A DNA stretch of 58,816 nucleotides from an uncultured Dongia sp. (GTDB taxonomy: Bacteria > Pseudomonadota > Alphaproteobacteria > Dongiales > Dongiaceae): assembly GCF_936916975.1 (NCBI RefSeq), contig NZ_CAKZGO010000011.1, forward strand, positions 1-58,816, given 5' to 3'. The notes below the pieces were generated by a model, which was given only the letters and a program-made list of their open reading frames with translations, was not told where the DNA came from and did no database searches. Below, in pieces: positions 1 to 58,816 of the stretch (the stretch's first letter is position 1; every line of letters starts with the position of its first letter). The position numbers and the translations under genes are program-made.

Positions 1-873
1 GCCATGGGCATGTTCGGCTTGGGCGAGATCATCCGCAATCTCGAAAACGAACACACGCGGGACGTGATGGTGCGCAAGGTCACCGGCCTGTTTCCGAAAT
101 GGGCCGATCTGAAGCAGATCGTGGGCCCGGTGCTGCGCGGCACGGCGCTCGGCTCCGCACTGGGTATCCTACCGGGCAACGGCGCGGTGCTCGCCTCCTT
201 CGCCGCCTACAGCATCGAGAAGCGCCTGTCGAAGACGCCGGAGCGGTTCGGCAAGGGCGCCATCGAAGGCGTGGCGGCGCCCGAATCCGCCAACAATGCC
301 GGCGCGCAGACCTCGTTTATCCCGATGCTGACGCTGGGCATCCCGTCCAGCCCGGTGATGGCGCTGATGATCGGCGCGCTCATCATCCAGGGCATCACGC
401 CCGGCCCCAATGTGGTGAACGAAGAGCCCGAACTGTTCTGGGGCATCATCGCCTCGATGTGGATCGGCAATCTGATGCTGGTCCTCTTGAACCTGCCGCT
501 CATCGGCATGTGGGTACGGCTCCTCACGGTACCCTACAATCTGCTCTTCCCGGCGATCATGGCCTTCTGCTGCATCGGCGTTTACACCGTCAGCAGCAAT
601 GCCTTCGACCTCTATGCGATGGCGCTCTTCGGCTTCTGCGGCTATCTGCTGGTCAAGCTGGATTTCGAACCAGCGCCGCTGCTCCTCGGCTTCATCCTGA
701 GCCCGATGCTGGAGGAGAACATGCGCCGCGCCATGCTGCTCTCGCGGGGCGATCCGATCGTGTTCGTGACGCGGCCGATCAGCGCCTGCCTGCTCGCGGC
801 GGCGGCCATTCTGCTGCTGCTGCTGGTAAGCCCTCGTCTCCGCGCCAAGCGCGAAGAAGCCTTCAACGAATAG
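1..873 (+). CDS. Tripartite tricarboxylate transporter membrane subunit, TctA family (5' truncated by window)
   Basis: This is the C-terminal ~290 residues of a TctA-type large membrane subunit, which normally has about 500 residues and forms the channel of a periplasmic-binding-protein-dependent carboxylate importer. The frame is open to the window edge, so the true start lies upstream. Visible family hallmarks are the GILPGNGAVLASFAAY segment, the APESANNAGAQTSFIPMLTLGIP block and the LMIGALIIQGITPGP motif, followed by four or five hydrophobic helices. The substrate cannot be told from this subunit. The binding protein and small subunit are expected upstream, outside the window. The next genes run convergently. 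Confidence 0.93.
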   Translation, partial: AMGMFGLGEIIRNLENEHTRDVMVRKVTGLFPKWADLKQIVGPVLRGTALGSALGILPGNGAVLASFAAYSIEKRLSKTPERFGKGAIEGVAAPESANNAGAQTSFIPMLTLGIPSSPVMALMIGALIIQGITPGPNVVNEEPELFWGIIASMWIGNLMLVLLNLPLIGMWVRLLTVPYNLLFPAIMAFCCIGVYTVSSNAFDLYAMALFGFCGYLLVKLDFEPAPLLLGFILSPMLEENMRRAMLLSRGDPIVFVTRPISACLLAAAAILLLLLVSPRLRAKREEAFNE

Positions 874-876
874 CCA

Positions 877-1377
877 TCAACCGTAACCGATCAGGCGCCC
901 TGCGGTCGCAGCCCCAAACCACAGCAGCAGCGAGAGACCGGCCTGCGCGCGGCTGAACCGCGGCGCGCCATCGTCCCACCCAGCCAATCGCCATCCCCAG
1001 GCGAGGCGGAACAGCGCCGCATTGGCAAGCGCCGCCGAGATGATCAGTAGTTTGGTGCGAAAGATGGCGCTGTTACTCAGCGGCACCGCATCCGCGCTGA
1101 AGAGGAGAAAGCCGCTGCACAGCGTCGTGGCCAAGCCCGCCAGCGCGATCGGCGTCAGATAGCGCGCGCAGAGCGTCACCGGCAGCCCGCGGCCAAGCCC
1201 CAGGATCCGCAGGTCGAGGAGCCCGATCGACCCCACCAGCAGGATGAGGCCGAAGATGTGCAGCAGATTCATCAGCGGATAGAGGAACATCGACTCCCGC
1301 ATCAAAGCCCCCAGCGCCGAATGCTCCAGGGCGGCGATGATGGCCAGCAATCCTTCGGGCGCCGCGCCATGTTCCAT
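877..1377 (-). CDS. Small integral membrane protein, DUF6644-like
   Basis: A 166-residue protein with about four predicted membrane helices (around residues 30-55, 70-95, 100-120 and 140-160). The pattern near the N-terminus (ALEHSALGALMRES, then LYPLMNLLHIFGLILLVG) resembles the DUF6644 membrane family; I recall this family by pattern only. It starts 6 bp after the stop of the secreted DUF6152-like protein and is surely co-transcribed with it. These two families commonly sit together, and function is unknown. The ATG is the first in frame after the upstream stop. Confidence 0.8.
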   Translation of the reverse strand: MEHGAAPEGLLAIIAALEHSALGALMRESMFLYPLMNLLHIFGLILLVGSIGLLDLRILGLGRGLPVTLCARYLTPIALAGLATTLCSGFLLFSADAVPLSNSAIFRTKLLIISAALANAALFRLAWGWRLAGWDDGAPRFSRAQAGLSLLLWFGAATAGRLIGYG

Positions 1378-1383
1378 GATGGC

Positions 1384-1728
1384 TCAGCGCAATTCGGTGG
1401 TGGTGCCGTCGATGGTGATGCGCTCCGCCCGCAGCTCATGTTCAGTCACCCGGCTGGGATAGCCCTCGACGGTGACTTCCTTGCCCACCGCGAGCTGCTC
1501 GGCCGAGACACCCCGTGCCGTCATGCGCGTGGGCGGCGCCAGGACGATCTCCCACACCGCGCCCTCATGGGTGAGCGTGATATGCGTGTGCGGAAAACTG
1601 TATGCCGCGGTCTCGATGGGTGCGGTGATCTTGAGCACCGTGTTGGGGTCATAGGTGCTCCAGCCATGATGGGCGAGGGCTGCGGCTGGAAAGGCGAGCA
1701 GGGCAAGTGCTGCGACGAGCAAACGCAT
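1384..1728 (-). CDS. Secreted small protein, DUF6152-like
   Basis: A 114-residue exported protein. Residues 1-19 form a clear Sec signal peptide ending in ALA, so the mature protein begins HHGWSTYD, a typical start for this family. The remainder is predicted beta-rich. The start has a strong ribosome site (GAGGAGG six bases before ATG). It is the first gene of a two-gene unit with the downstream membrane protein. The HH motif at the mature N-terminus might bind metal, but that is conjecture, and no function is established. Confidence 0.82.
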   Translation of the reverse strand: MRLLVAALALLAFPAAALAHHGWSTYDPNTVLKITAPIETAAYSFPHTHITLTHEGAVWEIVLAPPTRMTARGVSAEQLAVGKEVTVEGYPSRVTEHELRAERITIDGTTTELR

Positions 1729-1795
1729 GGCAACCTCCTCACAAGGATAGGCGGATATCCTGATTTGGGACGCACCCGCCCCTTGTCAACCGGCA

Positions 1796-2470
1796 TCATC
1801 CCAAGCGCGGCTTGGTCCTGGCCCAGCTGGCGCGGCGCGAGAGGGCGATCCACCAGCGCGAGAGCCTGGTCGAGGCGCCGATGGCACTCTTCCCCTCCGG
1901 CGTCACCATGAGATAGCCCACGATCGGCAGCAGCATGATGTCGGCAAGGCTGAGGTCGCGCCCGACCAGGAATTCCGACCGTTCACCGTCATGGCTGAGC
2001 AGCGACAATTGCTCGACCGCATAGAGCGCGTCCTGCATCGCCGGGCAGATGCGCGTCACCAGATGGAGATCCGGCACACCGCCCAGGAACGGCACGAACA
2101 GCCGCTGCGCAATCACCACCCCCACGGCGGAGGGCACCAGATGGGCGCGGATCACCGCCATGATCTGGGTCATCAGCGCCCGGTCGCGCGGCGCCTCCGG
2201 CTGCAGGATCGGCCCCGGAAAGGCCTCATCGACATATCGGAGGATCGCCTCGAGATCGAACAGCGTGAGGCCGGCGCCCTTGAGATCACCATGCGTCAGA
2301 GTCGGCTGCCGGTCGCAGAGATAGGTCAGCAATTCGGTGATTCGGAAGCCACCCGCCTTCAATAAGTCGGGTTCCTGGACGCTATAGATGAGACCTTTTT
2401 CCTCGCATGCCAGCCTTGCGGCAGCCACTTGGGTGCCGTTGAGGGGGCCGGAAAGAAGAATTTCGCTCAT
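1796..2470 (-). CDS. Glutathione S-transferase family protein
   Basis: A 224-residue protein with the two-domain GST layout: an N-terminal thioredoxin-like half (residues 1-80, including PTLTHGDLKGAGLTLFDLEAILRYVDEAFPG) and an alpha-helical C-terminal half with the LSLADIMLLPIVGYL signature seen in GST C-domains. The N-terminal catalytic Ser/Cys region (SGPLNGTQVAAARLA) is degenerate and the cis-proline segment is atypical (QPTLTH), so catalytic competence is uncertain. It is monocistronic. The gene reads away from the sRNA region upstream. Confidence 0.8.
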   Translation of the reverse strand: MSEILLSGPLNGTQVAAARLACEEKGLIYSVQEPDLLKAGGFRITELLTYLCDRQPTLTHGDLKGAGLTLFDLEAILRYVDEAFPGPILQPEAPRDRALMTQIMAVIRAHLVPSAVGVVIAQRLFVPFLGGVPDLHLVTRICPAMQDALYAVEQLSLLSHDGERSEFLVGRDLSLADIMLLPIVGYLMVTPEGKSAIGASTRLSRWWIALSRRASWARTKPRLG

Positions 2471-2677
2471 GAAGCGACGTTACCGGGGTCGAAACGACCC
2501 CGCAATCCCGCTTGGTTAACAATTCATTCATCTGACAAATGTGCTGGGATTTCCGCCATTTGCTGGGCATCTGCCCAAAGCTGAATACCCTATCTATCTA
2601 ATAGTGTTGCACAGCAGCAACACAAATTTGCTATTTTTTTCAGCAAGATGACGCTTAATTCACCACTGCCTAAAGAC
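2471..2677. other. AT-rich intergenic stretch with a small hairpin
   Basis: There is no coding sequence here. The stretch must hold the promoter of the leftward GST gene. A 7-bp stem GTGTTGC/GCAACAC (2604-2610 with 2617-2623) is followed by AAATTTGCTATTTTTTT, which resembles a weak intrinsic terminator in the rightward direction. No rightward gene precedes it, so its role is unclear. Confidence 0.4.
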
Positions 2678-2706
2678 TTGACATTGCGCTGCGGTATCGC
2701 CATCTT
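2678..2706 (+). promoter_or_regulatory. Predicted sigma-70 promoter of the small RNA
   Basis: A perfect -35 hexamer TTGACA (2678-2683) is followed, after exactly 17 bases, by a weak -10 CATCTT (2701-2706). This places transcription start near 2712, at the first base-paired nucleotides of the sRNA hairpin. Confidence 0.6.
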
Positions 2707-2711
2707 TGGCC

Positions 2712-2814
2712 TTGCGACGATGCATTTCTCCCCTGACAGGCATCGTCGCAAGGCGCCCCTCATGGGCGTTTCCTCCCAGAACTTGGGCCGTGCCGTTAGG
2801 CACGGCCTTTTTTT
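2712..2814 (+). ncRNA. Predicted trans-acting small RNA with anti-SD loops (alpha-r8/MmgR-like architecture)
   Basis: A transcript of about 100 nt is predicted from structure alone. The 5' stem-loop has a perfect 15-bp stem (2709-2723 paired with 2740-2754) and a 16-nt loop carrying UUUCUCCCC (2725-2733). A single-stranded linker follows with a second pyrimidine motif UUUCCUCCC (2769-2777). A strong intrinsic terminator ends it. CU-rich loops that could mask Shine-Dalgarno sites, ending in a terminator stem just after a UUUCCUCCC motif, are characteristic of Hfq-dependent alphaproteobacterial sRNAs. Assignment to a particular family is from memory and tentative. No credible protein is encoded here. 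Confidence 0.75.
2786..2814 (+). terminator. Strong rho-independent terminator of the sRNA
   Basis: A perfect 9-bp stem GGCCGTGCC/GGCACGGCC with a GTTA loop is followed directly by seven T residues. It is oriented rightward and is therefore not the terminator of either flanking leftward gene. Confidence 0.92.
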
Positions 2815-2863
2815 CTGCCCAAAACGCCCGCACACACGGCGGTCCGTAAACGGCTGAAAATCC

Positions 2864-3409
2864 TTAATTAGTCGGAGTAGAGCTGGCGCCCGGGCCAAGC
2901 TCCCGCTGCATCAGCACCGTATCGACCCAGCGCCCGAATTTGAGGCCGATGGCCTTGAACGTCCCCGTCATCTCGAACCCTAAGGCCCGGTGCACCCCGA
3001 TCGAGGCCTGATTCGCCGAATCGCCGATGACCGCGATCATCTGCCGCTTGCCCAACCCCGTCGCATCGTCGATCAGGCGCTGCAACAGAATCCGCCCAAG
3101 CCCCCGCCCCTGGAACTTGGGATCGAGATAGATCGAATCCTCGACCGAGAAGCGATAGGCCGAGCGCGGTCGATAGGGCCCGGCATAGGCATAGCCGGCG
3201 ATCTCGCCACCGCCCGCCGCTTCCGCTACCACATAAGGCAGGCCCGCCTCGGCAATGGCGCGCCAGCGGCGGATCATCTCGGAGAGATCCGGCGGCGTTT
3301 CCTCGAAGCTGGCGAGACCCGTCAGCACATGATGGGCATAGATCCGCTGCAGGACGGCAAGGTCGGCCTCCACGGCCGGCCGGATGGTAAAGCTCAACAC
3401 TACCCCCAA
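2864..3409 (-). CDS. GNAT family N-acetyltransferase (phosphinothricin/methionine-sulfoximine acetyltransferase-like)
   Basis: A GCN5-related acetyltransferase that uses acetyl-CoA to acetylate a small amine. The pattern matches the PAT/MnaT subgroup: IRPAVEADLAVLQRIYAHHV at the N-terminus, SFEETPP, AGYAYAGPYRPRSAYRFSVEDSIYL in the core, and the acetyl-CoA loop FQGRGLGRILL (about residues 100-110). These usually detoxify glutamate-analogue amines, but the substrate is not determinable. The gene begins at the stop of the N-formylglutamate amidohydrolase gene (TAATTG overlap). The start is not certain: TTG at 3409, GTG at 3400 or TTG at 3397, all close behind a GGGGG stretch. Confidence 0.88.
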   Translation of the reverse strand: MGVVLSFTIRPAVEADLAVLQRIYAHHVLTGLASFEETPPDLSEMIRRWRAIAEAGLPYVVAEAAGGGEIAGYAYAGPYRPRSAYRFSVEDSIYLDPKFQGRGLGRILLQRLIDDATGLGKRQMIAVIGDSANQASIGVHRALGFEMTGTFKAIGLKFGRWVDTVLMQRELGPGASSTPTN

Positions 3410-4330
3410 TTACGACAACAGAGCGGCCACGCGGTCGCCCAGCATGTTGATGAGCCCAGTCATGCTGGCCTTCACCGCGGCAAAGCCGTCGCTGCGCTCC
3501 AGCGAGCGTTCGTTGACATAAAGTGCGCGGTTGATCTCGACCTGCAGCACATGGATGCCGGTCGCCGGCCGCCCGTAATGCTGCGTCACATAACCACCGG
3601 AATAAGGACTGTTGCGCCGCATATTGGCACCGCTCGCGCGCAAATAGGCATCGACCGCCGCACTCACCGCCGGCGCGCAGGAGGCGCCGAAACAATCGCC
3701 CAGCACATAATCGACGCGGCCCTGTGCCGAGGCGCGGTGATCGCCGCTCCCCGAACTCCCCGGCGAGGGCATCGAATGGCAATCGAGGATGAGGCAGGCG
3801 CCGAATTTCGCCACCGCCTCATTGCACAGGGCATTCAGCGCCGTGTGATAGGGCCGGTAATAGCGCGCCAGGCGCGCCTCCGCCTCGGCGAAGGTCAGCT
3901 TGTGGCGATAGATCTCGCGGTCATTGGCGCCCAGCCGCGGCACGACGCCTAGGCCCGCCGCCACCCGGGGCGAGGCGATGTTGGCGCCGGCCGGCAGCCG
4001 GTCGGCGAACATGCCGGGATCGAGCTCCAGCGGCTCGCGGTTGACGTCGCAGAAGCTGCGCGGAAAGAGGGCTGCCAGCAGAGGCACGCCCAGTTCCGGG
4101 GCCGCCGCCACCAGCTCATCGACATAGCAATCTTCGGAAAGCCGCAGCTCCTGCCTAGTCAGGCCGGTGCTGGCCAGGAAGTCCGGCGGGTAGTGGTGGC
4201 CGGAATGCGGCGAGGCAACAATCAGCGGGGCCCGCCACGCCTGGGGACGGACCAGATTGAGGATGGCTTCGCCAGAATCAGCGCAAGGCGCTGGACTGGC
4301 CGGCTCAATATGCAGGTCACCGTTTGGCAT
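3410..4330 (-). CDS. N-formylglutamate amidohydrolase family protein
   Basis: A 306-residue protein matching the N-formylglutamate amidohydrolase (HutG-like/FGase) family, which hydrolyses N-formylglutamate or related N-acyl amino acids with zinc. Diagnostic segments are LIVASPHSGHHYP (residues ~34-46), FPRSFCDVNREPLELDP, LTFAEAEARLARYYRPYH and LILDCHSMPS, the last with the Asp-Cys-His metal region. No hut genes flank it, so a role in histidine use is not supported by context. It is translationally coupled to the GNAT acetyltransferase downstream, hinting at amino-acid analogue turnover. Confidence 0.9.
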   Translation of the reverse strand: MPNGDLHIEPASPAPCADSGEAILNLVRPQAWRAPLIVASPHSGHHYPPDFLASTGLTRQELRLSEDCYVDELVAAAPELGVPLLAALFPRSFCDVNREPLELDPGMFADRLPAGANIASPRVAAGLGVVPRLGANDREIYRHKLTFAEAEARLARYYRPYHTALNALCNEAVAKFGACLILDCHSMPSPGSSGSGDHRASAQGRVDYVLGDCFGASCAPAVSAAVDAYLRASGANMRRNSPYSGGYVTQHYGRPATGIHVLQVEINRALYVNERSLERSDGFAAVKASMTGLINMLGDRVAALLS

Positions 4331-4624
4331 CCGCTCAAGGTTTAGTGAGTTTTCGCGGCGCTGTCACGGCCGGCGGCATGAAACGGCGCATTTTCCGCCC
4401 ATTTGACGAGCCAGCCCGCCCCGCCTATGTCCTTTGAAACCTTGCGGAATTCCGGTGCGGGGGACCAGGTCTTTGGCTCGTCTTTGGCTGGGGTCGCGGG
4501 CAAGGCTTGCATTCCCCGGATCAGGATGCTATTTGCCCGCTCGCCGATTGATCGGGCCATCCCAGACATGCCCGGTCACGCGAACCACCCCCAGACTCCA
4601 GGCGGGCCAGGTTGCAGATCAGGC

Positions 4625-4699
4625 GGGCGGTTAGCTCAGCGGGAGAGCACTACCTTGACATGGTAGGGGTCACAGGTTCAATCCCTGTACCGCCCACCA
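4625..4699 (+). tRNA. tRNA-Val (anticodon GAC)
   Basis: A complete cloverleaf. The acceptor GGGCGGT (4625-4631) pairs with ACCGCCC (4689-4695), then discriminator A and an encoded CCA (4697-4699). The D-arm is TAGCTCAGCGGGAGAGC, and the anticodon stem CTACC/GGTAG encloses TTGACAT with GAC at 4657-4659. The T-arm is CAGGTTCAATCCCTG. The 3' half overlaps the 3' end of a truncated integrase gene on the other strand, marking this tRNA as an integration site. Confidence 0.97.
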
Positions 4700-5276
4700 T
4701 TATTTCAGCACTGATTTCATTGCGTTTCTTTTCGTCGCCTCGCTGTGGTGCAACGGGACGCTCGTCGTAGCTATGGTGCACCTGTGGTGCAGCGACAATC
4801 TGGCGCTGATTGTTCCCAACCTGATCACCGACGACAATGCTATTGGCGCCGGCGTTGCCACGAGCTCCTGTCTCTAAATTCCCGTTCGCGGCGGCAAGCA
4901 ATCGCATTTCCGTGCGGCTCTTTCGACCTTTGCGCAAGGAAAGCGGCTCGGCCTTCTTTTTGACCGTCGCCACGGCCCTAGCAACCGTTTTGACCGCCTT
5001 CTTCATGTGATCCAGATGGTGATGTGCATAATGCTCCTCCACCATCTTCAAAGGCGTACCGATATAGGTCGCTATGCCCCAAAGCGCGGCACCAGCTTGA
5101 GTCATCCAGGTCGCTGCGGTGTGGCGAAGGACGTAAGGCGTGACATCGTTGAAACCGGCTTTAGCTGCCGTCGCACGAAAAGCCTTCTCAATCGAACCAA
5201 TTGGGTATCCGGCGTACGCTATGACATAGTCGCAGAGTGGGCGTTTCTTGCGCTTTGCATTCTTCTTATCGTGCTC
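4650..5276 (-). pseudogene. Tyrosine recombinase (phage-type integrase), N-terminally truncated remnant
   Basis: About 208 codons remain of the catalytic domain of a tyrosine integrase. The frame contains GYPIGSIEKAFRATAAKAG, then TPYVLRHTAATWM (box II with its Arg; the usual first His is Tyr) and YIGTPLKMVEEHYAHHH, holding the nucleophilic Tyr. Upstream it hits a TGA at 5277-5279 with no start or N-terminal domain, so the gene is 5' deleted. Its last ~16 codons (GGTGIEPVTPTMSR) are the antisense of the tRNA-Val gene. That arrangement is typical of integrases whose 3' end carries the attachment core. A shorter ATG at 5105 would give a 151-residue fragment. Confidence 0.85.
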
Positions 5277-5279
5277 TCA

Positions 5280-5877
5280 AGCCGCAAGTAGACGATTTAT
5301 TTGCGGCAGAGCAGTTCAGGGCGATCCAATATCAATCGATTCCGCGAGCGTAGAGGAGGCCCTAGAGCACAAAATTGATAGAAGGTGGGGCAGTAGGATG
5401 GGCACGGGTGAGTTGTTCAAGCGTGGCGCCGACCCCGATGGTCGGAGAAGCTGAAGTCCCCCTCGTTACCCCCATTACCTCGACACCCGCGATACGGCGA
5501 GACTCTCCATACCGCGATACCGTGCGATACCCATGGAAGATGTCGTAAGCCCTTTTCTGCTTGTTCTAATTGCACATAGTGCCGCGTATTCTATCCATTT
5601 CAATATCTGAATTGGCTTGTATGATCCAACTCAAGTTGCCACTTAGACCATTTTAGAGTTATCTCGGCTTCAGATTTAGAAAGTCCGCATTCGACTAGGA
5701 ACCTTCTTTGTGGCACGTTTCAGGCCATCGTGAAGGTCCTGAGATTAGCCGCGGGTCCACACCCGGCCGTATCTCTGCCAAGCCCTTGGTCGTCGCGGTG
5801 CCGGGGTCGATTGAGTAGCGAAGGGCTCGGCGTCCAAACCCGAGCCCGCCTTACATTTCAGATATCAGCAGGTCGCC
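5280..5877. other. 600-bp gene-poor, lower-GC stretch with GCGATAC direct repeats
   Basis: No convincing gene is present. Base composition is visibly more AT-rich than the flanking chromosome, as expected for acquired DNA. Three copies of GCGATAC occur at 5489-5495, 5514-5520 and 5524-5530, two of them on a 10-bp period. They could be binding sites for an element-encoded protein such as an excisionase or replication/partition factor, or may be trivial. The missing 5' part of the integrase would have lain here. The promoter of the next rightward gene must be in the last ~150 bp. Confidence 0.45.
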
Positions 5878-6531
5878 ATGGCTCGGACTGCCAGAACCAT
5901 TCTACAACGACAGCTTGACGCCCGGCGCAGGCTCTGGCCCGAACTGACCGATGGCTTGCTTTGGATCATGGATAAGAAGGGGTGGGTGGCACTCCCCCGC
6001 CTCATGCCGCTGATGCTTAGCATCATGGACGATCTCTCAGGAAAAGGCGTTCCAGTCAGCCGGACCTACCTCGAGCTCTGGGCGCGAATTCGCGTCGAGG
6101 AGAGTTTCCTGATGCTGCGGCCTGACGAGATGGCTTTTCATGCCGGATTTGAAGGTCAACGTGCAGTGAGGACCTGGAGAGACCGAATGCAGCGCCTCGC
6201 GGAGCTGGGTTTCATCAGTGTGAAACCAGGAGCGTTGGGCGATCTAACATATGCGCTAGTCTACAACCCCTATCACGTCATTAAGCGCGCCCATCTTGCC
6301 GGCAAGGTGCAAGACAAGAAGTGGGCCGCTCTGATGATGCGGGCAAATGAAGTGAGCGCGTTCGACATCGATGACATTGACGACCAAGGCAACTTGGTCA
6401 CGGAGAGCAAGGGCGAAACAGAAGCTGATAGCGGAGCGAAGAAACCTGAGAACGAACCACTCACGGTTGAGAGCCTGAGAAAGATCGATATTTCGAAGGT
6501 ACGGGTGCGCCGTCGGCGTCGTGCTAAATGA
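5878..6531 (+). CDS. Hypothetical protein of the integrated element, possible winged-helix
   Basis: A 217-residue soluble protein that I cannot assign to a named family. Residues ~30-130 are helical and include RTWRDRMQRLAELGFISVKPG, which has the look of the recognition-helix plus wing of replication-initiator or regulator winged-helix domains. The C-terminal ~50 residues are charged and low-complexity, ending in a very basic VRVRRRRRAK tail that could bind nucleic acid. The ATG has an AGCAGG ribosome site. Codon use and GC are lower than the chromosome average. A role in element maintenance or control is a guess from context. Confidence 0.7.
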   Translation: MARTARTILQRQLDARRRLWPELTDGLLWIMDKKGWVALPRLMPLMLSIMDDLSGKGVPVSRTYLELWARIRVEESFLMLRPDEMAFHAGFEGQRAVRTWRDRMQRLAELGFISVKPGALGDLTYALVYNPYHVIKRAHLAGKVQDKKWAALMMRANEVSAFDIDDIDDQGNLVTESKGETEADSGAKKPENEPLTVESLRKIDISKVRVRRRRRAK

Positions 6532-6533
6532 GC

Positions 6534-6551
6534 CCCGGGCGGTTGCCCGGG
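6534..6551. terminator. Palindromic hairpin downstream of the element gene
   Basis: A CCCGGGC stem with a GGTT loop begins two bases after the TGA stop of the preceding gene. Only TT follows, so it would be a weak terminator or an mRNA-stabilising hairpin. Confidence 0.5.
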
Positions 6552-6667
6552 TTCTGTAGCGCTGTGCAAATCGACCCTATTCAAGTCGTTTTGATGACCG
6601 CCGGAGCCGGATTTTGCCGTGTTTCCGGCCATATAAGCTTGTTGCGGCGACTACATTCCAGGGCGCG

Positions 6668-6697
6668 TACGCGTGTGCCTCTTACGCGTGTGCCTCT
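6668..6697. repeat. Tandem duplication of a 15-bp unit
   Basis: Two perfect adjacent copies of TACGCGTGTGCCTCT lie in the non-coding stretch between two convergent element genes. No function is evident. Confidence 0.7.
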
Positions 6698-6779
6698 ATT
6701 GTGATTCAGCGATATGGTCCTGATCGATTCTGCGGTGGCTGTTATCGATCTCTCCGAATTCTGCAGGCATCGCCCTCGC

Positions 6780-7505
6780 TTAGAACGGAATATCGTCGTC
6801 TAGATCCCCACTCCCTCTATCGTTCTGTGGCGCCGGCAGTTGTTTGCGCGGAGGATCCAGCCGCTTCCGTTCTTCGGGCGAAGGTAACCGCGCCTCTGGC
6901 TCGTTCTCTTTCGCGTCGTCTATCTCTCCGAAGATTAACTTGACCCACTTCCACCACGGCTCGGCTCCCTCGCGTTCCACATCACCGCTCAGCCGTGCAA
7001 AGCGACGCATCGAATCCGCAACAATCTCAAATCGCGTCCTATCACGATCGATCTCCAGCGTAAGCTCACTAAGCTTCTTGAAAAGCGCGTCCCGCTTATT
7101 TGGGCCCAGATCGGCACCCTCAATAGCGACGCGAATCTGCTCTATGTAGTGTCTAATCTTTTGCTTCGCACTACCATCGAGTGCCACGCTGTATTTCTTG
7201 CGTCGCCGGGAGTGATTTATCCGAATCTGAATGATCAAATTCAGTACGTCGGTTTCAAACCGAGAGTAAAAATCCCAAATCATCCGCTCGTCGTCAGGCA
7301 GAGCGTGATCCTTGATGTAATCAATTGAGAGTGACCTAGCGGCCGCTATCACTTCGTTGCAATAGCGATGCTGGAAATATGCTATTGCATTACCTTGTTC
7401 TGACTGCTCAACAGCCGCGTCCAACTTCGCCTTGTAATACTGTACTAGCGCGACGAATGCCAATTCGTGATCGTCAGGAAGATCATCGTAAATCGCCTCA
7501 TCCAT
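6780..7505 (-). CDS. Hypothetical element protein with an SSB-like C-terminal peptide (DDDIPF)
   Basis: A 241-residue, mostly helical, highly charged protein with no recognisable catalytic motif. Residues ~1-170 contain long amphipathic helices (EVIAAARSLSIDYIKDH, RRKKYSVALDGSAKQKIRHY). A basic/proline-rich linker follows, and the protein ends GSGDLDDDIPF. The final six residues are identical to the conserved C-terminal tip of bacterial single-stranded-DNA-binding protein, the docking site for RecO, RecQ, PriA, exonuclease I and others. The protein has no OB fold, so it is not an SSB. It may mimic the tail to recruit or titrate host repair/replication proteins. Composition is AT-richer than flanking genes, as for its neighbour. 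Confidence 0.75.
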   Translation of the reverse strand: MDEAIYDDLPDDHELAFVALVQYYKAKLDAAVEQSEQGNAIAYFQHRYCNEVIAAARSLSIDYIKDHALPDDERMIWDFYSRFETDVLNLIIQIRINHSRRRKKYSVALDGSAKQKIRHYIEQIRVAIEGADLGPNKRDALFKKLSELTLEIDRDRTRFEIVADSMRRFARLSGDVEREGAEPWWKWVKLIFGEIDDAKENEPEARLPSPEERKRLDPPRKQLPAPQNDRGSGDLDDDIPF

Positions 7506-7635
7506 CTGCGCTTCTTATCCTCAGTTAAGGAGCGTCAGTATCATGCCAGCATGGAGGGTTCGCAAGACGCTTTTTGGATGAGAATGTGAAGCTGAGGCAA
7601 CGGCCTGTTGACTTCGTCCCTTGGCAATTTAGCCC

Positions 7636-7887
7636 CTACCTGCTCGACTTGGACAGCTTCAGCCGGAAGAATTTCTCGACCTTCCGCATTTCCGTGGCGA
7701 TCTGATCTGCGGGTGCGCCCTCGCCTTCCTGGTATTCCTGGAATTCCTTTTCGACCTCGTCCCACGATACGCCGGCCTTCATGAGGTCGGCACGCAGGGC
7801 CTTCGCGCGCTTGTCGTCCATGGGGTTGCCGGCGAAGGCATGATCCGCACGGCTGAAGCAGCCGGAAATCTTCTCGATCCAATCCAT
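7636..7887 (-). CDS. Small acidic hypothetical protein
   Basis: An 83-residue protein of unknown family. It is helical and charged: residues 22-83 alternate Lys/Arg with Glu/Asp and end FFRLKLSKSSR. There is no signal peptide or membrane segment. Chromosome-like GC and the well-formed ATG favour this frame over a competing, implausible Arg/Gly-rich frame. It stands alone between the integrated element and the sugar transporter genes, and may mark the return to native chromosome. Confidence 0.6.
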   Translation of the reverse strand: MDWIEKISGCFSRADHAFAGNPMDDKRAKALRADLMKAGVSWDEVEKEFQEYQEGEGAPADQIATEMRKVEKFFRLKLSKSSR

Positions 7888-7981
7888 TATGCTATCCCAT
7901 CAAAAATGCAGAGCCTGCGCGCCGCCATACATCGCGGCGCGGGCATCATAGCATCTTGCGACGGGGGCCGCCGGGCAATCG

Positions 7982-8950
7982 CTACCCGACACTCCGCTTT
8001 GCCGCGCGGCGCTTGCGGTAGGCGGCGAATTGGGTGTCGGCGAGGACGCCGATCAGGATCACCGAGCCCATCACGGCGAAGTTGAGGGAGCTGGGGATGC
8101 CGAGCAGATTGACCAGGTTCTGCAGCACCTGGAGGAGGATGGCACCCAGCACCACGCCGACGATCGATCCTTCCCCGCCGCGCAGCGAGAAGCCGCCCAG
8201 CACGGCCGCGGCAATCGCATAGAGTTCGTAGAAATTGCCGTGGGATGAGGGTGAGATCGAGCGCGTGTACATGGCAAAGAAGATGGCCGAGATCGCGGTC
8301 AGCAACCCGCAGATGACATAGGCTGCGACGATCACCTGCTTGGTGGGGATGCCGGAATAGCGCGCCGCCTCCTCATTCTTGCCGACCGCATAGAGATAGC
8401 GCCCGAACACCGAGCGGTGCAGCACCACCCACATGATGGCTGCCACCACCAGCATGGCGATGAAGGCATGCGGCACGCCGTAGAGGCGCCCCGTCGTCAG
8501 CCATTCGAGGGTCGGGAAGCTCACGCCGAAGCCGAAACCGGCGGTCGCGTCCGCGGTGTAGAAGCGCGCCACACCGCGATAGATCAGCAGGCCGCACAGC
8601 GTCACGATGAAGGGCTGCAAATTCATCCGCGTGATCAGCATGCCGTGGATGAGGCCGAACAGCATGCCCAGCACCAGCATCAGCAGCAGGGCAACCGGCC
8701 AGGCCATCTCATGGGTCACCATGAGATCGACGAAGAGGACACCGAGGAGCGCGATGATCGAGCCCACCGACAATTCGATGCCGCCGGTGATGATCACGAA
8801 CGCCTGGCCGATGGCAAAGAGCCCGAACAACCCCACGAGGTTCGCCGTGTTGCCGAGATTGATCGGCGACAGGAACAGCGGGTTGATGAGCGCCACCACC
8901 GTGCCCACCACCAGGATGAGGATGAGAAGGCCGATATCTTTCTTGATCAT
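7982..8950 (-). CDS. Sugar ABC transporter permease (RbsC-like)
   Basis: A 322-residue inner-membrane permease of the ribose/xylose/galactose (BPD_transp_2) class, with 9-10 hydrophobic segments and the family pattern GGIELSVGSIIALLGVL (~residues 60-76), LITRMNLQPFIVTLCGL and GGFSLRGGEGSIVGVVLGA near the C-terminus. It forms the membrane channel with the co-encoded ATPase. Its ATG overlaps the ATPase stop as ATGA, so translation is coupled. Gene order on this strand is binding protein, ATPase, permease. Substrate is not identifiable from the permease. Confidence 0.94.
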   Translation of the reverse strand: MIKKDIGLLILILVVGTVVALINPLFLSPINLGNTANLVGLFGLFAIGQAFVIITGGIELSVGSIIALLGVLFVDLMVTHEMAWPVALLLMLVLGMLFGLIHGMLITRMNLQPFIVTLCGLLIYRGVARFYTADATAGFGFGVSFPTLEWLTTGRLYGVPHAFIAMLVVAAIMWVVLHRSVFGRYLYAVGKNEEAARYSGIPTKQVIVAAYVICGLLTAISAIFFAMYTRSISPSSHGNFYELYAIAAAVLGGFSLRGGEGSIVGVVLGAILLQVLQNLVNLLGIPSSLNFAVMGSVILIGVLADTQFAAYRKRRAAKRSVG

Positions 8951-10455
8951 CAGTGGGTCCTGTGGCCGACGGCCAGTTGCAGCACGTTATGTTCGTTGAA
9001 CTCAGGCCGTTCGAGAAAGCCGCTGATGCGCCCCTCATGCATGACGGCGATGCGGTCGCTGACCCCGATCACCTCCTCCATGTCGCTGGAGATCATCAGG
9101 ATGGCGACACCGGCATCGGCAAGATCGCGCAGCATGCGGTAGATATCCGTCTTGGCGCCGACATCGATGCCGCGCGTCGGCTCGTCGCAGATGAGAAGCC
9201 GCGGCTTCATCGAGAGCCATTTCGCCAGCACCACCTTCTGCTGGTTGCCGCCCGACAGCGACCCGGTCTCGGTCCCGACATGGGGCGCGCGGATATGGAG
9301 GCGCTGGCGCTGCTGCTCGGCATTGGCGGTGACACGCCCATCCTGCACCATGCCATGGCTGGCATATTCCAGGAGATCGGGCAGCGAGATGTTCTCGGCG
9401 ATCGACATATCGAGCAGCAGGCCCGACCGTTTGCGATCCTCCGGCACCAGGAAAATCCCTTGCGCGATCGCCTCGCGCGGCGTGCGGATCTCGACCGGCG
9501 CGCCGTCGAGCAAAATCCTGCCGCCCAGCAGCCTGTCGATGCCGAAGATCGTGCGCGCCAACTCCGTGCGCCCCGCGCCGATGAGGCCGGCCAACCCCAA
9601 AATCTCGCCGCGCCGCACCTGCAGCGACACGGGATGGTGCGGATAGGTCTCGGTCCGCGCCTCGGCAATCTCCAGCACATTGGCGCCCGGCGGGCTGGCC
9701 GGCGGCAGATAGAGCGATTTCAAGTCGCGCCCGATCATCAGGCGGATCATCTCGCCATGGGTGACATGCGCCTTGTCGAGATGGCCGACCACATTCCCGT
9801 CGCGCAGCACGATCACCCGGTCGGCGCATTCGGTGAGTTCGTTGAGGCGGTGGGAGATGAAGATGACGCTCACCCCCTTCGCCTTCAAATCCGCGATGAT
9901 GCCGAGCAGCCGCTCGGTTTCGCTGAGCGTCAGGCTCGAGGTCGGCTCGTCCATGATGATGAGCCGCGCATCCAACGACAACGCCTTGATGATCTCCAGC
10001 AATTGCCGCTGCCCGATCGAGAGCTCGGACACCATCGTCTCCGGCTTGAAGTCGACATCCAGCAATTCGAAATAGGGCCGCGCCTGCGCATAAAGCGCCT
10101 TGCGGTCGATGAGGCGCAGCGGTCCGCCATAGAGCGGCTCGCGCCCGATGAACACATTGGCCGCGGCATCCAGATTGTCGAACAGATTGAGTTCCTGATG
10201 CACGAAGGCAATGCCGGCCAGGATCGCATCCGGTACGGTGAGTGCCGCGCGCGCCACCCCATCGACATGGATCTGCCCGGAACTGGGCTCCACGACCCCG
10301 CCCAGGATCTTCATCAAAGTCGATTTGCCGGCACCATTCTCCCCCACCAGCCCGATCACCTCGCCGGGGGCGACGGCAAGCGACACATGTGCCAGCGCAG
10401 TCACCCCGGGATAGGTCTTGGTGATGTCGGTCAGTTGCAGGAACGCGTCAACCAT
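8950..10455 (-). CDS. Sugar ABC transporter ATP-binding protein, duplicated NBD (RbsA/MglA-like)
   Basis: A 501-residue fused double nucleotide-binding-domain ATPase. The first domain carries Walker A GENGAGKST, signature LSIGQRQLLEIIKAL and Walker B LIIMDEPTSSL. The second has LAGLIGAGRTELART (degenerate P-loop, normal for this family), signature LSGGNQQKVVLAKWL and LLICDEPTRGIDVGAK. The start was set at MVDAFLQLTDITKTYPG, which follows GAGGGG, rather than at an upstream in-frame ATG whose 41 extra residues are not ATPase-like. It energises import with the downstream permease. Confidence 0.95.
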   Translation of the reverse strand: MVDAFLQLTDITKTYPGVTALAHVSLAVAPGEVIGLVGENGAGKSTLMKILGGVVEPSSGQIHVDGVARAALTVPDAILAGIAFVHQELNLFDNLDAAANVFIGREPLYGGPLRLIDRKALYAQARPYFELLDVDFKPETMVSELSIGQRQLLEIIKALSLDARLIIMDEPTSSLTLSETERLLGIIADLKAKGVSVIFISHRLNELTECADRVIVLRDGNVVGHLDKAHVTHGEMIRLMIGRDLKSLYLPPASPPGANVLEIAEARTETYPHHPVSLQVRRGEILGLAGLIGAGRTELARTIFGIDRLLGGRILLDGAPVEIRTPREAIAQGIFLVPEDRKRSGLLLDMSIAENISLPDLLEYASHGMVQDGRVTANAEQQRQRLHIRAPHVGTETGSLSGGNQQKVVLAKWLSMKPRLLICDEPTRGIDVGAKTDIYRMLRDLADAGVAILMISSDMEEVIGVSDRIAVMHEGRISGFLERPEFNEHNVLQLAVGHRTH

Positions 10456-10533
10456 CGCTCGTTCGCCCCTCACGTGCGGTCGTAATAGTGATGAATACCC
10501 AGATTGTCTGCAAGGGGGGCGGTTGCAAGAAGG

Positions 10534-10565
10534 GTGCTGGCGCGTGAACGCACACGCGCCAGCAC
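10534..10565. promoter_or_regulatory. Intercistronic 13-bp perfect hairpin after the binding-protein gene
   Basis: A perfect 13-bp stem (10534-10546 with 10553-10565) around a six-base loop lies in the 138-bp gap between the solute-binding-protein gene and the ATPase gene. Such hairpins typically protect the upstream mRNA from 3' exonucleases or attenuate read-through, giving more binding protein than membrane components. No T-run follows on either side, so it is not a simple terminator. Confidence 0.75.
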
Positions 10566-10593
10566 ATCTGCCCGGCAAATCGAAGGTGGGAGC

Positions 10594-11541
10594 TTACTTG
10601 CCGAGAGTAGCCTTCAGATTGGCTTCGAATTCCTCGACATTGCCTTTGTCGATGATCTTGGTCGGCACGATGATCAGCTTGTCGGCCGGGATCTGCGACT
10701 TGTCGCCTTCGAGGTACGCCGCCATCAGCTTCATACCCTGATAGCCCCATTCGAACGGCTGCTGCACGACGGTGCCGGCAAAGCTGCCATCCTTCACCGC
10801 ACCCAGCGTGATCGGGTCTTCGTCAAAGGCGATGACCGTGACCTGGCCCAGCTTGCCGGCGGCCTGCAGGGCTTCGTAGATCTTGGGCGGGTTGTATGAA
10901 TAGAACCCGACCATGCAGTTGATTTCCGGGTTGGCGGCCAGCACGTCATCGACATTGCTGCGCGCCCGGGCGAAATCGACATCGTCGCCGCGCACGTCAA
11001 CCAGCTCGATGCCCTTGCCTTCCACCGCCTGGCGGAAGCCGGCAATGCGTTCCTTGGCATTGTCGGCGCCGAGGAAGCCGACGAAGCCCATGCATTTGGC
11101 ACCCCCCGGCAAGGCCTTCACCGCCACTTCGCCGGCCTGCACGCCGGCCAGCGTGTTGGAGGAGCCGAGATAGGCGATGCGGTTGCTGTCCGGCGCATCG
11201 CTATCCGTGGTGAACAGTGGCACCTGCCCCGCAATGCGGTTGAACGCATCGATCGAGGTCTTGGGGTCGACCGAGGAAATCATGATGGCATCGGTGCCGG
11301 CTGCGACGAGATCATCCATCAGCGCGTTCTGCAACGCGGCCGTGCCCTGTGCCGGATATTTGAACTGCAATTCGTAGTTCGGCAATTCGCCCTGCGCCTT
11401 TGTGACGCCAGCCTCGGCGAGCTTCCAGAAATCGGATGCGGCATTGACGACGAACGCCAATTGTTTCTTTTCCTGCGCCATGGCCTGCGTGGCCGACAGC
11501 ACAAGAGCAATCGAAATTGCTGCGGAGAGAATGGTCTTCAC
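10594..11541 (-). CDS. Sugar ABC transporter substrate-binding protein (Peripla_BP_4, RbsB-like)
   Basis: A 315-residue periplasmic binding protein. Residues 1-22 are a Sec signal peptide (AISIALVLSATQAMA then QEKKQ). The mature part follows the type-I fold: QLAFVVNAASDFWKLAEAGV, DAIMISSVDPK, VPLFTTDSDAPDSNRIAYLGSSN, VIAFDEDP and GTVVQQPFEWGYQGMKLM. It captures a sugar or sugar-like ligand for the co-operonic ATPase and permease. It begins with GTG, preceded by GGGAGG at good spacing. The divergent LacI-type regulator is the likely controller. Confidence 0.94.
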   Translation of the reverse strand: MKTILSAAISIALVLSATQAMAQEKKQLAFVVNAASDFWKLAEAGVTKAQGELPNYELQFKYPAQGTAALQNALMDDLVAAGTDAIMISSVDPKTSIDAFNRIAGQVPLFTTDSDAPDSNRIAYLGSSNTLAGVQAGEVAVKALPGGAKCMGFVGFLGADNAKERIAGFRQAVEGKGIELVDVRGDDVDFARARSNVDDVLAANPEINCMVGFYSYNPPKIYEALQAAGKLGQVTVIAFDEDPITLGAVKDGSFAGTVVQQPFEWGYQGMKLMAAYLEGDKSQIPADKLIIVPTKIIDKGNVEEFEANLKATLGK

Positions 11542-11762
11542 GGTGGTCCTCCCATTGAGATTGATTATTAAGGGCGTCCTTAGCCGGCGTTCTATGCGCC
11601 GCTTTCCAAGAGTGTTTCACCGGTGCTAATATTTCGTCAACCGGAAATATCATACAAATCGAAAATCATTAAAAACAATATGTTGCACCTGCTAATATGC
11701 GCATGAGTGCAACCACGGAACGAGCCTGACTCAACCATGCAAATCGCCATAAAAGGGCGCAG
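11542..11762. promoter_or_regulatory. Divergent control region of sugar ABC operon and LacI-type regulator
   Basis: An AT-rich 220-bp region with several dyads. CACCGGTG (11618-11625) has the central CG step typical of LacI-family operators. ATATTTC/GAAATAT (11629-11635 and 11644-11650) surrounds an 8-bp spacer. GTTGCAC/GTGCAAC (11682-11688 and 11707-11713) lie close to the regulator start. Any of them may be the operator; which is bound cannot be decided by reading. Confidence 0.5.
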
Positions 11763-12869
11763 ATGAGCGCAAAAAAACCATCCCCATCAAAAGCCGCCGC
11801 GGCGCAGCAGAAGAATGGCGCGAAATCCCTCAAACGTCCCGCTCAAGATCGGGGCCCGACCATGACGGACATCGCGGCATTGGCCGGCGTCTCGCAGACG
11901 ACGGTGTCGCTGGTGCTCAACGACGCCATGGGCGCAAGACTCTCCGGCCAGACTCGGCAGCGCGTGCTCGATGCCGCGAAGAAGCTCGGCTACCGTTTGA
12001 TCAAGCGCGAGGCAGCGCGGCCTTCCGCGGTGAATGCCACCATCATCGGCGTCATGGTCGACGAGATGTCGACCGACCCCTGGTGCGCGATCGCCCTCGA
12101 TGGCGTACGCGAGAAGGCGTGGGAATACGGCCTCACCGTCAGCATCGCGGTCACGCGCGGTGACGCCGAGATGGAACAGGCAGCTCATGCGCAGTTCCGC
12201 AACCAGCCGCTGCTGGGTCTGATCTATGGGACGATCCAGACGCGCCAGATCACGCCGTCGCCGGCCTTTGCCGGACTGCCCACCGTGCTCCTCAACTGCT
12301 ACGCCGCCGACCGTTCGCTGCCCTCCATCGCGCCCGGTGAAGTGCTGGGTGGGCGCGCCGCCACCGAACGCCTGATCCGCGCCGGCCACAGCCGCATCGG
12401 CCTGATCGAAGGCGAAGTCTGGATGGATGCCATGCGCGACCGCCTCAAGGGCTATCGCCAGGCGCTGGCCAGCCATGAAATTCCCTTCGACGCCCATCTC
12501 GTGCGCCCCGGCAATTGGGAACCCTCGGCGGGCTACGAACAGACCCATGCGCTGATGAAACTGAAAAATCCACCCACCGCCATCTTCTGCGCCAACGATC
12601 TCATGGCCCTGGGCTGCTTCGAGGCGCTGAAGGAGTTGGGCCTGCGGATCCCGACGGACGTCGCCGTCATCGGCTATGACGACAGGGAGATCGCGCAGTT
12701 CATGCGGCCTGCCCTCACCACCGTGCTGCTGCCGCATTTCGAAATGGGCACGCTCGCCGCCGAGTACATCGTCGATCATGCCGGCCGGCCGGAGAAACGC
12801 CCGGCCCAGATCAAGGTCGAGTGTCCCTTGGTCGAACGGTCTTCCATCGGCAATTTGAAAGCCATGTAA
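11763..12869 (+). CDS. LacI family transcriptional regulator
   Basis: A 368-residue repressor-type regulator. After a basic, Lys/Ala-rich leader of ~35 residues comes the LacI helix-turn-helix TMTDIAALAGVSQTTVSLVLN (residues ~37-57) and hinge-helix region RQRVLDAAKKLGYR. A periplasmic-binding-protein-like effector domain follows (IIGVMVDEMSTDPWCAIALDG ... AIFCANDLMALGCFEALKELGLRIPTDVAVIGYDD). It is divergent from the sugar importer and upstream of an epimerase/dehydratase, so it probably senses the imported sugar or a product. The long N-terminal extension is somewhat unusual. Confidence 0.95.
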   Translation: MSAKKPSPSKAAAAQQKNGAKSLKRPAQDRGPTMTDIAALAGVSQTTVSLVLNDAMGARLSGQTRQRVLDAAKKLGYRLIKREAARPSAVNATIIGVMVDEMSTDPWCAIALDGVREKAWEYGLTVSIAVTRGDAEMEQAAHAQFRNQPLLGLIYGTIQTRQITPSPAFAGLPTVLLNCYAADRSLPSIAPGEVLGGRAATERLIRAGHSRIGLIEGEVWMDAMRDRLKGYRQALASHEIPFDAHLVRPGNWEPSAGYEQTHALMKLKNPPTAIFCANDLMALGCFEALKELGLRIPTDVAVIGYDDREIAQFMRPALTTVLLPHFEMGTLAAEYIVDHAGRPEKRPAQIKVECPLVERSSIGNLKAM

Positions 12870-12881
12870 CGGAGAGGAACG

Positions 12882-13862
12882 ATGCTGCTGCTGATAACTG
12901 GCGCCACCGGCAAGGTCGGCACGGCGCTGATAGCGAAGTTCCTGCGCGACCCGCGCTGGGGTGGTGCCCGCATCCGCGCCCTCTGCCACAGCCGCGGCAT
13001 CGCGGCCCATGACCGGCTCGAGGTCTTCAAGGGCGACATCGCCGACCGTGCCAGTGTCGACCGGGCCATGGTGGGTGTCACGCATGTCGTGCATCTCGCC
13101 ACCTGCAAGGAAGTGCCGGAGACCGTCATGGACGTGACGGTGAAGGGACTCTTCTGGCTGCTGGAAGCCTTCCGTCAGTCACCTGCTGCTCAGCAATTCA
13201 TCCTCATCGGCGGCGATGCCGGCATCGGCCATTTCTTCTACGAACATGACGGCCCGATCACCGAGGCGACACCGCATATGGCCTATCCCGGCTGCTACGC
13301 GCTCTCCAAGGTACTGGAAGAGGTGATGCTGGAGCAGTTCCGCATCCAATACGGCATCAACACCTGCTGCCTGCGTGCGCCCTGGATCATGGAGAAGGAC
13401 GATTTCCGCTACACCTTGAGCTTCGGCGATGATGTCTTCGGCGGTCCCGATTGGAAAACGCTGGTGACGCCGGAGCTGGCAGCAGCCTGCCGCAAGGACG
13501 GCACCGTGCCCCTGCTGCGCGACGCCCATCAGCGACCTTTGAAGCGCAACTTCGTCCATGTCGACGACCTGACCGACGCGATCCTCGCCGCCCTCGGCAA
13601 CCCGGCCGCAAAGGGGCGGCTCTACAACATCAGCATGGACATGCCGGTCGATTACGGCGAGGTCGCGAGCTATCTCCGGGAAACCCGCGGCCTGCCATCG
13701 ATTGATATCCAGAGCGCCTATCACTCCAACTGGCTCGACAATAGCCGCGCCAAATTCGAACTCGGCTGGCGCCCGCATTACGATCTCAAGAAGCTGATCG
13801 ATGCCGCCTGGTCTTATCAACGTTCAGCCGACGATCCGCGCAAGGTCTGGTATCCCGGCTAG
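12882..13862 (+). CDS. NAD-dependent epimerase/dehydratase (extended SDR)
   Basis: A 326-residue extended short-chain dehydrogenase. The Rossmann motif TGATGKVGTA (residues 6-15), HVVHLAT and the catalytic YALSK (about residue 142) are all visible. A substrate domain ends ELGWRPHYDLKKLIDAAWSYQ, as in UDP-sugar epimerases and related sugar lactone dehydrogenases. It starts 12 bp after the LacI gene with GGAGAGG before the ATG, so it is co-transcribed with it and probably acts on the sugar imported by the adjacent ABC system. Exact chemistry is unknown. Confidence 0.9.
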   Translation: MLLLITGATGKVGTALIAKFLRDPRWGGARIRALCHSRGIAAHDRLEVFKGDIADRASVDRAMVGVTHVVHLATCKEVPETVMDVTVKGLFWLLEAFRQSPAAQQFILIGGDAGIGHFFYEHDGPITEATPHMAYPGCYALSKVLEEVMLEQFRIQYGINTCCLRAPWIMEKDDFRYTLSFGDDVFGGPDWKTLVTPELAAACRKDGTVPLLRDAHQRPLKRNFVHVDDLTDAILAALGNPAAKGRLYNISMDMPVDYGEVASYLRETRGLPSIDIQSAYHSNWLDNSRAKFELGWRPHYDLKKLIDAAWSYQRSADDPRKVWYPG

Positions 13863-13886
13863 ACACCCCCGGCTAAACACCCCCGA

Positions 13887-14915
13887 CTAAACGCTCTGCC
13901 GCGCGCGCTGCCGCCATGCAGCCGGCGGGGCGCCGTAAGCGCGGGCGAAAGCCCGATTGAACGCGGCCTCGGTGCCGTATCCTGCCTCATCGGCGATCGC
14001 GGCAATACCTTTTCGGGTGGTACTGAGCGCCACGCTGGCCAGGCACAGGCGCCAATCCCGGACATAGCGCATCGGCGACGTCCCCAGCATGGCCTCGAAG
14101 CGCTCGCTCAACGTGCTGCGCGACAGACCGGCCGCGGCCGCCAGATGCTTCATGGATTGCGCACCGTTGGGGTCGCTGTGGATGAGCGCGAAGCATCTGG
14201 CCAGCGCCGGATCGGCCAATGCCGCCAGCCACCCACCAGACCCCGCAGGCCCGGCAGACGCCGCAATCATCTGGTAGCGCAGCAATTCAATGAAGGTGAT
14301 TTCCGTCAGCCGTTCCAGCATGGAAAGCCCACCGGCACGCGGATTATCGACTTCGCTCACAATCTGCGCAATCGCCGCGCGCAGCCAGGCGGCGTCCTGC
14401 GTCTCGCGGGTCCGCACATGCAGCAGCGTCGGCAGCGCATCCCGCAGCGGGCGAAAGCTGATGGCGTTGCATTGAAGATAGCCGCATAGCAGCCGCACAT
14501 GCTGGCGCGCTTCACCGTAACGGAGAACCGGAATCTCCCGCCATGGCTTGGGGGGCAAGTCGCGCCCCGGCAGGATCAGCCTGCCGTCAGTGCCCGCACC
14601 CAGCTGATGGCCGGTGCCGAATGGAAAGGCGACCACATCGCCCGTCGCAAGAAGGACTTCGCGGCCGTCCATCTTCAGCCAGCACGATCCTTCGACCACG
14701 ATATGAAACGGAATGACACTGGATCCGGCCGGCGCCGAGCTTGCAAGCGACGGGGTTGCGTCCGTCTGCCAGGCACCCGTCGGCATGAAGCAGAATTGCA
14801 AGGAACCGGAAAGCCTGACATTGCGCAGCACATCCGACAGCACGTCATCGTCTGCCGTTCTGCCGACCGTCAAATCGGCCGGATTTCCGATCAACTCTTT
14901 CGGCTGCCCGGCCAA
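13887..14915 (-). CDS. AraC family transcriptional regulator with cupin sensor domain
   Basis: A 342-residue regulator with an N-terminal cupin-type sensing domain (residues ~60-200, including FHIVVEGSCWLKMDGREVLLATGDVVAFPFGTGHQL). The C-terminal double helix-turn-helix is MKHLAAAAGLSRSTLSERFEAMLGTSPMRYVRDWRL and AIADEAGYGTEAAFNRAFARAYGAPPAAWR. The start is probably TTG at 14915 behind GAGGGAG; no ATG in frame lies nearby. It diverges from a DsrE-like gene, its most likely target. Effector unknown. Confidence 0.9.
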   Translation of the reverse strand: MAGQPKELIGNPADLTVGRTADDDVLSDVLRNVRLSGSLQFCFMPTGAWQTDATPSLASSAPAGSSVIPFHIVVEGSCWLKMDGREVLLATGDVVAFPFGTGHQLGAGTDGRLILPGRDLPPKPWREIPVLRYGEARQHVRLLCGYLQCNAISFRPLRDALPTLLHVRTRETQDAAWLRAAIAQIVSEVDNPRAGGLSMLERLTEITFIELLRYQMIAASAGPAGSGGWLAALADPALARCFALIHSDPNGAQSMKHLAAAAGLSRSTLSERFEAMLGTSPMRYVRDWRLCLASVALSTTRKGIAAIADEAGYGTEAAFNRAFARAYGAPPAAWRQRARQSV

Positions 14916-14985
14916 AGACGCCGCTCCCTCACAGCTGTAGACACTCGGAAATTACAACCCCGAACCCATGCTGGAGGATACTACA

Positions 14986-15354
14986 ATGCAAGCTGCAACT
15001 GACAAGCTGGTAATCTTGGTGACGAAAGGTATCGAATCGGAACTGTCCTCGGTCGCCCTCACCATCGCCAATGGCGGCCTGACGGCCGGCCTCAAGGTCT
15101 CGCTTTTCCTGACGAGCACCGGCATCGACCTGGTGCGCAAGGGCGGCCAGCGCATGACACAGGTAGCCCCGCTGCAGCCCCTCGCCGCCTCGATCGAGGA
15201 CTTCCAGAAGCGCGGTGGCGTCATCTGGGCCTGCCCGCCTTGCGTCCAATCGCGCGGCTATGAGCAGGCCGATCTGCTCGACGGCGTCACCATCGTCGGT
15301 GCCAGCGCCATGCATGCCGAGATCAAGGAAGGCGCTGCGACGCTGTCCTTTTAA
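14986..15354 (+). CDS. DsrE/DsrF-like family protein
   Basis: A 122-residue small alpha/beta protein of the DsrE-like group (KLVILVTKGIESELSSVALTIANGGLTAGLKVSLFLTSTGIDLVRKG). Members range from sulfur-relay subunits to peroxiredoxin-like proteins. Cys residues sit in the WACPPCVQSRG segment around residue 82, the position of the active cysteine in this family. The start at 14986 is preceded by GGAGG at ideal distance, so the upstream in-frame ATG at 14968 is not used. It is divergent from the AraC regulator. Confidence 0.88.
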   Translation: MQAATDKLVILVTKGIESELSSVALTIANGGLTAGLKVSLFLTSTGIDLVRKGGQRMTQVAPLQPLAASIEDFQKRGGVIWACPPCVQSRGYEQADLLDGVTIVGASAMHAEIKEGAATLSF

Positions 15355-15415
15355 GCCACCGATAAAGGGGGCGCGGAAGTCGCCAGGGCAAGCGGCTCTC
15401 GCCGCTGTTGGCCCG

Positions 15416-16042
15416 TCACGCCTTCCGCGCACCACCTTTCCGTTGTGGCGGCCGCACGGGCGCTTTTTCCACCCGATGCGCTTGCAGCAGCGTGAGCGCC
15501 GCGGCACCTGCCGCCTGCGCATAACTCGTATCGCGGTGAATAAGGATCTGCGTTACCGCGCCATCGAACAGGATCATGATCTGCCGGGCCAGCGCTGCGG
15601 CATCCTTGATGCCTTCCCCTTCCAACAGGTCCTGAAGCCAGCCCTCGAAACGCTTCTTGTGGCGGGCGGCACCGATGCGTGCCGGGTGGTTGGTGACACC
15701 GGCGAATTCGCAAGCGGCGCGCACGAAACTGCAGCCGCGCCAGTCGCGGTTCCGGGCGTTGGTTTCCATCTGCGTAAAGATGCGCTCGATCTGCTGAGCC
15801 GCGGGTGCTGCCGGCCCATCAGCGACGCCCTGATAGCGCCCCAATGTCGGCAGGTCGCGGGCGTCGAGATAGGCGGCAATGAGATCGTCTTTGCTTTTGA
15901 AGTGGTAATAGAGCGTGCGCTTGGTAACGCCGGCAGCAAGCGCCACGGCATCCACCCCCACGGCCTGGATGCCGTGGCCGTAAAACAGCTTGTCGGCCGC
16001 CTCCACCAGGCGGCGCCGTGTCTCGGCTGAATTCCGTGCCAT
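15416..16042 (-). CDS. TetR family transcriptional regulator
   Basis: A 208-residue regulator. The N-terminal helix-turn-helix domain (RRRLVEAADKLFYGHGIQAVGVDAVALAAGVTKRTLYYHFKSKDDL) is textbook TetR/AcrR. The C-terminal ligand domain contains RDWRGCSFVRAACEF and ends with a very basic tail. The start was set at MARNSAETRR because upstream codons run through the operator-like palindrome. It is divergent from a drug/metabolite transporter gene and probably represses both promoters. Confidence 0.92.
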   Translation of the reverse strand: MARNSAETRRRLVEAADKLFYGHGIQAVGVDAVALAAGVTKRTLYYHFKSKDDLIAAYLDARDLPTLGRYQGVADGPAAPAAQQIERIFTQMETNARNRDWRGCSFVRAACEFAGVTNHPARIGAARHKKRFEGWLQDLLEGEGIKDAAALARQIMILFDGAVTQILIHRDTSYAQAAGAAALTLLQAHRVEKAPVRPPQRKGGARKA

Positions 16043-16050
16043 CTCCAAAG

Positions 16051-16070
16051 TATACTGACTAGTGAGTATA
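16051..16070. promoter_or_regulatory. Probable TetR operator
   Basis: TATACTGACTAGTGAGTATA is a 20-bp dyad in which nine of ten base pairs are symmetric. It lies 8 bp upstream of the tetR start in the 87-bp gap before the divergent transporter, the usual place for an autoregulatory TetR site. Confidence 0.75.
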
Positions 16071-16129
16071 ACTTTCCAGCCCCATTCGGCAGGGTCTCCG
16101 GGAGCTTGGCAACCACCGGAGATACCGCC

Positions 16130-17146
16130 ATGACCCAAGACACAAGCATTCCTTCAGGGGTTGAACACATCCCGACCGGCATCCTCGTCATCATCGTGAC
16201 TGTGTTTGCCATGTCCTTTGCCGATGCGATGGTCAAATATGTCAGCGCCGCCTTTCCGCTCTGGCAGATTTACGTCCTGCGCTCTCTCCTGGTCATCCCG
16301 GCCCTCGCGGCTATTGCGTGGCTGCGGCGCGATATCCGCTCCATGGCATTCGCCTCGGCCGGCTGGGCATTCCTGCGCGGCATGCTCTTGGCGTTCATGT
16401 ATATCGCGATCTATGCGGCGGCCCCGGTACTCAGCCTCTCCGTCATCGCCGCATCGCTCTACACGGCGCCGCTTTTCATCGCGCTGTTTTCCGCACTGCT
16501 CGTCGGCGAGAAGGTCGGGCGGCGGCAATGGGCCGGCATCGCGATCGGTTTCCTCGGCGTTCTGGTCGTCCTCCGGCCGGCCACAGGCGACTTCTCTTTG
16601 GCAGCGCTCATCCCCGTCGCCGCCGCCATACTCTACGCCCTGGCAGCGATCATCACCCGATCGAAATGCAGCGGCGAAACGCCGATGGCGCTGGCACTCG
16701 CCGTGAACATGTCGCTGCTGGCCGTCGGCCTCACCGCCACCGCCCTCATCGCGCTCTGGCAGCCCAGCGGAATGCAGGCTTCATACTATCCGTTCCTGCT
16801 CGGCTATTGGACGATGATGGACGGGCACGCATGGGGCGTCATGGCGCTGCTGGCCAGCCTCATGGTCCTGATCAGCCTCGGCCTCGCCAAGGCCTATCAA
16901 TCGGCTCCGGCCTCGATCGTCGCGACCTTCGACTACAGCTATCTGCTGTTCGCAGCTTTCTGGAGCTTCGTCATGTTCGGACAAGCCCCGGACGGGGCGA
17001 CCATCATCGGCATGCTGATGATCGCCGCCGCCGGGTTGCTCGTGATCGAGCGGCGAGCTGGCGGCAGCTCTTCGCCTACTTCTTTCCCCCAGACTATTTC
17101 CCAGGCGACTATTTCCCGGGCGACCACTTCGCGTACCACGCTTTGA
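16130..17146 (+). CDS. EamA/DMT family transporter
   Basis: A 338-residue inner-membrane protein with ten predicted helices in two EamA repeats (first repeat from GILVIIVTVFAMSFADAMVKY, second from LIPVAAAILYALAAIITRSKC). This family exports metabolites or drugs. The start at 16130 follows GGAG, and the divergent TetR regulator likely controls it. The last ~20 residues (SQATISRATTSRTTL) are low-complexity and are translated from the antisense of a DapA-family gene fragment. The native C-terminus has therefore probably been replaced by a rearrangement. Confidence 0.9.
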   Translation: MTQDTSIPSGVEHIPTGILVIIVTVFAMSFADAMVKYVSAAFPLWQIYVLRSLLVIPALAAIAWLRRDIRSMAFASAGWAFLRGMLLAFMYIAIYAAAPVLSLSVIAASLYTAPLFIALFSALLVGEKVGRRQWAGIAIGFLGVLVVLRPATGDFSLAALIPVAAAILYALAAIITRSKCSGETPMALALAVNMSLLAVGLTATALIALWQPSGMQASYYPFLLGYWTMMDGHAWGVMALLASLMVLISLGLAKAYQSAPASIVATFDYSYLLFAAFWSFVMFGQAPDGATIIGMLMIAAAGLLVIERRAGGSSSPTSFPQTISQATISRATTSRTTL

Positions 17147-17289
17147 ACAGCTTCAGCTGGCTCTCGGCATAGTTCCGCTGGCTGTCGCTCAAGGCGTCGC
17201 TGGCATTGAAATGGAGCGCAAGGGCCGGGTTGCCTTCCAGCACCATGAGATGCTTGTAGAACAGCACCAGATCGGGGCCTTCGTCGAAG
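17109..17289 (-). pseudogene. Duplicated 3' fragment of a DapA-family gene
   Basis: Bases 17121-17289 match 19622-19790, the 3' end of the intact DapA-family gene, with about 9 mismatches in 169 positions (roughly 95% by eye) and no gaps. The fragment keeps reading frame for the last ~56 residues and has its own TAG at 17109-17111, ending WSPGK instead of WSVGK. Upstream, homology stops abruptly after CGTCGAAG. It is a relic of a duplication or of a lost paralogue, and it overlaps the end of the DMT transporter gene on the opposite strand. Confidence 0.88.
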
Positions 17290-17390
17290 ATTCAATTCTG
17301 GCCGAACTGAGCCAATGGCCTTCGTCTCACTAACTATACTTTGTACAACACGCTTGAGCACTGAAACCAGGCACGAGCAAGCAGTGTCCG

Positions 17391-19526
17391 CTAATTCCGC
17401 CCCTTCACCCGCAACCGCGCCGCATGCAGCAGCGGCTCCGTATACCCGTTCGGCTGTTCCCGTCCCTTGAAGACCAGATCGCAGGCCGTCTGGAAAGCGA
17501 CCGACAATTCAAAACCCGGAGCCATCGGCTTGTAGGCGGGATCGCCCTTGTTCTGGGAGTCGACCACCGCCGCCATGCGCTTCAAGGTTGCCATCACCTG
17601 ATCCGGCGTGCAGATCTTGTGATGGAGCCAGTTGGCGATGTGTTGTGAGGAAATCCGCAGGGTGGCGCGGTCTTCCATCAGGCCGATATTGTTGATATCG
17701 GGCACCTTGGAACAGCCGATCCCCTGATCGATCCAGCGCACCACGTAGCCCAGGATGCCTTGCGCGTTGTTCTCGATTTCCCGCAGGATCTGCTCCTGCG
17801 TCCACTTGCGGAATGACGCGACCGGGATGTCAAGGATCGCATCGACATGAGCGCGCCGGCCGCCAGCGGCCAGCTTCTTCTGCACCGCGAAAACATCGAT
17901 GCGGTGATAATGGAGGGCGTGCAAGGTCGCCGCCGTCGGCGAGGGGACCCAGGCGCAATTGGCGCCCGCCTTCGGATGCTCGATCTTCTGTTCCAGCATC
18001 GCCGCCATCAGATCGGGGGCGGCCCACATGCCCTTGCCGATCTGCGCCTTGCCGGAAAGACCGCATTCGAGGCCGATATCGACATTGAGGTTTTCATAGG
18101 CCGTGATCCAGCCCTTGCGCTTGATGAAATCCTTGCGCGAGAAGGGACCGGCTTCCATCGAGGTATGAATCTCATCGCCAGTACGGTCGAGGAATCCGGT
18201 GTTGATGAAGGCGACGCGGTGCTTCGCCGCGCGGATGCATTCCTTGAGATTGACCGAGCTGCGGCGCTCCTCGTCCATGATACCGAGCTTCACCGTATAA
18301 CGCGGCAAGCCTAGAACATCCTCGACACGGGCAAAAATCTCGTCGGCGAAGGCGACTTCCTCTGGCCCATGCATCTTGGGTTTCACCACATAGACCGAAC
18401 CATGCGCGGAATTGCGCGGGCCTTCCGTCTTCTTGAGGTCATGGAGCGCGATGAGGGTTGTCACCATTGCATCCATCAATCCTTCGGGAATCTCGCTTCC
18501 GTCCTTGTCGCAGATCGCGGGTGTTGCCATCAGATGGCCGACATTGCGCACCCAGAGAAGGGCACGACCCTTCACGGTAAGCTCCCCGCCATCGGGACGC
18601 GAAAAGACCCGGTCGGGATTGAGCCGCCGCATCGTGGATTTGCCGCCCTTCTCCACCACGGCCTCGAGATCGCCTTTCATCAGGCCCAGCCAATTATCAT
18701 AGGCCTGAACCTTGTCCTCGGCATCGACGCAGGCGACCGAATCCTCGCAATCCATGATCGCCGAAAGGGCGCTTTCGATCACCACGTCGGCCAGCAGCGC
18801 CTGGTCGCGGCTGCCGATCGGATGCGCCCGGTCAAAGACCAGTTCGACATGCAGGCCGTTATTGCGGAGGAGGATCGAGTCCGGGGCGCGCGGGTTGCCG
18901 CGGAAGCCCACGAATTTCTCCGGCTGCATCAGCGGCAGATCGTCGATGAGGAGAACGCCGTCCTTCACATGGTAGCGGCGCACATCGGCGTGGGCGGCAC
19001 CCTCAATGGGGAAAGCCTCGTCCAGGAACACCCGCGTGCGTGCCACCACGCGGGCACCACGGCCCTTGTCATAATTGCCGCCCGGCACCGGCGTGCCCAT
19101 GACGTCGGTGCCATAGAGGCAGTCATAGAGGCTGCCCCAGCGGGCATTGGCCGCGTTGGCCGCATAACGGGCGTTGGTGATCGGAACGACCAGCTGCGGG
19201 CCGGCAACCGAGGCGATCTCCGGATCGACGTTTCTGGTTTCGATGCTGAAGTCGGGACCTTCGGGCAACAGATAGCCGATCTCGGTGAGGTATGCCTTCT
19301 GGGCCGGAATGCCGGCATCGGGATGGCTCCGGAACCAGGCATCGATCTTGGCCTGCAGCGCGTCACGCTTGGCCAGCAGTGCCCGGTTCTTCGGCGCAAG
19401 GTCATGGACCAGATCCGAAAAGCCCCGCCAGAAGCTTTCGGCATCGACACCAGTGCCGGGTAAGGCCCTTTCCGTGATGAAGTCTGAAAGCTGCGGGTCA
19501 ACCTTGAGACCATGGTGATTCATCAT
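17391..19526 (-). CDS. glcB: Malate synthase G
   Basis: A 711-residue enzyme of the large monomeric malate synthase class, normal length ~720, which condenses glyoxylate with acetyl-CoA to malate. Signature stretches include [27 protein letters not shown] (start of the core), [14 protein letters not shown] (catalytic-site acidic residues), [38 protein letters not shown] and [35 protein letters not shown]. No isocitrate lyase is adjacent, so glyoxylate may come from glycolate or purine breakdown. It lies 83 bp downstream of the DapA-family gene on the same strand. Tandem ATGs begin it. Confidence 0.97.
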
Positions 19527-19609
19527 GCCCTGGAACCCATCCTCGGTGTCGTTACATCTGGAAAATCATGACCGGCGTGATCTGGCCGGTGCGAGAAGAC
19601 CCGCGCGCA

Positions 19610-20563
19610 TCACTTCCCCACCGACCACTTCGCGTACCAGGCCTTGAACAGCTTCAGCTGGCTCTCGGCATAGTTCCGCTGGCTGTCGCTCAAGGCATCG
19701 CTGGCGTTGAAATGGAGCGCAAAGGCCGGGTTGCCTTCCAGCACCATGAGATGCTTGTAGAACAGCACCAGGTCCGGACCCTCGTCGAAGCTGGACAGCA
19801 CCCACAGAGCCTTCTCAAGTTCGAGGGCATGGGCGCGTGCCTGCGCATCGCCGGCTGCTGCGCGCTCGCACAAGGCGACGAGATGCAAGACTTGCTTGGG
19901 CAGCGCGTTGCCGATGCCGGTGATGGCGCCGGCGGCCCCGCAATTGACGAAGCCATGGAACACCTGCGTATCGACGCCAACCATGAGGGTGAGCGACTTG
20001 TCGCGGCCGGTGATGTGCTGGGCGGCGTAGCTCAGTGACTCGGCGCCGCCGAATTCCTTGAAGCCGACCAGGTGCTTGTATTTGGCCTGCAGCTCGAAGA
20101 ACAGATCGGCCTTGGTCTCGAAACCGTAATAGGGGCTGTTATAGATGACCGAGGGCAGATCGACCGCGGCTTCCAGGATGCCGGCAAAATGCGCGCGCTG
20201 GGCCGCGACCGAGGGGCCACGCGACAACACGCGCGGGATGATCATCAACCCTTGCGCACCCACCTTCTTGGCATGGGCCGCCAGGGCTGCGGCACGCGCC
20301 GGATTCTGGGCGCCGGTGCCGACGATCACGGGCACGCCCGCCTTCACCAGTTGCGCCACACCTTCCATGCGCTGCTCGTCGGTCAGCAGCGGCCAGTCGC
20401 CCATCGATCCGCAATAGACCACCGCCGACATGCCGGCCTTGATCAGATCCTGCCCGGTCTTGACCAAGGCGGCGAAATCCGGCGTGCGGTCGGGCTTGCA
20501 GGGGGTCATCAGGGCCGGAATGCAGCCCCCGAAAATATTGGCGGGGAAAATATTGGCAGTCAC
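19610..20563 (-). CDS. Dihydrodipicolinate synthase (DapA) family aldolase/dehydratase
   Basis: A 317-residue class I aldolase-type TIM barrel. It has FGGCIPALMTPCKPDRTPDF at the N-terminus, NSPYYG with the conserved Tyr, and GFKEFGGAES with the Schiff-base Lys near residue 170. The usual GTTGE motif is YCGSMGDWP, so this is not housekeeping DapA but a relative acting on another 2-oxo acid (such as a 2-keto-3-deoxy sugar acid). Start chosen at GTG 20563 behind AGGAG; the upstream ATG would add an implausible N-terminus. A fragment of its 3' end is duplicated 2.3 kb away. Confidence 0.88.
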   Translation of the reverse strand: MTANIFPANIFGGCIPALMTPCKPDRTPDFAALVKTGQDLIKAGMSAVVYCGSMGDWPLLTDEQRMEGVAQLVKAGVPVIVGTGAQNPARAAALAAHAKKVGAQGLMIIPRVLSRGPSVAAQRAHFAGILEAAVDLPSVIYNSPYYGFETKADLFFELQAKYKHLVGFKEFGGAESLSYAAQHITGRDKSLTLMVGVDTQVFHGFVNCGAAGAITGIGNALPKQVLHLVALCERAAAGDAQARAHALELEKALWVLSSFDEGPDLVLFYKHLMVLEGNPAFALHFNASDALSDSQRNYAESQLKLFKAWYAKWSVGK

Positions 20564-20894
20564 GATGGGTTCTCCTGTTGCAGACAATGCCGCCAAATAA
20601 GGCCATCCGGCCGCCAAAGGCAATCCTTGGATGATCTGGCACACGACTCCTCAAACGAGAACTTAGGGAACAAAATACACGGCTTTCGGTTGAGTACCTG
20701 TTGCCCCACAATGTGGCAGCCCTTCGGATCACCTCCGACACCTCGGCAACGGCCGATTTAGGCGCTTTTTGCTCGCCCCCGACATCGTGACAACGCTCCC
20801 GGGAAGCTCAGCCTTCCCCTGTGCGGCGACCCGCGCGCGGCTGAGATGGCGCCCGCAATCATGCTGTCGCTGAACTCGATCTCACGAGGTTGTC
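20564..20894. other. Divergent promoter region between DapA-family and REC-EAL genes
   Basis: 330 bp without a gene. It must contain the leftward dapA-like and rightward REC-EAL promoters. An imperfect dyad TTGCCCCACAATGTGGCAG lies at about 20701-20719. I see no convincing consensus promoter, riboswitch or small ORF. Confidence 0.4.
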
Positions 20895-22175
20895 ATGTCG
20901 ACCGCATCCACCCAGAATCTCCCCTTGCTCATTGTAATGGATACCGACCCGGAGATGCGCGCCTTTGTGCGGCACTCCGGCGAAGCCAGCGGTTTCGCAG
21001 TCGAGGAAGCCGTCAATCACGACGCGCTGCTGGCCGCCATGACTGTTGCGACGCCCGCCATCCTCGTTCTCGATCTGCAGCTCGCGACGATGCAGGGTGT
21101 CGAGACGATGCGTGCCCTTGTCGACCGCCGAGCCACCGCCAAGATCGTGCTGTTCTGCGGTTCCGATATGCGCGCCTTGAAGAACACCCGCCTGGTCGCG
21201 CGCTCGCTGGGGCTTCAGATCGCCGCCATCCAGCAGAAACCGGCACGGCAGAACGACCTCACCGAACAGTTGATGCGCCTGCGCCTCACCCACGGCACGT
21301 TCAGCGCCGAAACCCTGCGGCAATGCCTCGACCAGGACCTCATTTCCGTGCACTACCAGCCCAAGCTCTCGCTCGATACTTTCGAGATCACGGGCGTCGA
21401 AGCGCTGCTGCGCTGCCGCACCATTGAGGGACAGATGATCCCGCCCGAGCAGGTCGTCGAGGCGGCGGAAGAAACCAGCATGATCGACGAACTCACTGAA
21501 CGTGTTTTCCAGAAAGCGTTGCAGCAGCGCCAAGTGTGGAGCAAATGGGGCGTCGATTTGGACATCTCCGTCAACCTCTCGGCGCGCTGTTCGTTCGACA
21601 ACCGTTTCCCGGAAATCCTCGCGGATTTGTGCCGGGATGCCGACATGCCCACCAACGCGGTCACCATCGAGCTGACCGAGACCGCGGTGATGAGCGGAAA
21701 ATCCGTCAGCATTGATGCCATCCAGCGCCTGCGCGAGAAAGGCTTTCTGCTGTCGATCGACGATTTCGGCACCGGCTATTCGTCGCTGGTGCGCCTCAAG
21801 CAATTGCCGTTCAGCGAGATCAAGATCGATAGATCCTTCGTCACCGATCTTCATGGTTCGCGCGACAACGGGGTAATCGTGACCACCATCGTCGCCCTCG
21901 CCCAGGGCATGGAAATGCGCTGCGTCATCGAAGGTGTCGAGGACGAGGAGGCGCTGCTGTTCGCCGCCCGTCTCGGCTGTCATGAAGCGCAGGGCTATTT
22001 CATCGCCCGTCCGATGGCGGGCGATGACGTCCGCGGCTTTCTCAAGAGCTGGACAGCACGGCGCGATGCCCTGCTCGCCTCGCTAGCCAGCGAGGCGCTG
22101 GAACTCGGCCTCGCCGGTCTCGGCCGGTCGACCCAATCGCCCCATGGCCGCACAATCCAGCACCGGCCGCATTGA
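20895..22175 (+). CDS. Response-regulator receiver domain fused to EAL phosphodiesterase domain
   Basis: A 426-residue cytoplasmic signalling protein. Residues ~8-125 form a receiver domain with an acidic pair (DTD), phospho-acceptor Asp in LVLDLQL and conserved Lys in QQKP. Residues ~145-395 form an EAL domain with catalytic motifs intact: EALLRC, SVNLSAR, ELTETAV, DDFGTGYSS, KIDRSFV, EGVED and QGYFIARPM. It should hydrolyse cyclic di-GMP under control of a sensor kinase, none of which is adjacent. The C-terminal 35 residues are unstructured. Confidence 0.95.
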   Translation: MSTASTQNLPLLIVMDTDPEMRAFVRHSGEASGFAVEEAVNHDALLAAMTVATPAILVLDLQLATMQGVETMRALVDRRATAKIVLFCGSDMRALKNTRLVARSLGLQIAAIQQKPARQNDLTEQLMRLRLTHGTFSAETLRQCLDQDLISVHYQPKLSLDTFEITGVEALLRCRTIEGQMIPPEQVVEAAEETSMIDELTERVFQKALQQRQVWSKWGVDLDISVNLSARCSFDNRFPEILADLCRDADMPTNAVTIELTETAVMSGKSVSIDAIQRLREKGFLLSIDDFGTGYSSLVRLKQLPFSEIKIDRSFVTDLHGSRDNGVIVTTIVALAQGMEMRCVIEGVEDEEALLFAARLGCHEAQGYFIARPMAGDDVRGFLKSWTARRDALLASLASEALELGLAGLGRSTQSPHGRTIQHRPH

Positions 22176-22208
22176 CCCGGCCACAATAAATCTTCGCAAG
22201 CAGGGCGG

Positions 22209-22889
22209 ATGTCCTATACTGGCGTCATGGCGAGCACATCCCCCACCGGCACGGCGCGTCAGGTCAATCGGTTGATCCTGACCGCCACGTTCTGGTTCAG
22301 TGCCATGGGGCTCCTTGCCCTGCTGATCCTGATACTGGCCCCGATCCTCTCACCCGTCGCCGAGCGCAACGGTACCGCCGGCATCCTGTATGGGGTGACG
22401 CTGCTGCTCTGCTCGCTCTGCTCTTATCTCTACAATATGCGCGAGGATTCGCCGCGCCGCTGGCTGCTGCGCTACCTCGACCACAGCGCCATCTTCCTGC
22501 TGATCGCCGGCACCTATACGCCCTTCGTCATGCACGGTGTCCCGGGCCCGTTCGGCCTCTCATTCCTCGCCTGGATTTGGGGGCTGGCGCTGTTCGGCAT
22601 CGCCTTGAAACTTCTGCTGCGCGGCCGGCATGACCGCGTCTTCGTCGGGCTCTATCTCGTTCTGGGCTGGCTGTTCCTCTATGCGGTTGAGCCGTTCATC
22701 GCCCTCAACCCGCTGGCGTCCCTCATCTTCCTCACCATCGGCGGCCTTGCCTATACCATCGGCGCCATCATCTACGGCCGCGACATCGGCAATTGGACCG
22801 ATCCGGTCTGGCACGGCTGCGTGCTCACCGGCTCCGGTACGCATTTCGTCGCCGTCGTCATCCTCATCGTGCAGCCAACAATTATCTGA
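22209..22889 (+). CDS. Hemolysin III / PAQR-like membrane protein
   Basis: A 226-residue seven-helix membrane protein of the HlyIII (YqfA/progesterone-receptor-like) family. The defining motif DHSAIFLLIAGTYTPF is at residues ~97-112 and the C-terminal metal-binding HGCVLTGSGTHFVAVVI is present. Bacterial function is poorly defined; eukaryotic relatives are ceramidase-like zinc hydrolases. Start is ambiguous: ATG 22209 has AGGGCGG before it. ATG 22227 lies ~7 bp after a TATACT -10-like hexamer and could be the first base of a leaderless mRNA. Confidence 0.93.
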   Translation: MSYTGVMASTSPTGTARQVNRLILTATFWFSAMGLLALLILILAPILSPVAERNGTAGILYGVTLLLCSLCSYLYNMREDSPRRWLLRYLDHSAIFLLIAGTYTPFVMHGVPGPFGLSFLAWIWGLALFGIALKLLLRGRHDRVFVGLYLVLGWLFLYAVEPFIALNPLASLIFLTIGGLAYTIGAIIYGRDIGNWTDPVWHGCVLTGSGTHFVAVVILIVQPTII

Positions 22890-22901
22890 CCCGGACATGC
22901 A

Positions 22902-22925
22902 AAGAGCGGGCTTTCACCCGCTCTT
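22902..22925. terminator. Bidirectional terminator between convergent genes
   Basis: A perfect 9-bp stem AAGAGCGGG/CCCGCTCTT with loop CTTTCA lies between the hemolysin III gene (rightward) and the hemerythrin gene (leftward). An additional GC pair extends it across a bulged A. Confidence 0.8.
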
Positions 22926-22965
22926 GCACCCCTGACAGTCGTAGCGGGTGACAGTCGCAGCGGGA

Positions 22966-23478
22966 TCAGGCGTTGTCGCCCATCTCCGCCATCAGCTCTT
23001 CCTTGCGTTCGGCGAGGCGCGCGCCGATCTTGGCCATATCCATCTTGGTCTTCTTCAGCTTCGGGAAGAATTCGGTCTCTTCTTCCTTCACATGATGCTT
23101 GACCCATTCGCCCATGACATGAACTTGGGCTGCGAACAACTCACTCTCCTTGCCGGCCTCGATGGCGGCGACCAGTTCCTTGATCGAGCCATGCTCGACC
23201 TCGGCCTCATCCACCATATCCATATCGGCCTTCTTCAGCACCTCGCGTGCCGCTGGATAGAAGATCTCTTCCTCGATCTGGGCGTGCACGCTCAGCGCCG
23301 TACAGATTTCGTCGGCGAGCTTCTGCTTGCGGGCGGCGGTCATGCGGCCGCTTTCGAACTTCTCGAACATCGCTGCCACTTCGGCGTGGTCGGCCTTCAG
23401 GAGCTGGATCGCGTCCTGCGGTTTGGCGGTCTTGTTACGCGCCTTGGTCTCGGATGCTGTGGTATTGGTCTGTGCCAT
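22966..23478 (-). CDS. Hemerythrin domain-containing protein
   Basis: A 170-residue four-helix-bundle protein with the HHE pattern of non-haem di-iron hemerythrin-like proteins: LKADHAEV (~residue 29), HAQIEEEIFYPAAREV, VEHGSIKELV and HHVKEEETEFFPKLKK. His and Glu ligands in each motif are present, so it should bind iron and possibly O2 or NO. The N-terminal 20 residues are Thr/Ala/Lys-rich and likely disordered. It is monocistronic. Confidence 0.93.
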   Translation of the reverse strand: MAQTNTTASETKARNKTAKPQDAIQLLKADHAEVAAMFEKFESGRMTAARKQKLADEICTALSVHAQIEEEIFYPAAREVLKKADMDMVDEAEVEHGSIKELVAAIEAGKESELFAAQVHVMGEWVKHHVKEEETEFFPKLKKTKMDMAKIGARLAERKEELMAEMGDNA

Positions 23479-23830
23479 GGTTTGCTTCCTCTGCCGTGAT
23501 CGGTTTGGGTTGTCCAGGCATGAACGAAAGACCCCTCAGCTTGTTCCGCGCGTCGTGCCGAGTTGGAGAAATTCCGACATCCTGCAACAGAGTCGGGCCG
23601 ATGGCCGCGCACCATTAACGATCGACGATCGATGCCTTGCAATAGGATGACATCGGCGCGCGAAAGCTCCGATTGCCTTGACACCACGGACTTGAGACGC
23701 ATTACTGTAGCGACACGCGCCGAAATTGTGGGCAGTGAGACGGGACACGGGCTGGTGATGGGCAATCTCGCACGAGACCCGCGCTGCTGCAGGCGGCGCA
23801 GGACACGAATGTCATGAAGTGGCTGGCGTC
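23479..23830 (+). promoter_or_regulatory. 350-bp divergent intergenic region with a promoter and duplicated start region
   Basis: There is no gene inside. A candidate rightward promoter has TTGACA (23678-23683) and ATTACT after 17 bp. The 15-mer GTCATGAAGTGGCTG occurs twice, at 23811-23825 and 23828-23842. The first copy's ATG (23813) meets TGA six codons later, while the second provides the start of the secreted protein. The upstream half carries the hemerythrin promoter, not resolved. Confidence 0.5.
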
Positions 23831-24139
23831 ATGAAGTGGCTGCTGGCAATTGTGCTCGCCATGCAAGTGGCGCAGGCCGATGGCTTGCCGACGTCAGTCA
23901 CCCTGACCCAGGAGGCCTGGGCCGGCTATCAATTCTATCTGCTCTCAATGGGCTCCGGCACGGGCACCTTCGCCGTCTCGCCTGACGGCCGGGGCTGGGG
24001 CTTCACCTATTGCGTGACCGGCAATTGCGGCGGCGACAACCGCGACCTCGCCTTGGCCAAGTGCAAGGAACGCGCCCAGTTCGATTGCATCATCTTCGCC
24101 CTCAACGACCGCATCCAGGTCAAGTACAGCGTCCAATAG
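23831..24139 (+). CDS. Small secreted protein with paired cysteines
   Basis: A 102-residue exported protein with a signal peptide, MKWLLAIVLAMQVAQADG, and a mature domain showing FAVSPDGRGWGFTYCVTGNCGGDNRDLALAKCKERAQFDCIIFALND. The four Cys and the Gly-rich CxxxNCGG pattern resemble DUF4189-type periplasmic proteins, a resemblance rather than a firm assignment. The start is the ATG of the second of two tandem copies of the start region; a GTG at 23819 is also in frame. Function unknown. Confidence 0.72.
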   Translation: MKWLLAIVLAMQVAQADGLPTSVTLTQEAWAGYQFYLLSMGSGTGTFAVSPDGRGWGFTYCVTGNCGGDNRDLALAKCKERAQFDCIIFALNDRIQVKYSVQ

Positions 24140-24142
24140 CCG

Positions 24143-24706
24143 CTATTGCAGGATGGCGTCCGGCAAGGCGCGCAGGATTTCCGCCGAGAGGTCCGGCTGC
24201 GCCTGCGCGGTCGCCCGCGCCAGCACCATGCCGCCCACCAGCGTCGCCACCGTGCCGATGGCCTGAATGCGCGCCTGTTCGGGCGTGAGGTTGCTGCTTC
24301 GGCGCAGCAGATCCTCGACGCTGGCGAGATAACGCGCGACACCGTCGGTGAAATTCTCCTGCACCGCCGCGTCCTGCCGCTCGATCTCGCCCCCCAGCGC
24401 CGCCATCGGGCAGCCGCCGAGGCTCCGGTCCCGGTGCAGCAGCGACATGTAGCGCGTGACATAGCCGGCAAGGTCCGCATCGCGCGCCACGCGGTCGACG
24501 CCTTCGTTGAAAGCCAGCCCGCAGGCCTCTGCCACCAGCGCATCCTTCGACGCGAAATGGCCATAGAAGCCGCCATGGGTGAGGCCCGCCGCCTGCATGA
24601 TCTCGGCCACGCCGACGCCGTCCACGCCGCGGGTCCGGAACAGATCGGCCGCCGCCTTCACGATCGCCGCGCGGTGGGCCGCGGATTTTTCTCGGGTGAC
24701 CTTCAT
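24143..24706 (-). CDS. TetR family transcriptional regulator
   Basis: A 187-residue regulator. Its N-terminal domain AAIVKAAADLFRTRGVDGVGVAEIMQAAGLTHGGFYGHFASKDALV is a standard TetR helix-turn-helix. The C-terminal part (GGCPMAALGGEIERQDAAVQENF) matches the subgroup controlling efflux and oxidoreductase genes. The real start is the ATG at 24706 with AGGGAA before it; the frame continues open upstream but reads through the operator and the neighbouring gene. It is divergent from an MFS transporter, the evident target. Confidence 0.94.
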   Translation of the reverse strand: MKVTREKSAAHRAAIVKAAADLFRTRGVDGVGVAEIMQAAGLTHGGFYGHFASKDALVAEACGLAFNEGVDRVARDADLAGYVTRYMSLLHRDRSLGGCPMAALGGEIERQDAAVQENFTDGVARYLASVEDLLRRSSNLTPEQARIQAIGTVATLVGGMVLARATAQAQPDLSAEILRALPDAILQ

Positions 24707-24736
24707 GCCATTTCCCTGCTGTGAGCGTGGTTGACT

Positions 24737-24789
24737 TTTATCATGATCATCATCATGAATACAACAATCATGATGATGATCATGATAAA
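24737..24789. promoter_or_regulatory. Perfect 22-bp inverted repeat operator between tetR and MFS gene
   Basis: Arms 24737-24758 and 24768-24789 are exact reverse complements, separated by ATACAACAA. Each arm is built from overlapping ATCATGAT / ATGATCAT units, so several nested dyads exist. It sits between divergent start codons at 24706 and 24848 and would cover both promoters. This is far longer than a normal TetR site and could bind two dimers cooperatively or form a cruciform. Confidence 0.85.
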
Positions 24790-24847
24790 TCATCCGCCGC
24801 GCCCTAGACAGAATGATCATTAAATCAATAGCTTGTAGGTAAATAAC

Positions 24848-26152
24848 ATGATCTCGACGCCCCTCGCCGCCACTTTGGCGCGCCGGAACATTCATTACGG
24901 CTGGGCCGTGGCCGCCACCACCTTCCTCACCATGCTGGTGACCGCCGGCGCCATGGGCGGACCCGCCGTCCTGCTCGTTCCACTGCAGAATGAATTCGGC
25001 TGGACCAATTCCGACATCTCCAACGCCTTCTCTGTGCGTCTGGTGCTCTTCGGCCTCATGGGCCCCTTCGCCGCGGCCCTCATGAACAAGTTCGGCGTGC
25101 GGCGCATGATTCTCATTTCCTTGGCGCTCATCATCTCCGGTCTTGTGGCATCGCTCGCCATGACCAATGTCTGGCAATTGATTTTGCTGTGGGGCGTAGT
25201 TCTTGGCTTCGGGACTGGCATGACGGCAATGGTCCTGGGCGCCACGGTGGCAGCTCGGTGGTTCACGCAGCGCCGTGGCGTCGTCATCGGCTTCCTCACC
25301 GCAAGTGCAGCGACCGGCCAGTTGGTCTTCATTCCGCTCTTTTATCACCTTGCCGAAACTGTCGGCTGGCGCTGGTCGATTGGCCTCTTATGCGTCCTGT
25401 TGGCCGTCGTTGCGCTGGTCGTCGCCGCCATCATGCGCGACCGCCCGACCGATGTCGGTTTGATGCCCTATGGCGATAGCGGCGCCTCTGTCGCCGCCGC
25501 CGCCGCCGCCCAGGCTGCTGCCGCCCATACCTCCATCACCTACGCCGCCCTCAACGCCTTGAAGGTCGCATCGCGCAGCTGGGTGTTCTGGGTACTCGCT
25601 TTTACCTTCTTCATCTGCGGCACCAGCACCAACGGCCTCATCCAGCCGCATCTCGTTCCCTTCTGCCTCGATTACGGCGTGCCGGGACAGACCAGCGCCA
25701 ATCTCCTCGCCATGATGGGCATCTTCGATTTCATCGGCACGGTCGCCTCCGGCTGGCTCTCCGACCGCTTCGACAATCGCTGGCTGCTGTTCTGGTATTA
25801 CGGCCTGCGCGGCCTGTCGCTGCTTTATCTGCCGGCGTCCGACTTCACCTTCTACGGCCTCTCGATCTTCGCCATGTTCTATGGCCTCGATTGGATCGCC
25901 ACGGTGCCGCCGACAGTGAAGCTCTGCGCCGAACGCTTCGGCCGCGAACGCGCCAACCTCATCTTCGGCTGGGTCTTCGCCGCCCATCAATTGGGCGCCG
26001 CGGCTGCGGCCAAGGGCGCCGGTTGGTCGCGCACGGAACTCGATACCTATCTCCCGGCCTTCTTCATCGCCGGCGGATTATGCCTGGTGGCAGCGGGCCT
26101 GGTGCTGACAGTGAAGCGGCAGCCTAAGCATGTGCAGGTGGCGGCAGCATAG
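24848..26152 (+). CDS. MFS transporter
   Basis: A 434-residue major-facilitator protein with 12 predicted helices. It has the first-half motif MNKFGVRRMILIS (cytoplasmic loop 2-3, motif A-like), WFTQRRGVVIGFLTASAATGQLVFIP, and a central loop with an alanine tract (SVAAAAAAQAAAAH). The second half includes SGWLSDRFDNRWLLFWYYGLRG. It resembles the monocarboxylate/oxalate-formate-like group; substrate unknown. Control by the divergent TetR through the long palindrome is likely. Confidence 0.93.
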   Translation: MISTPLAATLARRNIHYGWAVAATTFLTMLVTAGAMGGPAVLLVPLQNEFGWTNSDISNAFSVRLVLFGLMGPFAAALMNKFGVRRMILISLALIISGLVASLAMTNVWQLILLWGVVLGFGTGMTAMVLGATVAARWFTQRRGVVIGFLTASAATGQLVFIPLFYHLAETVGWRWSIGLLCVLLAVVALVVAAIMRDRPTDVGLMPYGDSGASVAAAAAAQAAAAHTSITYAALNALKVASRSWVFWVLAFTFFICGTSTNGLIQPHLVPFCLDYGVPGQTSANLLAMMGIFDFIGTVASGWLSDRFDNRWLLFWYYGLRGLSLLYLPASDFTFYGLSIFAMFYGLDWIATVPPTVKLCAERFGRERANLIFGWVFAAHQLGAAAAAKGAGWSRTELDTYLPAFFIAGGLCLVAAGLVLTVKRQPKHVQVAAA

Positions 26153-26160
26153 CCGCCACC
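26137..26160. terminator. Hairpin shared by convergent genes, spanning the MFS stop codon
   Basis: GGTGGCGGC / GCCGCCACC, a perfect 9-bp stem with a six-base loop, overlaps the TAG stop of the MFS gene and ends 3 bp before the convergent C69-like gene's stop. Confidence 0.7.
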
Positions 26161-26162
26161 TC

Positions 26163-27590
26163 TCACCAGATCTGTTCGGCCGATTTGGGCGTGGCATCTG
26201 TGCTGATGCCGAACAGTGCCCTTGTGCGCGCCTCAATGCTGCGGCCGAGAGTCTCGCCAAGCTCCAGCACCGCCAGCAATTCGGTACGGCAGACATAGGT
26301 GAGGAAAGCCTCGGCGCGCGCGGGTTTGCCGGCGTCGAGCAGCGTCTGCGCCGTCTCGACGATGCCGGGATAGTCGGCGGCGAGCCTGCGTTCGATCGCT
26401 TCCCATAGCGCCGTCACTTCGGGGCGGAACAGCGCATCGTGCTGGACCACCAGATACAGCAGCCGCTTGAAGACGGCGGTGGCCGAACGGGTCGATTCAA
26501 TGCCCTGTGGCACGACGGAAAGAACCGCCTGCCCATGTCGCAGATCGAGAAACCGCGCTGATTCGCCCACAGTCAGATAGCGATGCTGGCGGTACTCCTC
26601 CGGCACATTCTCGATGCCCATGAAGACCGGTACGAAGGGGGCCGCGATGGCGCCGATCTGCGTGTGCCACAACATGCGTAGCGCCGGTGCGACGTCCCCC
26701 AGCAAAGGCACCACCTGACCGTAGCCGGCCGTATCGCCGGTCAGTTTCTCGGTGCGCATCGCCCAGAAGATGTCGGCAAGGCCGATCTTCGCCGGCGTCA
26801 AAGCGCGCTCGGCCATCTCGGCCTCGATCCAGGCAACCCCGTCCCAGCGGCCTTTGCCATCGCCATAGATCTTGTTGAAGTCGAAGGGCCGTTGCGCCGC
26901 CGGGTCGAACCAGCCTTGCGCGACCGCGAATGACACAAGGTTGGGTGAATACAGAAAATCCGGATGGCCCGGCGTCTCGACGGGGATGACCCCGATATAG
27001 CCCGGCCGCGAGGCGCGGATGCTGTCGGCACCCAATCTTTCCGCGGCCCACAATCCCTTGCCGCCGGAGCATTCGACGATGACCCAGGCCTCATCGGCAT
27101 CGGCGATGATATGCGAATTGCCGCCGTAATCGGCATAGCCATGACGCGCGATGAGCGCGCCGATCAGGTCGACGCCCTCGCGTGCCGAGCGGGCACGTTC
27201 CAACACGATGCGCGCGAGATCGCTGTAATTCGGCCCCGTCTGGCCTGTCGGTGTCATGGCGATGAGCTCGTCACGCGACGTCGACCAGATATCGCGCACG
27301 GCAACACCGTATTCGTTCAAGCCGCCATTGGTGAGCGGCGCCGGCGCGCCGAGATAATAGGAATAGCTGACCCGGACATTGCGCGCCGTCTCCGCCACCT
27401 GCGGAATCTCGCTCAAGACCCCCGGCATGTCGGCCTGCGGCGTCACGCCGACGGTGATGGTGGCTCCCGCCGCGTGGCGCTGCCGCGGCACGATCTCCAG
27501 CCAATGGCTCGACGGTTCATCGCCATAGCCGGCAAGATAAGCGATGCCGTCCGCCGTCAGATTCTTGCCGATATAAAGTCCGTAACTCAT
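26163..27590 (-). CDS. C69/U34 (dipeptidase/NTN hydrolase)-like protein lacking the expected N-terminal Cys
   Basis: A 475-residue protein with the layout of the C69 dipeptidase / acyl-CoA:6-APA acyltransferase-like NTN hydrolases: a short N-terminal strand, then HWLEIVPRQRH, GGLNEYGVAVRDIWSTSRDEL, LIARHGYADYGGNSHIIADADEAWVIE-type core and a long helical C-terminus. NTN hydrolases of this group use a Cys next to the initiator Met. Here the sequence begins MSYGLYIGKNLTADG, with Tyr at the expected position and no other Cys nearby. It may be inactive, or use another nucleophile. ATG 27590 is preferred over the in-frame start four codons upstream. Confidence 0.75.
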   Translation of the reverse strand: MSYGLYIGKNLTADGIAYLAGYGDEPSSHWLEIVPRQRHAAGATITVGVTPQADMPGVLSEIPQVAETARNVRVSYSYYLGAPAPLTNGGLNEYGVAVRDIWSTSRDELIAMTPTGQTGPNYSDLARIVLERARSAREGVDLIGALIARHGYADYGGNSHIIADADEAWVIVECSGGKGLWAAERLGADSIRASRPGYIGVIPVETPGHPDFLYSPNLVSFAVAQGWFDPAAQRPFDFNKIYGDGKGRWDGVAWIEAEMAERALTPAKIGLADIFWAMRTEKLTGDTAGYGQVVPLLGDVAPALRMLWHTQIGAIAAPFVPVFMGIENVPEEYRQHRYLTVGESARFLDLRHGQAVLSVVPQGIESTRSATAVFKRLLYLVVQHDALFRPEVTALWEAIERRLAADYPGIVETAQTLLDAGKPARAEAFLTYVCRTELLAVLELGETLGRSIEARTRALFGISTDATPKSAEQIW

Positions 27591-27608
27591 CGTCCCACCC
27601 ACCCTATC

Positions 27609-27788
27609 CTACGACCTGTCGCGCGCCTCAAGCTTCTCCAGCCGCCCCGGCAGCTCTGCCTTAATCGCCTTCAGCTTGTGCTTCTTGGCTTTCTTCCAGC
27701 TTTTGCATTCGTCCTTGGTGCGGCCGCAGCCGATGCACCAGCCGCTGCGGCGATCGAACTTGCAGATGTCGATGCACGGAGACTTCAT
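27609..27788 (-). CDS. DUF1289 family small protein
   Basis: A 59-residue protein beginning MKSPCIDICKFDRRSGWCIGCGRTKDEC, the hallmark Cys pattern (Cys5, Cys9, Cys18, Cys21, Cys28) of DUF1289, which probably binds a metal or Fe-S cluster. The remaining half is Lys-rich and helical. Members often sit near folate or dehydrogenase genes; here it is 15 bp downstream of the folD-like stop on the same strand and so may be co-transcribed with it. Function unknown. Confidence 0.9.
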   Translation of the reverse strand: MKSPCIDICKFDRRSGWCIGCGRTKDECKSWKKAKKHKLKAIKAELPGRLEKLEARDRS

Positions 27789-27803
27789 TGGGGTGATTTC
27801 AAA

Positions 27804-28709
27804 CTACTGGCCCGCTTGATGCGCCGGGCCGAACAGGCTTTCGTAGTGCTTCTTCTGGCGCGTGGCGCCAATGACGGCGTTGCGCATCAGCACGGCAACT
27901 GTGACGGGGCCCACGCCCCCCGGCACCGGTGTGATCCACCCCGCGATGTTGGAGACCGAGGCGAAATCGACATCGCCCACCACCTTCGTGGAGCCATCGG
28001 GCAGCGTCACCTGGTTGATGCCGATATCGATGACGGCCGCCCCCGGCTTCACCATCTCCGCATTGATCAATCCGGGCTTGCCCACCGCCACGAACAGCGC
28101 ATCGGCGCGGCGACTATGGACCGAGAGGTTCCGCGTCATGTGATGGCAGACGGTAACCGTGGCACCCTCCGCCATCAGCAGGAAGGCGATCGGCTTGCCG
28201 ACGATTTCGGAATGGCCAACGACCACTACCTCAAGTCCGGCCAGGCCCAAACCGGTCTGGCGCAGCAATTCGACCGAGGCCATCGCCGTGCATGGCCCCA
28301 GTTCCAACTCGTTATAGACGATGTTGCCGATCGATGCCGGGTGCATGCCTTCGACATCCTTCAGCGGATGGATGGCGCCCTGCAATTGCTTGATCGACAG
28401 ATGCGCCGGCACGGGGCGCTGCAGGATGATGCCGGTGACGCGCGGATCAGCGTTCATGCCGTGGATCGCCGCCAGCAATTGCTCCTGGTGAATCTCGGCT
28501 GGGAAATGCATTTCCTCGAACTGGATATCGGCCTTGTCGGCAGTGCGCTTCTGGTTGCGGACATAAAGCTGCACGGCGCTGACATCGCCCACGGAAATCG
28601 AGCACAGCCGCGGCGCCCAGCCGGTCGCCTTCAAATCCGCGACCTGCCCGCGCGTCTGCGCCAGCATGGTCTCCGCCACCGCGCGACCGTTGAGTATCGA
28701 ATGCGACAT
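27804..28709 (-). CDS. folD: FolD-like methylenetetrahydrofolate dehydrogenase (cyclohydrolase residues altered)
   Basis: A 301-residue FolD-family protein interconverting methylene-, methenyl- and possibly formyl-tetrahydrofolate with NAD(P). The family is unmistakable: KDVEGMHPASIG, PCTAMASVELL, VVVVGHSEIVGKPIAFLLM, TVCHHMTRN and ITPVPGGVGPVTVAVLMRN. However, the catalytic Lys of the YxxxK motif is Gln53 (YVRNQ), and the conserved Asp of KDVDG is Glu120; Gln97 is kept. Such changes are expected to harm cyclohydrolase activity. It may therefore be a second, specialised FolD rather than the housekeeping enzyme. ATG 28709 follows GGAG; an upstream ATG adds eight unconserved residues. Confidence 0.9.
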   Translation of the reverse strand: MSHSILNGRAVAETMLAQTRGQVADLKATGWAPRLCSISVGDVSAVQLYVRNQKRTADKADIQFEEMHFPAEIHQEQLLAAIHGMNADPRVTGIILQRPVPAHLSIKQLQGAIHPLKDVEGMHPASIGNIVYNELELGPCTAMASVELLRQTGLGLAGLEVVVVGHSEIVGKPIAFLLMAEGATVTVCHHMTRNLSVHSRRADALFVAVGKPGLINAEMVKPGAAVIDIGINQVTLPDGSTKVVGDVDFASVSNIAGWITPVPGGVGPVTVAVLMRNAVIGATRQKKHYESLFGPAHQAGQ

Positions 28710-28795
28710 CTTGACCCAGCTCCAACCCACCATTGCGTGGCCGAGCTTTTAGCGTCCGAAGGGCCAAAAGTCCATGATTGGGGCGTGACGCGCCC

Positions 28796-30670
28796 CTACT
28801 TCAAACACGCATTCCCCGCCGCGAGCCGCTTGATCTCCGGGTCCAGCTTCGCGATATCCGCCCCCGCCAGCGGCTGCCATTTCTTCTCCGCATCGCCGCC
28901 AAGACCCGCCGACAGCTTGTCGAACGGCCCGCTGATCTTGACCGGCAGATCGAGGGCAAAGAAGCCGGTCGATGCCCGTTCCGATTTCGCGCTGATCTCT
29001 AGGCGCTGCTGCTTCAGATCAATCGTGCCGCTGCCGATCAGGGTGGCATCCTTTGCCTGCAGCCGCAGCGGCGCCAGAGTGGCTATGCCATCCTTCACGA
29101 TCACCACGCCGGCCAGGCATTCGATCGGCGAGGAGCCTTCCCGTTCGCGGAACAAGGCGCGCAGATCGGTCGAGGCCTGCTCGATGATCGCGCGGCTGAC
29201 GCTTCCTTGCGTCATGGTGAGGACCGCCGCACCATCCGCGGTCTTCAACGCAGCGCCCAGGGTGCCGCCCTGCATCGCAAGATGCGCGGCGCCATTGAGC
29301 TTGCCAGTGAGATCGCCTGCCGTGGCGCCGATCGCCTGCATCAAGCGGTCAGTCTCGATACCCTTGATCTCCACATCGGCCACGACGTCGGAACTCTCAG
29401 CCGTCGATTTGACCCGCGTCGCAGCAGAGATGCGGCCGCCGGCATAACCAAAGCTCAAATTCTTCAAGGCGACATTGCCCGACGTGAGCAATCCGTCCAG
29501 CGCCACATCATCAAGCTTTAGCTTGCCGTAGGCGAGTTGTGCCGCTGTCAATTTTGCATCCAGATTGACGCCGGCATCCTGCGGCGCCAGCAGCCGCATG
29601 TCCATGACGCTCTGCTGCTTGGCATTAGGGTCTTCGACGATCAGCTGATTGAGGTCGAGCGTGCCAAAGGCGAGGTCGGTCGCGATACTGTCCGGCGCAC
29701 CCTTGCTGCCTTCATCGAGGATCAATGTGCCGGTGAAATCATTGTCGGCAATCCGGCCTTTGGTCTTGGTCAACTCCCAGTGATCGCCCTGGCGTGTGAG
29801 ATGGCCACCGACCAGCAGCGGATAATCTGCCAGCATCTCAGCACCGAAACTGGCCAACAGATTGTCGAGTTCAGCGGCGTTCAGCTTCAGGCTGCCATCG
29901 ACCCCGTCAAAGTCCAGCGGCTCCATCATTGTGCCGTCAAAATCGAGCTTCGCCGTGCGGCCGGCAAGGTTGAGTATCGTGCCGAACGGCGTACCACCAT
30001 CGCGCAAGACGATGAAAGATTGCGTCTTTGCGTCCAGGATCAGCGATGTGTTGTTGTAGGCACCTGAAGCCTTCAAGGTGACTGGCGTGTCGTCACTTTC
30101 CGACTGGATCGCGACATTGTCGAGCTGGATGCGCAGGATGTTGCCGCTATAGGTTCGATAGGTGATGAGCGCATCTTTCATCACCATGTCGAGCAAAGTG
30201 GGGAATTGCGTCCGGTTCTTCGGGATGAGGGCGAACCCGCCTTCTTTTGCGGAACTTTCTGACGATGATGGATCGCCGAATTTCCAATTGCCGACACCCT
30301 GTTCGTCCCGCTCCAGCACCACCCGCAGGCCTTCGGCACGCAGATGATGGTAAAGCGGTATCCCCTGCCATAGCGACCACGGGTCGACATCGGCGCTGAA
30401 GCTCTTCAGCGTGATCATTTCCGGCACACTGCCCCAGGACGCGTTTGCCAGGCTGAGATTGGCGAGTTCGACATGAAGGGGATTGCCCCAGGTGATCTCA
30501 AGTTCGGCCGCCACGACCTTGCGCCCCAGCGCGTCGCTGGCCGCCTTTTCTGCCCAAGGCTTCAAATCGGCATTCGTCAGCCAGATGGTCCCGCCTAGCA
30601 GAACCAACAGGAGGACAGCCAGAAAACCCAGTAAAAGATAGATAATTCGTCGCACGGACAATCCGTTCAT
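28796..30670 (-). CDS. AsmA family protein
   Basis: A 624-residue envelope protein. Residues ~8-30 are a single N-terminal membrane anchor (IIYLLLGFLAVLLLVLLGG), followed by a long periplasmic AsmA region: LKPWAEKAASDALGRKVVAAEL, LANASWGSVPEMITLKSFSADVDPWSL and C-terminal LNGAAHLAMQGGTLGAALKTADGAAVLTMTQGS. AsmA-like proteins are long beta-rich grooves thought to move phospholipids to the outer membrane. Start taken at MNGLSVRR; an ATG nine codons upstream is possible. Confidence 0.92.
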   Translation of the reverse strand: MNGLSVRRIIYLLLGFLAVLLLVLLGGTIWLTNADLKPWAEKAASDALGRKVVAAELEITWGNPLHVELANLSLANASWGSVPEMITLKSFSADVDPWSLWQGIPLYHHLRAEGLRVVLERDEQGVGNWKFGDPSSSESSAKEGGFALIPKNRTQFPTLLDMVMKDALITYRTYSGNILRIQLDNVAIQSESDDTPVTLKASGAYNNTSLILDAKTQSFIVLRDGGTPFGTILNLAGRTAKLDFDGTMMEPLDFDGVDGSLKLNAAELDNLLASFGAEMLADYPLLVGGHLTRQGDHWELTKTKGRIADNDFTGTLILDEGSKGAPDSIATDLAFGTLDLNQLIVEDPNAKQQSVMDMRLLAPQDAGVNLDAKLTAAQLAYGKLKLDDVALDGLLTSGNVALKNLSFGYAGGRISAATRVKSTAESSDVVADVEIKGIETDRLMQAIGATAGDLTGKLNGAAHLAMQGGTLGAALKTADGAAVLTMTQGSVSRAIIEQASTDLRALFREREGSSPIECLAGVVIVKDGIATLAPLRLQAKDATLIGSGTIDLKQQRLEISAKSERASTGFFALDLPVKISGPFDKLSAGLGGDAEKKWQPLAGADIAKLDPEIKRLAAGNACLK

Positions 30671-30833
30671 CGCTATGGCCGGATCACGGCCCGACATCAG
30701 GAAAGGGAACCGGCAACCTCGCCAAAGGTTGCCTAGAGGTAGACCAAGCGCGGGACTGGGGTGGAACTTGCCAGCCCTGGAATCGGATGCCACTATCGGC
30801 GCAACAGTCCATTTTCTTCAGTATCGGAGTATC

Positions 30834-31859
30834 ATGGCGGGTCGGTTCGCCTGGGCAAAACTGCCAGATTCAGAGCTTATGCAGCTGCGTCTCAAGGACC
30901 TCAAGGTATCTGTCGAGGGTACCTGGCTGGAATCCTGCCTTGAGCGGCTCTACGAGGAATTGTCGGAACGCGACCTGCGCATTCGCCCCCATGCCTGGAT
31001 TTCGGACGAGTGGTTCAGCCCCGATACGTCGCCGGGAATCGCAATCCCATTTTATCTGGCGCATCCGCGCCTGATGCGCCTTGAGCGCAGGAAGATCATC
31101 GATGTCGAAGGCGGCACCGTGCCGGAATGTATGCGCATTCTCCGCCACGAGGCAGGTCATGTGGTGCAGCATGCCTTCCAGCTGCATCGCCGTCGCCGTT
31201 GGCAGGATCTGTTCGGCCGTTCCTCGACGCGCTATCCGCATTTCTACCGCCCCAATCCCGCCAGCAAGAATTACGTCCAGCATCTGCGCCTGTGGTACGC
31301 GCAAAGCCATCCGGATGAGGATTTTGCCGAGACCTTTGCCGTGTGGCTGCGGCCGCGTTCCGATTGGCGCAAACGCTATGCCGATTGGCCGGCGCTCAAG
31401 AAGCTGGAATATGTGGATGAGTTGATGGGCGAGATTGCCGGCGAGAAGCCGCACCTCACCAAGAAGCTGCTGGTCGATCCCATAAGCACGCTGAAGCAGA
31501 CCCTCGACGAACATTACGCCCGCAAGCAGGCGCTCTATGTCAGCGAGACATCGTCGATCTATGACCGCGAATTGCTGAAACTGTTCAGCGCAGATGCGAA
31601 ATACCGCCGCGCGCCCTTGGCCTCGACCTTCCTGCGCCTCAACCGCAATCACATCCGGCGCATGGTAGCCCGCTGGACAGGGGAGTATCAGCTCACCCTT
31701 GACGCCGTACTCGACTCGATGATTGCCCGTTGCCGCGCATTAAAACTGCGTGCACCCGGCGATCAGCGGCAATTGATGATGGATTTTATCGTTCTGTTAA
31801 CCGCAAAAACGGTACATTCCCTCTACAGCCCGTCGCGACGGGAATGGTTCGCACTTTAA
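30834..31859 (+). CDS. Putative zinc-binding metallopeptidase
   Basis: A 341-residue protein with the gluzincin-like motif LRHEAGHVVQHAF (HExxH with catalytic Glu, around residue 103) and a downstream acidic segment HPDEDFAETFAVWLRPRSDW. The latter would supply the third zinc ligand. This architecture matches the uncharacterised putative zinc-binding metallopeptidase family (Pfam Peptidase_Mx type, recalled). There is no signal peptide, so it is cytoplasmic. Start ATG 30834 has GGAG. An ATP-grasp ligase begins 24 bp downstream, so the two are co-transcribed. Substrate unknown. Confidence 0.85.
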   Translation: MAGRFAWAKLPDSELMQLRLKDLKVSVEGTWLESCLERLYEELSERDLRIRPHAWISDEWFSPDTSPGIAIPFYLAHPRLMRLERRKIIDVEGGTVPECMRILRHEAGHVVQHAFQLHRRRRWQDLFGRSSTRYPHFYRPNPASKNYVQHLRLWYAQSHPDEDFAETFAVWLRPRSDWRKRYADWPALKKLEYVDELMGEIAGEKPHLTKKLLVDPISTLKQTLDEHYARKQALYVSETSSIYDRELLKLFSADAKYRRAPLASTFLRLNRNHIRRMVARWTGEYQLTLDAVLDSMIARCRALKLRAPGDQRQLMMDFIVLLTAKTVHSLYSPSRREWFAL

Positions 31860-31883
31860 TAAAACACTGCTTTGGGATCATCC

Positions 31884-32915
31884 ATGAAGCCATCTCGCGT
31901 CCTGGTGCTGATGCATCCCGACTTTACGCCGCCGGATTCGCTGAAAGGCTACAGCGAAAAAGAGAAGCATGTGTGGAAGACGGAGTACGACGTCATCTCC
32001 ACCCTGCGCGAGTCCGGGCATGAGGTGCGTGCCATCGGTGTGCAGCACGAACTGCATCCGATCCGCGAAGCGATCGATGAGTGGAAGCCGGATGTGGTCT
32101 TCAACTTGCTCGAACAATTCCACGGCGAAACCGCCTATGACCAGAATGTGGCGAGCTATCTGGAATTGCTGCGCATGCCTTACACCGGCTGCAATCCGCG
32201 TGGGCTGATGCTGGCGCGCGGCAAGGCGCTCTCGAAGAAGCTGCTCTCCTATCACCGCATTCCCACACCGGCCTTCGCCGTCTTCCCGATCGGCCGCAAG
32301 ATCAAGCGCCCGGCCAAGCTCGGCTTTCCGCTCATCGTCAAGAGCCTGACCGAGGATTCATCTGTCGGCATCGCCCAGGCCTCAGTGGTCGATAGCGATG
32401 AGAAGCTCGCCGAACGTGTGAAGTTCGTGCATGAGCGCGTCGGTACCGATGCCATCGCCGAACAGTTCATCGATGGCCGCGAGCTTTATGTCGGTGTCTA
32501 CGGCAATGATCGCCTGCGCGTGCTGCCCGTCTGGGAACTGCAATTCGGCGAAGACGCGCAAGGCAAGCTCACGGTCGCCACCGAAAAGCTGAAGCACGAT
32601 CTCGACTATCAGGAAAAGCGCGGCGTCTTTTATGGCCGTGCCGAGAATCTGTCACCGGAGTTGACGCGCCGCATCCAGCGCATCGTGAAACGCATCTGCG
32701 TCACCCTGGAACTCGACGGCTATAACCGCATCGACTTCCGCCTGACCGCCGAGGGTGTCCCCTATTTCCTGGAGGCCAATCCGAATCCCGAAATCGCCTC
32801 GAAGGAGGAGTTCGCGGCGGCGGCGGCCCATGACGGGATGCCGTATCCAGACCTTCTCAACCGGATTCTGGAGCTCGGGATCAGCCGGGCGCGGGCGGTG
32901 CTTCAGACTGAATAA
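31884..32915 (+). CDS. D-alanine-D-alanine ligase-like ATP-grasp protein
   Basis: A 343-residue ATP-grasp enzyme related to Ddl. It shows FNLLEQFHGETAYDQNVASYLELLRMPYTGCNPRGLMLARGKALSKKLL (Ddl-like N- and central domain), FPLIVKSLTEDSSVGIAQ (ATP-binding), IAEQFIDGRELYVGV and YNRIDFRLTAEGVPYFLEANPNPEI (metal-binding loop). It is not the peptidoglycan Ddl, since no mur or fts genes are near. It probably ligates a carboxylate to an amine, perhaps in a small peptide whose turnover involves the adjacent metallopeptidase. ATG 31884 chosen; a TTG four codons upstream is possible. Confidence 0.87.
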   Translation: MKPSRVLVLMHPDFTPPDSLKGYSEKEKHVWKTEYDVISTLRESGHEVRAIGVQHELHPIREAIDEWKPDVVFNLLEQFHGETAYDQNVASYLELLRMPYTGCNPRGLMLARGKALSKKLLSYHRIPTPAFAVFPIGRKIKRPAKLGFPLIVKSLTEDSSVGIAQASVVDSDEKLAERVKFVHERVGTDAIAEQFIDGRELYVGVYGNDRLRVLPVWELQFGEDAQGKLTVATEKLKHDLDYQEKRGVFYGRAENLSPELTRRIQRIVKRICVTLELDGYNRIDFRLTAEGVPYFLEANPNPEIASKEEFAAAAAHDGMPYPDLLNRILELGISRARAVLQTE

Positions 32916-32951
32916 ACGTTCAGAAGTTGAACGTCCATTCAGCTTCAAATC

Positions 32952-33611
32952 TCATGTCAATGATTTTTCTGCGGCCTGCATGAAGTCCGCTGCGGCACCG
33001 TCGCTGTCTTTGTCCTGGCCGAGCTGGCCAGCGAGCGCTGACGTCACCGTATATGTATCGAAACCGCGGGCCGTCAAGGTCTCCAACTGATCGATCGACC
33101 GGATACTGGCGACCAGCACCCGCACATTGTTGCGGCTGCCGATTCCCAGCATCGCATCCAGCCTGGCATCCGCATCAATCCCGGCATCCAGCATGCGGCC
33201 ATAATAGGGTGCCACATATTGCGCGCCGATGCTGGCTGCCAGCATCGTTTGATGCGCGGTGTAGCAGGCGGTGATGGTGACGCTGTAACCGAGCTTGCAG
33301 AGCGGTGCAGCGGCTTCGAATCCTGCGGCGGTCGCGGGTATCTTGATGGTGACCTTGTCCCATAGCTCGCGCAGCTGGCTGCCGCTCTTATGGAGTTCGG
33401 CCGCGGTGTGGCCGGTGACCTGCAACTGGATTTCGGCAAGGTTGCGCTTCTTTGCCTGGGCCACCAGATCGGTGGCGGTCGCAAGCTCGACCCGCTTGCC
33501 GGCGCGGGAGATGATCAGCGGATTGGTGGTGATGCCGTGCAGCCAGCCCCGGCTAATGCCGAGATCCCAATCGCTCGGATTGGCGCTGTCGATAAAGAGA
33601 CGGTAGGTCAT
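32952..33611 (-). CDS. Transaldolase / fructose-6-phosphate aldolase-like protein
   Basis: A 219-residue TIM-barrel class I aldolase of the small transaldolase (TalC/FSA) type. Motifs are FIDSANPSDW, GITTNPLI, VTIKIPAT with the Schiff-base Lys near residue 88, and VTITACYTAHQTMLAASIGAQYVAPYYGRMLDAG. It would cleave or form a ketose (phosphate). It is the last gene of the deoxy-sugar catabolic operon and directly follows a PfkB kinase with an 8-bp gap and AGGAT before its ATG. It may split the phosphorylated product of that kinase. Confidence 0.9.
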   Translation of the reverse strand: MTYRLFIDSANPSDWDLGISRGWLHGITTNPLIISRAGKRVELATATDLVAQAKKRNLAEIQLQVTGHTAAELHKSGSQLRELWDKVTIKIPATAAGFEAAAPLCKLGYSVTITACYTAHQTMLAASIGAQYVAPYYGRMLDAGIDADARLDAMLGIGSRNNVRVLVASIRSIDQLETLTARGFDTYTVTSALAGQLGQDKDSDGAAADFMQAAEKSLT

Positions 33612-33619
33612 TGTAATCC

Positions 33620-34552
33620 TTAGAGTTCGGCCGCAAACGGCAGATCGGCGCCACGCCTGCTGCAGGTAATGGCGGCAGCCTTCGCACCGAATGACAGAAG
33701 CGACCGGAGCGCATCGGAGTCAAGATCCGCCGCGGCCGCAGCCCCCAGCGCATCATGCTTTTCCAGCCAGACCAAGGTCGCCGCCTGGAAGGTATCGCCG
33801 GCGCCCACTGTATCGACGACATTGACGTGAATGCCCGGCACCGAGGCGCTGACGCCATGGCCGGTGAAGGCGGTCGCACCCTCGCCGCCCTTGGTCATGA
33901 TGACAAGGCGTACGCCGCGCGTGATCCAATCCTGCGCCAGATGTTCCAGCGATTGCTTGGGGTAGAGCAGTTCCGCATCCTCGGAACTCAATTTCAGCAG
34001 ATGCGCCGTGCCGGCAAGTGATGCGATGCGACCGCGCCAGACATCGAGATCCGGTTCGATCGACGGGCGGATGTTGGGGTCGTAGGAGATGAAGCGCCGT
34101 TCGCGCTCGCGCTTCACCAGGGCGACGAGGCTCGATGCGGTGGGTTCGGTCGCGGTGGTGTAGGAACCGATATGGATGGCACGGATCGCAGCCGGCAATT
34201 GCGCCGGCAACTCGGCTTGCGTCAATGAGCGGTCCGCCGTGCCGCCGGTATAGAAGGCGTAGGAGGCGCTGCCGGTCTTGTCGAGTTCGACCATGGCCAG
34301 CGTGCTGTTCATCGAGGTCGGCACGATGAGGCTGGTGTCGACGCCTTCCTGCTGCAGGAAAGCCAATATCCGCCGGCCGAACATGTCGGTCGAGTTCTTG
34401 GTGAAATAGCCGACCGGCCGCCCCAGTCGGGCAAGACCCACCGCGACATTGAGCGGCGAGCCGCCGACCCGGCCATCCAATCGGATGGTGGCCGGGCCGT
34501 CGGTCGGAACGGAAAAGCAATCGAAGAGGGCGTCGCCGCAGGACAGGAACAT
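33620..34552 (-). CDS. PfkB family carbohydrate kinase (fructokinase-like)
   Basis: A 310-residue ribokinase-fold sugar kinase. The N-terminus is MFLSCGDALFDCF, followed by GGSPLNVAVGLARLGRPVGYFTK (sugar-binding). The catalytic motif is VDTVGAGDTFQAATL around residue 240, with the Asp base. It transfers phosphate from ATP to a ketose or deoxyketose. The ATG begins one base after the TAA of the upstream FAH-family gene, so translation is coupled. An upstream TTG would overlap that gene. Confidence 0.92.
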   Translation of the reverse strand: MFLSCGDALFDCFSVPTDGPATIRLDGRVGGSPLNVAVGLARLGRPVGYFTKNSTDMFGRRILAFLQQEGVDTSLIVPTSMNSTLAMVELDKTGSASYAFYTGGTADRSLTQAELPAQLPAAIRAIHIGSYTTATEPTASSLVALVKRERERRFISYDPNIRPSIEPDLDVWRGRIASLAGTAHLLKLSSEDAELLYPKQSLEHLAQDWITRGVRLVIMTKGGEGATAFTGHGVSASVPGIHVNVVDTVGAGDTFQAATLVWLEKHDALGAAAAADLDSDALRSLLSFGAKAAAITCSRRGADLPFAAEL

Positions 34553-34553
34553 C

Positions 34554-35402
34554 TTACGGGGTCGCAATCACCTGTTGGCGCTGCTCGCCGAGGCCAGCAA
34601 TGCCAAGGCGCATGACCTGCCCCGCCTTGAGATAGATCGGGTTGGGCTTCTGACCCAGGCCGACACCCGGCGGTGTCCCGGTCGAAATGACATCACCCGG
34701 CTGCAGCGACATGAATTGCGAAATGTAATGGACCAGATGTGCGACACCGAAGATCATCGTCTTGGTCGAGCCGTTCTGGTAGCGCTTCTCATCGACATCA
34801 AGCCACATCGAGAGGTTCTGCACGTCGGCGACTTCGTCCTTGGTCACCAGCCATGGGCCGGTGGGGCCAAAGGTGTCGGCGGATTTGCCCTTCACCCATT
34901 GGCCGCCGCGCTCCGTCTGGAAGGCACGTTCGGAGACGTCGTTGATGACGCAATAGCCGGCCACGTAATCGAGGGCGTTCTTCTCGTCGACATAGCGCGC
35001 GTCGCGGCCGATGACGACGCCGAGCTCGACTTCCCAATCGGTCTTCAGCGAGTTGCGCGGGATCATGACATTGTCATTGGGACCGACCACAGCGCTGGTC
35101 GCCTTCATGAACAGGATCGGCTCCTTGGGCGGCTCGGCGCCGGTTTCCTTAGCGTGATCCGAATAATTGAGACCGACGCAGATGAACTTGCCGATCTGGC
35201 CCACGCAGGCGCCGTAGCGCACCGGGCCTTCGACCTTGGGCAGCGAATTGGGATCGAGCGCCTTGAGGCGCGCGAGGCTGTCCGGCGACAGAACGGCGCC
35301 GGCAATGTCCGGCACATGCTGCGACAGATCGCGAATATTGCCGTCCTTGTCGAGCAGGCCGGGCTTTTCGGCGCCAACGGCACCATAACGTAGGAGTTTC
35401 AT
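34554..35402 (-). CDS. Fumarylacetoacetate hydrolase family protein (2,4-diketo-3-deoxy sugar acid hydrolase candidate)
   Basis: A 282-residue FAH-fold enzyme: FICVGLNYSDHAKETG, EPILFMKATSAVVGPNDNV, DWEVELGVVIGRDARYV (metal-binding Glu residues), SERAFQTERGGQWVKGKSADTFGPTGPWLV and GDVISTGTPPGVGLGQ. Placed with a 2-keto-3-deoxy acid dehydrogenase and a lactonase, the best role is C-C cleavage of a 2,4-diketo-3-deoxy acid to pyruvate plus lactate (or glycolate/other). That is the last step of the non-phosphorylative L-fucose/L-rhamnose type route. Ureidoglycolate-lyase-type activity is an alternative. Confidence 0.9.
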   Translation of the reverse strand: MKLLRYGAVGAEKPGLLDKDGNIRDLSQHVPDIAGAVLSPDSLARLKALDPNSLPKVEGPVRYGACVGQIGKFICVGLNYSDHAKETGAEPPKEPILFMKATSAVVGPNDNVMIPRNSLKTDWEVELGVVIGRDARYVDEKNALDYVAGYCVINDVSERAFQTERGGQWVKGKSADTFGPTGPWLVTKDEVADVQNLSMWLDVDEKRYQNGSTKTMIFGVAHLVHYISQFMSLQPGDVISTGTPPGVGLGQKPNPIYLKAGQVMRLGIAGLGEQRQQVIATP

Positions 35403-35410
35403 CGCATTCC

Positions 35411-36154
35411 TCAGGTGTTGGTCCAGCCGCCATCGACGGCCAGGGCTGTTCCGGTCATAAGAGCAGATTCGTCGCTGGCAAGAAAGACCGCAACGGCGGC
35501 GATTTCCTCAGGTGTCCCCAGGCGTCCCATCGGCTGGCGGGCAATGAAGGCGGCGCGCGCCTTGTCATAGTCGCCTTGCGCGCGCATGCGGTCCTGCAAG
35601 GATGGGCTTTCCACCGTGCCGGGGCAAATGGCGTTGCAGCGGATGCCTTTGGTCACGAAATCCGCCGCCACCGCCTTGGTGAGACCGATCACCGCCGCCT
35701 TGCTGGCGCCGTAGACGAAGCGGTTGGGGACGGCGATGAGCGAGGAGGCGACCGAGGCCATGTTGACGATCGAGCCCTTGCCGCGATCCAGCATGCCCGG
35801 CAGAACCGCGCGAATGAGGCGATACATCGACTTCACGTTGAGGTCGAAGCTGAAATCCCAATCCTTTTCTTCGCATTCGAGGATGCTGCCGCTGTGGACG
35901 AAGCCGGCGCAGTTGAAGAGCACGTCGATGCGCGGTTCTTCCTTGGCAAGCGCCGCGACGGCGTCTTGTTTCGTCACATCCAGTAAACGCGTGCGGATGT
36001 TGGCAACGCCCTTCAGCTTCTCAAGATTGGCGGCGGAGATGTCGGTCGCGATGACCTCCGCTCCTTCTGCGGCATAGGCACGCGCGGTGGCCTCGCCGAT
36101 GCCCTGGGCCGCTGCCGTCACCAGGGCGATCTTGCCGGTTAGTCTGTTTGTCAC
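35411..36154 (-). CDS. SDR oxidoreductase, likely 2-keto-3-deoxy-L-fuconate dehydrogenase
   Basis: A 247-residue classical SDR: TAAAQGIGEATA (NAD loop, residues 13-24), NCAG, YGASK (active Tyr and Lys near residue 149) and GGW at the C-terminus. The pattern AGFVHSGSILECEEKDWDFSFDLNVKSMY resembles 2-keto-3-deoxy-L-fuconate 4-dehydrogenase and the related BDH2 group. Starts with GTG behind AAGGGA. Between lactonase and FAH hydrolase genes, oxidation of a 2-keto-3-deoxy sugar acid to the 2,4-diketo form is the natural role. Confidence 0.9.
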   Translation of the reverse strand: MTNRLTGKIALVTAAAQGIGEATARAYAAEGAEVIATDISAANLEKLKGVANIRTRLLDVTKQDAVAALAKEEPRIDVLFNCAGFVHSGSILECEEKDWDFSFDLNVKSMYRLIRAVLPGMLDRGKGSIVNMASVASSLIAVPNRFVYGASKAAVIGLTKAVAADFVTKGIRCNAICPGTVESPSLQDRMRAQGDYDKARAAFIARQPMGRLGTPEEIAAVAVFLASDESALMTGTALAVDGGWTNT

Positions 36155-36177
36155 GATGTTGGTCCCTTCTGTATTCC

Positions 36178-36214
36178 GTCATCCCCGGGCTTGACCCGGG
36201 GATGACGAACTAAA
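36178..36214. repeat. REP-like extragenic palindrome (GTCATCCCCGGG family)
   Basis: GTCATCCCCGGGC / CCCGGGGATGAC with a short TTGA loop, followed by GAACTAAA, lies between two genes of one operon. A second copy with the same flank occurs at 40696-40730 and a degenerate third at 47441-47460. This family is scattered through many alphaproteobacterial genomes. Confidence 0.88.
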
Positions 36215-36221
36215 AAACACT

Positions 36222-37046
36222 TCACGTAATCCGATAAAACTCCTGCGCGGTGCCGCCGAAGATGCGGTCGCGGTCGGCAGCCCCGACGATGGCATCCGCG
36301 GCGCTGCGCCAGAGGTCGTAGCCGCCGGCCAGATTGACCACCGGCCAGTCGGAACCCCACATCACGCGGGTCGCACCGAAGCTGTTGATGACGTGGTCGG
36401 CATAGGGCTTCAAGGTCGCCACATCCCAGCCGGGCTTCGCTTCGGTAGCGAGGCCGGAGAGTTTGCAATAGACCGGCGTCTTCGCCGCGATCTTCGCCAT
36501 GGCACCTGCCCAAGCATCGAAGCCGTCATTGCGGATTTCGGGCTTCAGGCAGTGATCGATGACGATGCGCATCTTCGGATAGCGATCGAACAGGCGCTGG
36601 AAATTGCCGAGATGACGGGGCACGCCCAGCGCATCGAAGGTGAGGTCGAGCGCGCAGACCGCGTCATAGGCCCATTGCACATCGGGGCGCAGCATCCAGT
36701 CGGCGTCGGCGATGTCCTGGATCATCGGCCGCACGCCGGAGAATTTGGCATGGCCCGCCCAGCGTTCGAGATGGCGGCGATGATCCGGGTTCTCAAAATC
36801 GACCCAGCCGACGACCTTGGCAATCCAAGGTGTCGCATCGGCGAGGCCCAGCATGTATTCGGTTTCCTCGATGCTGGGGGCCGCCTGCACCAGCACCGTG
36901 CGGTCGATCTGATACTTCTGGCGATAGTCTTCGAAATCGGCCGGGTAGAAGTCGCGGCGGATGACGCCAAGATGGGGGCTCGACTCCATCCAGCCGTAAT
37001 CGCCGCGCGCGATCGCCCAGAAATGCTGATGCGCGTCGATCCTCAC
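36222..37046 (-). CDS. Amidohydrolase family lactonase (L-fuconolactonase-like, COG3618)
   Basis: A 274-residue TIM-barrel hydrolase. The N-terminal metal motif is MRIDAHQHFW, followed by DRTVLVQAAPSIEETEYMLGLA, MRIVIDHCLKPEI and VMWGSDWPV with the catalytic Asp. This is the L-fucono-1,5-lactonase/L-rhamnonolactonase/2-pyrone-4,6-dicarboxylate lactonase group. GTG start overlaps the TGA of the aldo/keto reductase gene (GTGA), so both are translated together. It should open the lactone made by that dehydrogenase. Confidence 0.92.
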   Translation of the reverse strand: MRIDAHQHFWAIARGDYGWMESSPHLGVIRRDFYPADFEDYRQKYQIDRTVLVQAAPSIEETEYMLGLADATPWIAKVVGWVDFENPDHRRHLERWAGHAKFSGVRPMIQDIADADWMLRPDVQWAYDAVCALDLTFDALGVPRHLGNFQRLFDRYPKMRIVIDHCLKPEIRNDGFDAWAGAMAKIAAKTPVYCKLSGLATEAKPGWDVATLKPYADHVINSFGATRVMWGSDWPVVNLAGGYDLWRSAADAIVGAADRDRIFGGTAQEFYRIT

Positions 37047-38089
37047 TTGCCGCCCCGCTCGAGACCATGGGGCACCGGTGCCTCGGGGCGGATGAAACCC
37101 TTCGCCTTCAACTCCGCCCAGAGGGCGGAGGGAATGTCGGCGCCCAGCGTGTGCATGTTGAGCGCCACTTCCTGCGGCCGGCTGGCGCCGGGAATGACGC
37201 TGACGACGGCCGGATGAACCAGCGGGAAGCGTAAGGCGGCTTCGACCAGTTTAACGCCGTGGCTGGTCACGATCTTCTCGATGCCGGCAACGCGGTCGAG
37301 GATGTGTTGGGGCGCCGGATCGTAATTGTAGAACGCGCCGGGCTTGGCGCCGGTGGCGAGGATGCCGGAATTATAGGCGCCGCCGATGACAATGCCGATC
37401 TTGCGCTGTTCGCAGAGCGGCAGGAAGGAGTTGAGTGCTTCCTGTTCGAGCAGCGTGTAGCGGCCGGCCAGCAGGAATAGATCAAAATCGCCTTGGCGGG
37501 CCAGGATCTCGCACACTTCCCATTCATTGACGCCGGCGCCGAAGGCCTTGATGACACCCTGGTCGCGCAGTTTGAGGAGCGCGCCATAACCGCTCTTCAT
37601 CAGCTCGGCGACTTTGGCGTCACGGGCGGCGGCGGTGCCGTGGTTGAAGATGTCGATGTCGTGGACGAACAGGATATCGATGCGATCCAGGCCAAGGCGT
37701 TCGAGCGAGGCTTCGAGCGAGCGCATGATGCCGTCATGGGTGTAGTCATAGATCTCGCGCCGCGAGGGGGTGTCGAAGAACTTGCCAACGCCGGTGCGTT
37801 CCGACGGCGGGCAGGCCTGGAGGAGGCGCCCCACTTTGCTGGAGAGGACATATGAGTCACGTGGCTTGCCCCGCAGGAAATGATTGAGCCGGGTTTCCGA
37901 CAGGCCGAGGCCGTAGAGTGGCGCCGTGTCGATATAGCGGATGCCGGCATCCCATGCCGCTTGGGCTGTCGCCTGCGCCTCTTCTTCCGGCAGCGCGCGG
38001 AAGAGATTGCCGAGCGGCGCTGTGCCGAAACCGAGTTCGGTGAAGGTGAGCGAAGCACCGGATGGTGCTTTGAAGGTTTTGGATTTCAT
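37043..38089 (-). CDS. Aldo/keto reductase (L-fucose/D-threo-aldose 1-dehydrogenase-like)
   Basis: A 348-residue aldo/keto reductase with the catalytic tetrad in IDTAPLYGLGLSE (Asp, Tyr), SSKVGRLL (Lys) and FVHDID (His). The subgroup pattern (ELGFGTAPLGNLF, PSERTGVGKFFDTPSRREIYDYTHDGIMRSLEASLERLG) is that of L-fucose / D-threo-aldose 1-dehydrogenase, which also includes pyridoxal 4-dehydrogenase-type enzymes. It is first gene of the operon and would oxidise an aldose to its lactone. The pyridoxal alternative deserves note because a B6 locus lies 6 kb away. Confidence 0.93.
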   Translation of the reverse strand: MKSKTFKAPSGASLTFTELGFGTAPLGNLFRALPEEEAQATAQAAWDAGIRYIDTAPLYGLGLSETRLNHFLRGKPRDSYVLSSKVGRLLQACPPSERTGVGKFFDTPSRREIYDYTHDGIMRSLEASLERLGLDRIDILFVHDIDIFNHGTAAARDAKVAELMKSGYGALLKLRDQGVIKAFGAGVNEWEVCEILARQGDFDLFLLAGRYTLLEQEALNSFLPLCEQRKIGIVIGGAYNSGILATGAKPGAFYNYDPAPQHILDRVAGIEKIVTSHGVKLVEAALRFPLVHPAVVSVIPGASRPQEVALNMHTLGADIPSALWAELKAKGFIRPEAPVPHGLERGGK

Positions 38090-38136
38090 GACTGCGTGGT
38101 CCCCTGTCGGCTTTTTGTTTGGTGGGACCCCTTCTT

Positions 38137-38265
38137 ACCTCCCCCCTTGAGGGGGAGGTCGCGCGTTAGCGCGGGAGGGGGGTGTGGTGCGTCTCAGTCT
38201 CGTTGCGTCGGAGATGTGGAGAAATGCCCCCCCCCCCCGCCCCCCCCCTCAAGGGGGGAGGGGGA
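38137..38265. repeat. C/G-rich inverted repeat element with poly-C tract
   Basis: CTCCCCCCTTGAGGGGGAG near 38139-38157 and a matching CCCTCAAGGGGGGAGGGGG near 38246-38264 form a long imperfect inverted repeat around GCGCGTTAGCGCG. The stretch at 38227-38248 is almost pure C and may contain sequencing error. The element separates the operon start from the regulator gene. Confidence 0.7.
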
Positions 38266-38287
38266 AGTATTTTGGTGGTCGATACCG

Positions 38288-39058
38288 TCACGGCTTCCGC
38301 TTTCTCGGAGCTTTGACAGCCAGCGCAGCAGCGCGCGTCGGCACGCCCGGCCTATCCGCGAAAATCTCCGGTTGCTTATGCGCAAGGGTCAGCAGTTCCG
38401 CCATCACGGCATCGAGATGGCTGATCATCGCGGCAGCCGCGGCTTCGCCGTCGCCGGCGACGATCGCCGTCACGATCTTTTCATGTTCGTCATAGGTGAG
38501 CTTGTGGCGGCGTTTCGAGGCGAGCAGGCGGCGGATGCGGTCGAGGCCCATGCGGGCGCTTTCCACGGTGGCTTTCACGCGGTCGAAACCCAGCGCCGTG
38601 AAGATGATGTCGTGGAAGTCGAGGTCGAGCTTATGAAAACCGGCGGGATCGCCGGCACTGGCGGCCGCCTTCTGATAGCGGATGTTGCGCTGGAGGGCGG
38701 CGAGTACATCGGGATGGATCTCGCGGGCAAGCGACCGCACAGCTTCCGCCTCAAGTGCCCGGCGGAGGAACAGGTTTTCGCGCACATCGCCCAACCGGAT
38801 CAGCGAGACGATAGTGCCGCTTTGCGGGCGGATCTCGACCAAGCCTTCCGCCTGCAGCCTCGAGAGCGCTTCCGAAACGGGGAAACGGGAAACGCCCAGG
38901 CGCTGGCACAAGGCAACCTTGTCGAGCTGCGTTCCAGGCTGAAGTTCAAGCGAAACAATGGCTTCGCGCAAGGCAGAGATCACGCGTGCGGTGGTGCCGC
39001 CGCGCGCTGCGCCGCGCACGTCGCCAAGGAAGGCGTAGGATTCCGCTTTGACATTCAT
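38288..39058 (-). CDS. GntR family transcriptional regulator (FadR/FCD subfamily)
   Basis: A 256-residue regulator: N-terminal winged helix (VISALREAIVSLELQPGTQLDKVALCQRLGVSRFPVSEALSRLQAEGLVEIRPQSGTIVS, residues ~27-85) and FCD effector domain with metal-binding residues in HKLDLDFHDII and DEHEKIVTAIVAGDGEAAAAAMISHLDAV. It is divergent from the UxaA-type dehydratase and lies beside the sugar operon. It likely represses both through the adjacent CTAACATGTTAG dyad, responding to a sugar acid. Confidence 0.94.
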   Translation of the reverse strand: MNVKAESYAFLGDVRGAARGGTTARVISALREAIVSLELQPGTQLDKVALCQRLGVSRFPVSEALSRLQAEGLVEIRPQSGTIVSLIRLGDVRENLFLRRALEAEAVRSLAREIHPDVLAALQRNIRYQKAAASAGDPAGFHKLDLDFHDIIFTALGFDRVKATVESARMGLDRIRRLLASKRRHKLTYDEHEKIVTAIVAGDGEAAAAAMISHLDAVMAELLTLAHKQPEIFADRPGVPTRAAALAVKAPRKRKP

Positions 39059-39059
39059 A

Positions 39060-39071
39060 CTAACATGTTAG
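39060..39071. promoter_or_regulatory. Probable GntR operator
   Basis: CTAACATGTTAG, a perfect 12-bp palindrome, begins one base upstream of the gntR start codon in the 60-bp gap to the divergent dehydratase gene. The position fits autoregulation and control of both genes. Confidence 0.7.
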
Positions 39072-39118
39072 AATGTCGCCCTAGAAACGCAACCCCTTTT
39101 TACCCACCGGAAGCACAG

Positions 39119-40660
39119 ATGAGCCAGATCAGCGCCGTCGCCACCGAACCCCGCAGCATCCGCCTATCGCCCAAGGACAATGTCGTCGTCGCCGTGGATG
39201 AGATCGGCCAAGGCACACTGGCGGCCGGCGGCATCGCCGCCAATGCGCGCATCACTCGGGGTCATAAGATGGCGGTCATGCCCATCGAGATTGGTCAGCC
39301 GGTGCTGAAGTTCGGCCAGATCATCGGCTTTGCCACCGAGGCGATCCAGCCTGGCGACTGGATTCATGAGCACAATACCGGCATGGGCGAGTTCGACCGC
39401 GATTACGAATTCGCGGCCGGCGCCAAGAACGACGAAGTGCTGCCGGTCGAAGCGCGCGCAACCTTCCAGGGCTATCGCCGCGCCAACGGCAAGTCCGGCA
39501 CGCGCAACTATATCGGCATCCTGACCTCGGTGAACTGCTCGGCCTCGGTCGCGCGCTTCATGGCGGAGGCGGTCAACAAGAGCGGCATGCTCGACGCCTA
39601 TCCCAACATCGACGGCGTCATTCCCTTCGTACACGGCACCGGCTGCGGCATGGCGTCAAAGGGCGAAGGCTTCGACATCCTGAAGCGCACGCAATGGGGC
39701 TATGCCACCAACCCGAACCTCGCCGCCGTTTTGCTGGTGGGTCTGGGCTGCGAGGTGTTCCAGATCAGCCGCATGAAGGAGCTTTACAACATCGTCGAGA
39801 GCGACACCTTCCGCACCATGACGATTCAGGATACCGGCGGGACGCGGAAGACGATCGAGGCCGGCATTGCCGCCATCAAGGACATGCTGCCGAAGGCCAA
39901 TGACGTGCGGCGCGAGACGATCTCGGCCTCCGAGTTGATCCTGGCCCTGCAATGCGGCGGGTCGGATGGCTATTCCGGCATCACCGCCAACCCGGCTTTG
40001 GGGGCCGCAGTTGATCTCATCGTCAAGCATGGCGGCACCGGGATTCTCTCCGAGACACCGGAGATCTATGGCGCCGAGCATCTGCTGACGCGCCGCGCGG
40101 TCAACCGCGATGTGGGCGAGAAACTGATCAGCCGTATCAAATGGTGGGAAGAGTATTCGGCGCGCAATGGCGGCGAGATGAACAACAACCCCTCGCCCGG
40201 CAATAAGGCCGGCGGGTTGACGACGATCCTGGAGAAGTCGCTGGGTGCAGCCGCCAAGGGCGGCACCACCAACCTCACCGCGGTCTATGAATATGCGGAG
40301 CAGGTGACGGCCAAGGGCTTCGTGTTCATGGACACGCCGGGTTATGACCCAGTCTCCGCCACCGGCCAGGTCGCGGGCGGCGCGAACATCCTGTGCTTCA
40401 CGACGGGACGCGGCTCGGCCTATGGCTGCAAGCCGACACCGTCCATCAAGCTCGCCACCAACACGCCGATGTATCAGCGCATGGTCGAGGACATGGACAT
40501 CAATTGCGGCGACATCCTCGACGGCGTCACTGTGCAGGACAAGGGCCAGGAGATTTTCGAGCTCATCCTGCGCGTGGCCTCCGGTGAACAGTCGAAGTCG
40601 GAGCAGTTGGGGTATGGCGATAACGAGTTCGTGCCGTGGCAGATTGGGGCGACGATGTGA
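39119..40660 (+). CDS. UxaA family sugar-acid dehydratase (altronate/galactarate dehydratase type) with N-terminal SAF domain
   Basis: A 513-residue enzyme. Residues ~15-90 are an SAF domain (DNVVVAVDEIGQGTLAAGGIAANARITRGHKMAVMPI). Residues ~115-510 are the UxaA domain (GYRRANGKSGTRNYIGILTSVNCSASVA, HGTGCGM, GLGCEVFQ, LQCGGSDGYSGITANPALG, FMDTPGYDPVSATGQVAGGANILCFTTGRGSAYG). Fusion of both halves is normal for many members. In context it should dehydrate L-fuconate or a related acid to the 2-keto-3-deoxy acid, the step otherwise missing from the operon. The frame is open far upstream, but ATG 39119 downstream of the operator is the real start. Confidence 0.92.
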   Translation: MSQISAVATEPRSIRLSPKDNVVVAVDEIGQGTLAAGGIAANARITRGHKMAVMPIEIGQPVLKFGQIIGFATEAIQPGDWIHEHNTGMGEFDRDYEFAAGAKNDEVLPVEARATFQGYRRANGKSGTRNYIGILTSVNCSASVARFMAEAVNKSGMLDAYPNIDGVIPFVHGTGCGMASKGEGFDILKRTQWGYATNPNLAAVLLVGLGCEVFQISRMKELYNIVESDTFRTMTIQDTGGTRKTIEAGIAAIKDMLPKANDVRRETISASELILALQCGGSDGYSGITANPALGAAVDLIVKHGGTGILSETPEIYGAEHLLTRRAVNRDVGEKLISRIKWWEEYSARNGGEMNNNPSPGNKAGGLTTILEKSLGAAAKGGTTNLTAVYEYAEQVTAKGFVFMDTPGYDPVSATGQVAGGANILCFTTGRGSAYGCKPTPSIKLATNTPMYQRMVEDMDINCGDILDGVTVQDKGQEIFELILRVASGEQSKSEQLGYGDNEFVPWQIGATM

Positions 40661-40695
40661 GGGTGGGGCGTTCGCGTTCTCGCTTGGTAGTGTGG

Positions 40696-40730
40696 ATCCC
40701 CGGGTCAAGCCCGGGGATGACGAGCTAAAG
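40696..40730. repeat. REP-like palindrome, second copy
   Basis: ATCCCCGGG TCAAG CCCGGGGAT followed by GACGAGCTAAAG, the same stem and flank as the copy at 36178 but with the loop inverted. It lies between the convergent dehydratase and ketopantoate reductase-like genes and likely serves as a bidirectional terminator. Confidence 0.88.
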
Positions 40731-40733
40731 AAT

Positions 40734-41708
40734 CTACAGCAACCCCAATAACTGCGCCTTCTGGCGCGTGAGGGCGTAGATGGTGTCGATGGTTGGCGTC
40801 GGCACCTCAACCAATCGGCCGAGATCGCGCACGGCGCCGACGATCGCTTCCAACTCGATCGGGCGGCCGCGTTCGAAATCCTGCAGCATCGAGGTCTTGT
40901 GCTCGCCGACGCCGGCGGCACCGTTGATGCGTTTCTCGACATCGATCGGCATCTTGACGCCGAGCTTCAAGGCAATCGCCTCGGCTTCCGTCATGACGGC
41001 CTTGGCGAGGGCGCGGGTGCCCGGGTCATTGCAGATGCCGGCCAGCGTGCCACCGGTCAAGGCCGAGATCGGGTTGAAGGCGACATTGCCCCAGAGCTTC
41101 ACCCAGATTTCAGTGCGGATGTCGGGCTTCACCGGCGCCTTGAAGCCGGCCTCGATGAAGGCCGCACTCAGCGCCATGACACGGTCGGATTTCGTACCGT
41201 CGGATTCGCCCATCGGGAAGCGGTCGTTCTCGACATGTTTGACATGGCCGGGTGCCACGACTTCAGCCGCCGGATAGACGACGCAGCCGATGACGCGCTC
41301 GGGGCCGATCACGCGCCATAACACGCCGTCCGGGTCGACGCTGGGGATGCGCGCGTCTTTCAGCGGCCCTTGCGCGCCGTAGAAGTACCACCACGGCACA
41401 CCGTTGGTCGCCATCACCACGGCGGTGTTCGGTCCCAGCATGGGCACGATCTTTTCGGCGATGGCGGGGACGCTCTGCGCCTTCAAGGCGATGATGACGT
41501 AATCCTGCACACCGGCCTTGGCCGGATCGTCGGTGGCATGGGGCTTTACCGTGAACTCGCCGGAATGGCCGGAGAGATGGAGGCCGTCCGCCTGCAGGGC
41601 GGCAAGATGCGGGCCTCGTGCAATCAAGGTCACGTTCTGGCCGGTGCGCGCGAGATGCGCCCCGACGAGACCACCGATGGCGCCGGCACCGTAGATCGCG
41701 ATCTTCAT
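40734..41708 (-). CDS. 2-dehydropantoate 2-reductase family protein
   Basis: A 324-residue NADPH-dependent ketopantoate reductase-type protein: IYGAGAIGGLVGAHLARTG (residues 4-22), NGVPWWYF, DIRTEIWVKLWGNVAFNPISALTGGTL with the catalytic Lys, and GEHKTSMLQDFERGRPIELEAIVGAV. Housekeeping PanE is possible, but the position downstream of an acyl-CoA synthetase and a GMC flavoenzyme suggests another 2-oxo-acid or beta-hydroxy acid substrate. Its ATG overlaps the synthetase stop (ATGA). Confidence 0.9.
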   Translation of the reverse strand: MKIAIYGAGAIGGLVGAHLARTGQNVTLIARGPHLAALQADGLHLSGHSGEFTVKPHATDDPAKAGVQDYVIIALKAQSVPAIAEKIVPMLGPNTAVVMATNGVPWWYFYGAQGPLKDARIPSVDPDGVLWRVIGPERVIGCVVYPAAEVVAPGHVKHVENDRFPMGESDGTKSDRVMALSAAFIEAGFKAPVKPDIRTEIWVKLWGNVAFNPISALTGGTLAGICNDPGTRALAKAVMTEAEAIALKLGVKMPIDVEKRINGAAGVGEHKTSMLQDFERGRPIELEAIVGAVRDLGRLVEVPTPTIDTIYALTRQKAQLLGLL

Positions 41709-43219
41709 GAGGTGAGGCCCAGCTTCTGGGCCAAGCCGATGCGCTGCAGCTTGCCCGTGGCGCCCTTGGGTATCTCGGCGAGGAACAGGATCTTCTTCGG
41801 CACCTTGAAATCGGCAAGGCGGGTCGCGGCGAAATCCCGCAGTTCCTTTTCGGTGGCGGCAGCGCCCTCGCGCAGCACGACGGCGGCGCCGACTTCTTCG
41901 CCGAGCTTGTCGTGCGGAATCGCGAAGGTGACGATCTGCGCCACGGCGGGATGATCCATCAATATGTCGTCGACCTCGCGCGGGGAGATTTTCTCGCCGC
42001 CGCGATTGATGATTTCCTTCAGCCTTCCGGTGAGGCTGAGATAGCCTTCCGCATCCATGACGCCCTGGTCGCCGGTGCGGAACCAGCCGTTGCGGAAGCC
42101 TTCTTCATTGGCCTTGGGGTTGTTGGCATAGCCCGGCGTCACATTGGCGCCGCGGATGACGATCTCGCCGATGCCGCCCGCCGGCAGCAGATCGCCGCCC
42201 GGCCCCATAATGGCGACCTCCGGCCCCGCGGCGATGCCGACCGAGCCGGGCTTCCGTGCCGCAGGCGGCAAAGGATTGCTCGCCATCTGATGGGTGGCTT
42301 CGGTCATGCCGTAGGATTCAATGACCGGGCAGTTGAACACATCTTCGAGTTGCTTCATCACCTGCGGCGGCAGGCTGGCGGATGAGGAGCGGATGAAGCG
42401 CAAGGGGCGGCGCGCGATGACATCGAGATTGCGATCGGCGCGGGCCAACACAGTCTGATGCATGGTGGGAACTGCTGTGTACCAGGTGGCCGCCGCCTCA
42501 TCGAGCTGGCCGAAGAATTTCAGCGCGTTGAAGCCGGGCGGGCAATGCACTGAGGCGCCGGCGGAAAAGGACGAGAGCAGCGCGCCGATGAGGCCGTGGA
42601 TGTGAAAAAGCGGCATCACCACGAGGCAGCGATCAGCGGGCGTCAGGCTGAGTGTCCGCGCGATGTTGCGGGCGGAGGTTGCGAGATTGCGCTGGGTGAG
42701 CGGCACGATCTTCGGCCGCGAGGTGGTGCCGGAGGTATGGAGGACCAGGGCCACATCGTCTGGCTTTGGCGTCGGCGCGCCATGATCGGCGAAGGGGATG
42801 GAGAGGGTGAGCGCACCGGCAGGGCCGCTGAGATCCGGCGTCACGTCGATGATGCGAATATTGCGCTTGGCTGCGACCTCGCGCGCCGGCGAATCCGGGC
42901 CGCCGACGATGAGCAGTGCCTTGGCATTGAGGTCGCCGAGATAGAAATCGAACTCGTCAGCGCGATAGGCGGCGTTGAGCGGTGCCGCGACGGCAAAGCT
43001 CGCCACAGCGACGAAGAGGGCCGCCATTTCCGGGCCGTTGGGGGCCACGATGGCGACCGCGTCCTGGGGGCTGATGCCGATGGCGCGCAGCGCGCCGCCG
43101 ATGCGGTTGATGAGTGCCGCGAGTTCGCCGCGCGTCAGGGTGCGGCGTTCCGGGGCGCCGATGGCGTCGGCCGCAGGACTGCCCTGCAGCAAGGCGGGTA
43201 ATGTCGCCAGATCCGTCAT
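41705..43219 (-). CDS. AMP-dependent acyl-CoA synthetase (oxalyl-CoA synthetase-like)
   Basis: A 504-residue ANL-superfamily ligase activating a carboxylic acid to its CoA thioester via an acyl-AMP. Motifs in order: LVLHTSGTTSRPKIVPLT (P-loop), MPLFHIHGLIGALL, YTAVPTMHQTVL, ESYGMTEATHQM, GWFRTGDQGVMD, LTGRLKEIINRGGEKISP and the C-terminal Lys of PKGATGKLQR. The subgroup looks like oxalate-CoA ligase/AAE3, so a short polar acid is likely. It is co-transcribed with the GMC enzyme, lipoprotein and ketopantoate reductase-like genes. Confidence 0.9.
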   Translation of the reverse strand: MTDLATLPALLQGSPAADAIGAPERRTLTRGELAALINRIGGALRAIGISPQDAVAIVAPNGPEMAALFVAVASFAVAAPLNAAYRADEFDFYLGDLNAKALLIVGGPDSPAREVAAKRNIRIIDVTPDLSGPAGALTLSIPFADHGAPTPKPDDVALVLHTSGTTSRPKIVPLTQRNLATSARNIARTLSLTPADRCLVVMPLFHIHGLIGALLSSFSAGASVHCPPGFNALKFFGQLDEAAATWYTAVPTMHQTVLARADRNLDVIARRPLRFIRSSSASLPPQVMKQLEDVFNCPVIESYGMTEATHQMASNPLPPAARKPGSVGIAAGPEVAIMGPGGDLLPAGGIGEIVIRGANVTPGYANNPKANEEGFRNGWFRTGDQGVMDAEGYLSLTGRLKEIINRGGEKISPREVDDILMDHPAVAQIVTFAIPHDKLGEEVGAAVVLREGAAATEKELRDFAATRLADFKVPKKILFLAEIPKGATGKLQRIGLAQKLGLTS

Positions 43220-43232
43220 GATACTGAATTCC

Positions 43233-43646
43233 TTAGAGCCCGATTCCGGTCACGTTGCAGGCTACCCTGCCCGCTCCGGCCGGGGCTGCGCAAGTGGCTT
43301 CGAGATGGGAGATGTCCTGCTGGCGCGCCTTGGTGAGATCGATCTGGCCCTGTGTACCCAGCCAATCGGTCAAGCGCCCGCAGACGATATTCTCGATCAT
43401 CATCTGCCGCTCACCGTCATCGCGGTTGACATAGAGCGCCTTGTCCGACGCTGCCTGGCGCAGCGCGATGTTGAAAGTGGTGCCGGGGGCAAGCGGTCCC
43501 AGGTCGCGCTCCACCCAATGGCCGTAGATGATCTTGCAGCTCAAAGGTTCGGTGCCGGTATTGGTCAGCTGCACGATCGCGACCCTGTCAGGCGCTGTCG
43601 CGCAAGCTGCAAGAGCGAGGGTCAGTAACAAGGCGGCAGGCTTCAT
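43233..43646 (-). CDS. Small putative lipoprotein
   Basis: A 137-residue protein with a type II signal peptide: MKPAALLLTLALAACATAPD, lipobox LAAC with Cys16 as the lipidated residue. The mature domain (VAIVQLTNTGTEPLSCKIIYGHWVERDLGPLAPGTTFNIAL) is beta-rich and has several Cys, suggesting disulfides. It starts at the stop of the GMC flavoenzyme gene (ATG at 43646 or 43652, overlapping its TGA), so it is tightly coupled. It might anchor or assist that enzyme at the membrane; function unknown. Confidence 0.78.
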   Translation of the reverse strand: MKPAALLLTLALAACATAPDRVAIVQLTNTGTEPLSCKIIYGHWVERDLGPLAPGTTFNIALRQAASDKALYVNRDDGERQMMIENIVCGRLTDWLGTQGQIDLTKARQQDISHLEATCAAPAGAGRVACNVTGIGL

Positions 43647-43648
43647 GA

Positions 43649-45154
43649 TCATTTCCGTGGCTTCAGGACCGGCCTTCCCAATAGCAGATCGGCGGCCCGT
43701 TCGGCGATGGCAATGATGGCGGCGTTGACCGGACCGGTCGTGATGCTGGGGATGATGGAGGCATCGCAGACATGGAGCCCGTCGAGACCGTGAAGCTTGA
43801 GGTCGAGGCCGACGACAGCATCCGTCCCCTCGCCCATGCGGCAGGTCCCGACGGGATGGTGGTGGGTGTAGGCCGCCTGTTCCAGGAACTTGGCGCGGTC
43901 CTGATGTTGGGGACCAGGTAAAATCTCCGACGCGCGCCAATCGTCGAAGGCATGGGCGCTGCCGATCTCCTGCGCCATGGTGAGGGCATCGAGATAGACT
44001 TTGCGGTCGTAAGGGTCGCTGAGATAATTGGGATCGATGAGCGGCATCACGCGGGGATCGTTGCTCACCAGACGGAGGACGCCGCGACTTTTTGGATGGG
44101 TGAAGCCGAACATCAGCGTATAGGCACTGCCCATCGCGGGGGCTTCGAAGCATTCGGTGACGACGGGGGCCGTGACGCAGGCCAGCACCAGTTCGGGTGC
44201 TGCAGACTTGCTGCCGGGGCGCGGCAGATACATCAGCGCCTCGGAGTTCTGGTATTTCGAGGGCGGCACCGGGCGCTTGGCCGCATAGACATTGCCGCCG
44301 GAGAGCAAATGGTCGTGGAGGTTGCGCCCCACGCCCGGCAGATCGTGGCGCGGCGGGATGCCGATGCTGATCAATTCATCCGCCGGACCGATGCCGGAGC
44401 GGAGCAACAGCATTGGCGAGGCGATGGCACCGGCAGCCAAGATCACGCCTCGCTCGGCGCGGATCTCGCGCGGGCCGGTCGGGCCATCGACCAGGACACC
44501 GATGCAACGCTCCCCGGCGATGATGAGGGACAGAACCTGGGTGTTGCCCATAAGGATGAAATTGCGGCGACCCTCAGTCAGCGGCAGATAGGCGTCGGCA
44601 ATGGTCTGGCGCCTGCCGTCCTTGATGGTGAGGGTGTTGAGCGTCGGACCCGCCATACCCGGTGCGTTGTGATCCGCGATGGGCGCGAAGCCGCGCTCCT
44701 CGCCGGCGGCGAGATAAGCGAGCGTCACGGGGTTGGGTTCGGTGGGACGGATCAGCGAGAGCGGCCCCTGCTCCGACAGTTCGAAATAGGGCAGCAGATC
44801 GGCGTGACTCCAGCCGGGACATTGCCAGTCGTCGAAGTCAGATGGGTGGCCGCGCACATGGGCCATGGCGTTGATGGCGGTTGAGCCGCCGACAACCTTG
44901 CCGCGCGGCCAGTCATGGATGCGGTGCGCGGTATGGGGTTGCGGCACGGTGCGATAGGCCCAGTCGACCTCGCTTCCCTGCAGCAGCGGCCATTTGCCGG
45001 GTTCATGGATGAGCGGGTTGCGTGCGGGGCCACCGGCCTCAACCAGACCCACCTTGATCGTGGGATCGGCACTGAGGCGCGCCGCCAGAACCGCCCCCGC
45101 AGTCCCCGCACCAATGATCAAAAAATCGAACCAATCTGCCGAAGCGAGGGTCAT
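43649..45154 (-). CDS. GMC family FAD-dependent oxidoreductase, candidate pyridoxine 4-oxidase or 4-pyridoxate dehydrogenase
   Basis: A 501-residue glucose-methanol-choline flavoenzyme: FAD loop FDFLIIGAGTAGAVLAARLS (residues ~5-24), GMC signature RGKVVGGSTAINAMAHVRG, GVILAAGAIASPMLLLRSGIG (signature 2). The C-terminal active-site His is in HHHPVGTCRMGEG and Asn in GPVNAAII. It is divergent (116 bp) from pyridoxamine-pyruvate aminotransferase. In known vitamin B6 degradation both pyridoxine 4-oxidase and 4-pyridoxate dehydrogenase are GMC proteins; sequence alone does not tell me which. The coupled lipoprotein mildly favours a membrane-bound dehydrogenase. Confidence 0.85.
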   Translation of the reverse strand: MTLASADWFDFLIIGAGTAGAVLAARLSADPTIKVGLVEAGGPARNPLIHEPGKWPLLQGSEVDWAYRTVPQPHTAHRIHDWPRGKVVGGSTAINAMAHVRGHPSDFDDWQCPGWSHADLLPYFELSEQGPLSLIRPTEPNPVTLAYLAAGEERGFAPIADHNAPGMAGPTLNTLTIKDGRRQTIADAYLPLTEGRRNFILMGNTQVLSLIIAGERCIGVLVDGPTGPREIRAERGVILAAGAIASPMLLLRSGIGPADELISIGIPPRHDLPGVGRNLHDHLLSGGNVYAAKRPVPPSKYQNSEALMYLPRPGSKSAAPELVLACVTAPVVTECFEAPAMGSAYTLMFGFTHPKSRGVLRLVSNDPRVMPLIDPNYLSDPYDRKVYLDALTMAQEIGSAHAFDDWRASEILPGPQHQDRAKFLEQAAYTHHHPVGTCRMGEGTDAVVGLDLKLHGLDGLHVCDASIIPSITTGPVNAAIIAIAERAADLLLGRPVLKPRK

Positions 45155-45162
45155 GAGACGCC

Positions 45163-45254
45163 GGACCAATGTATCGTTGCGGTCGATATTGTGTTCACTT
45201 TTCCAGGCGCGAGTCTAGAATGTCCTGAACCAAAAACACCATTCCGAACCAAAA
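45163..45254. promoter_or_regulatory. Divergent control region of GMC and aminotransferase genes with repeated G(G/A)ACCAA motifs
   Basis: GGACCAAT at 45163-45170, then GAACCAAAAA at 45227-45236 and GAACCAAAA at 45246-45254. The last two are direct repeats spaced 19 bp, about two helical turns. The same motif recurs in the control region of the ten-gene operon and GntR gene at 57,521-57,641. It is a candidate binding site of that regulator. Confidence 0.6.
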
Positions 45255-45270
45255 GGGGAGCTTCCGCATC

Positions 45271-46446
45271 ATGGCCGCAACCGACCTCAAGGAACCCGTC
45301 ATCACGCTGTCGGCCGGGCCGGTTGCCGCCTATCCGCGGGTGCTGCGCGCCATGTCGCGGCCGATTCCCTATGATTATGACCCTTATTTCCAGCATTTCT
45401 ACGAAGGCGTCACCAAGAAGGCGGCGAGAGCTCTGCGCGTCAAAGAGCCGGCGCTCATCCTCCATGTCGAACCGGCGGCGGCGATCGAGGCGGCGGCAGC
45501 GTCGCTCATCGGGCCCAATGACACGGTGCTCAACCTCGCCTCCGGCGTCTATGGCAAGGGGTTCGGATATTGGTCCGCCCGGTACCACAAGGACATGATC
45601 GAGATCGAGGTGCCGTTCAACGAGGCGATCGACCCAGGCGCGGTCGCTGCCGCTTTCAAACAGCGCCCGGATATCAAGGTGGTGTCGCTGGTCCATCACG
45701 ACACGCCGTCGGGCACGATCAATCCGGCCCGCGAGATCGGCAAGATCGTGCGCGATCATGGGGCGCTGCTGCTGGTCGACGCGGTCTCGTCCTTCGGCGG
45801 GATGGATATCCATCCGGGTGATTGCGAGGCGGATGTTTTCATCACCGGGCCGGGGAAATGCCTGGGCGGTGCACCGGGGATCAGCGTCATCGCGGTCAGT
45901 GACCGCGCCTGGGCGCATATGGAGGCGAACCCCAAGGCGCCGCGGGCTTCGATCCTGTCCTATCTCGATTGGAAGGATGCCTGGCGCCATGACAAGCCCT
46001 TCCCCTTCACGCCGTCGGTCGCCGAGGTGAACGGCTTCGATGCCGTGCTGGACCAGTATCTCGACGAGGGGCCGGAGAAGGTCTGGCGGCGTCATGCGCT
46101 GACTGCGAAGGCCACGCGCGCGGGCGTGCTGGCGATGGGGTTGCAGCTTTGGGCGAAGACGGAAGCCATCGCGTCGCCCACCACAACCGCGGTGCGCATT
46201 CCCGACGGCGTCACCGACAGCGCCATCATCGATGCGGCGCGCGACCTATACGGCGTCGTGTTCTCGACCGGGCGCAACGACACGATGGGCAAGCTGCTGC
46301 GCATCGGCCATATGGGCATGGTCGCGGAACCGGTCTACGCCATCGTGGCACTGACGGCACTGGGTGGAGCGCTGCGGAAACTGGGCAAGAAGATCGACGT
46401 CAGCGCCGGAATCAACGCAGCGTTGCAGGTCATCGAAGCGGCATAA
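45271..46446 (+). CDS. Pyridoxamine-pyruvate aminotransferase
   Basis: A 391-residue class V (fold type I) aminotransferase converting pyridoxamine plus pyruvate to pyridoxal plus alanine. It matches my recollection of the Mesorhizobium loti enzyme along its whole length: PVITLSAGPVAAYPRVLRAM, NLASGVYGKGFGYW, HHDTPSGTINP, VDAVSSFGGM and KPFPFTPSV. Lys196 lies in TGPGKCLG. Glu67 (HVEP) stands where ordinary alanine-glyoxylate aminotransferases differ, and Arg-Ile-Gly-His-Met-Gly near the C-terminus would bind the carboxylate. AGGGGAG precedes the ATG. The next gene, 28 bp on, is pyridoxal 4-dehydrogenase. Confidence 0.93.
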   Translation: MAATDLKEPVITLSAGPVAAYPRVLRAMSRPIPYDYDPYFQHFYEGVTKKAARALRVKEPALILHVEPAAAIEAAAASLIGPNDTVLNLASGVYGKGFGYWSARYHKDMIEIEVPFNEAIDPGAVAAAFKQRPDIKVVSLVHHDTPSGTINPAREIGKIVRDHGALLLVDAVSSFGGMDIHPGDCEADVFITGPGKCLGGAPGISVIAVSDRAWAHMEANPKAPRASILSYLDWKDAWRHDKPFPFTPSVAEVNGFDAVLDQYLDEGPEKVWRRHALTAKATRAGVLAMGLQLWAKTEAIASPTTTAVRIPDGVTDSAIIDAARDLYGVVFSTGRNDTMGKLLRIGHMGMVAEPVYAIVALTALGGALRKLGKKIDVSAGINAALQVIEAA

Positions 46447-46474
46447 GAAACAACCAGGCAACAGGGAGACGAGA

Positions 46475-47212
46475 ATGCACAGGTTTGAAGGCCGCGTCGC
46501 GGTCGTGTCGGGCGCCGCACAGGGCATGGGCAAGGCCGTCGCCTTGCGGCTGGGGCGCGAGGGGGCGACGGTGATTGCCGTCGACATCAATGGCGCCGGT
46601 GCCGAGAAGACGGCGAAAGAGATCGGCGGCAAGTCGATCGGTGCCGCCTGCGATATCGGCGATCCGGCATCCGTCACCAAGCTGTTTGCCGAGGTCGCCA
46701 AATTCGGCAAGCTCGATGTGCAGATCAATGCCGCGGCGATCGTGCCGTTCGTGCCCTGGGACGAGCTCACTTTCGAGGAATGGCGCCGGGTGCTGCGGGT
46801 CAATCTCGACGGGCTCTACCTCATGTGCCGGGCCGGGTCGGAGATCATGCGCAAGGCGAATTATGGGCGCATCGTCAATTTCTGCTCCAACTCGATCTTC
46901 GCCGGCACACCCAACATGGCGCATTACGTTGCATCGAAAGGCGGCGTGCTGACTTTCAGCCGCGCGCTCGCGACCGAACTCGGCGCCTATAAGATCACGG
47001 TCAATTGTGTGACGCCGGGCCTGGTTGATTCAGAGAGCGTGCAGCAGAGCCCGCATAAGGAAGCCTTCGGCTTCGTCGAGATGCTGCAGGCGATCAAGGG
47101 CCACGGCAAACCGGACGATGTGGTGCCGGCGGTGGCGTTCCTCGCCTCCGATGAGGCGCATTGGATCACCGGGCAGACGCTCAATGTCGATGCCGGAATG
47201 GTGCGGTGGTAG
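46475..47212 (+). CDS. SDR family pyridoxal 4-dehydrogenase
   Basis: A 245-residue SDR oxidising pyridoxal to 4-pyridoxolactone with NAD+. NAD loop SGAAQGMGKAVA (residues 12-23), NAAAIVPFVPWDEL, YVASK with Tyr151 and Lys155, SNSIFAGTPNMAHYVA, VTPGLVDSESVQQSPHKEAFGFVEMLQAIKGHGKP and WITGQTLNVDAGMVRW closely match the tetrameric M. loti enzyme as I remember it. It is co-transcribed with the aminotransferase that makes its substrate and is convergent with the lactonase that uses its product. Confidence 0.92.
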   Translation: MHRFEGRVAVVSGAAQGMGKAVALRLGREGATVIAVDINGAGAEKTAKEIGGKSIGAACDIGDPASVTKLFAEVAKFGKLDVQINAAAIVPFVPWDELTFEEWRRVLRVNLDGLYLMCRAGSEIMRKANYGRIVNFCSNSIFAGTPNMAHYVASKGGVLTFSRALATELGAYKITVNCVTPGLVDSESVQQSPHKEAFGFVEMLQAIKGHGKPDDVVPAVAFLASDEAHWITGQTLNVDAGMVRW

Positions 47213-47283
47213 GGACCTGGGTGCTATCGCGTTACTCCCTCTGAACTGAGAGGAGAAGCGCACTGCAAGGAGCCGGAAAATTG

Positions 47284-47408
47284 AACCCTCTCCCCTCGCG
47301 GGAGAGGGTGGCGAGCAAAGCGAGCGGGTGAGGGGGTCTATCAGCGAGTCCGGTCGTTCCACCCCCTCACCCTAACCCTCTCCCGCGAGGGGAGAGGGGA
47401 TGAGGGCG
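47284..47408. repeat. Large inverted repeat of the CCCTCTCCC...GGGAGAGGG family
   Basis: CCCTCTCCCCTCGCGGGAGAGGG (47284-47306) with GGTGAGGGGG is mirrored by CCCCCTCACC and CCCTCTCCCGCGAGGGGAGAGGG (ending near 47400). The two units form a long stem across the gap between convergent genes. This is a common dispersed alphaproteobacterial intergenic repeat and probably a bidirectional terminator. Confidence 0.85.
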
Positions 47409-47440
47409 CGGGGCAACACCTGGATACTTCCTGTTTAATC

Positions 47441-47460
47441 GTCATGGCCGGGCTTGACGA
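47441..47460. repeat. Degenerate REP-like half element
   Basis: GTCATGGCCGGGCTTGACGA resembles the GTCATCCCCGGGCTTGAC arm of the palindromes at 36178 and 40696 but lacks the second arm. Confidence 0.55.
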
Positions 47461-47474
47461 CTTACAAAAAAAGC

Positions 47475-48281
47475 TCAAGCGTAGTAGTTCGCGCCTGTCT
47501 GGTAGTTCTTGAAGCTGTCGCCATCGTGGGAATAGAACAGCTCGGCGTCGTGTTTGGCGGCGAGGTCTTTCAACCGCTGCATCGATTTGAGGCTGGCCAC
47601 CGGATCGAGGTGGAAGCTGGAGATGCACATCATGTCCATGCTCTTCTGGCTGTAGCAGGCATCGGCCGTGAACAGCATCGGGCGGCGGCCCTTCAATTCC
47701 ACCATCAGGCTGTAATGACCGGCGGTGTGGCCGGGCGTTTCGAACAGCCAGAGGCCCTTGGCGATTTCCTGGTCGCCTTTCAGCGTCTGGAATTTCGGCG
47801 TGTACATGTCGAGCACCGGATCGGCCGGCAGGTCCTTGCCCTTGGCCTTGGCGATCTCGGGCGAAAAGGAGAGGTCCGAATAGCCGAGATGCTCAAAAGG
47901 CTGCGGATGCGCGCAGGCGTCGAGCTCGGCGCCGTGGCAGATGGTGCAGGCCTTGGTGAAGTATTTGTTCCCGCCGCAATGGTCGAAATGATAATGCGAG
48001 TTGATGACATAGTTGATGTCATCAGGCTTCAGACCGAGCTTGGCGAGCTGACCCGGCAAGGTCTGTTCCGGTGTCTGGATCGGCTTTTCGAACGGCAGCA
48101 CGCGCATGACATGGTCGAAATCATAGCCCGTGTCGAAGATGTAGCGGCCGTCGGGATGATCGATCAGCACGGAATAGCAGGGGAAGCGCAACTCGCCACC
48201 CGGACCACGATTCCAGAAGGCGTGATAGCCGTCGATCACCAGCGTACCGCCGTCGAGCAGATGGACCTTCGTGTCGGACAT
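47475..48281 (-). CDS. 4-pyridoxolactonase (metallo-beta-lactamase fold)
   Basis: A 268-residue zinc hydrolase opening 4-pyridoxolactone to 4-pyridoxate. Beginning MSDTKVHLLDGGTLVIDGYH, it matches the M. loti enzyme along its length. The zinc motif SHYHFDH places His96, His98, Asp100 and His101 at the same numbers I recall for that protein. The further ligand His lies in ETPGHTAGHYS, Asp in LFTADACYSQKS and His in FYSHDGDSF. Start chosen at ATG 48281 behind GGGAGGG; the frame is open 20 codons upstream. Last gene of a ten-gene leftward operon, just after an ABC permease. Confidence 0.94.
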   Translation of the reverse strand: MSDTKVHLLDGGTLVIDGYHAFWNRGPGGELRFPCYSVLIDHPDGRYIFDTGYDFDHVMRVLPFEKPIQTPEQTLPGQLAKLGLKPDDINYVINSHYHFDHCGGNKYFTKACTICHGAELDACAHPQPFEHLGYSDLSFSPEIAKAKGKDLPADPVLDMYTPKFQTLKGDQEIAKGLWLFETPGHTAGHYSLMVELKGRRPMLFTADACYSQKSMDMMCISSFHLDPVASLKSMQRLKDLAAKHDAELFYSHDGDSFKNYQTGANYYA

Positions 48282-48321
48282 GTTCAACCCTCCCCTTGCC
48301 GATTGGTAGGAAAACGCCTCG

Positions 48322-49257
48322 TTAGCGATCACCCCGCACATAGGGCAGGCCGAGGGCCGGCGGCAGCACCGAATGGCGCGCGAAGATCACCAGCACCAGC
48401 ATGACCATGGCAAAGGGCAGCATCTGGACAACATCCGTGGGCACGTTGACGCCGGCCACTTGGAGCGCCGTCGTCATGGCGAGGCTGACACCGAAGAGGA
48501 TGGCGCCGAGCAGCACCCAGACCGGACGACCGCGCGCCAGCATGGCGAGCACGATGCCGATGAAGCCGGCGCCATGCGTCATGAAGGGCACGAACAGGCC
48601 GGCGCCGACATTGGCGAGATAGGCGCCACCGAGGCCGGCGAGAAAGCCGGTCGAGAGGACCGCCATGGAGCGCGTCGCCACCACGCTGATGCCGGCAGCG
48701 TCGAGGGCTGCGGGCTTGGCGCCGGCGGCTTCCAGATTGAGGCCGACATAGCTGGCGCGGAACAGCCAGCCGAGGAACACAACCAGGCCGACCGCGAGAT
48801 AGACGACGATGTTGTGGCTGAACAGCGCGGGCCCAATCACGGGAATGCTGGCAAGTCCGGGAATTTCGAGGACGGGCGCCTTGTCGAGGCGCGGATAGGT
48901 CTTGCTGAACTGGAAGAAATGCAGCAAGGCGGTGAGGCCTTCGGCGCCGATGGTGAGCGCGATGCCGATGACGATCTGGTTGAGGCCCTGGCGGATGCAG
49001 AGCAACACGACGACGCTCGCTACCAGCATGCCGCCGAGGCCGCCGGCCAGGAAACCCATCCAGAACGAGCCGGAATAATAGGCCGCGACGAAGCCGGTAT
49101 AGGCGCCGAACAGCATCATGCCTTCGATGCCGATGTTGAGCACGCCGGCTTTCTCCGAGATCTGTTCGCCCAAGCCCGCGAGGAGCAGCGGCACGCCGGC
49201 GGTGACGGCACCGAAGAGGAGCGAGATGAGGAAGGGTTGGGTGAGGAGTTCGCTCAT
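48322..49257 (-). CDS. BMP-type ABC transporter permease 2 (nucleoside-importer class)
   Basis: A 311-residue permease of the BPD_transp_2 class that works with BMP-family binding proteins. It has about eight helices and the motifs GAVTAGVPLLLAGLGEQISEKAGVLNIGIEGMMLFGA (EAA-like opening) and GLNQIVIGIALTIGAEGLTALL. ATG follows the stop of permease 1 by one base. It precedes 4-pyridoxolactonase by 40 bp with no terminator, so transporter and catabolic gene share an mRNA. Such importers carry nucleosides; here a B6 vitamer is the likely cargo. Confidence 0.92.
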   Translation of the reverse strand: MSELLTQPFLISLLFGAVTAGVPLLLAGLGEQISEKAGVLNIGIEGMMLFGAYTGFVAAYYSGSFWMGFLAGGLGGMLVASVVVLLCIRQGLNQIVIGIALTIGAEGLTALLHFFQFSKTYPRLDKAPVLEIPGLASIPVIGPALFSHNIVVYLAVGLVVFLGWLFRASYVGLNLEAAGAKPAALDAAGISVVATRSMAVLSTGFLAGLGGAYLANVGAGLFVPFMTHGAGFIGIVLAMLARGRPVWVLLGAILFGVSLAMTTALQVAGVNVPTDVVQMLPFAMVMLVLVIFARHSVLPPALGLPYVRGDR

Positions 49258-49258
49258 C

Positions 49259-50326
49259 TCACACCCCTGCCCGCTTGCGGCGGAGATGATCGAGATATTC
49301 GACCAGGGCCAGAAACACCAGCAGCAGGCCCACCAGCATGAGGACGAAATCCTGCGGCACGCCGATGCGGCGCGAGGCACTCTCACCGCCGATCATGAGC
49401 ACGGAGAAGAACAGTGCAAAGCCGATAACGGCGATGCCGTTGAAACGGGCGAGGAACACCAGCGGCACGACGAGCAGGCCATAGGCCGGATTCCAATCGG
49501 CCCGCACGGTACCCCAGACGCCGAGAATCTCGACCGAGCCGGCAAGGCCGATGAGACCGGCGCTGAGCGCGAAGGTGGCGACCGTGAGCCAGCCCACTTT
49601 CAACCCGGCATGCACCGCGGCCGCCGGATTGGCGCCGACGATCTGCAAACGCAGGCCGAAGGCGGTGCGCGTCATCATGAGATGCACCAGGATGACGACT
49701 GCAAGCGCGATGAGAATGCCGCTATGGACATTGGTGCCGAAGATGCGCGGCAGGCGGTCGACCACCTCCAGCGAGCGGGTCTGCGGGACGGTCGTCGCGG
49801 GGTCGCGGAAGAACAGCTTCACCAGCACGTTGGCGAAAGAGGTGCCGAGGAAGCTCATCATCAGCGAGGTGATGATCTCGTTGATGCCGTAGCGTGCCTT
49901 GAGGAGCGCCGGGATGAGCGACCAGGCGGCGGCCACCGCCACCGAGGCAATCATGCAGATGAGAAGTGTCAGACCGCGCGGCAATGTCTCGATGAGGGCG
50001 GGAGCGAGTGCTGCCGTCACCACAGCCGCCAGCAGATATTGCCCGTCGCCGCCCAGATTCCAGATACCTGCGCGGAAAGCCACGATGAGGCCGGCGGCGA
50101 TCAGCAGCAAGGGCGCCATGCGGGTCATGGTTTCCTGGAAGCCGCCCCAGCTCAGCAACCCGCGCTGCACGACATAGCCATAATAGGTCAGCGGATTCTT
50201 GCCGAGGATCAGCAGGATGGCGCCGCCGACGGCAAGGGCCAGCAGGATGGGCACAGCCACGCGGGCGATGGCGGCGAGGAGCTCGCGGGTGCGATCCTGG
50301 GTGAGTGGGAGCGCGTCGATGCTCAT
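49259..50326 (-). CDS. BMP-type ABC transporter permease 1
   Basis: A 355-residue permease, the longer partner of the pair. The N-terminal helix is PILLALAVGGAILLILGKNPLTYYGYVV. Then come APLLLIAAGLIVAFRAGIWNLGGDGQYLLAAV (the characteristic FRAG.WNIG.EGQ block), YGINEIITSLMMSFLGTSF and VGANPAAAVHAGLKVG (cytoplasmic coupling loop). Its ATG overlaps the ATPase TGA. Together the two permeases form an asymmetric channel. Confidence 0.93.
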   Translation of the reverse strand: MSIDALPLTQDRTRELLAAIARVAVPILLALAVGGAILLILGKNPLTYYGYVVQRGLLSWGGFQETMTRMAPLLLIAAGLIVAFRAGIWNLGGDGQYLLAAVVTAALAPALIETLPRGLTLLICMIASVAVAAAWSLIPALLKARYGINEIITSLMMSFLGTSFANVLVKLFFRDPATTVPQTRSLEVVDRLPRIFGTNVHSGILIALAVVILVHLMMTRTAFGLRLQIVGANPAAAVHAGLKVGWLTVATFALSAGLIGLAGSVEILGVWGTVRADWNPAYGLLVVPLVFLARFNGIAVIGFALFFSVLMIGGESASRRIGVPQDFVLMLVGLLLVFLALVEYLDHLRRKRAGV

Positions 50327-51990
50327 GACGATACCTGCCCCGTCATCAGCTTGCCGATGGCGAGTTCCACCTCCGGCCCGTTCTCGACGATGCCGACCAG
50401 GCGACCCTGATACATGACACCGATGCGGTCGCTTACCTCGAGCAGTTCATCGAGATCGGTCGAGATCACGATGGTGCCGAGGCCGTGGCCGGCGCTTTCG
50501 ACGATGCGCTCATGGGCAAGGCGGGTGTTCTGCAAATCGAGGCCATAGGTCGGCTTGTTGAAGATGACAACACCGGCATCATTGGCGAGCTCGCGGGCGA
50601 GGAGCACCTTCTGGATGTTGCCGCCGGAGAGCTTGCCGATCGGCGTCTTTTCCGAGGGTGTGCGGATGTCATGATCCTGGATCTTCTCCCGCGCGTGATC
50701 GTGGATGCGGGTCCAATCGGTCATGCCGCGGCGCCAGAAGGGTGCGCTGCCGATTTCCTTCAGCAACAGATTGGTGGCGACGGAGAAGGCGCCGACCGTC
50801 CCCTCGCCCAACCGCTCATCGGTCACATAGCGGATGCCGGCCTGGCGGCGCACGGGGACAGCGGCCGCGGTGATGTCGGCCCCGTCGAGACAAACCGTGC
50901 CGCTCGTTATCTTGCGCTGACCGGCGAGTGCTTCGGCGAGATGCTTTTGACCGTTCCCGTCGATGCCGGCGACGCCGAGTACTTCGCCGGGCCAGAGATC
51001 GAAGGTGACGTCGTGCAGCGGGCAGGCACCGCGATCGGCGGCGGTGGCAATCTGCGTGACGCGCAGGCGTGGTGCCCCGCTACGATCGACCTCGCGGCGC
51101 GCGCGGCGGCCTTCGGCGCGACCGACAAGAAGTTCCGCCGCTGCTGCATCGGTCGGTGTGGCGGCGCCGAACATCATGGCGATAACGCGGTCGGTGACCT
51201 GCTGCTCGGTCATCACACGTCGCTCGTCGGGGGCGATGGCACCCACCGAGCGGCCGAGGCGCAGGACCGAGATGCGGTCACCGAGTTCATAGGCCTCGGC
51301 CAATTTGTGGGTGATGAGGATGAGGGCGACGCCCTTGCTCCGCAGACGGCGCATCACCTCGCCCAGATCCTTGACGCCCTGCGGCGTCAGCATGGAGGTG
51401 GGCTCATCGAGGATAAGGATTTTTTCACCGCGCCACAAAGCGCGCATGATTTCGACCTGCTGCTGCTCGCCCAGCGACAGCTTGCCAACCAACGCATCGG
51501 CATCGAGGGTGACGCCGAGGAGATCTGATAGTTCGCGGAAGCGCGCAAGCGCCGCGGAGCGGGCCAGCTTCTGCCACCAAGAACCACCCAGCATCAGATT
51601 TTCGATGACGGTGAGGCTCGGCACCAGCAGCACATGCTGGAAGACCGTGCCGATGCCGTGGTCGAGGCTTTCGCGCGGTGAGCCGAGGCGCACCTTGGCT
51701 CCGTCGATCAGGATATCGCCGGCATCCGGCTGCTGCATGCCGGCGAGGATGCCGATCAGGGTCGATTTGCCGGCGCCGTTTTCGCCGAGCAGGACATGGA
51801 TTTCACCGGCATTGAAGTCCAGTGAGATATCGTCATTCGCGACGACGCCGGGAAAGCGTTTGCCAATATGCCGGACTGCAGCAACGGGGGCAGGATTTCC
51901 ACCTGCCCCCGTGCTGATCGCTGTCGACATGGTCTGCGTGTCAATCATCTCGCCACTTTGCAACGGGCTTGGCAGCGAGTCCATCTTCAT
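50323..51990 (-). CDS. BMP-type ABC transporter ATP-binding protein, duplicated NBD
   Basis: A 555-residue double-domain ATPase of the nucleoside-import (YufO/NupO-like) class. Domain 1: GENGAGKSTLIGIL, signature LSLGEQQQVEIMRALW, LILDEPTSMLTPQGV. Domain 2: GIDGNGQKHLAEALAG (degenerate P-loop, usual here), LSGGNIQKVLLAREL, and VVIFNKPTYGLDLQNT. In the second Walker B, Asn-Lys replaces Asp-Glu, which is typical of this subfamily's weak second site. Start uncertain among ATG 51990, 51984 and 51948; the first ~30 residues are not conserved-looking. Confidence 0.92.
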   Translation of the reverse strand: MKMDSLPSPLQSGEMIDTQTMSTAISTGAGGNPAPVAAVRHIGKRFPGVVANDDISLDFNAGEIHVLLGENGAGKSTLIGILAGMQQPDAGDILIDGAKVRLGSPRESLDHGIGTVFQHVLLVPSLTVIENLMLGGSWWQKLARSAALARFRELSDLLGVTLDADALVGKLSLGEQQQVEIMRALWRGEKILILDEPTSMLTPQGVKDLGEVMRRLRSKGVALILITHKLAEAYELGDRISVLRLGRSVGAIAPDERRVMTEQQVTDRVIAMMFGAATPTDAAAAELLVGRAEGRRARREVDRSGAPRLRVTQIATAADRGACPLHDVTFDLWPGEVLGVAGIDGNGQKHLAEALAGQRKITSGTVCLDGADITAAAVPVRRQAGIRYVTDERLGEGTVGAFSVATNLLLKEIGSAPFWRRGMTDWTRIHDHAREKIQDHDIRTPSEKTPIGKLSGGNIQKVLLARELANDAGVVIFNKPTYGLDLQNTRLAHERIVESAGHGLGTIVISTDLDELLEVSDRIGVMYQGRLVGIVENGPEVELAIGKLMTGQVSS

Positions 51991-51994
51991 AGGC

Positions 51995-53059
51995 TTATTG
52001 GGCGGGCGCGTCGGTGACCGAGCTCATCAAAGCGCGGACCTTTTCGGCTTCCCAGACCGGCTCGATCTTCAACGACCCGTCGACAATCTGCTTGCGCGTG
52101 TCGTTGACCGAGGCCCAGACGTCGTCCGGGATGTTCTTGGTCTTCAACAACTGCACCGAATCGTCGGAGAGCTGGATCGAATAGGCCTTCGTACCGAACT
52201 TGTCGGCCTTCAGATCCTCGACCATCGCCGTATAGACCGGAACCAGATTCCAGACCACCGATGAGAGCAGGTGGCCCTTGTCGATCGCGGTCTTGTCGCC
52301 GATGACATCGATGAACCAGACATTGCCGCCACCGGTCGACTTCGTGGTCTCGACCGCCTGCAGCATGCCGAAGGTGGCACCGTCGCCCTGGCCGAAGATG
52401 ACGTCGGCGCCGGCGCCGATCACCGATTCGGTGACACGGCGACCGCCGGCCGCGTCCGCATAGGCGGCTGGGCCAATGACGGCGTAGAGGATCTTGACGG
52501 CCGGATCGGTCGCCTTGACACCCTGCGCAAACGCTGCCGACTGCGAGTTCCATGACGGCGGCTCGCCCGAGACGACGATGCCGACCGATTTCGTGGTCGA
52601 GGTCTTGGCGGCAAGGATGCCGGCAAGATAGGCGCCTTCATGGCCGCTCAAAGTGTAGTCGGCGACTTCGCCGGCCTTGATCGCATCCGGCTTGTCGACG
52701 ATGGCAACGGCGACACCCTTTTCGGCACCGATTTCCGGGGCCGCGGTGTTGTAGCCGCTGGCATGGGCGATCATCAGGCTGGCGCCATCATCTGCGAGTT
52801 CACGCAGAGTCGGGTGCACATCGCCGTAGCCTAAGCCCGTGGCTGGCATGAATTCGATGCCCATCTTCTCGGCGACCGCTTTCGCGGCGTCAAAGCCCTG
52901 CTGGTTCCAGCCGTAATCGGTCGGGTCTTCCGGCGTCAGGATGGCGAGCTTCTTGACATCCTTGGCCTCGGCCGGCGCACCGGCGAAGGCCGCAACACCG
53001 CACAGGGTCAATGCCAGCATCGACACCTGTGCCAGTTTCGTCCATTTGGTCTTGGTCAT
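51995..53059 (-). CDS. BMP family ABC transporter substrate-binding protein
   Basis: A 354-residue periplasmic protein with a Sec signal peptide (SMLALTLCGVAAFAGAPAEA, then KDVKKLAIL). The BMP/PnrA-like fold is evident: DYGWNQQGFDAAKAVAEKMG, MIAHASGYNTAAPEIGAEKGVAVAI, YTLSGHEGAYLAGILAAKTSTTKSVGIV and GADVIFGQGDGATFGMLQA. Family members bind nucleosides by stacking aromatic side chains on the base, and a pyridine ring would suit the same pocket. ATG 53059 has GGAGAGG before it. Encoded between the FHMPC dehydrogenase and transporter ATPase genes. Confidence 0.92.
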   Translation of the reverse strand: MTKTKWTKLAQVSMLALTLCGVAAFAGAPAEAKDVKKLAILTPEDPTDYGWNQQGFDAAKAVAEKMGIEFMPATGLGYGDVHPTLRELADDGASLMIAHASGYNTAAPEIGAEKGVAVAIVDKPDAIKAGEVADYTLSGHEGAYLAGILAAKTSTTKSVGIVVSGEPPSWNSQSAAFAQGVKATDPAVKILYAVIGPAAYADAAGGRRVTESVIGAGADVIFGQGDGATFGMLQAVETTKSTGGGNVWFIDVIGDKTAIDKGHLLSSVVWNLVPVYTAMVEDLKADKFGTKAYSIQLSDDSVQLLKTKNIPDDVWASVNDTRKQIVDGSLKIEPVWEAEKVRALMSSVTDAPAQ

Positions 53060-53151
53060 GATACCTCTCCTGTTTTTTTCAACATCCGGCGTTCCCAGCA
53101 CTTGGATGTTGTCATGATAGAGATGCAATCCCGTTTCTTGTTCTTGAAGTC

Positions 53152-54069
53152 TCAGCTCTCCAGCGCCTTGCGCACGGCGACCAACCGCTTGGCGCGCTGC
53201 TGCTGGAGGGCGGCGATTTTTTCCGGCGTATAGCTGAAGACGCCACCACCGGTCTTGATGCCGAGCTTGCCGGCGGCGGTGCGCTCAGTGACGAAGGGGC
53301 TTAGCGTATCGCGGTTGCACAGTTCCTTGTTGAGATAGGAACCGACCGCCTGGTAGATGTCGAGCCCAGCCACGTCCAGCAAGGCCATCGGGCCGATGAC
53401 GGAAAGCTTGTAGCCGATGCCCCAGGAGACGCAGGTGTCGAGGCCTTCTGCATCGATGACGCCTTGGTCGACGAGATCGACGCATTCGCGCAGCAGGGCA
53501 TAGAGCACGCGGTTCTCGACGAAGCCCGGGACATCCTTCTGCACCACGACGGGGAGCAGCCCCAGGCCCTTGATCGTCTCGACCATCCAGTCGCAGGTGG
53601 CTTTGGAGGTCTTCTCGCCGGCGATCACCTCGATCATCGGGATGACATGGGGCGGGTTCGACCAATGCATGCCGACGACGCGCTCCGGCGCCGAGACATT
53701 GGCCTGCAGCTTGGTGATGGGAATGCCCGACGTGTTGCTGGCGATGATGCATGTCTTGTCGACCAGCGCGTCGATTTCCTTGAAGGCCTGCGCCTTGATC
53801 TCGAACTTCTCCGGCACGGTCTCGATCACCAAAGTGGCGCCGGCGACGCATTCCTGCAGGCTGGAAGCGATTTTCACGGTCGCCCCATTGCTGCGGTCCG
53901 GCGTGCCGAGATTGGTGAGGACCGTATTGGCCAGCGTCAAACCGGCGCCGGCCTTGTTGCGCTGTTCCTCGGACAGGTCGAACGCGGTTACCTGCATGCC
54001 GGCGCGCAACAAGGTCTGGGCAATGCCCGGTCCCATGGTGCCCAATCCGACGATTGCTGCCTTGGTCAT
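53152..54069 (-). CDS. 3-hydroxyacyl-CoA dehydrogenase family protein, FHMPC 5-dehydrogenase
   Basis: A 305-residue two-domain NAD-dependent dehydrogenase. NAD loop IVGLGTMGPGIAQTLL (residues 6-21), VIETVPEKFEIK, IASNTSGIPITKL and GMHWSNPPHVIPMIEVI (catalytic His). Its closest remembered relative is 5-formyl-3-hydroxy-2-methylpyridine-4-carboxylate 5-dehydrogenase of M. loti, including DVPGFVENRVLYALLRECVDLV and DTCVSWGIGYKLSVIGPMALLD. It would make 3-hydroxy-2-methylpyridine-4,5-dicarboxylate (HMPDC), the last intermediate before ring opening. Strong CAGGAGGG ribosome site. Confidence 0.9.
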   Translation of the reverse strand: MTKAAIVGLGTMGPGIAQTLLRAGMQVTAFDLSEEQRNKAGAGLTLANTVLTNLGTPDRSNGATVKIASSLQECVAGATLVIETVPEKFEIKAQAFKEIDALVDKTCIIASNTSGIPITKLQANVSAPERVVGMHWSNPPHVIPMIEVIAGEKTSKATCDWMVETIKGLGLLPVVVQKDVPGFVENRVLYALLRECVDLVDQGVIDAEGLDTCVSWGIGYKLSVIGPMALLDVAGLDIYQAVGSYLNKELCNRDTLSPFVTERTAAGKLGIKTGGGVFSYTPEKIAALQQQRAKRLVAVRKALES

Positions 54070-54136
54070 AATCCCTCCTGTTTGAACTTTGCCTGTTCCC
54101 TGATCGTCGCCGCTTATCTGCGGCGTCCGACTATTC

Positions 54137-54742
54137 TTAGACGCCGATCGCCTTCTTGAAGGCCGGCCGCTCCATCAATTTCTTGCGCCAGGCCGCGAGA
54201 TTGCCGAGTTCCGGCAGATCCACGGGGAAATCCAGGCAGCGGATCACCACTGGCCCCAGCGCGATGTCGGCGAGGCTGAAACTGTCGCCACCCGCCCACT
54301 TCTTGCCCGCGATCCCCTTGTTGAGAATCCCGAGTTGCGCCGCGAGGTCCTTGGAATCAGCATCCCAGCTGGCGGCGCGTTCGCCCGGCGCCTTCTTCGC
54401 TTCCTTGAAGATGCCGAGATAAGGCGGATTGAGGGAAGCCAGCATCCAATCCATCCAGCGTTCCACCTGCGTCCGCGCGGCGGGGTCCGCCGGGTAAAGC
54501 TCGGTGTTCTTCTGCTTGTTGCAAAGATAGCGCAGGATCGTGTTGGATTCCCAAATCACGACCTTGTCATCGACCAAGGTCGGCACCTTGCCGTTGGGAT
54601 TGAGGCTGAGATAGGCGTCGTCGGTCGTGTTGTTGAACTGGCGGCCGTAATCCTCGCGGGCATAGGGCAAGCCCAGTTCCTCGAGGAGAAAAATCACCTT
54701 CTGCACGTTGCCGGACGTGTTCCGACCTAGAAGTCTCAACAT
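54137..54742 (-). CDS. Glutathione S-transferase family protein
   Basis: A 201-residue GST. The thioredoxin-like half has GRNTSGNVQKVIFLLEELGLPY (Ser10 as candidate catalytic residue), NPNGKVPTLVDD (cis-Pro) and WESNTILRYL. The helical half includes WMDWMLASLNPP and SFSLADIALGPVVIRC. In gentisate-type pathways a GST isomerises the ring-opened product. Here it is between RidA and FHMPC dehydrogenase genes and may play a comparable part, although its class (theta/beta-like) is not specifically that of maleylpyruvate isomerase. Confidence 0.9.
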   Translation of the reverse strand: MLRLLGRNTSGNVQKVIFLLEELGLPYAREDYGRQFNNTTDDAYLSLNPNGKVPTLVDDKVVIWESNTILRYLCNKQKNTELYPADPAARTQVERWMDWMLASLNPPYLGIFKEAKKAPGERAASWDADSKDLAAQLGILNKGIAGKKWAGGDSFSLADIALGPVVIRCLDFPVDLPELGNLAAWRKKLMERPAFKKAIGV

Positions 54743-54802
54743 GCTGCCTGTCTCCCCATTGTCGGCGCTGTCATGCGCGCCTGTTGTATCGATACACTCG
54801 CC

Positions 54803-55183
54803 TCAAGCTTTCGGTTTGTAGGCGATGGCATCCATCTCGATCTTGCATTCGATCACCGCGCGGGCCTCGACCGTCGTCCGCGCCAGCACACCTTCGGGAA
54901 AATATTCGGCAAAGATTCGGTTGTAGCGGCCGAAATTGCGCGCATCTTCGAGAAAGATGGTCATCTTGACGATGTCCGACAGCTCAGCCCCTTCGAGCGC
55001 CAGAATGCGACGGACAGATTCAATCGTCCAGCGGGTTTCCTCTTCTATATTGCCTGCACACATGTTTCCGTTTTCATCCTTGGCAACTTGTCCCGATACA
55101 AAGATGAAATCGCCGGCACGGACAGCCGGATGAAACGGCAGGTTCGGATTCTTCTTTCCGATCGGTTGAATTTTATCGCTCAT
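54803..55183 (-). CDS. RidA (YjgF/YER057c/UK114) family protein
   Basis: A 126-residue trimeric-type RidA protein, normal length. Arg102 in VLARTTVEARAVIECKIEMDAIAY is the conserved arginine that grips the carboxylate of imine substrates in catalytic RidA members. The GQVAKDENGNMCAGNIEEETRWTIESVRRIL segment is also typical. RidA enzymes hydrolyse 2-iminopropanoate and similar enamines/imines. In a B6 ring-degradation operon an imine of pyruvate is a predictable ring-opening product, so this is plausibly a dedicated pathway enzyme. Confidence 0.9.
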   Translation of the reverse strand: MSDKIQPIGKKNPNLPFHPAVRAGDFIFVSGQVAKDENGNMCAGNIEEETRWTIESVRRILALEGAELSDIVKMTIFLEDARNFGRYNRIFAEYFPEGVLARTTVEARAVIECKIEMDAIAYKPKA

Positions 55184-55195
55184 CCCTGCCCTCTC

Positions 55196-56323
55196 TCAGA
55201 ACACACTGGTCTCGATAATGTCGACACCGCGCTGGCGGTCGATGAGATAGATGATGCCGCGATCGTCCATGGTGACGTCGTTGGAGGATGCGAGATCGAA
55301 GCCCTGCGGCGCATCGGTTTCGTAGAAGCCGACCTCGACCGGCTTGAACGGGTCGGCAAAGTCGATGAGACGCATGCCCTGTGCGAACCATGCAAAGGGA
55401 ATGATCGTGCCGTTGAAGCGCTCGGAGGGCTGGTGGCAGCCCATCATCGGCGGCTGCGGCGAGCCGTCCTTGTCGAGACCTTCGACCTGGAAGGTCGAGA
55501 TCGGGATCGGGCAATGTTCGTTGGTGATGTCATAGACCCAGGTGAATGCGGGTGCGGCCGGCCAGAGCTTCGCCACATCCTCATCCGCCACGATCATGAT
55601 GTCGCGGCCTTTCAGCTTCTGCTTCATCTTGAGACAGGTATGGGTGGGATGCGGAAAGGTCGGCGAGGTATTGGTGGCGGAGATCAGCTTGGGCCGCGAC
55701 ATGTCCTCGATATCGAGGATGAAGAAGCCGTGATGCCAATAGCTGACATACATGCGGTTGCCGACACGCAACGGGTGATGGCAGCGCGGCGGGGTCCAAT
55801 TGTCCCAGGGATATTCCTCGCCACCCGCCTGCCATTGGCCGGGAATCCACCAGCGGCCGACTTCCTCCGGCTTTGTGGGATCCTTGAGATCGAGGATCAT
55901 CGCGATATTGCCGATGTAACCTTCAGCCGTCGGCGAGATGTAGGCGTAGCGGCCGTCGAAATCGTAGCGATGCACGCCCTTGCCATGGGTGCGCCATTTG
56001 CTGATGAGCCTGGGTTCCGCGGGCCGAGAGACGTCATAGATGCCAAGGCCGCCGCCGAAACCGGCATCGCCGTCCTGGCCCTGCTTTTCATGGTTCACCA
56101 CCATGATGTCGTTGGCGACGCGCACCTTGTGGGAATGCCAGCCGGACGGCATCTCAATGCGCGCGAGCTGCTTGGGGTTTCGCGGGTCGGCGACATCGAC
56201 GATGGTGGTGCCGGTCGGCTGGCGCATATGGCCGATATAGAGAATGCGGTTCTCGACCCAGACCTGGCCGCCGCCCGGGCAATCGATATGGCCGATCAGT
56301 TTGGTGTTCTTACTCTTCGCCAT
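55196..56323 (-). CDS. LVIVD-repeat beta-propeller protein
   Basis: A 375-residue protein built from repeats of the LVIVD type (TTIVDVADPRNPKQLARIE, LGIYDVSRPAEPRLISKW, AMILDLKDPTKPEEVGRWW, FFILDIEDMSRPKLISAT, MRLIDFADPFKPVEVGFY). They predict a six- or seven-bladed propeller. It has no signal peptide. Several His-rich turns (GWHSHKV, RCHHPLRV, YWHHGFF, FPHPTHTCLKM) could bind metal. Enzymatic role unknown. Its place between the ring-cleavage-type bicupin and RidA genes, with gaps of 18 and 12 bp, implies a pathway function. Confidence 0.85.
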   Translation of the reverse strand: MAKSKNTKLIGHIDCPGGGQVWVENRILYIGHMRQPTGTTIVDVADPRNPKQLARIEMPSGWHSHKVRVANDIMVVNHEKQGQDGDAGFGGGLGIYDVSRPAEPRLISKWRTHGKGVHRYDFDGRYAYISPTAEGYIGNIAMILDLKDPTKPEEVGRWWIPGQWQAGGEEYPWDNWTPPRCHHPLRVGNRMYVSYWHHGFFILDIEDMSRPKLISATNTSPTFPHPTHTCLKMKQKLKGRDIMIVADEDVAKLWPAAPAFTWVYDITNEHCPIPISTFQVEGLDKDGSPQPPMMGCHQPSERFNGTIIPFAWFAQGMRLIDFADPFKPVEVGFYETDAPQGFDLASSNDVTMDDRGIIYLIDRQRGVDIIETSVF

Positions 56324-56341
56324 CTTGCGCGTAATTCCCGT

Positions 56342-57490
56342 TCAGGCCAGTCGGACGGTTTCGCCGGTCTTGGTCTTGCCGTGTTTCTGATAGAGGGCCA
56401 GCGCCTTCAAGGTGGGTTCGTCGCTGGCCACGAACAGGATCGCCGGATCCTTGTCGGAGGTGTTGACATGCTCGCACCATTCGCCGCCGGGGACCGCCAT
56501 GGTGTCGAAGGGGGACCAGTCGATACGCTTGCCGCCGACGATGCTGTAGCCGTTGCCTTCGAAGGGTGAGACGGTGAGGCTGGCATTCTGCTTCAGCGGC
56601 AGCGTTTTCTCGCCGGGGCGCAGCATCTGCATGAAGAAGGTCATGGTCTTGAAGATCGACTGTCCGTTGGTCGGATCGACATATTCGATCATCAAGGCTT
56701 CATGGGGATCGCCGTCATAGCTTTTGGCGCGTTCCAGCGCCTCGCGCATCATGTCCCAGCGATAGACATACATGGGCGACGCAAAGCCGGTGCCGCGGTT
56801 ATGCGAGACGAAGCGCGGCTTCAGCCCACCGCTGCCATAGATCGACTGCGAATAGTTTTCCGGGAAACGTTCCGACTGCATGACGCGGCGGACGCGCTTG
56901 CCCTCCTCTTCTTCCGTGTAATCGTGCTCGAAATACATGGCGCAGAGTGTTTCCACGAGCGGCAGATCGAGGACGCTGAGGTTGATCGCGTTCTCATTGC
57001 CCCTATTGCCGTGATTGTGCCAGGTGTCATGGGGTGTCAGCACCAGATCGCCAGGCCCGAAGGTGATGTTCTCGCCCTCAACGCCGGTGAAATTCTGACT
57101 GCCGGTCAACCCTAAGCGAATAGCGTTGGGCGAATGCCGGTGCGGCGGCATGATTTCGTTGGGATCGTTGAGCCGGTAGGCGACATAGAGCGTGGAGACG
57201 GCGGCGCGCTTGGGCGCCATGCCGGGATTGACCAGCACCAGCGAGCGGCGCTCCGAGCTTTCGGTGGTGATGAGTTCCGCCGAGCGGTAGAGCAGTGGTT
57301 CGATATCGCCCTTATAGGTCCAGCTGAACGGCACTGCCTTGCGGGTATCGCGGATCTGCTTGTCTTCGTCATTCTTGACATTGCGGTCGACCACCCAGAA
57401 CGGCGCCATGTTATGGGCGGCGACATCGGCATGGAGATCGTCCAGCGCCGCCTGCAGATTGGAGCCATCGAGCTTCTGTGCCGAACTCAT
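56342..57490 (-). CDS. Bicupin ring-cleavage dioxygenase, gentisate/salicylate 1,2-dioxygenase-like
   Basis: A 382-residue bicupin. The first cupin carries the iron site: PPHRHSPNAIR (His117, His119) and TPHDTWHNHGN (His158), exactly the pattern of gentisate, 1-hydroxy-2-naphthoate and salicylate dioxygenases. The second cupin (GGKRIDWSPFDTMAVPGGEWCEHVN) is degenerate, as usual. These enzymes cleave an aromatic ring between a hydroxyl-bearing and a neighbouring carboxyl-bearing carbon. First gene of the operon; ATG 57490 follows AGGGAGAGG. Substrate by context: a 3-hydroxypyridine-4-carboxylate from vitamin B6. Confidence 0.88.
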   Translation of the reverse strand: MSSAQKLDGSNLQAALDDLHADVAAHNMAPFWVVDRNVKNDEDKQIRDTRKAVPFSWTYKGDIEPLLYRSAELITTESSERRSLVLVNPGMAPKRAAVSTLYVAYRLNDPNEIMPPHRHSPNAIRLGLTGSQNFTGVEGENITFGPGDLVLTPHDTWHNHGNRGNENAINLSVLDLPLVETLCAMYFEHDYTEEEEGKRVRRVMQSERFPENYSQSIYGSGGLKPRFVSHNRGTGFASPMYVYRWDMMREALERAKSYDGDPHEALMIEYVDPTNGQSIFKTMTFFMQMLRPGEKTLPLKQNASLTVSPFEGNGYSIVGGKRIDWSPFDTMAVPGGEWCEHVNTSDKDPAILFVASDEPTLKALALYQKHGKTKTGETVRLA

Positions 57491-57520
57491 CCGCCTCTCC
57501 CTCATCGCGGCGGCAGGTCT

Positions 57521-57641
57521 TTGGTGGGACCAATTTCCGGCAGCGGTGATTAAATTGGTTCGTTACGCGTCAGCAAGTGTTCCTAAGCGTAACCATTCCG
57601 ACCGAATGTCGTCAACAGCGATCCAATTTTCGGACCAATTC
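57521..57641. promoter_or_regulatory. Divergent control region of the B6 operon and GntR gene
   Basis: The 317-bp gap (57491-57807) holds TTGGTGGGACCAA (57521-57533, a 5-3-5 dyad), GGACCAATTT (57527-57536), its inverse AAATTGGTTC (57552-57561) and GGACCAATTC (57632-57641). An inverted pair GTTACGC / GCGTAAC lies at 57562-57568 and 57587-57593. Another GGACCAAATT (57811-57820) lies at the gntR start. Dyads of ACCAA half-sites fit a GntR-type operator. No promoter hexamers are clear. Confidence 0.65.
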
Positions 57642-57807
57642 GCCGTGACCTATTGTACATGCGTCCAAAATATCGTGCGCCATGTTTGAACCATTGTTCA
57701 CGGCAGCAATGAACGCACCGGCCGCATTCTTTACTTTAGCCTCGTATCAGCGCATGATGCCGCAACTGGGCCCATGAACCAACGGCGAACCATAAGCGCC
57801 CGACGGG

Positions 57808-58665
57808 ATGGGACCAAATTTTCGACGGACCCAACAGATGCTGCAGAACGTGGACCAGACCCTCAACAAATTGCGCCGGCTGATCACCGATGGTGCCATT
57901 GGTGCGGATGGCCGCATGCCACCGGAGCGGCATCTGGCGGACGAGCTTGGCGTCGGGCGCCGGTCGCTGCGCCGCGCCCTCGATATCCTGGAGCAGGAGG
58001 GCCGCATCACCCGTGAGCAGGGCCGCGGCACCTTTGTCCATGCCAACAGCAACCGGGAAAGCGTGGCGGTGGTGCCGGCCATGTCGCATACCAATGGCAA
58101 TGGTCATGCGAATGGGGGCTATGCCAATGGCCAGGGTAACGGCAACGGGCACCACCTTGACGCCGGGATCGGTGCGGCCTTCGCCGCCATCCCGTTCGAC
58201 CGCATCCTGGAATTCACCAACCCAATCGAAGTTTCTGAAGTGCGCCTGGCCGTGGAGCCGGTGATTGCGCGCCTCGCAGCACTCCGCGCCTCGCAGGCCG
58301 ATATAAGACGCCTGGAGGGTGCCCTGGCGGAGACGAAGAACGCCACCGACCCGCTGGTCTATGAGAAGGCCGATGAGAAATTCCACCGCATCATTGCCGA
58401 AGCTGCGCGCAATGCGCTGTTCCTGTCGCTGTTCGATACCTTTGGCGCCAGCCGGCGCGATGCGACCTGGCGACGCCTCAGCGAGAATGCCCATTGCTTC
58501 AAGCGCCAGGCGGTCCATGCCGCCTCGCATGAAGAGATCTATGAAGCCATCGCCGCGCGCAATTCGGAACGCGCCTATGAATGCATGTACCGGCATTTGA
58601 GCGATATCCAGCGGCATATCTATACATATGCCTTTCCGCAGGAGCCGGTGGAGCAGCGGTCGTAG
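57808..58665 (+). CDS. GntR family transcriptional regulator (FCD subfamily), likely B6-catabolism regulator
   Basis: A 285-residue regulator with an N-terminal winged helix (LNKLRRLITDGAIGADGRMPPERHLADELGVGRRSLRRALDILEQEGRITREQGRGTFV, ~residues 18-77) and an FCD domain from ~residue 130 (VRLAVEPVIARLAALRA, EKADEKFHRIIAEAARNALFLSLF, HEEIYEAIAARNSERAYECMYRHL). Between them lies an unusual Asn/Gly/His-rich linker of ~25 residues. It is divergent from the ten-gene operon. A GntR-type repressor is also known for the M. loti pathway (recalled). ATG 57808 assumed; ATG 57838 is possible. Confidence 0.92.
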   Translation: MGPNFRRTQQMLQNVDQTLNKLRRLITDGAIGADGRMPPERHLADELGVGRRSLRRALDILEQEGRITREQGRGTFVHANSNRESVAVVPAMSHTNGNGHANGGYANGQGNGNGHHLDAGIGAAFAAIPFDRILEFTNPIEVSEVRLAVEPVIARLAALRASQADIRRLEGALAETKNATDPLVYEKADEKFHRIIAEAARNALFLSLFDTFGASRRDATWRRLSENAHCFKRQAVHAASHEEIYEAIAARNSERAYECMYRHLSDIQRHIYTYAFPQEPVEQRS

Positions 58666-58692
58666 GGGACGGCGGCGCATTCGCCCGCGTCA

Positions 58693-58712
58693 TGGTCCGC
58701 GAAGGCGGACCA
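58693..58712. terminator. Hairpin downstream of gntR
   Basis: TGGTCCGC GAAG GCGGACCA, a perfect 8-bp stem with a GAAG tetraloop, begins 27 bp after the stop codon. The sequence resembles another dispersed alphaproteobacterial palindrome. No T-run follows. Confidence 0.6.
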
Positions 58713-58739
58713 CCCACGAATTTACCTGCGGCTGCTCGG

Positions 58740-58816
58740 CTAAAGGGGAAAAAAAAGGGGGGGGTGCGCCGGGGCGGGCCCAGGGGCGTTAAAGTTGGGC
58801 CCACAAGGGGGGGGGG
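58740..58816. other. Low-complexity, probably unreliable contig end
   Basis: Runs of A and G (AAAAAAAA, GGGGGGGG, terminal G10) and loss of normal coding texture suggest degraded read quality at a contig end. Nothing should be annotated here. Confidence 0.6.

Follow-up and report, generated by a model that had tools for sequence, protein, structure and literature searches.

A bicupin-containing gene cassette as a probable alternative to the classical lower pathway of vitamin B6 breakdown in bacteria

Introduction

How is the pyridine ring of vitamin B6 opened by a bacterium whose B6 operon holds a bicupin gene in place of the classical ring-opening genes? The question is raised by a stretch of 58,816 nucleotides from an uncultured Dongia sp. 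(the window), in which genes encoding a bicupin, an LVIVD-repeat propeller, a RidA-family protein and a glutathione S-transferase (GST) adjoin genes of B6 catabolism. This cassette is probably an alternative lower half of the pathway, in which HMPDC (3-hydroxy-2-methylpyridine-4,5-dicarboxylate) would be cleaved between C3 and C4 by an Fe(II) bicupin and the product further processed by the RidA, GST and LVIVD proteins. No account of such a B6 ring-opening module was found in the open-licence literature.

Gene content of the operon

The four genes of the cassette follow one another at short intervals on the minus strand and share an operon with the genes of 4-pyridoxolactonase, FHMPC dehydrogenase and a B6-type transporter. 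The initial annotation had already placed the dehydrogenase and the lactonase in the cassette's operon, and both ORF layout and NCBIfam bear this out. The features are as follows:

57808..58665, plus strand: GntR/FCD regulator, divergent (family searches)
56342..57505, minus strand: bicupin ring-cleavage dioxygenase, proposed HMPDC 3,4-dioxygenase; 387 aa, alternative start at 57490
55196..56323, minus strand: LVIVD-repeat beta-propeller, proposed metal-dependent hydrolase; 375 aa
54803..55183, minus strand: RidA-family protein, proposed enamine/imine deaminase; 126 aa, R102 kept
54137..54742, minus strand: glutathione S-transferase-like protein, proposed cis-trans isomerase; 201 aa
53152..54069, minus strand: FHMPC dehydrogenase (makes HMPDC); NF042925 at 500.6 bits, only just above the cut-off of 500; 4om8, E 7e-118
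51995..53059, minus strand: putative B6 ABC transporter substrate-binding protein; NF047927, 485.3 bits, cut-off 400; the ORF extends to 53128 and the start at 53059 was chosen
50323..51990, minus strand: ABC transporter ATPase, from sequence reading and synteny; matched in 73/80 loci
49259..50326, minus strand: ABC permease 1, from sequence reading and synteny; matched in 72/80 loci
48322..49260, minus strand: ABC permease 2, from sequence reading and synteny; matched in 72/80 loci; start picked within a longer ORF
47475..48281, minus strand: 4-pyridoxolactonase; NF047925, 483.9 bits, cut-off 325; the ORF runs to 48341 and the NCBIfam match begins at residue 21
46475..47212, plus strand: SDR-type pyridoxal 4-dehydrogenase; NF047923, 414.6 bits, cut-off 325; ORF from 46364, start at 46475 chosen
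45271..46446, plus strand: pyridoxamine-pyruvate transaminase (PPAT); NF046070, 645.2 bits, cut-off 600
43649..45169, minus strand: GMC oxidoreductase, probable pyridoxine 4-oxidase; solved relative 4ha6, E 1.3e-121

The upper pathway I genes (PPAT, pyridoxal 4-dehydrogenase, 4-pyridoxolactonase and FHMPC dehydrogenase) are NCBIfam equivalogs above cut-off. For the GMC oxidoreductase, the pyridoxine 4-oxidase 4ha6 is the second-best match, level with the best one, 3t37, a 'probable dehydrogenase' (6.9e-122). The bicupin histidines previously read as intact (His117, His119 and His158) correspond to H122, H124 and H163 counted from the longer start, and the Arg102 reported for RidA is present.

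Replacement of the classical ring-opening genes

The classical genes had been described as missing from the locus, and the same is found for the whole genome of the window (100% complete, by the tool's figure): at E<=1e-20 there is no match to MHPC oxygenase, to HMPDC decarboxylase or to AAMS hydrolase, the search for the last lacking an internal positive control. On these results, the idea that a classical decarboxylase/oxygenase pair is encoded at another site of this genome was dropped. In other genomes, the oxygenase and decarboxylase queries gave only weak matches, at 29-33% identity.

Among the best 80 of 222 FHMPC-dehydrogenase loci, which form the locus survey, 43 carry bicupin and LVIVD genes and none of the three classical genes, and 35 carry MHPC oxygenase and HMPDC decarboxylase genes and no bicupin, with AAMS hydrolase also in 34 of the 35. 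The two sets are together in 0/80, the other 2 loci being cut contigs. At the level of genomes, bicupin was found in 0/35 classical ones with a query that did match in the order and class searches, and MHPC oxygenase (E<=1e-60) was found in 1/44 bicupin-type ones, as a 44% identical sequence in a 4-kb locus without the other tested genes.

Classical loci have four other genes at the place of the cassette: one for a 197-aa AA_synth-domain protein and those of HMPDC decarboxylase, MHPC oxygenase and AAMS hydrolase. Structures matched by the displaced genes are those of MHPC oxygenase (3alj), AAMS hydrolase (3kxp) and mlr6791 (2z7b); mlr6791 is presumably HMPDC decarboxylase, with which one reference title agrees. 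Within the best 80 of 222 loci, Mesorhizobium accounts for 18 bicupin-type and 21 classical ones, and its cassettes of both types adjoin a colinear 9.9-kb flank with 85-89% DNA identity (4 cross-type pairs); FHMPC dehydrogenase is 80-85% identical between the types (3 pairs). On a quick tree of this dehydrogenase the locus type switches at least twice, and swaps seem to have been few because the types stand in blocks. The position of the swap is well supported: the cassette stands where other strains, even of one genus, have the classical ring-opening genes. The genome comparisons thus support the earlier proposal that HMPDC decarboxylation and the flavin oxygenase are bypassed, which fits the set's occupying the place of those classical genes.

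Within the order, FHMPC dehydrogenase (E<=1e-80) and bicupin (E<=1e-20) are both present in the same 14/17 genomes and both missing, at these thresholds, from the remaining 3; this co-occurrence is beyond chance. In the class (both at E<=1e-90), the dehydrogenase occurs in 6/385 genomes and the bicupin in the same 6, together with one 41%-identical paralogue that has a different active site. It had been asked whether the bicupin, RidA and LVIVD set accompanies B6 genes in other genomes, and it does so in the order, class and 80-locus comparisons.

RidA, GST and LVIVD proteins

The RidA protein has the family fold (PF01042, E 6e-26) and R102, invariant in 41/41 sequences, which is presumably the catalytic Arg (R105 in E. 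coli numbering). Within the best 80 of 222 loci, RidA is encoded in 40/43 bicupin loci and may not be indispensable, as it is missing from 3/43. GST is missing from 1/43, whereas the bicupin and LVIVD genes stay throughout, and this pattern speaks for another reading: that RidA and GST have a housekeeping or protective role, dealing with 2-aminoacrylate from PLP enzymes or with electrophile stress, and that the pathway itself depends on bicupin and LVIVD alone. Such a role is rather unlikely, given that RidA and GST travel with the bicupin and occur in 0/35 classical loci, though the same PLP enzyme (PPAT) is encoded in 32 of these; RidA as a protector of PLP enzymes is disfavoured on the same count.

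The LVIVD protein, to which the initial annotation gave no function, is encoded in 43/43 bicupin loci of the best 80 of 222. It has 12 His that are invariant in 24 sequences, several of which the structure model appears to place on the first strand of a blade. Its nearest solved relative is the Sphingobium phosphotriesterase / haloalkylphosphorus hydrolase 5hrm (fold TM 0.71, E 5.6e-18; profile E 7e-11), at 19% identity and with sequence matches confined to repeat units. The phosphotriesterase has a binuclear metal site, and the resemblance in fold, together with the invariant His, hints that LVIVD may be a metal-dependent hydrolase. Its homologues L152 and L153 are found on plasmids in transport or sugar contexts, and L155 (55% identity) is flanked by genes for a ThDP enzyme and an aminotransferase.

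An FAH hydrolase gene adjoins, or is one gene off, 9/9 annotated Gln-type bicupin homologues. None was found among the operon genes searched by family, where LVIVD is present instead. An FAH-family hydrolase encoded at 34554-35402, 19 kb away in another cluster of the window, could serve instead of LVIVD. The Ser-type homologue L151 is adjoined by a dienelactone hydrolase gene, not by FAH.

Branch point of the pathway

The genes acting after HMPDC are swapped and FHMPC dehydrogenase is kept, so that HMPDC is very probably the point where the module comes in. The shared flank, with this dehydrogenase and a GMC dehydrogenase both kept, likewise makes HMPDC the likely branch point. The GMC enzyme, encoded upstream of the Mesorhizobium bicupin, is presumably 4-pyridoxate dehydrogenase, and its nearest solved structure is choline dehydrogenase. 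It lies directly upstream of the bicupin in M. loti (L064) and M. ciceri (L107), at 81-82% identity, and it is present in 31/43 bicupin loci; the fetched stretch of the other 12/43, some of them short contigs, is without it. At E<=1e-150 it occurs in 7/17 genomes of the order and is missing from 7/14 bicupin genomes there, the window's own among them. A stand-in was sought in the window's lineage and none was found, the window's own GMC enzyme being 36% identical to the presumed dehydrogenase and 45-48% to the oxidase group.

This patchy occurrence would suit a bicupin acting earlier, on 4-pyridoxate or FHMPC, both of which also carry a 3-OH beside a 4-COOH; the 'FHMPC dehydrogenase' would then act on a ring-opened product or in another branch. 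Nevertheless, this order of steps is improbable, because in Mesorhizobium the bicupin would have to compete with the presumed 4-pyridoxate dehydrogenase encoded just upstream and with an FHMPC dehydrogenase so similar to the classical one, because the displaced genes are those acting after HMPDC, and because the Gln108 to Arg replacement in the bicupin would suit a second carboxylate. MHPC was ruled out as a bicupin substrate on chemistry, its OH and COOH being meta.

The bicupin

The best 17 fold matches of the bicupin (structure model of modest confidence, mean pLDDT 68.8) and its 6 full-length sequence matches are all gentisate/salicylate dioxygenases. The iron ligands H122/H124/H163, as well as R86/R130/H165, the equivalents of Arg83/Arg127/His162, are invariant in 24/24 sequences and in 43/43 readable copies, as in 3-His bicupin dioxygenases broadly. 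These matches and residues make it very improbable that the protein is a decarboxylase or other cupin enzyme acting on HMPDC while ring opening falls to LVIVD or another protein, even if cupins include decarboxylases, oxalate decarboxylase appears among the weaker fold matches, and LVIVD, with its many invariant His, is found in just as many loci as the bicupin.

Passages of PMC10306065 and PMC11264262 describe the carboxylate in salicylate dioxygenase as bound by Arg83, Gln108, Arg127 and His162, Asp174 as recognising the 5-OH of gentisate, and Trp172 and Gln108 as conserved in gentisate dioxygenases. In 43/43 readable copies of the bicupin Gln108 is replaced by Arg, Trp172 by Asn and Asp174 by Ser, and all three replacements are absent from each of the 13/13 other homologues checked. 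That the bicupin is simply a gentisate/salicylate dioxygenase of the usual kind, with B6 genes as mere neighbours, is scarcely credible, and this reading was rejected: the two NCBIfam matches are indeed the 5-aminosalicylate 1,2-dioxygenase (NF049978) and gentisate 1,2-dioxygenase (TIGR02272) models, but the scores of 206.4 and 199.7 bits lie far under the cut-offs of 650 and 442.1 (the latter curated), the gentisate-recognising Asp is replaced, the operon genes searched include no FAH hydrolase, and the bicupin co-occurs with FHMPC dehydrogenase across genera.

Proposed pathway

The proposed branch would begin at HMPDC, made by FHMPC dehydrogenase. There is a strong case, from sequence and gene order, for HMPDC as the bicupin substrate: its ortho hydroxyl/carboxylate pair, like that of salicylate, would be held at Fe(II), and O2 would be introduced between C3 and C4, a cleavage for which the case is good, to give HOOC-C(CH3)=N-CH=C(COOH)-CO-COOH. 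The later steps and end products are put forward more tentatively. Hydrolysis of the C=N bond would release pyruvate and aminomethylene-oxaloacetate, whose enamine/imine would be deaminated by RidA, perhaps partly spontaneously; GST might act as a glutathione-dependent cis-trans isomerase, as in maleylpyruvate isomerase, and LVIVD as a metal hydrolase filling the role that an FAH hydrolase has in gentisate pathways. The balance would be HMPDC + O2 + 3 H2O -> pyruvate + NH3 + oxaloacetate + formate, without decarboxylation and without an NADH-dependent flavin oxygenase. The classical oxygenase takes NADH as cofactor; by the proposed balance one NADH would be saved and no carbon lost as CO2.

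The fullest form of the proposal stands evenly poised between right and wrong: a third B6 route exchanged as a unit, with Fe(II) bicupin cleavage of undecarboxylated HMPDC at C3-C4, after which a RidA deaminase, a GST isomerase and an LVIVD metallohydrolase, the last representing a new family of catabolic hydrolases, would yield pyruvate, ammonia and C4 and C1 acids. If true, an unrecorded third ring-opening chemistry would exist in the very genus that served to work out the B6 genes, among others in a strain bearing the label Mesorhizobium loti DSM 2626 (L064). HMPDC would be offered as substrate for a clade that tools label no more closely than gentisate-dioxygenase-like or cupin, and a His-rich LVIVD propeller would gain a likely function. 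The exchange of a pathway segment between close relatives would also be a natural experiment.

Comparison with known systems

Pathway I (Pseudomonas MA-1 / Mesorhizobium loti MAFF303099) shares PPAT, pyridoxal 4-dehydrogenase, 4-pyridoxolactonase and FHMPC dehydrogenase with the operon, whereas its HMPDC decarboxylase, MHPC flavin oxygenase and AAMS hydrolase give way to bicupin, LVIVD, RidA and GST. Pathway II (Pseudomonas IA / Arthrobacter Cr-7) is likewise a bacterial B6 ring opening and also uses a flavin oxygenase. Its endpoint is given in a passage of PMC3538738 as 2-(hydroxymethyl)-4-oxobutanoate.

The gentisate/salicylate 1,2-dioxygenases (3bu7, 2d40, 2phd) have the bicupin fold, 3-His iron site and Arg83/Arg127/His162 equivalents in common with the operon bicupin; they differ in having Gln108/Trp172/Asp174 where it has Arg/Asn/Ser, the relatives compared are 22-41% identical to it, and it has no FAH partner in the operon. 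The 2-aminomuconate deaminase 6izh has the RidA fold and deaminates a ring-cleavage product. The operon RidA matches it at E 1.1e-15, but its proposed substrate would instead be an N-alkenyl 2-iminopropanoate or aminomethylene-oxaloacetate. A gentisate operon such as that of Azospirillum oryzae (L160), with its cupin dioxygenase, FAH hydrolase and maiA GST, shares with the B6 operon a dioxygenase, a hydrolase and a GST; in the latter the LVIVD propeller replaces FAH and RidA is added, which is what a ring nitrogen would call for.

The B6 gene cluster of the window

The window belongs to a genome of 5.48 Mb, and among the best 80 of 222 loci the nearest relative with a name comes from a MAG carrying the label Dongia mobilis, whose FHMPC dehydrogenase is 98% identical. 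The FHMPC dehydrogenase of the window scores barely above the family cut-off (500.6 vs 500). The bicupin, a proposed iron ring-cleavage dioxygenase, had been described in the initial annotation as co-operonic with LVIVD, RidA, GST (together, the cassette) and FHMPC dehydrogenase, and the coordinates bear this out, with successive gaps of 18, 12, 60 and 67 bp.

Known and proposed genes of B6 catabolism in the window
From 57505 downward, minus strand, first of the series: bicupin
Minus strand, second: LVIVD
Minus strand, third: RidA
Minus strand, fourth: GST
Minus strand, fifth: FHMPC dehydrogenase
Minus strand, sixth: B6-type substrate-binding protein
Minus strand, seventh: ABC ATPase
Minus strand, eighth and ninth: two permeases
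Minus strand, last of the series: 4-pyridoxolactonase
Plus strand, facing the series: pyridoxamine-pyruvate transaminase
Plus strand, facing the series: SDR pyridoxal 4-dehydrogenase
43649-45169: GMC oxidoreductase matching pyridoxine 4-oxidase 4ha6 (E 1.3e-121)

The presumed 4-pyridoxate dehydrogenase, a GMC gene beside the bicupin in Mesorhizobium, has no close relative at E<=1e-150 in the genome of the window, nor in 6 further of the 14 genomes of the order that carry the bicupin, including all 4 of one genus. The pyridoxine-oxidase-like GMC enzyme of the window is perhaps a candidate for both alcohol oxidations. Judged by its protein families, a separate minus-strand cluster at 33620-39058 resembles an operon for the breakdown of sugar acids: it encodes a PfkB kinase, an FAH-family hydrolase, an SDR, an amidohydrolase, an aldo/keto reductase and a GntR regulator.

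Co-occurrence of the bicupin and FHMPC dehydrogenase

The association with B6 genes proposed for the bicupin set extends to other genomes. The order sample comprises 17 genomes, all from one family. The same 14 of them carry both FHMPC dehydrogenase (E<=1e-80) and the bicupin (E<=1e-20), and the other 3 lack both at these thresholds. Where both occur, the two genes start about 3 kb apart, except in G010, in which a partial bicupin adjoins FHMPC dehydrogenase and the full one is on a different contig. Among 385 genomes of the class (E<=1e-90 for both), FHMPC dehydrogenase is present in 6 and the bicupin in the same 6; a seventh bicupin match (G172) is 41% identical (43% in the search), and none of the other tested genes was found in its 4-kb locus. 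LVIVD proteins at least 74% identical are confined to those 6 genomes, and relatives at most 55% identical occur in 13 further genomes (E<=1e-20). In G302 (L125, L136) the genes are rearranged, with FHMPC dehydrogenase between bicupin and LVIVD, and yet they have not been separated.

Exchange of a probable lower-pathway module

The locus sample consists of the best 80 of 222 FHMPC-dehydrogenase relatives in genome contigs, and thus covers the nearer relatives. Bicupin-type loci (43 of the 80) contain LVIVD in 43/43, RidA in 40/43 (missing from L047, L054 and L082) and GST in 42/43 (missing from L047), close to FHMPC dehydrogenase. The 35 classical loci contain MHPC oxygenase (35), HMPDC decarboxylase (35) and AAMS hydrolase (34), identified via the solved structures 3alj, 2z7b and 3kxp, respectively; 2z7b, named only mlr6791, we take to be HMPDC decarboxylase, and a reference title agrees. 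Both sets occur together in none of the 80 loci, and no weaker cross matches between types were seen by tblastn at E<=1e-8 in either direction. Two cut contigs, L106 and L108, show no more than GST or RidA plus GST. A 197-aa protein with an AA_synth domain (PF06684) is present in 35/35 classical and 0/43 bicupin loci; at L063:6372-6965 it is placed between MHPC oxygenase and HMPDC decarboxylase.

At genome level, 44 bicupin-type genomes of unstated completeness were considered, namely the sources of L106, L108 and all bicupin loci but L040 (42 of 43). MHPC oxygenase was matched in one of them (G411, 44% identical, E<=1e-60), and none of the other tested genes lies in that 4-kb locus; the bicupin is found in 0/35 classical genomes.

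Both types are found within Mesorhizobium (genus by record label), with 18 bicupin and 21 classical loci among the best 80 of 222. In four cross-type pairs, a colinear flank of 9.9 kb, from just past FHMPC dehydrogenase to the transaminase, shows 85-89% DNA identity. FHMPC dehydrogenase itself shows 80-83%, and the presumed 4-pyridoxate dehydrogenase gene 77-78% in a different position; in the remainder of the 10-kb left block no blastn match above 100 bp was found, an oxidase (64-65%) excepted. At protein level (three pairs), FHMPC dehydrogenase is 80-85% and 4-pyridoxolactonase 88-98.5% identical across types. On a rapidly built tree with 81 FHMPC dehydrogenases (SH-aLRT support only; L106 and L108 scored as bicupin type), the type must have changed 2 times, as starred branches require in both cases, and the bicupin-type Mesorhizobium group is placed as sister of the classical one. 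Since FHMPC dehydrogenase and its flank are conserved across types in one genus, it is very likely that both types convert FHMPC to HMPDC (3-hydroxy-2-methylpyridine-4,5-dicarboxylate) and that the swap falls after this compound.

Active site of the bicupin

The bicupin of the window was aligned to salicylate dioxygenase, with residues counted by hand. R86, R111, H122, H124, R130, H163, H165, N175 and S177 correspond to R83, Q108, H119, H121, R127, H160, H162, W172 and D174, so that the iron-site histidines reported initially as intact are indeed kept, together with the Arg/His set. According to PMC10306065 and PMC11264262, the carboxylate is contacted in salicylate dioxygenase by Arg83, Gln108, Arg127 and His162, and the 5-OH of gentisate is recognised by Asp174 together with Trp104. 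Gln/Trp/Asp are replaced by Arg/Asn/Ser in 43/43 readable B6-associated bicupins (44 sequences, that of L040 being incomplete), whereas Trp and Asp are present in 13/13 other homologues, from 11 of 196 plasmid records and G172, of which 11 have Gln and 2 have Ser at the first site. HMPDC is the sole classical intermediate after FHMPC with ortho OH and COOH groups; its extra 5-carboxylate would adjoin the first, and therefore the replacement of Gln by Arg and of Asp by Ser would suit such a more anionic substrate. The predicted structure is of low confidence (pLDDT 68.8), and places 1-17 of its Foldseek search are all gentisate and salicylate dioxygenases. The bicupin probably cleaves HMPDC.

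At L151:6944-8760, a bicupin 39% identical has Ser at the Gln108 site and is followed by a dienelactone hydrolase instead of FAH. This protein and that of G172 (Ser/Trp/Asp at the three key sites) may represent a further specificity group of the family.

LVIVD, RidA and GST

An FAH hydrolase adjoins the dioxygenase, or lies one gene off, in 9/9 annotated loci of Gln-type bicupins, and LVIVD is therefore the obvious protein to propose as the hydrolase that this operon lacks, with about even chances of being so. Another FAH-family gene, at 34554-35402, could take this role instead, but it sits in a different cluster of the window. LVIVD is 70-94% identical across loci, with 12 invariant His in 24 sequences. 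Modelled with a mean pLDDT of 82.3, it consists almost wholly of strands and forms a propeller; as read from the predicted secondary structure, several invariant His would fall on the first strand of a blade. By fold it is most similar to a Sphingobium phosphotriesterase (TM 0.71-0.73, E 5.6e-18), an enzyme with a binuclear metal centre; the next matches (E about 1e-8) are generic propellers. In the class sample, the LVIVD nearest the B6 clade (55% identity; L155:6314-10342) lies between ThDP-enzyme and class I/II aminotransferase genes in a genome where the bicupin was not found at E<=1e-90, which is another setting for this propeller family.

The Arg102 noted initially in RidA is retained in 41/41 sequences, and its matches include 2-aminomuconate deaminase 6izh; we lean slightly towards RidA being a step of the pathway. 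The best family score of GST, a weak one, is with maleylacetoacetate isomerase (60.9 bits vs a cut-off of 171.05), and GST is tentatively considered as a possible isomerase.

Comparison with known B6 routes

In the open-licence literature, no publication was found that links a cupin to the breakdown of B6. We are confident that the cassette substitutes for the lower half of the B6 pathway from HMPDC on. According to section 3 of PMC3538738, two B6 routes are known, and that of M. loti MAFF303099 resembles the first of them.
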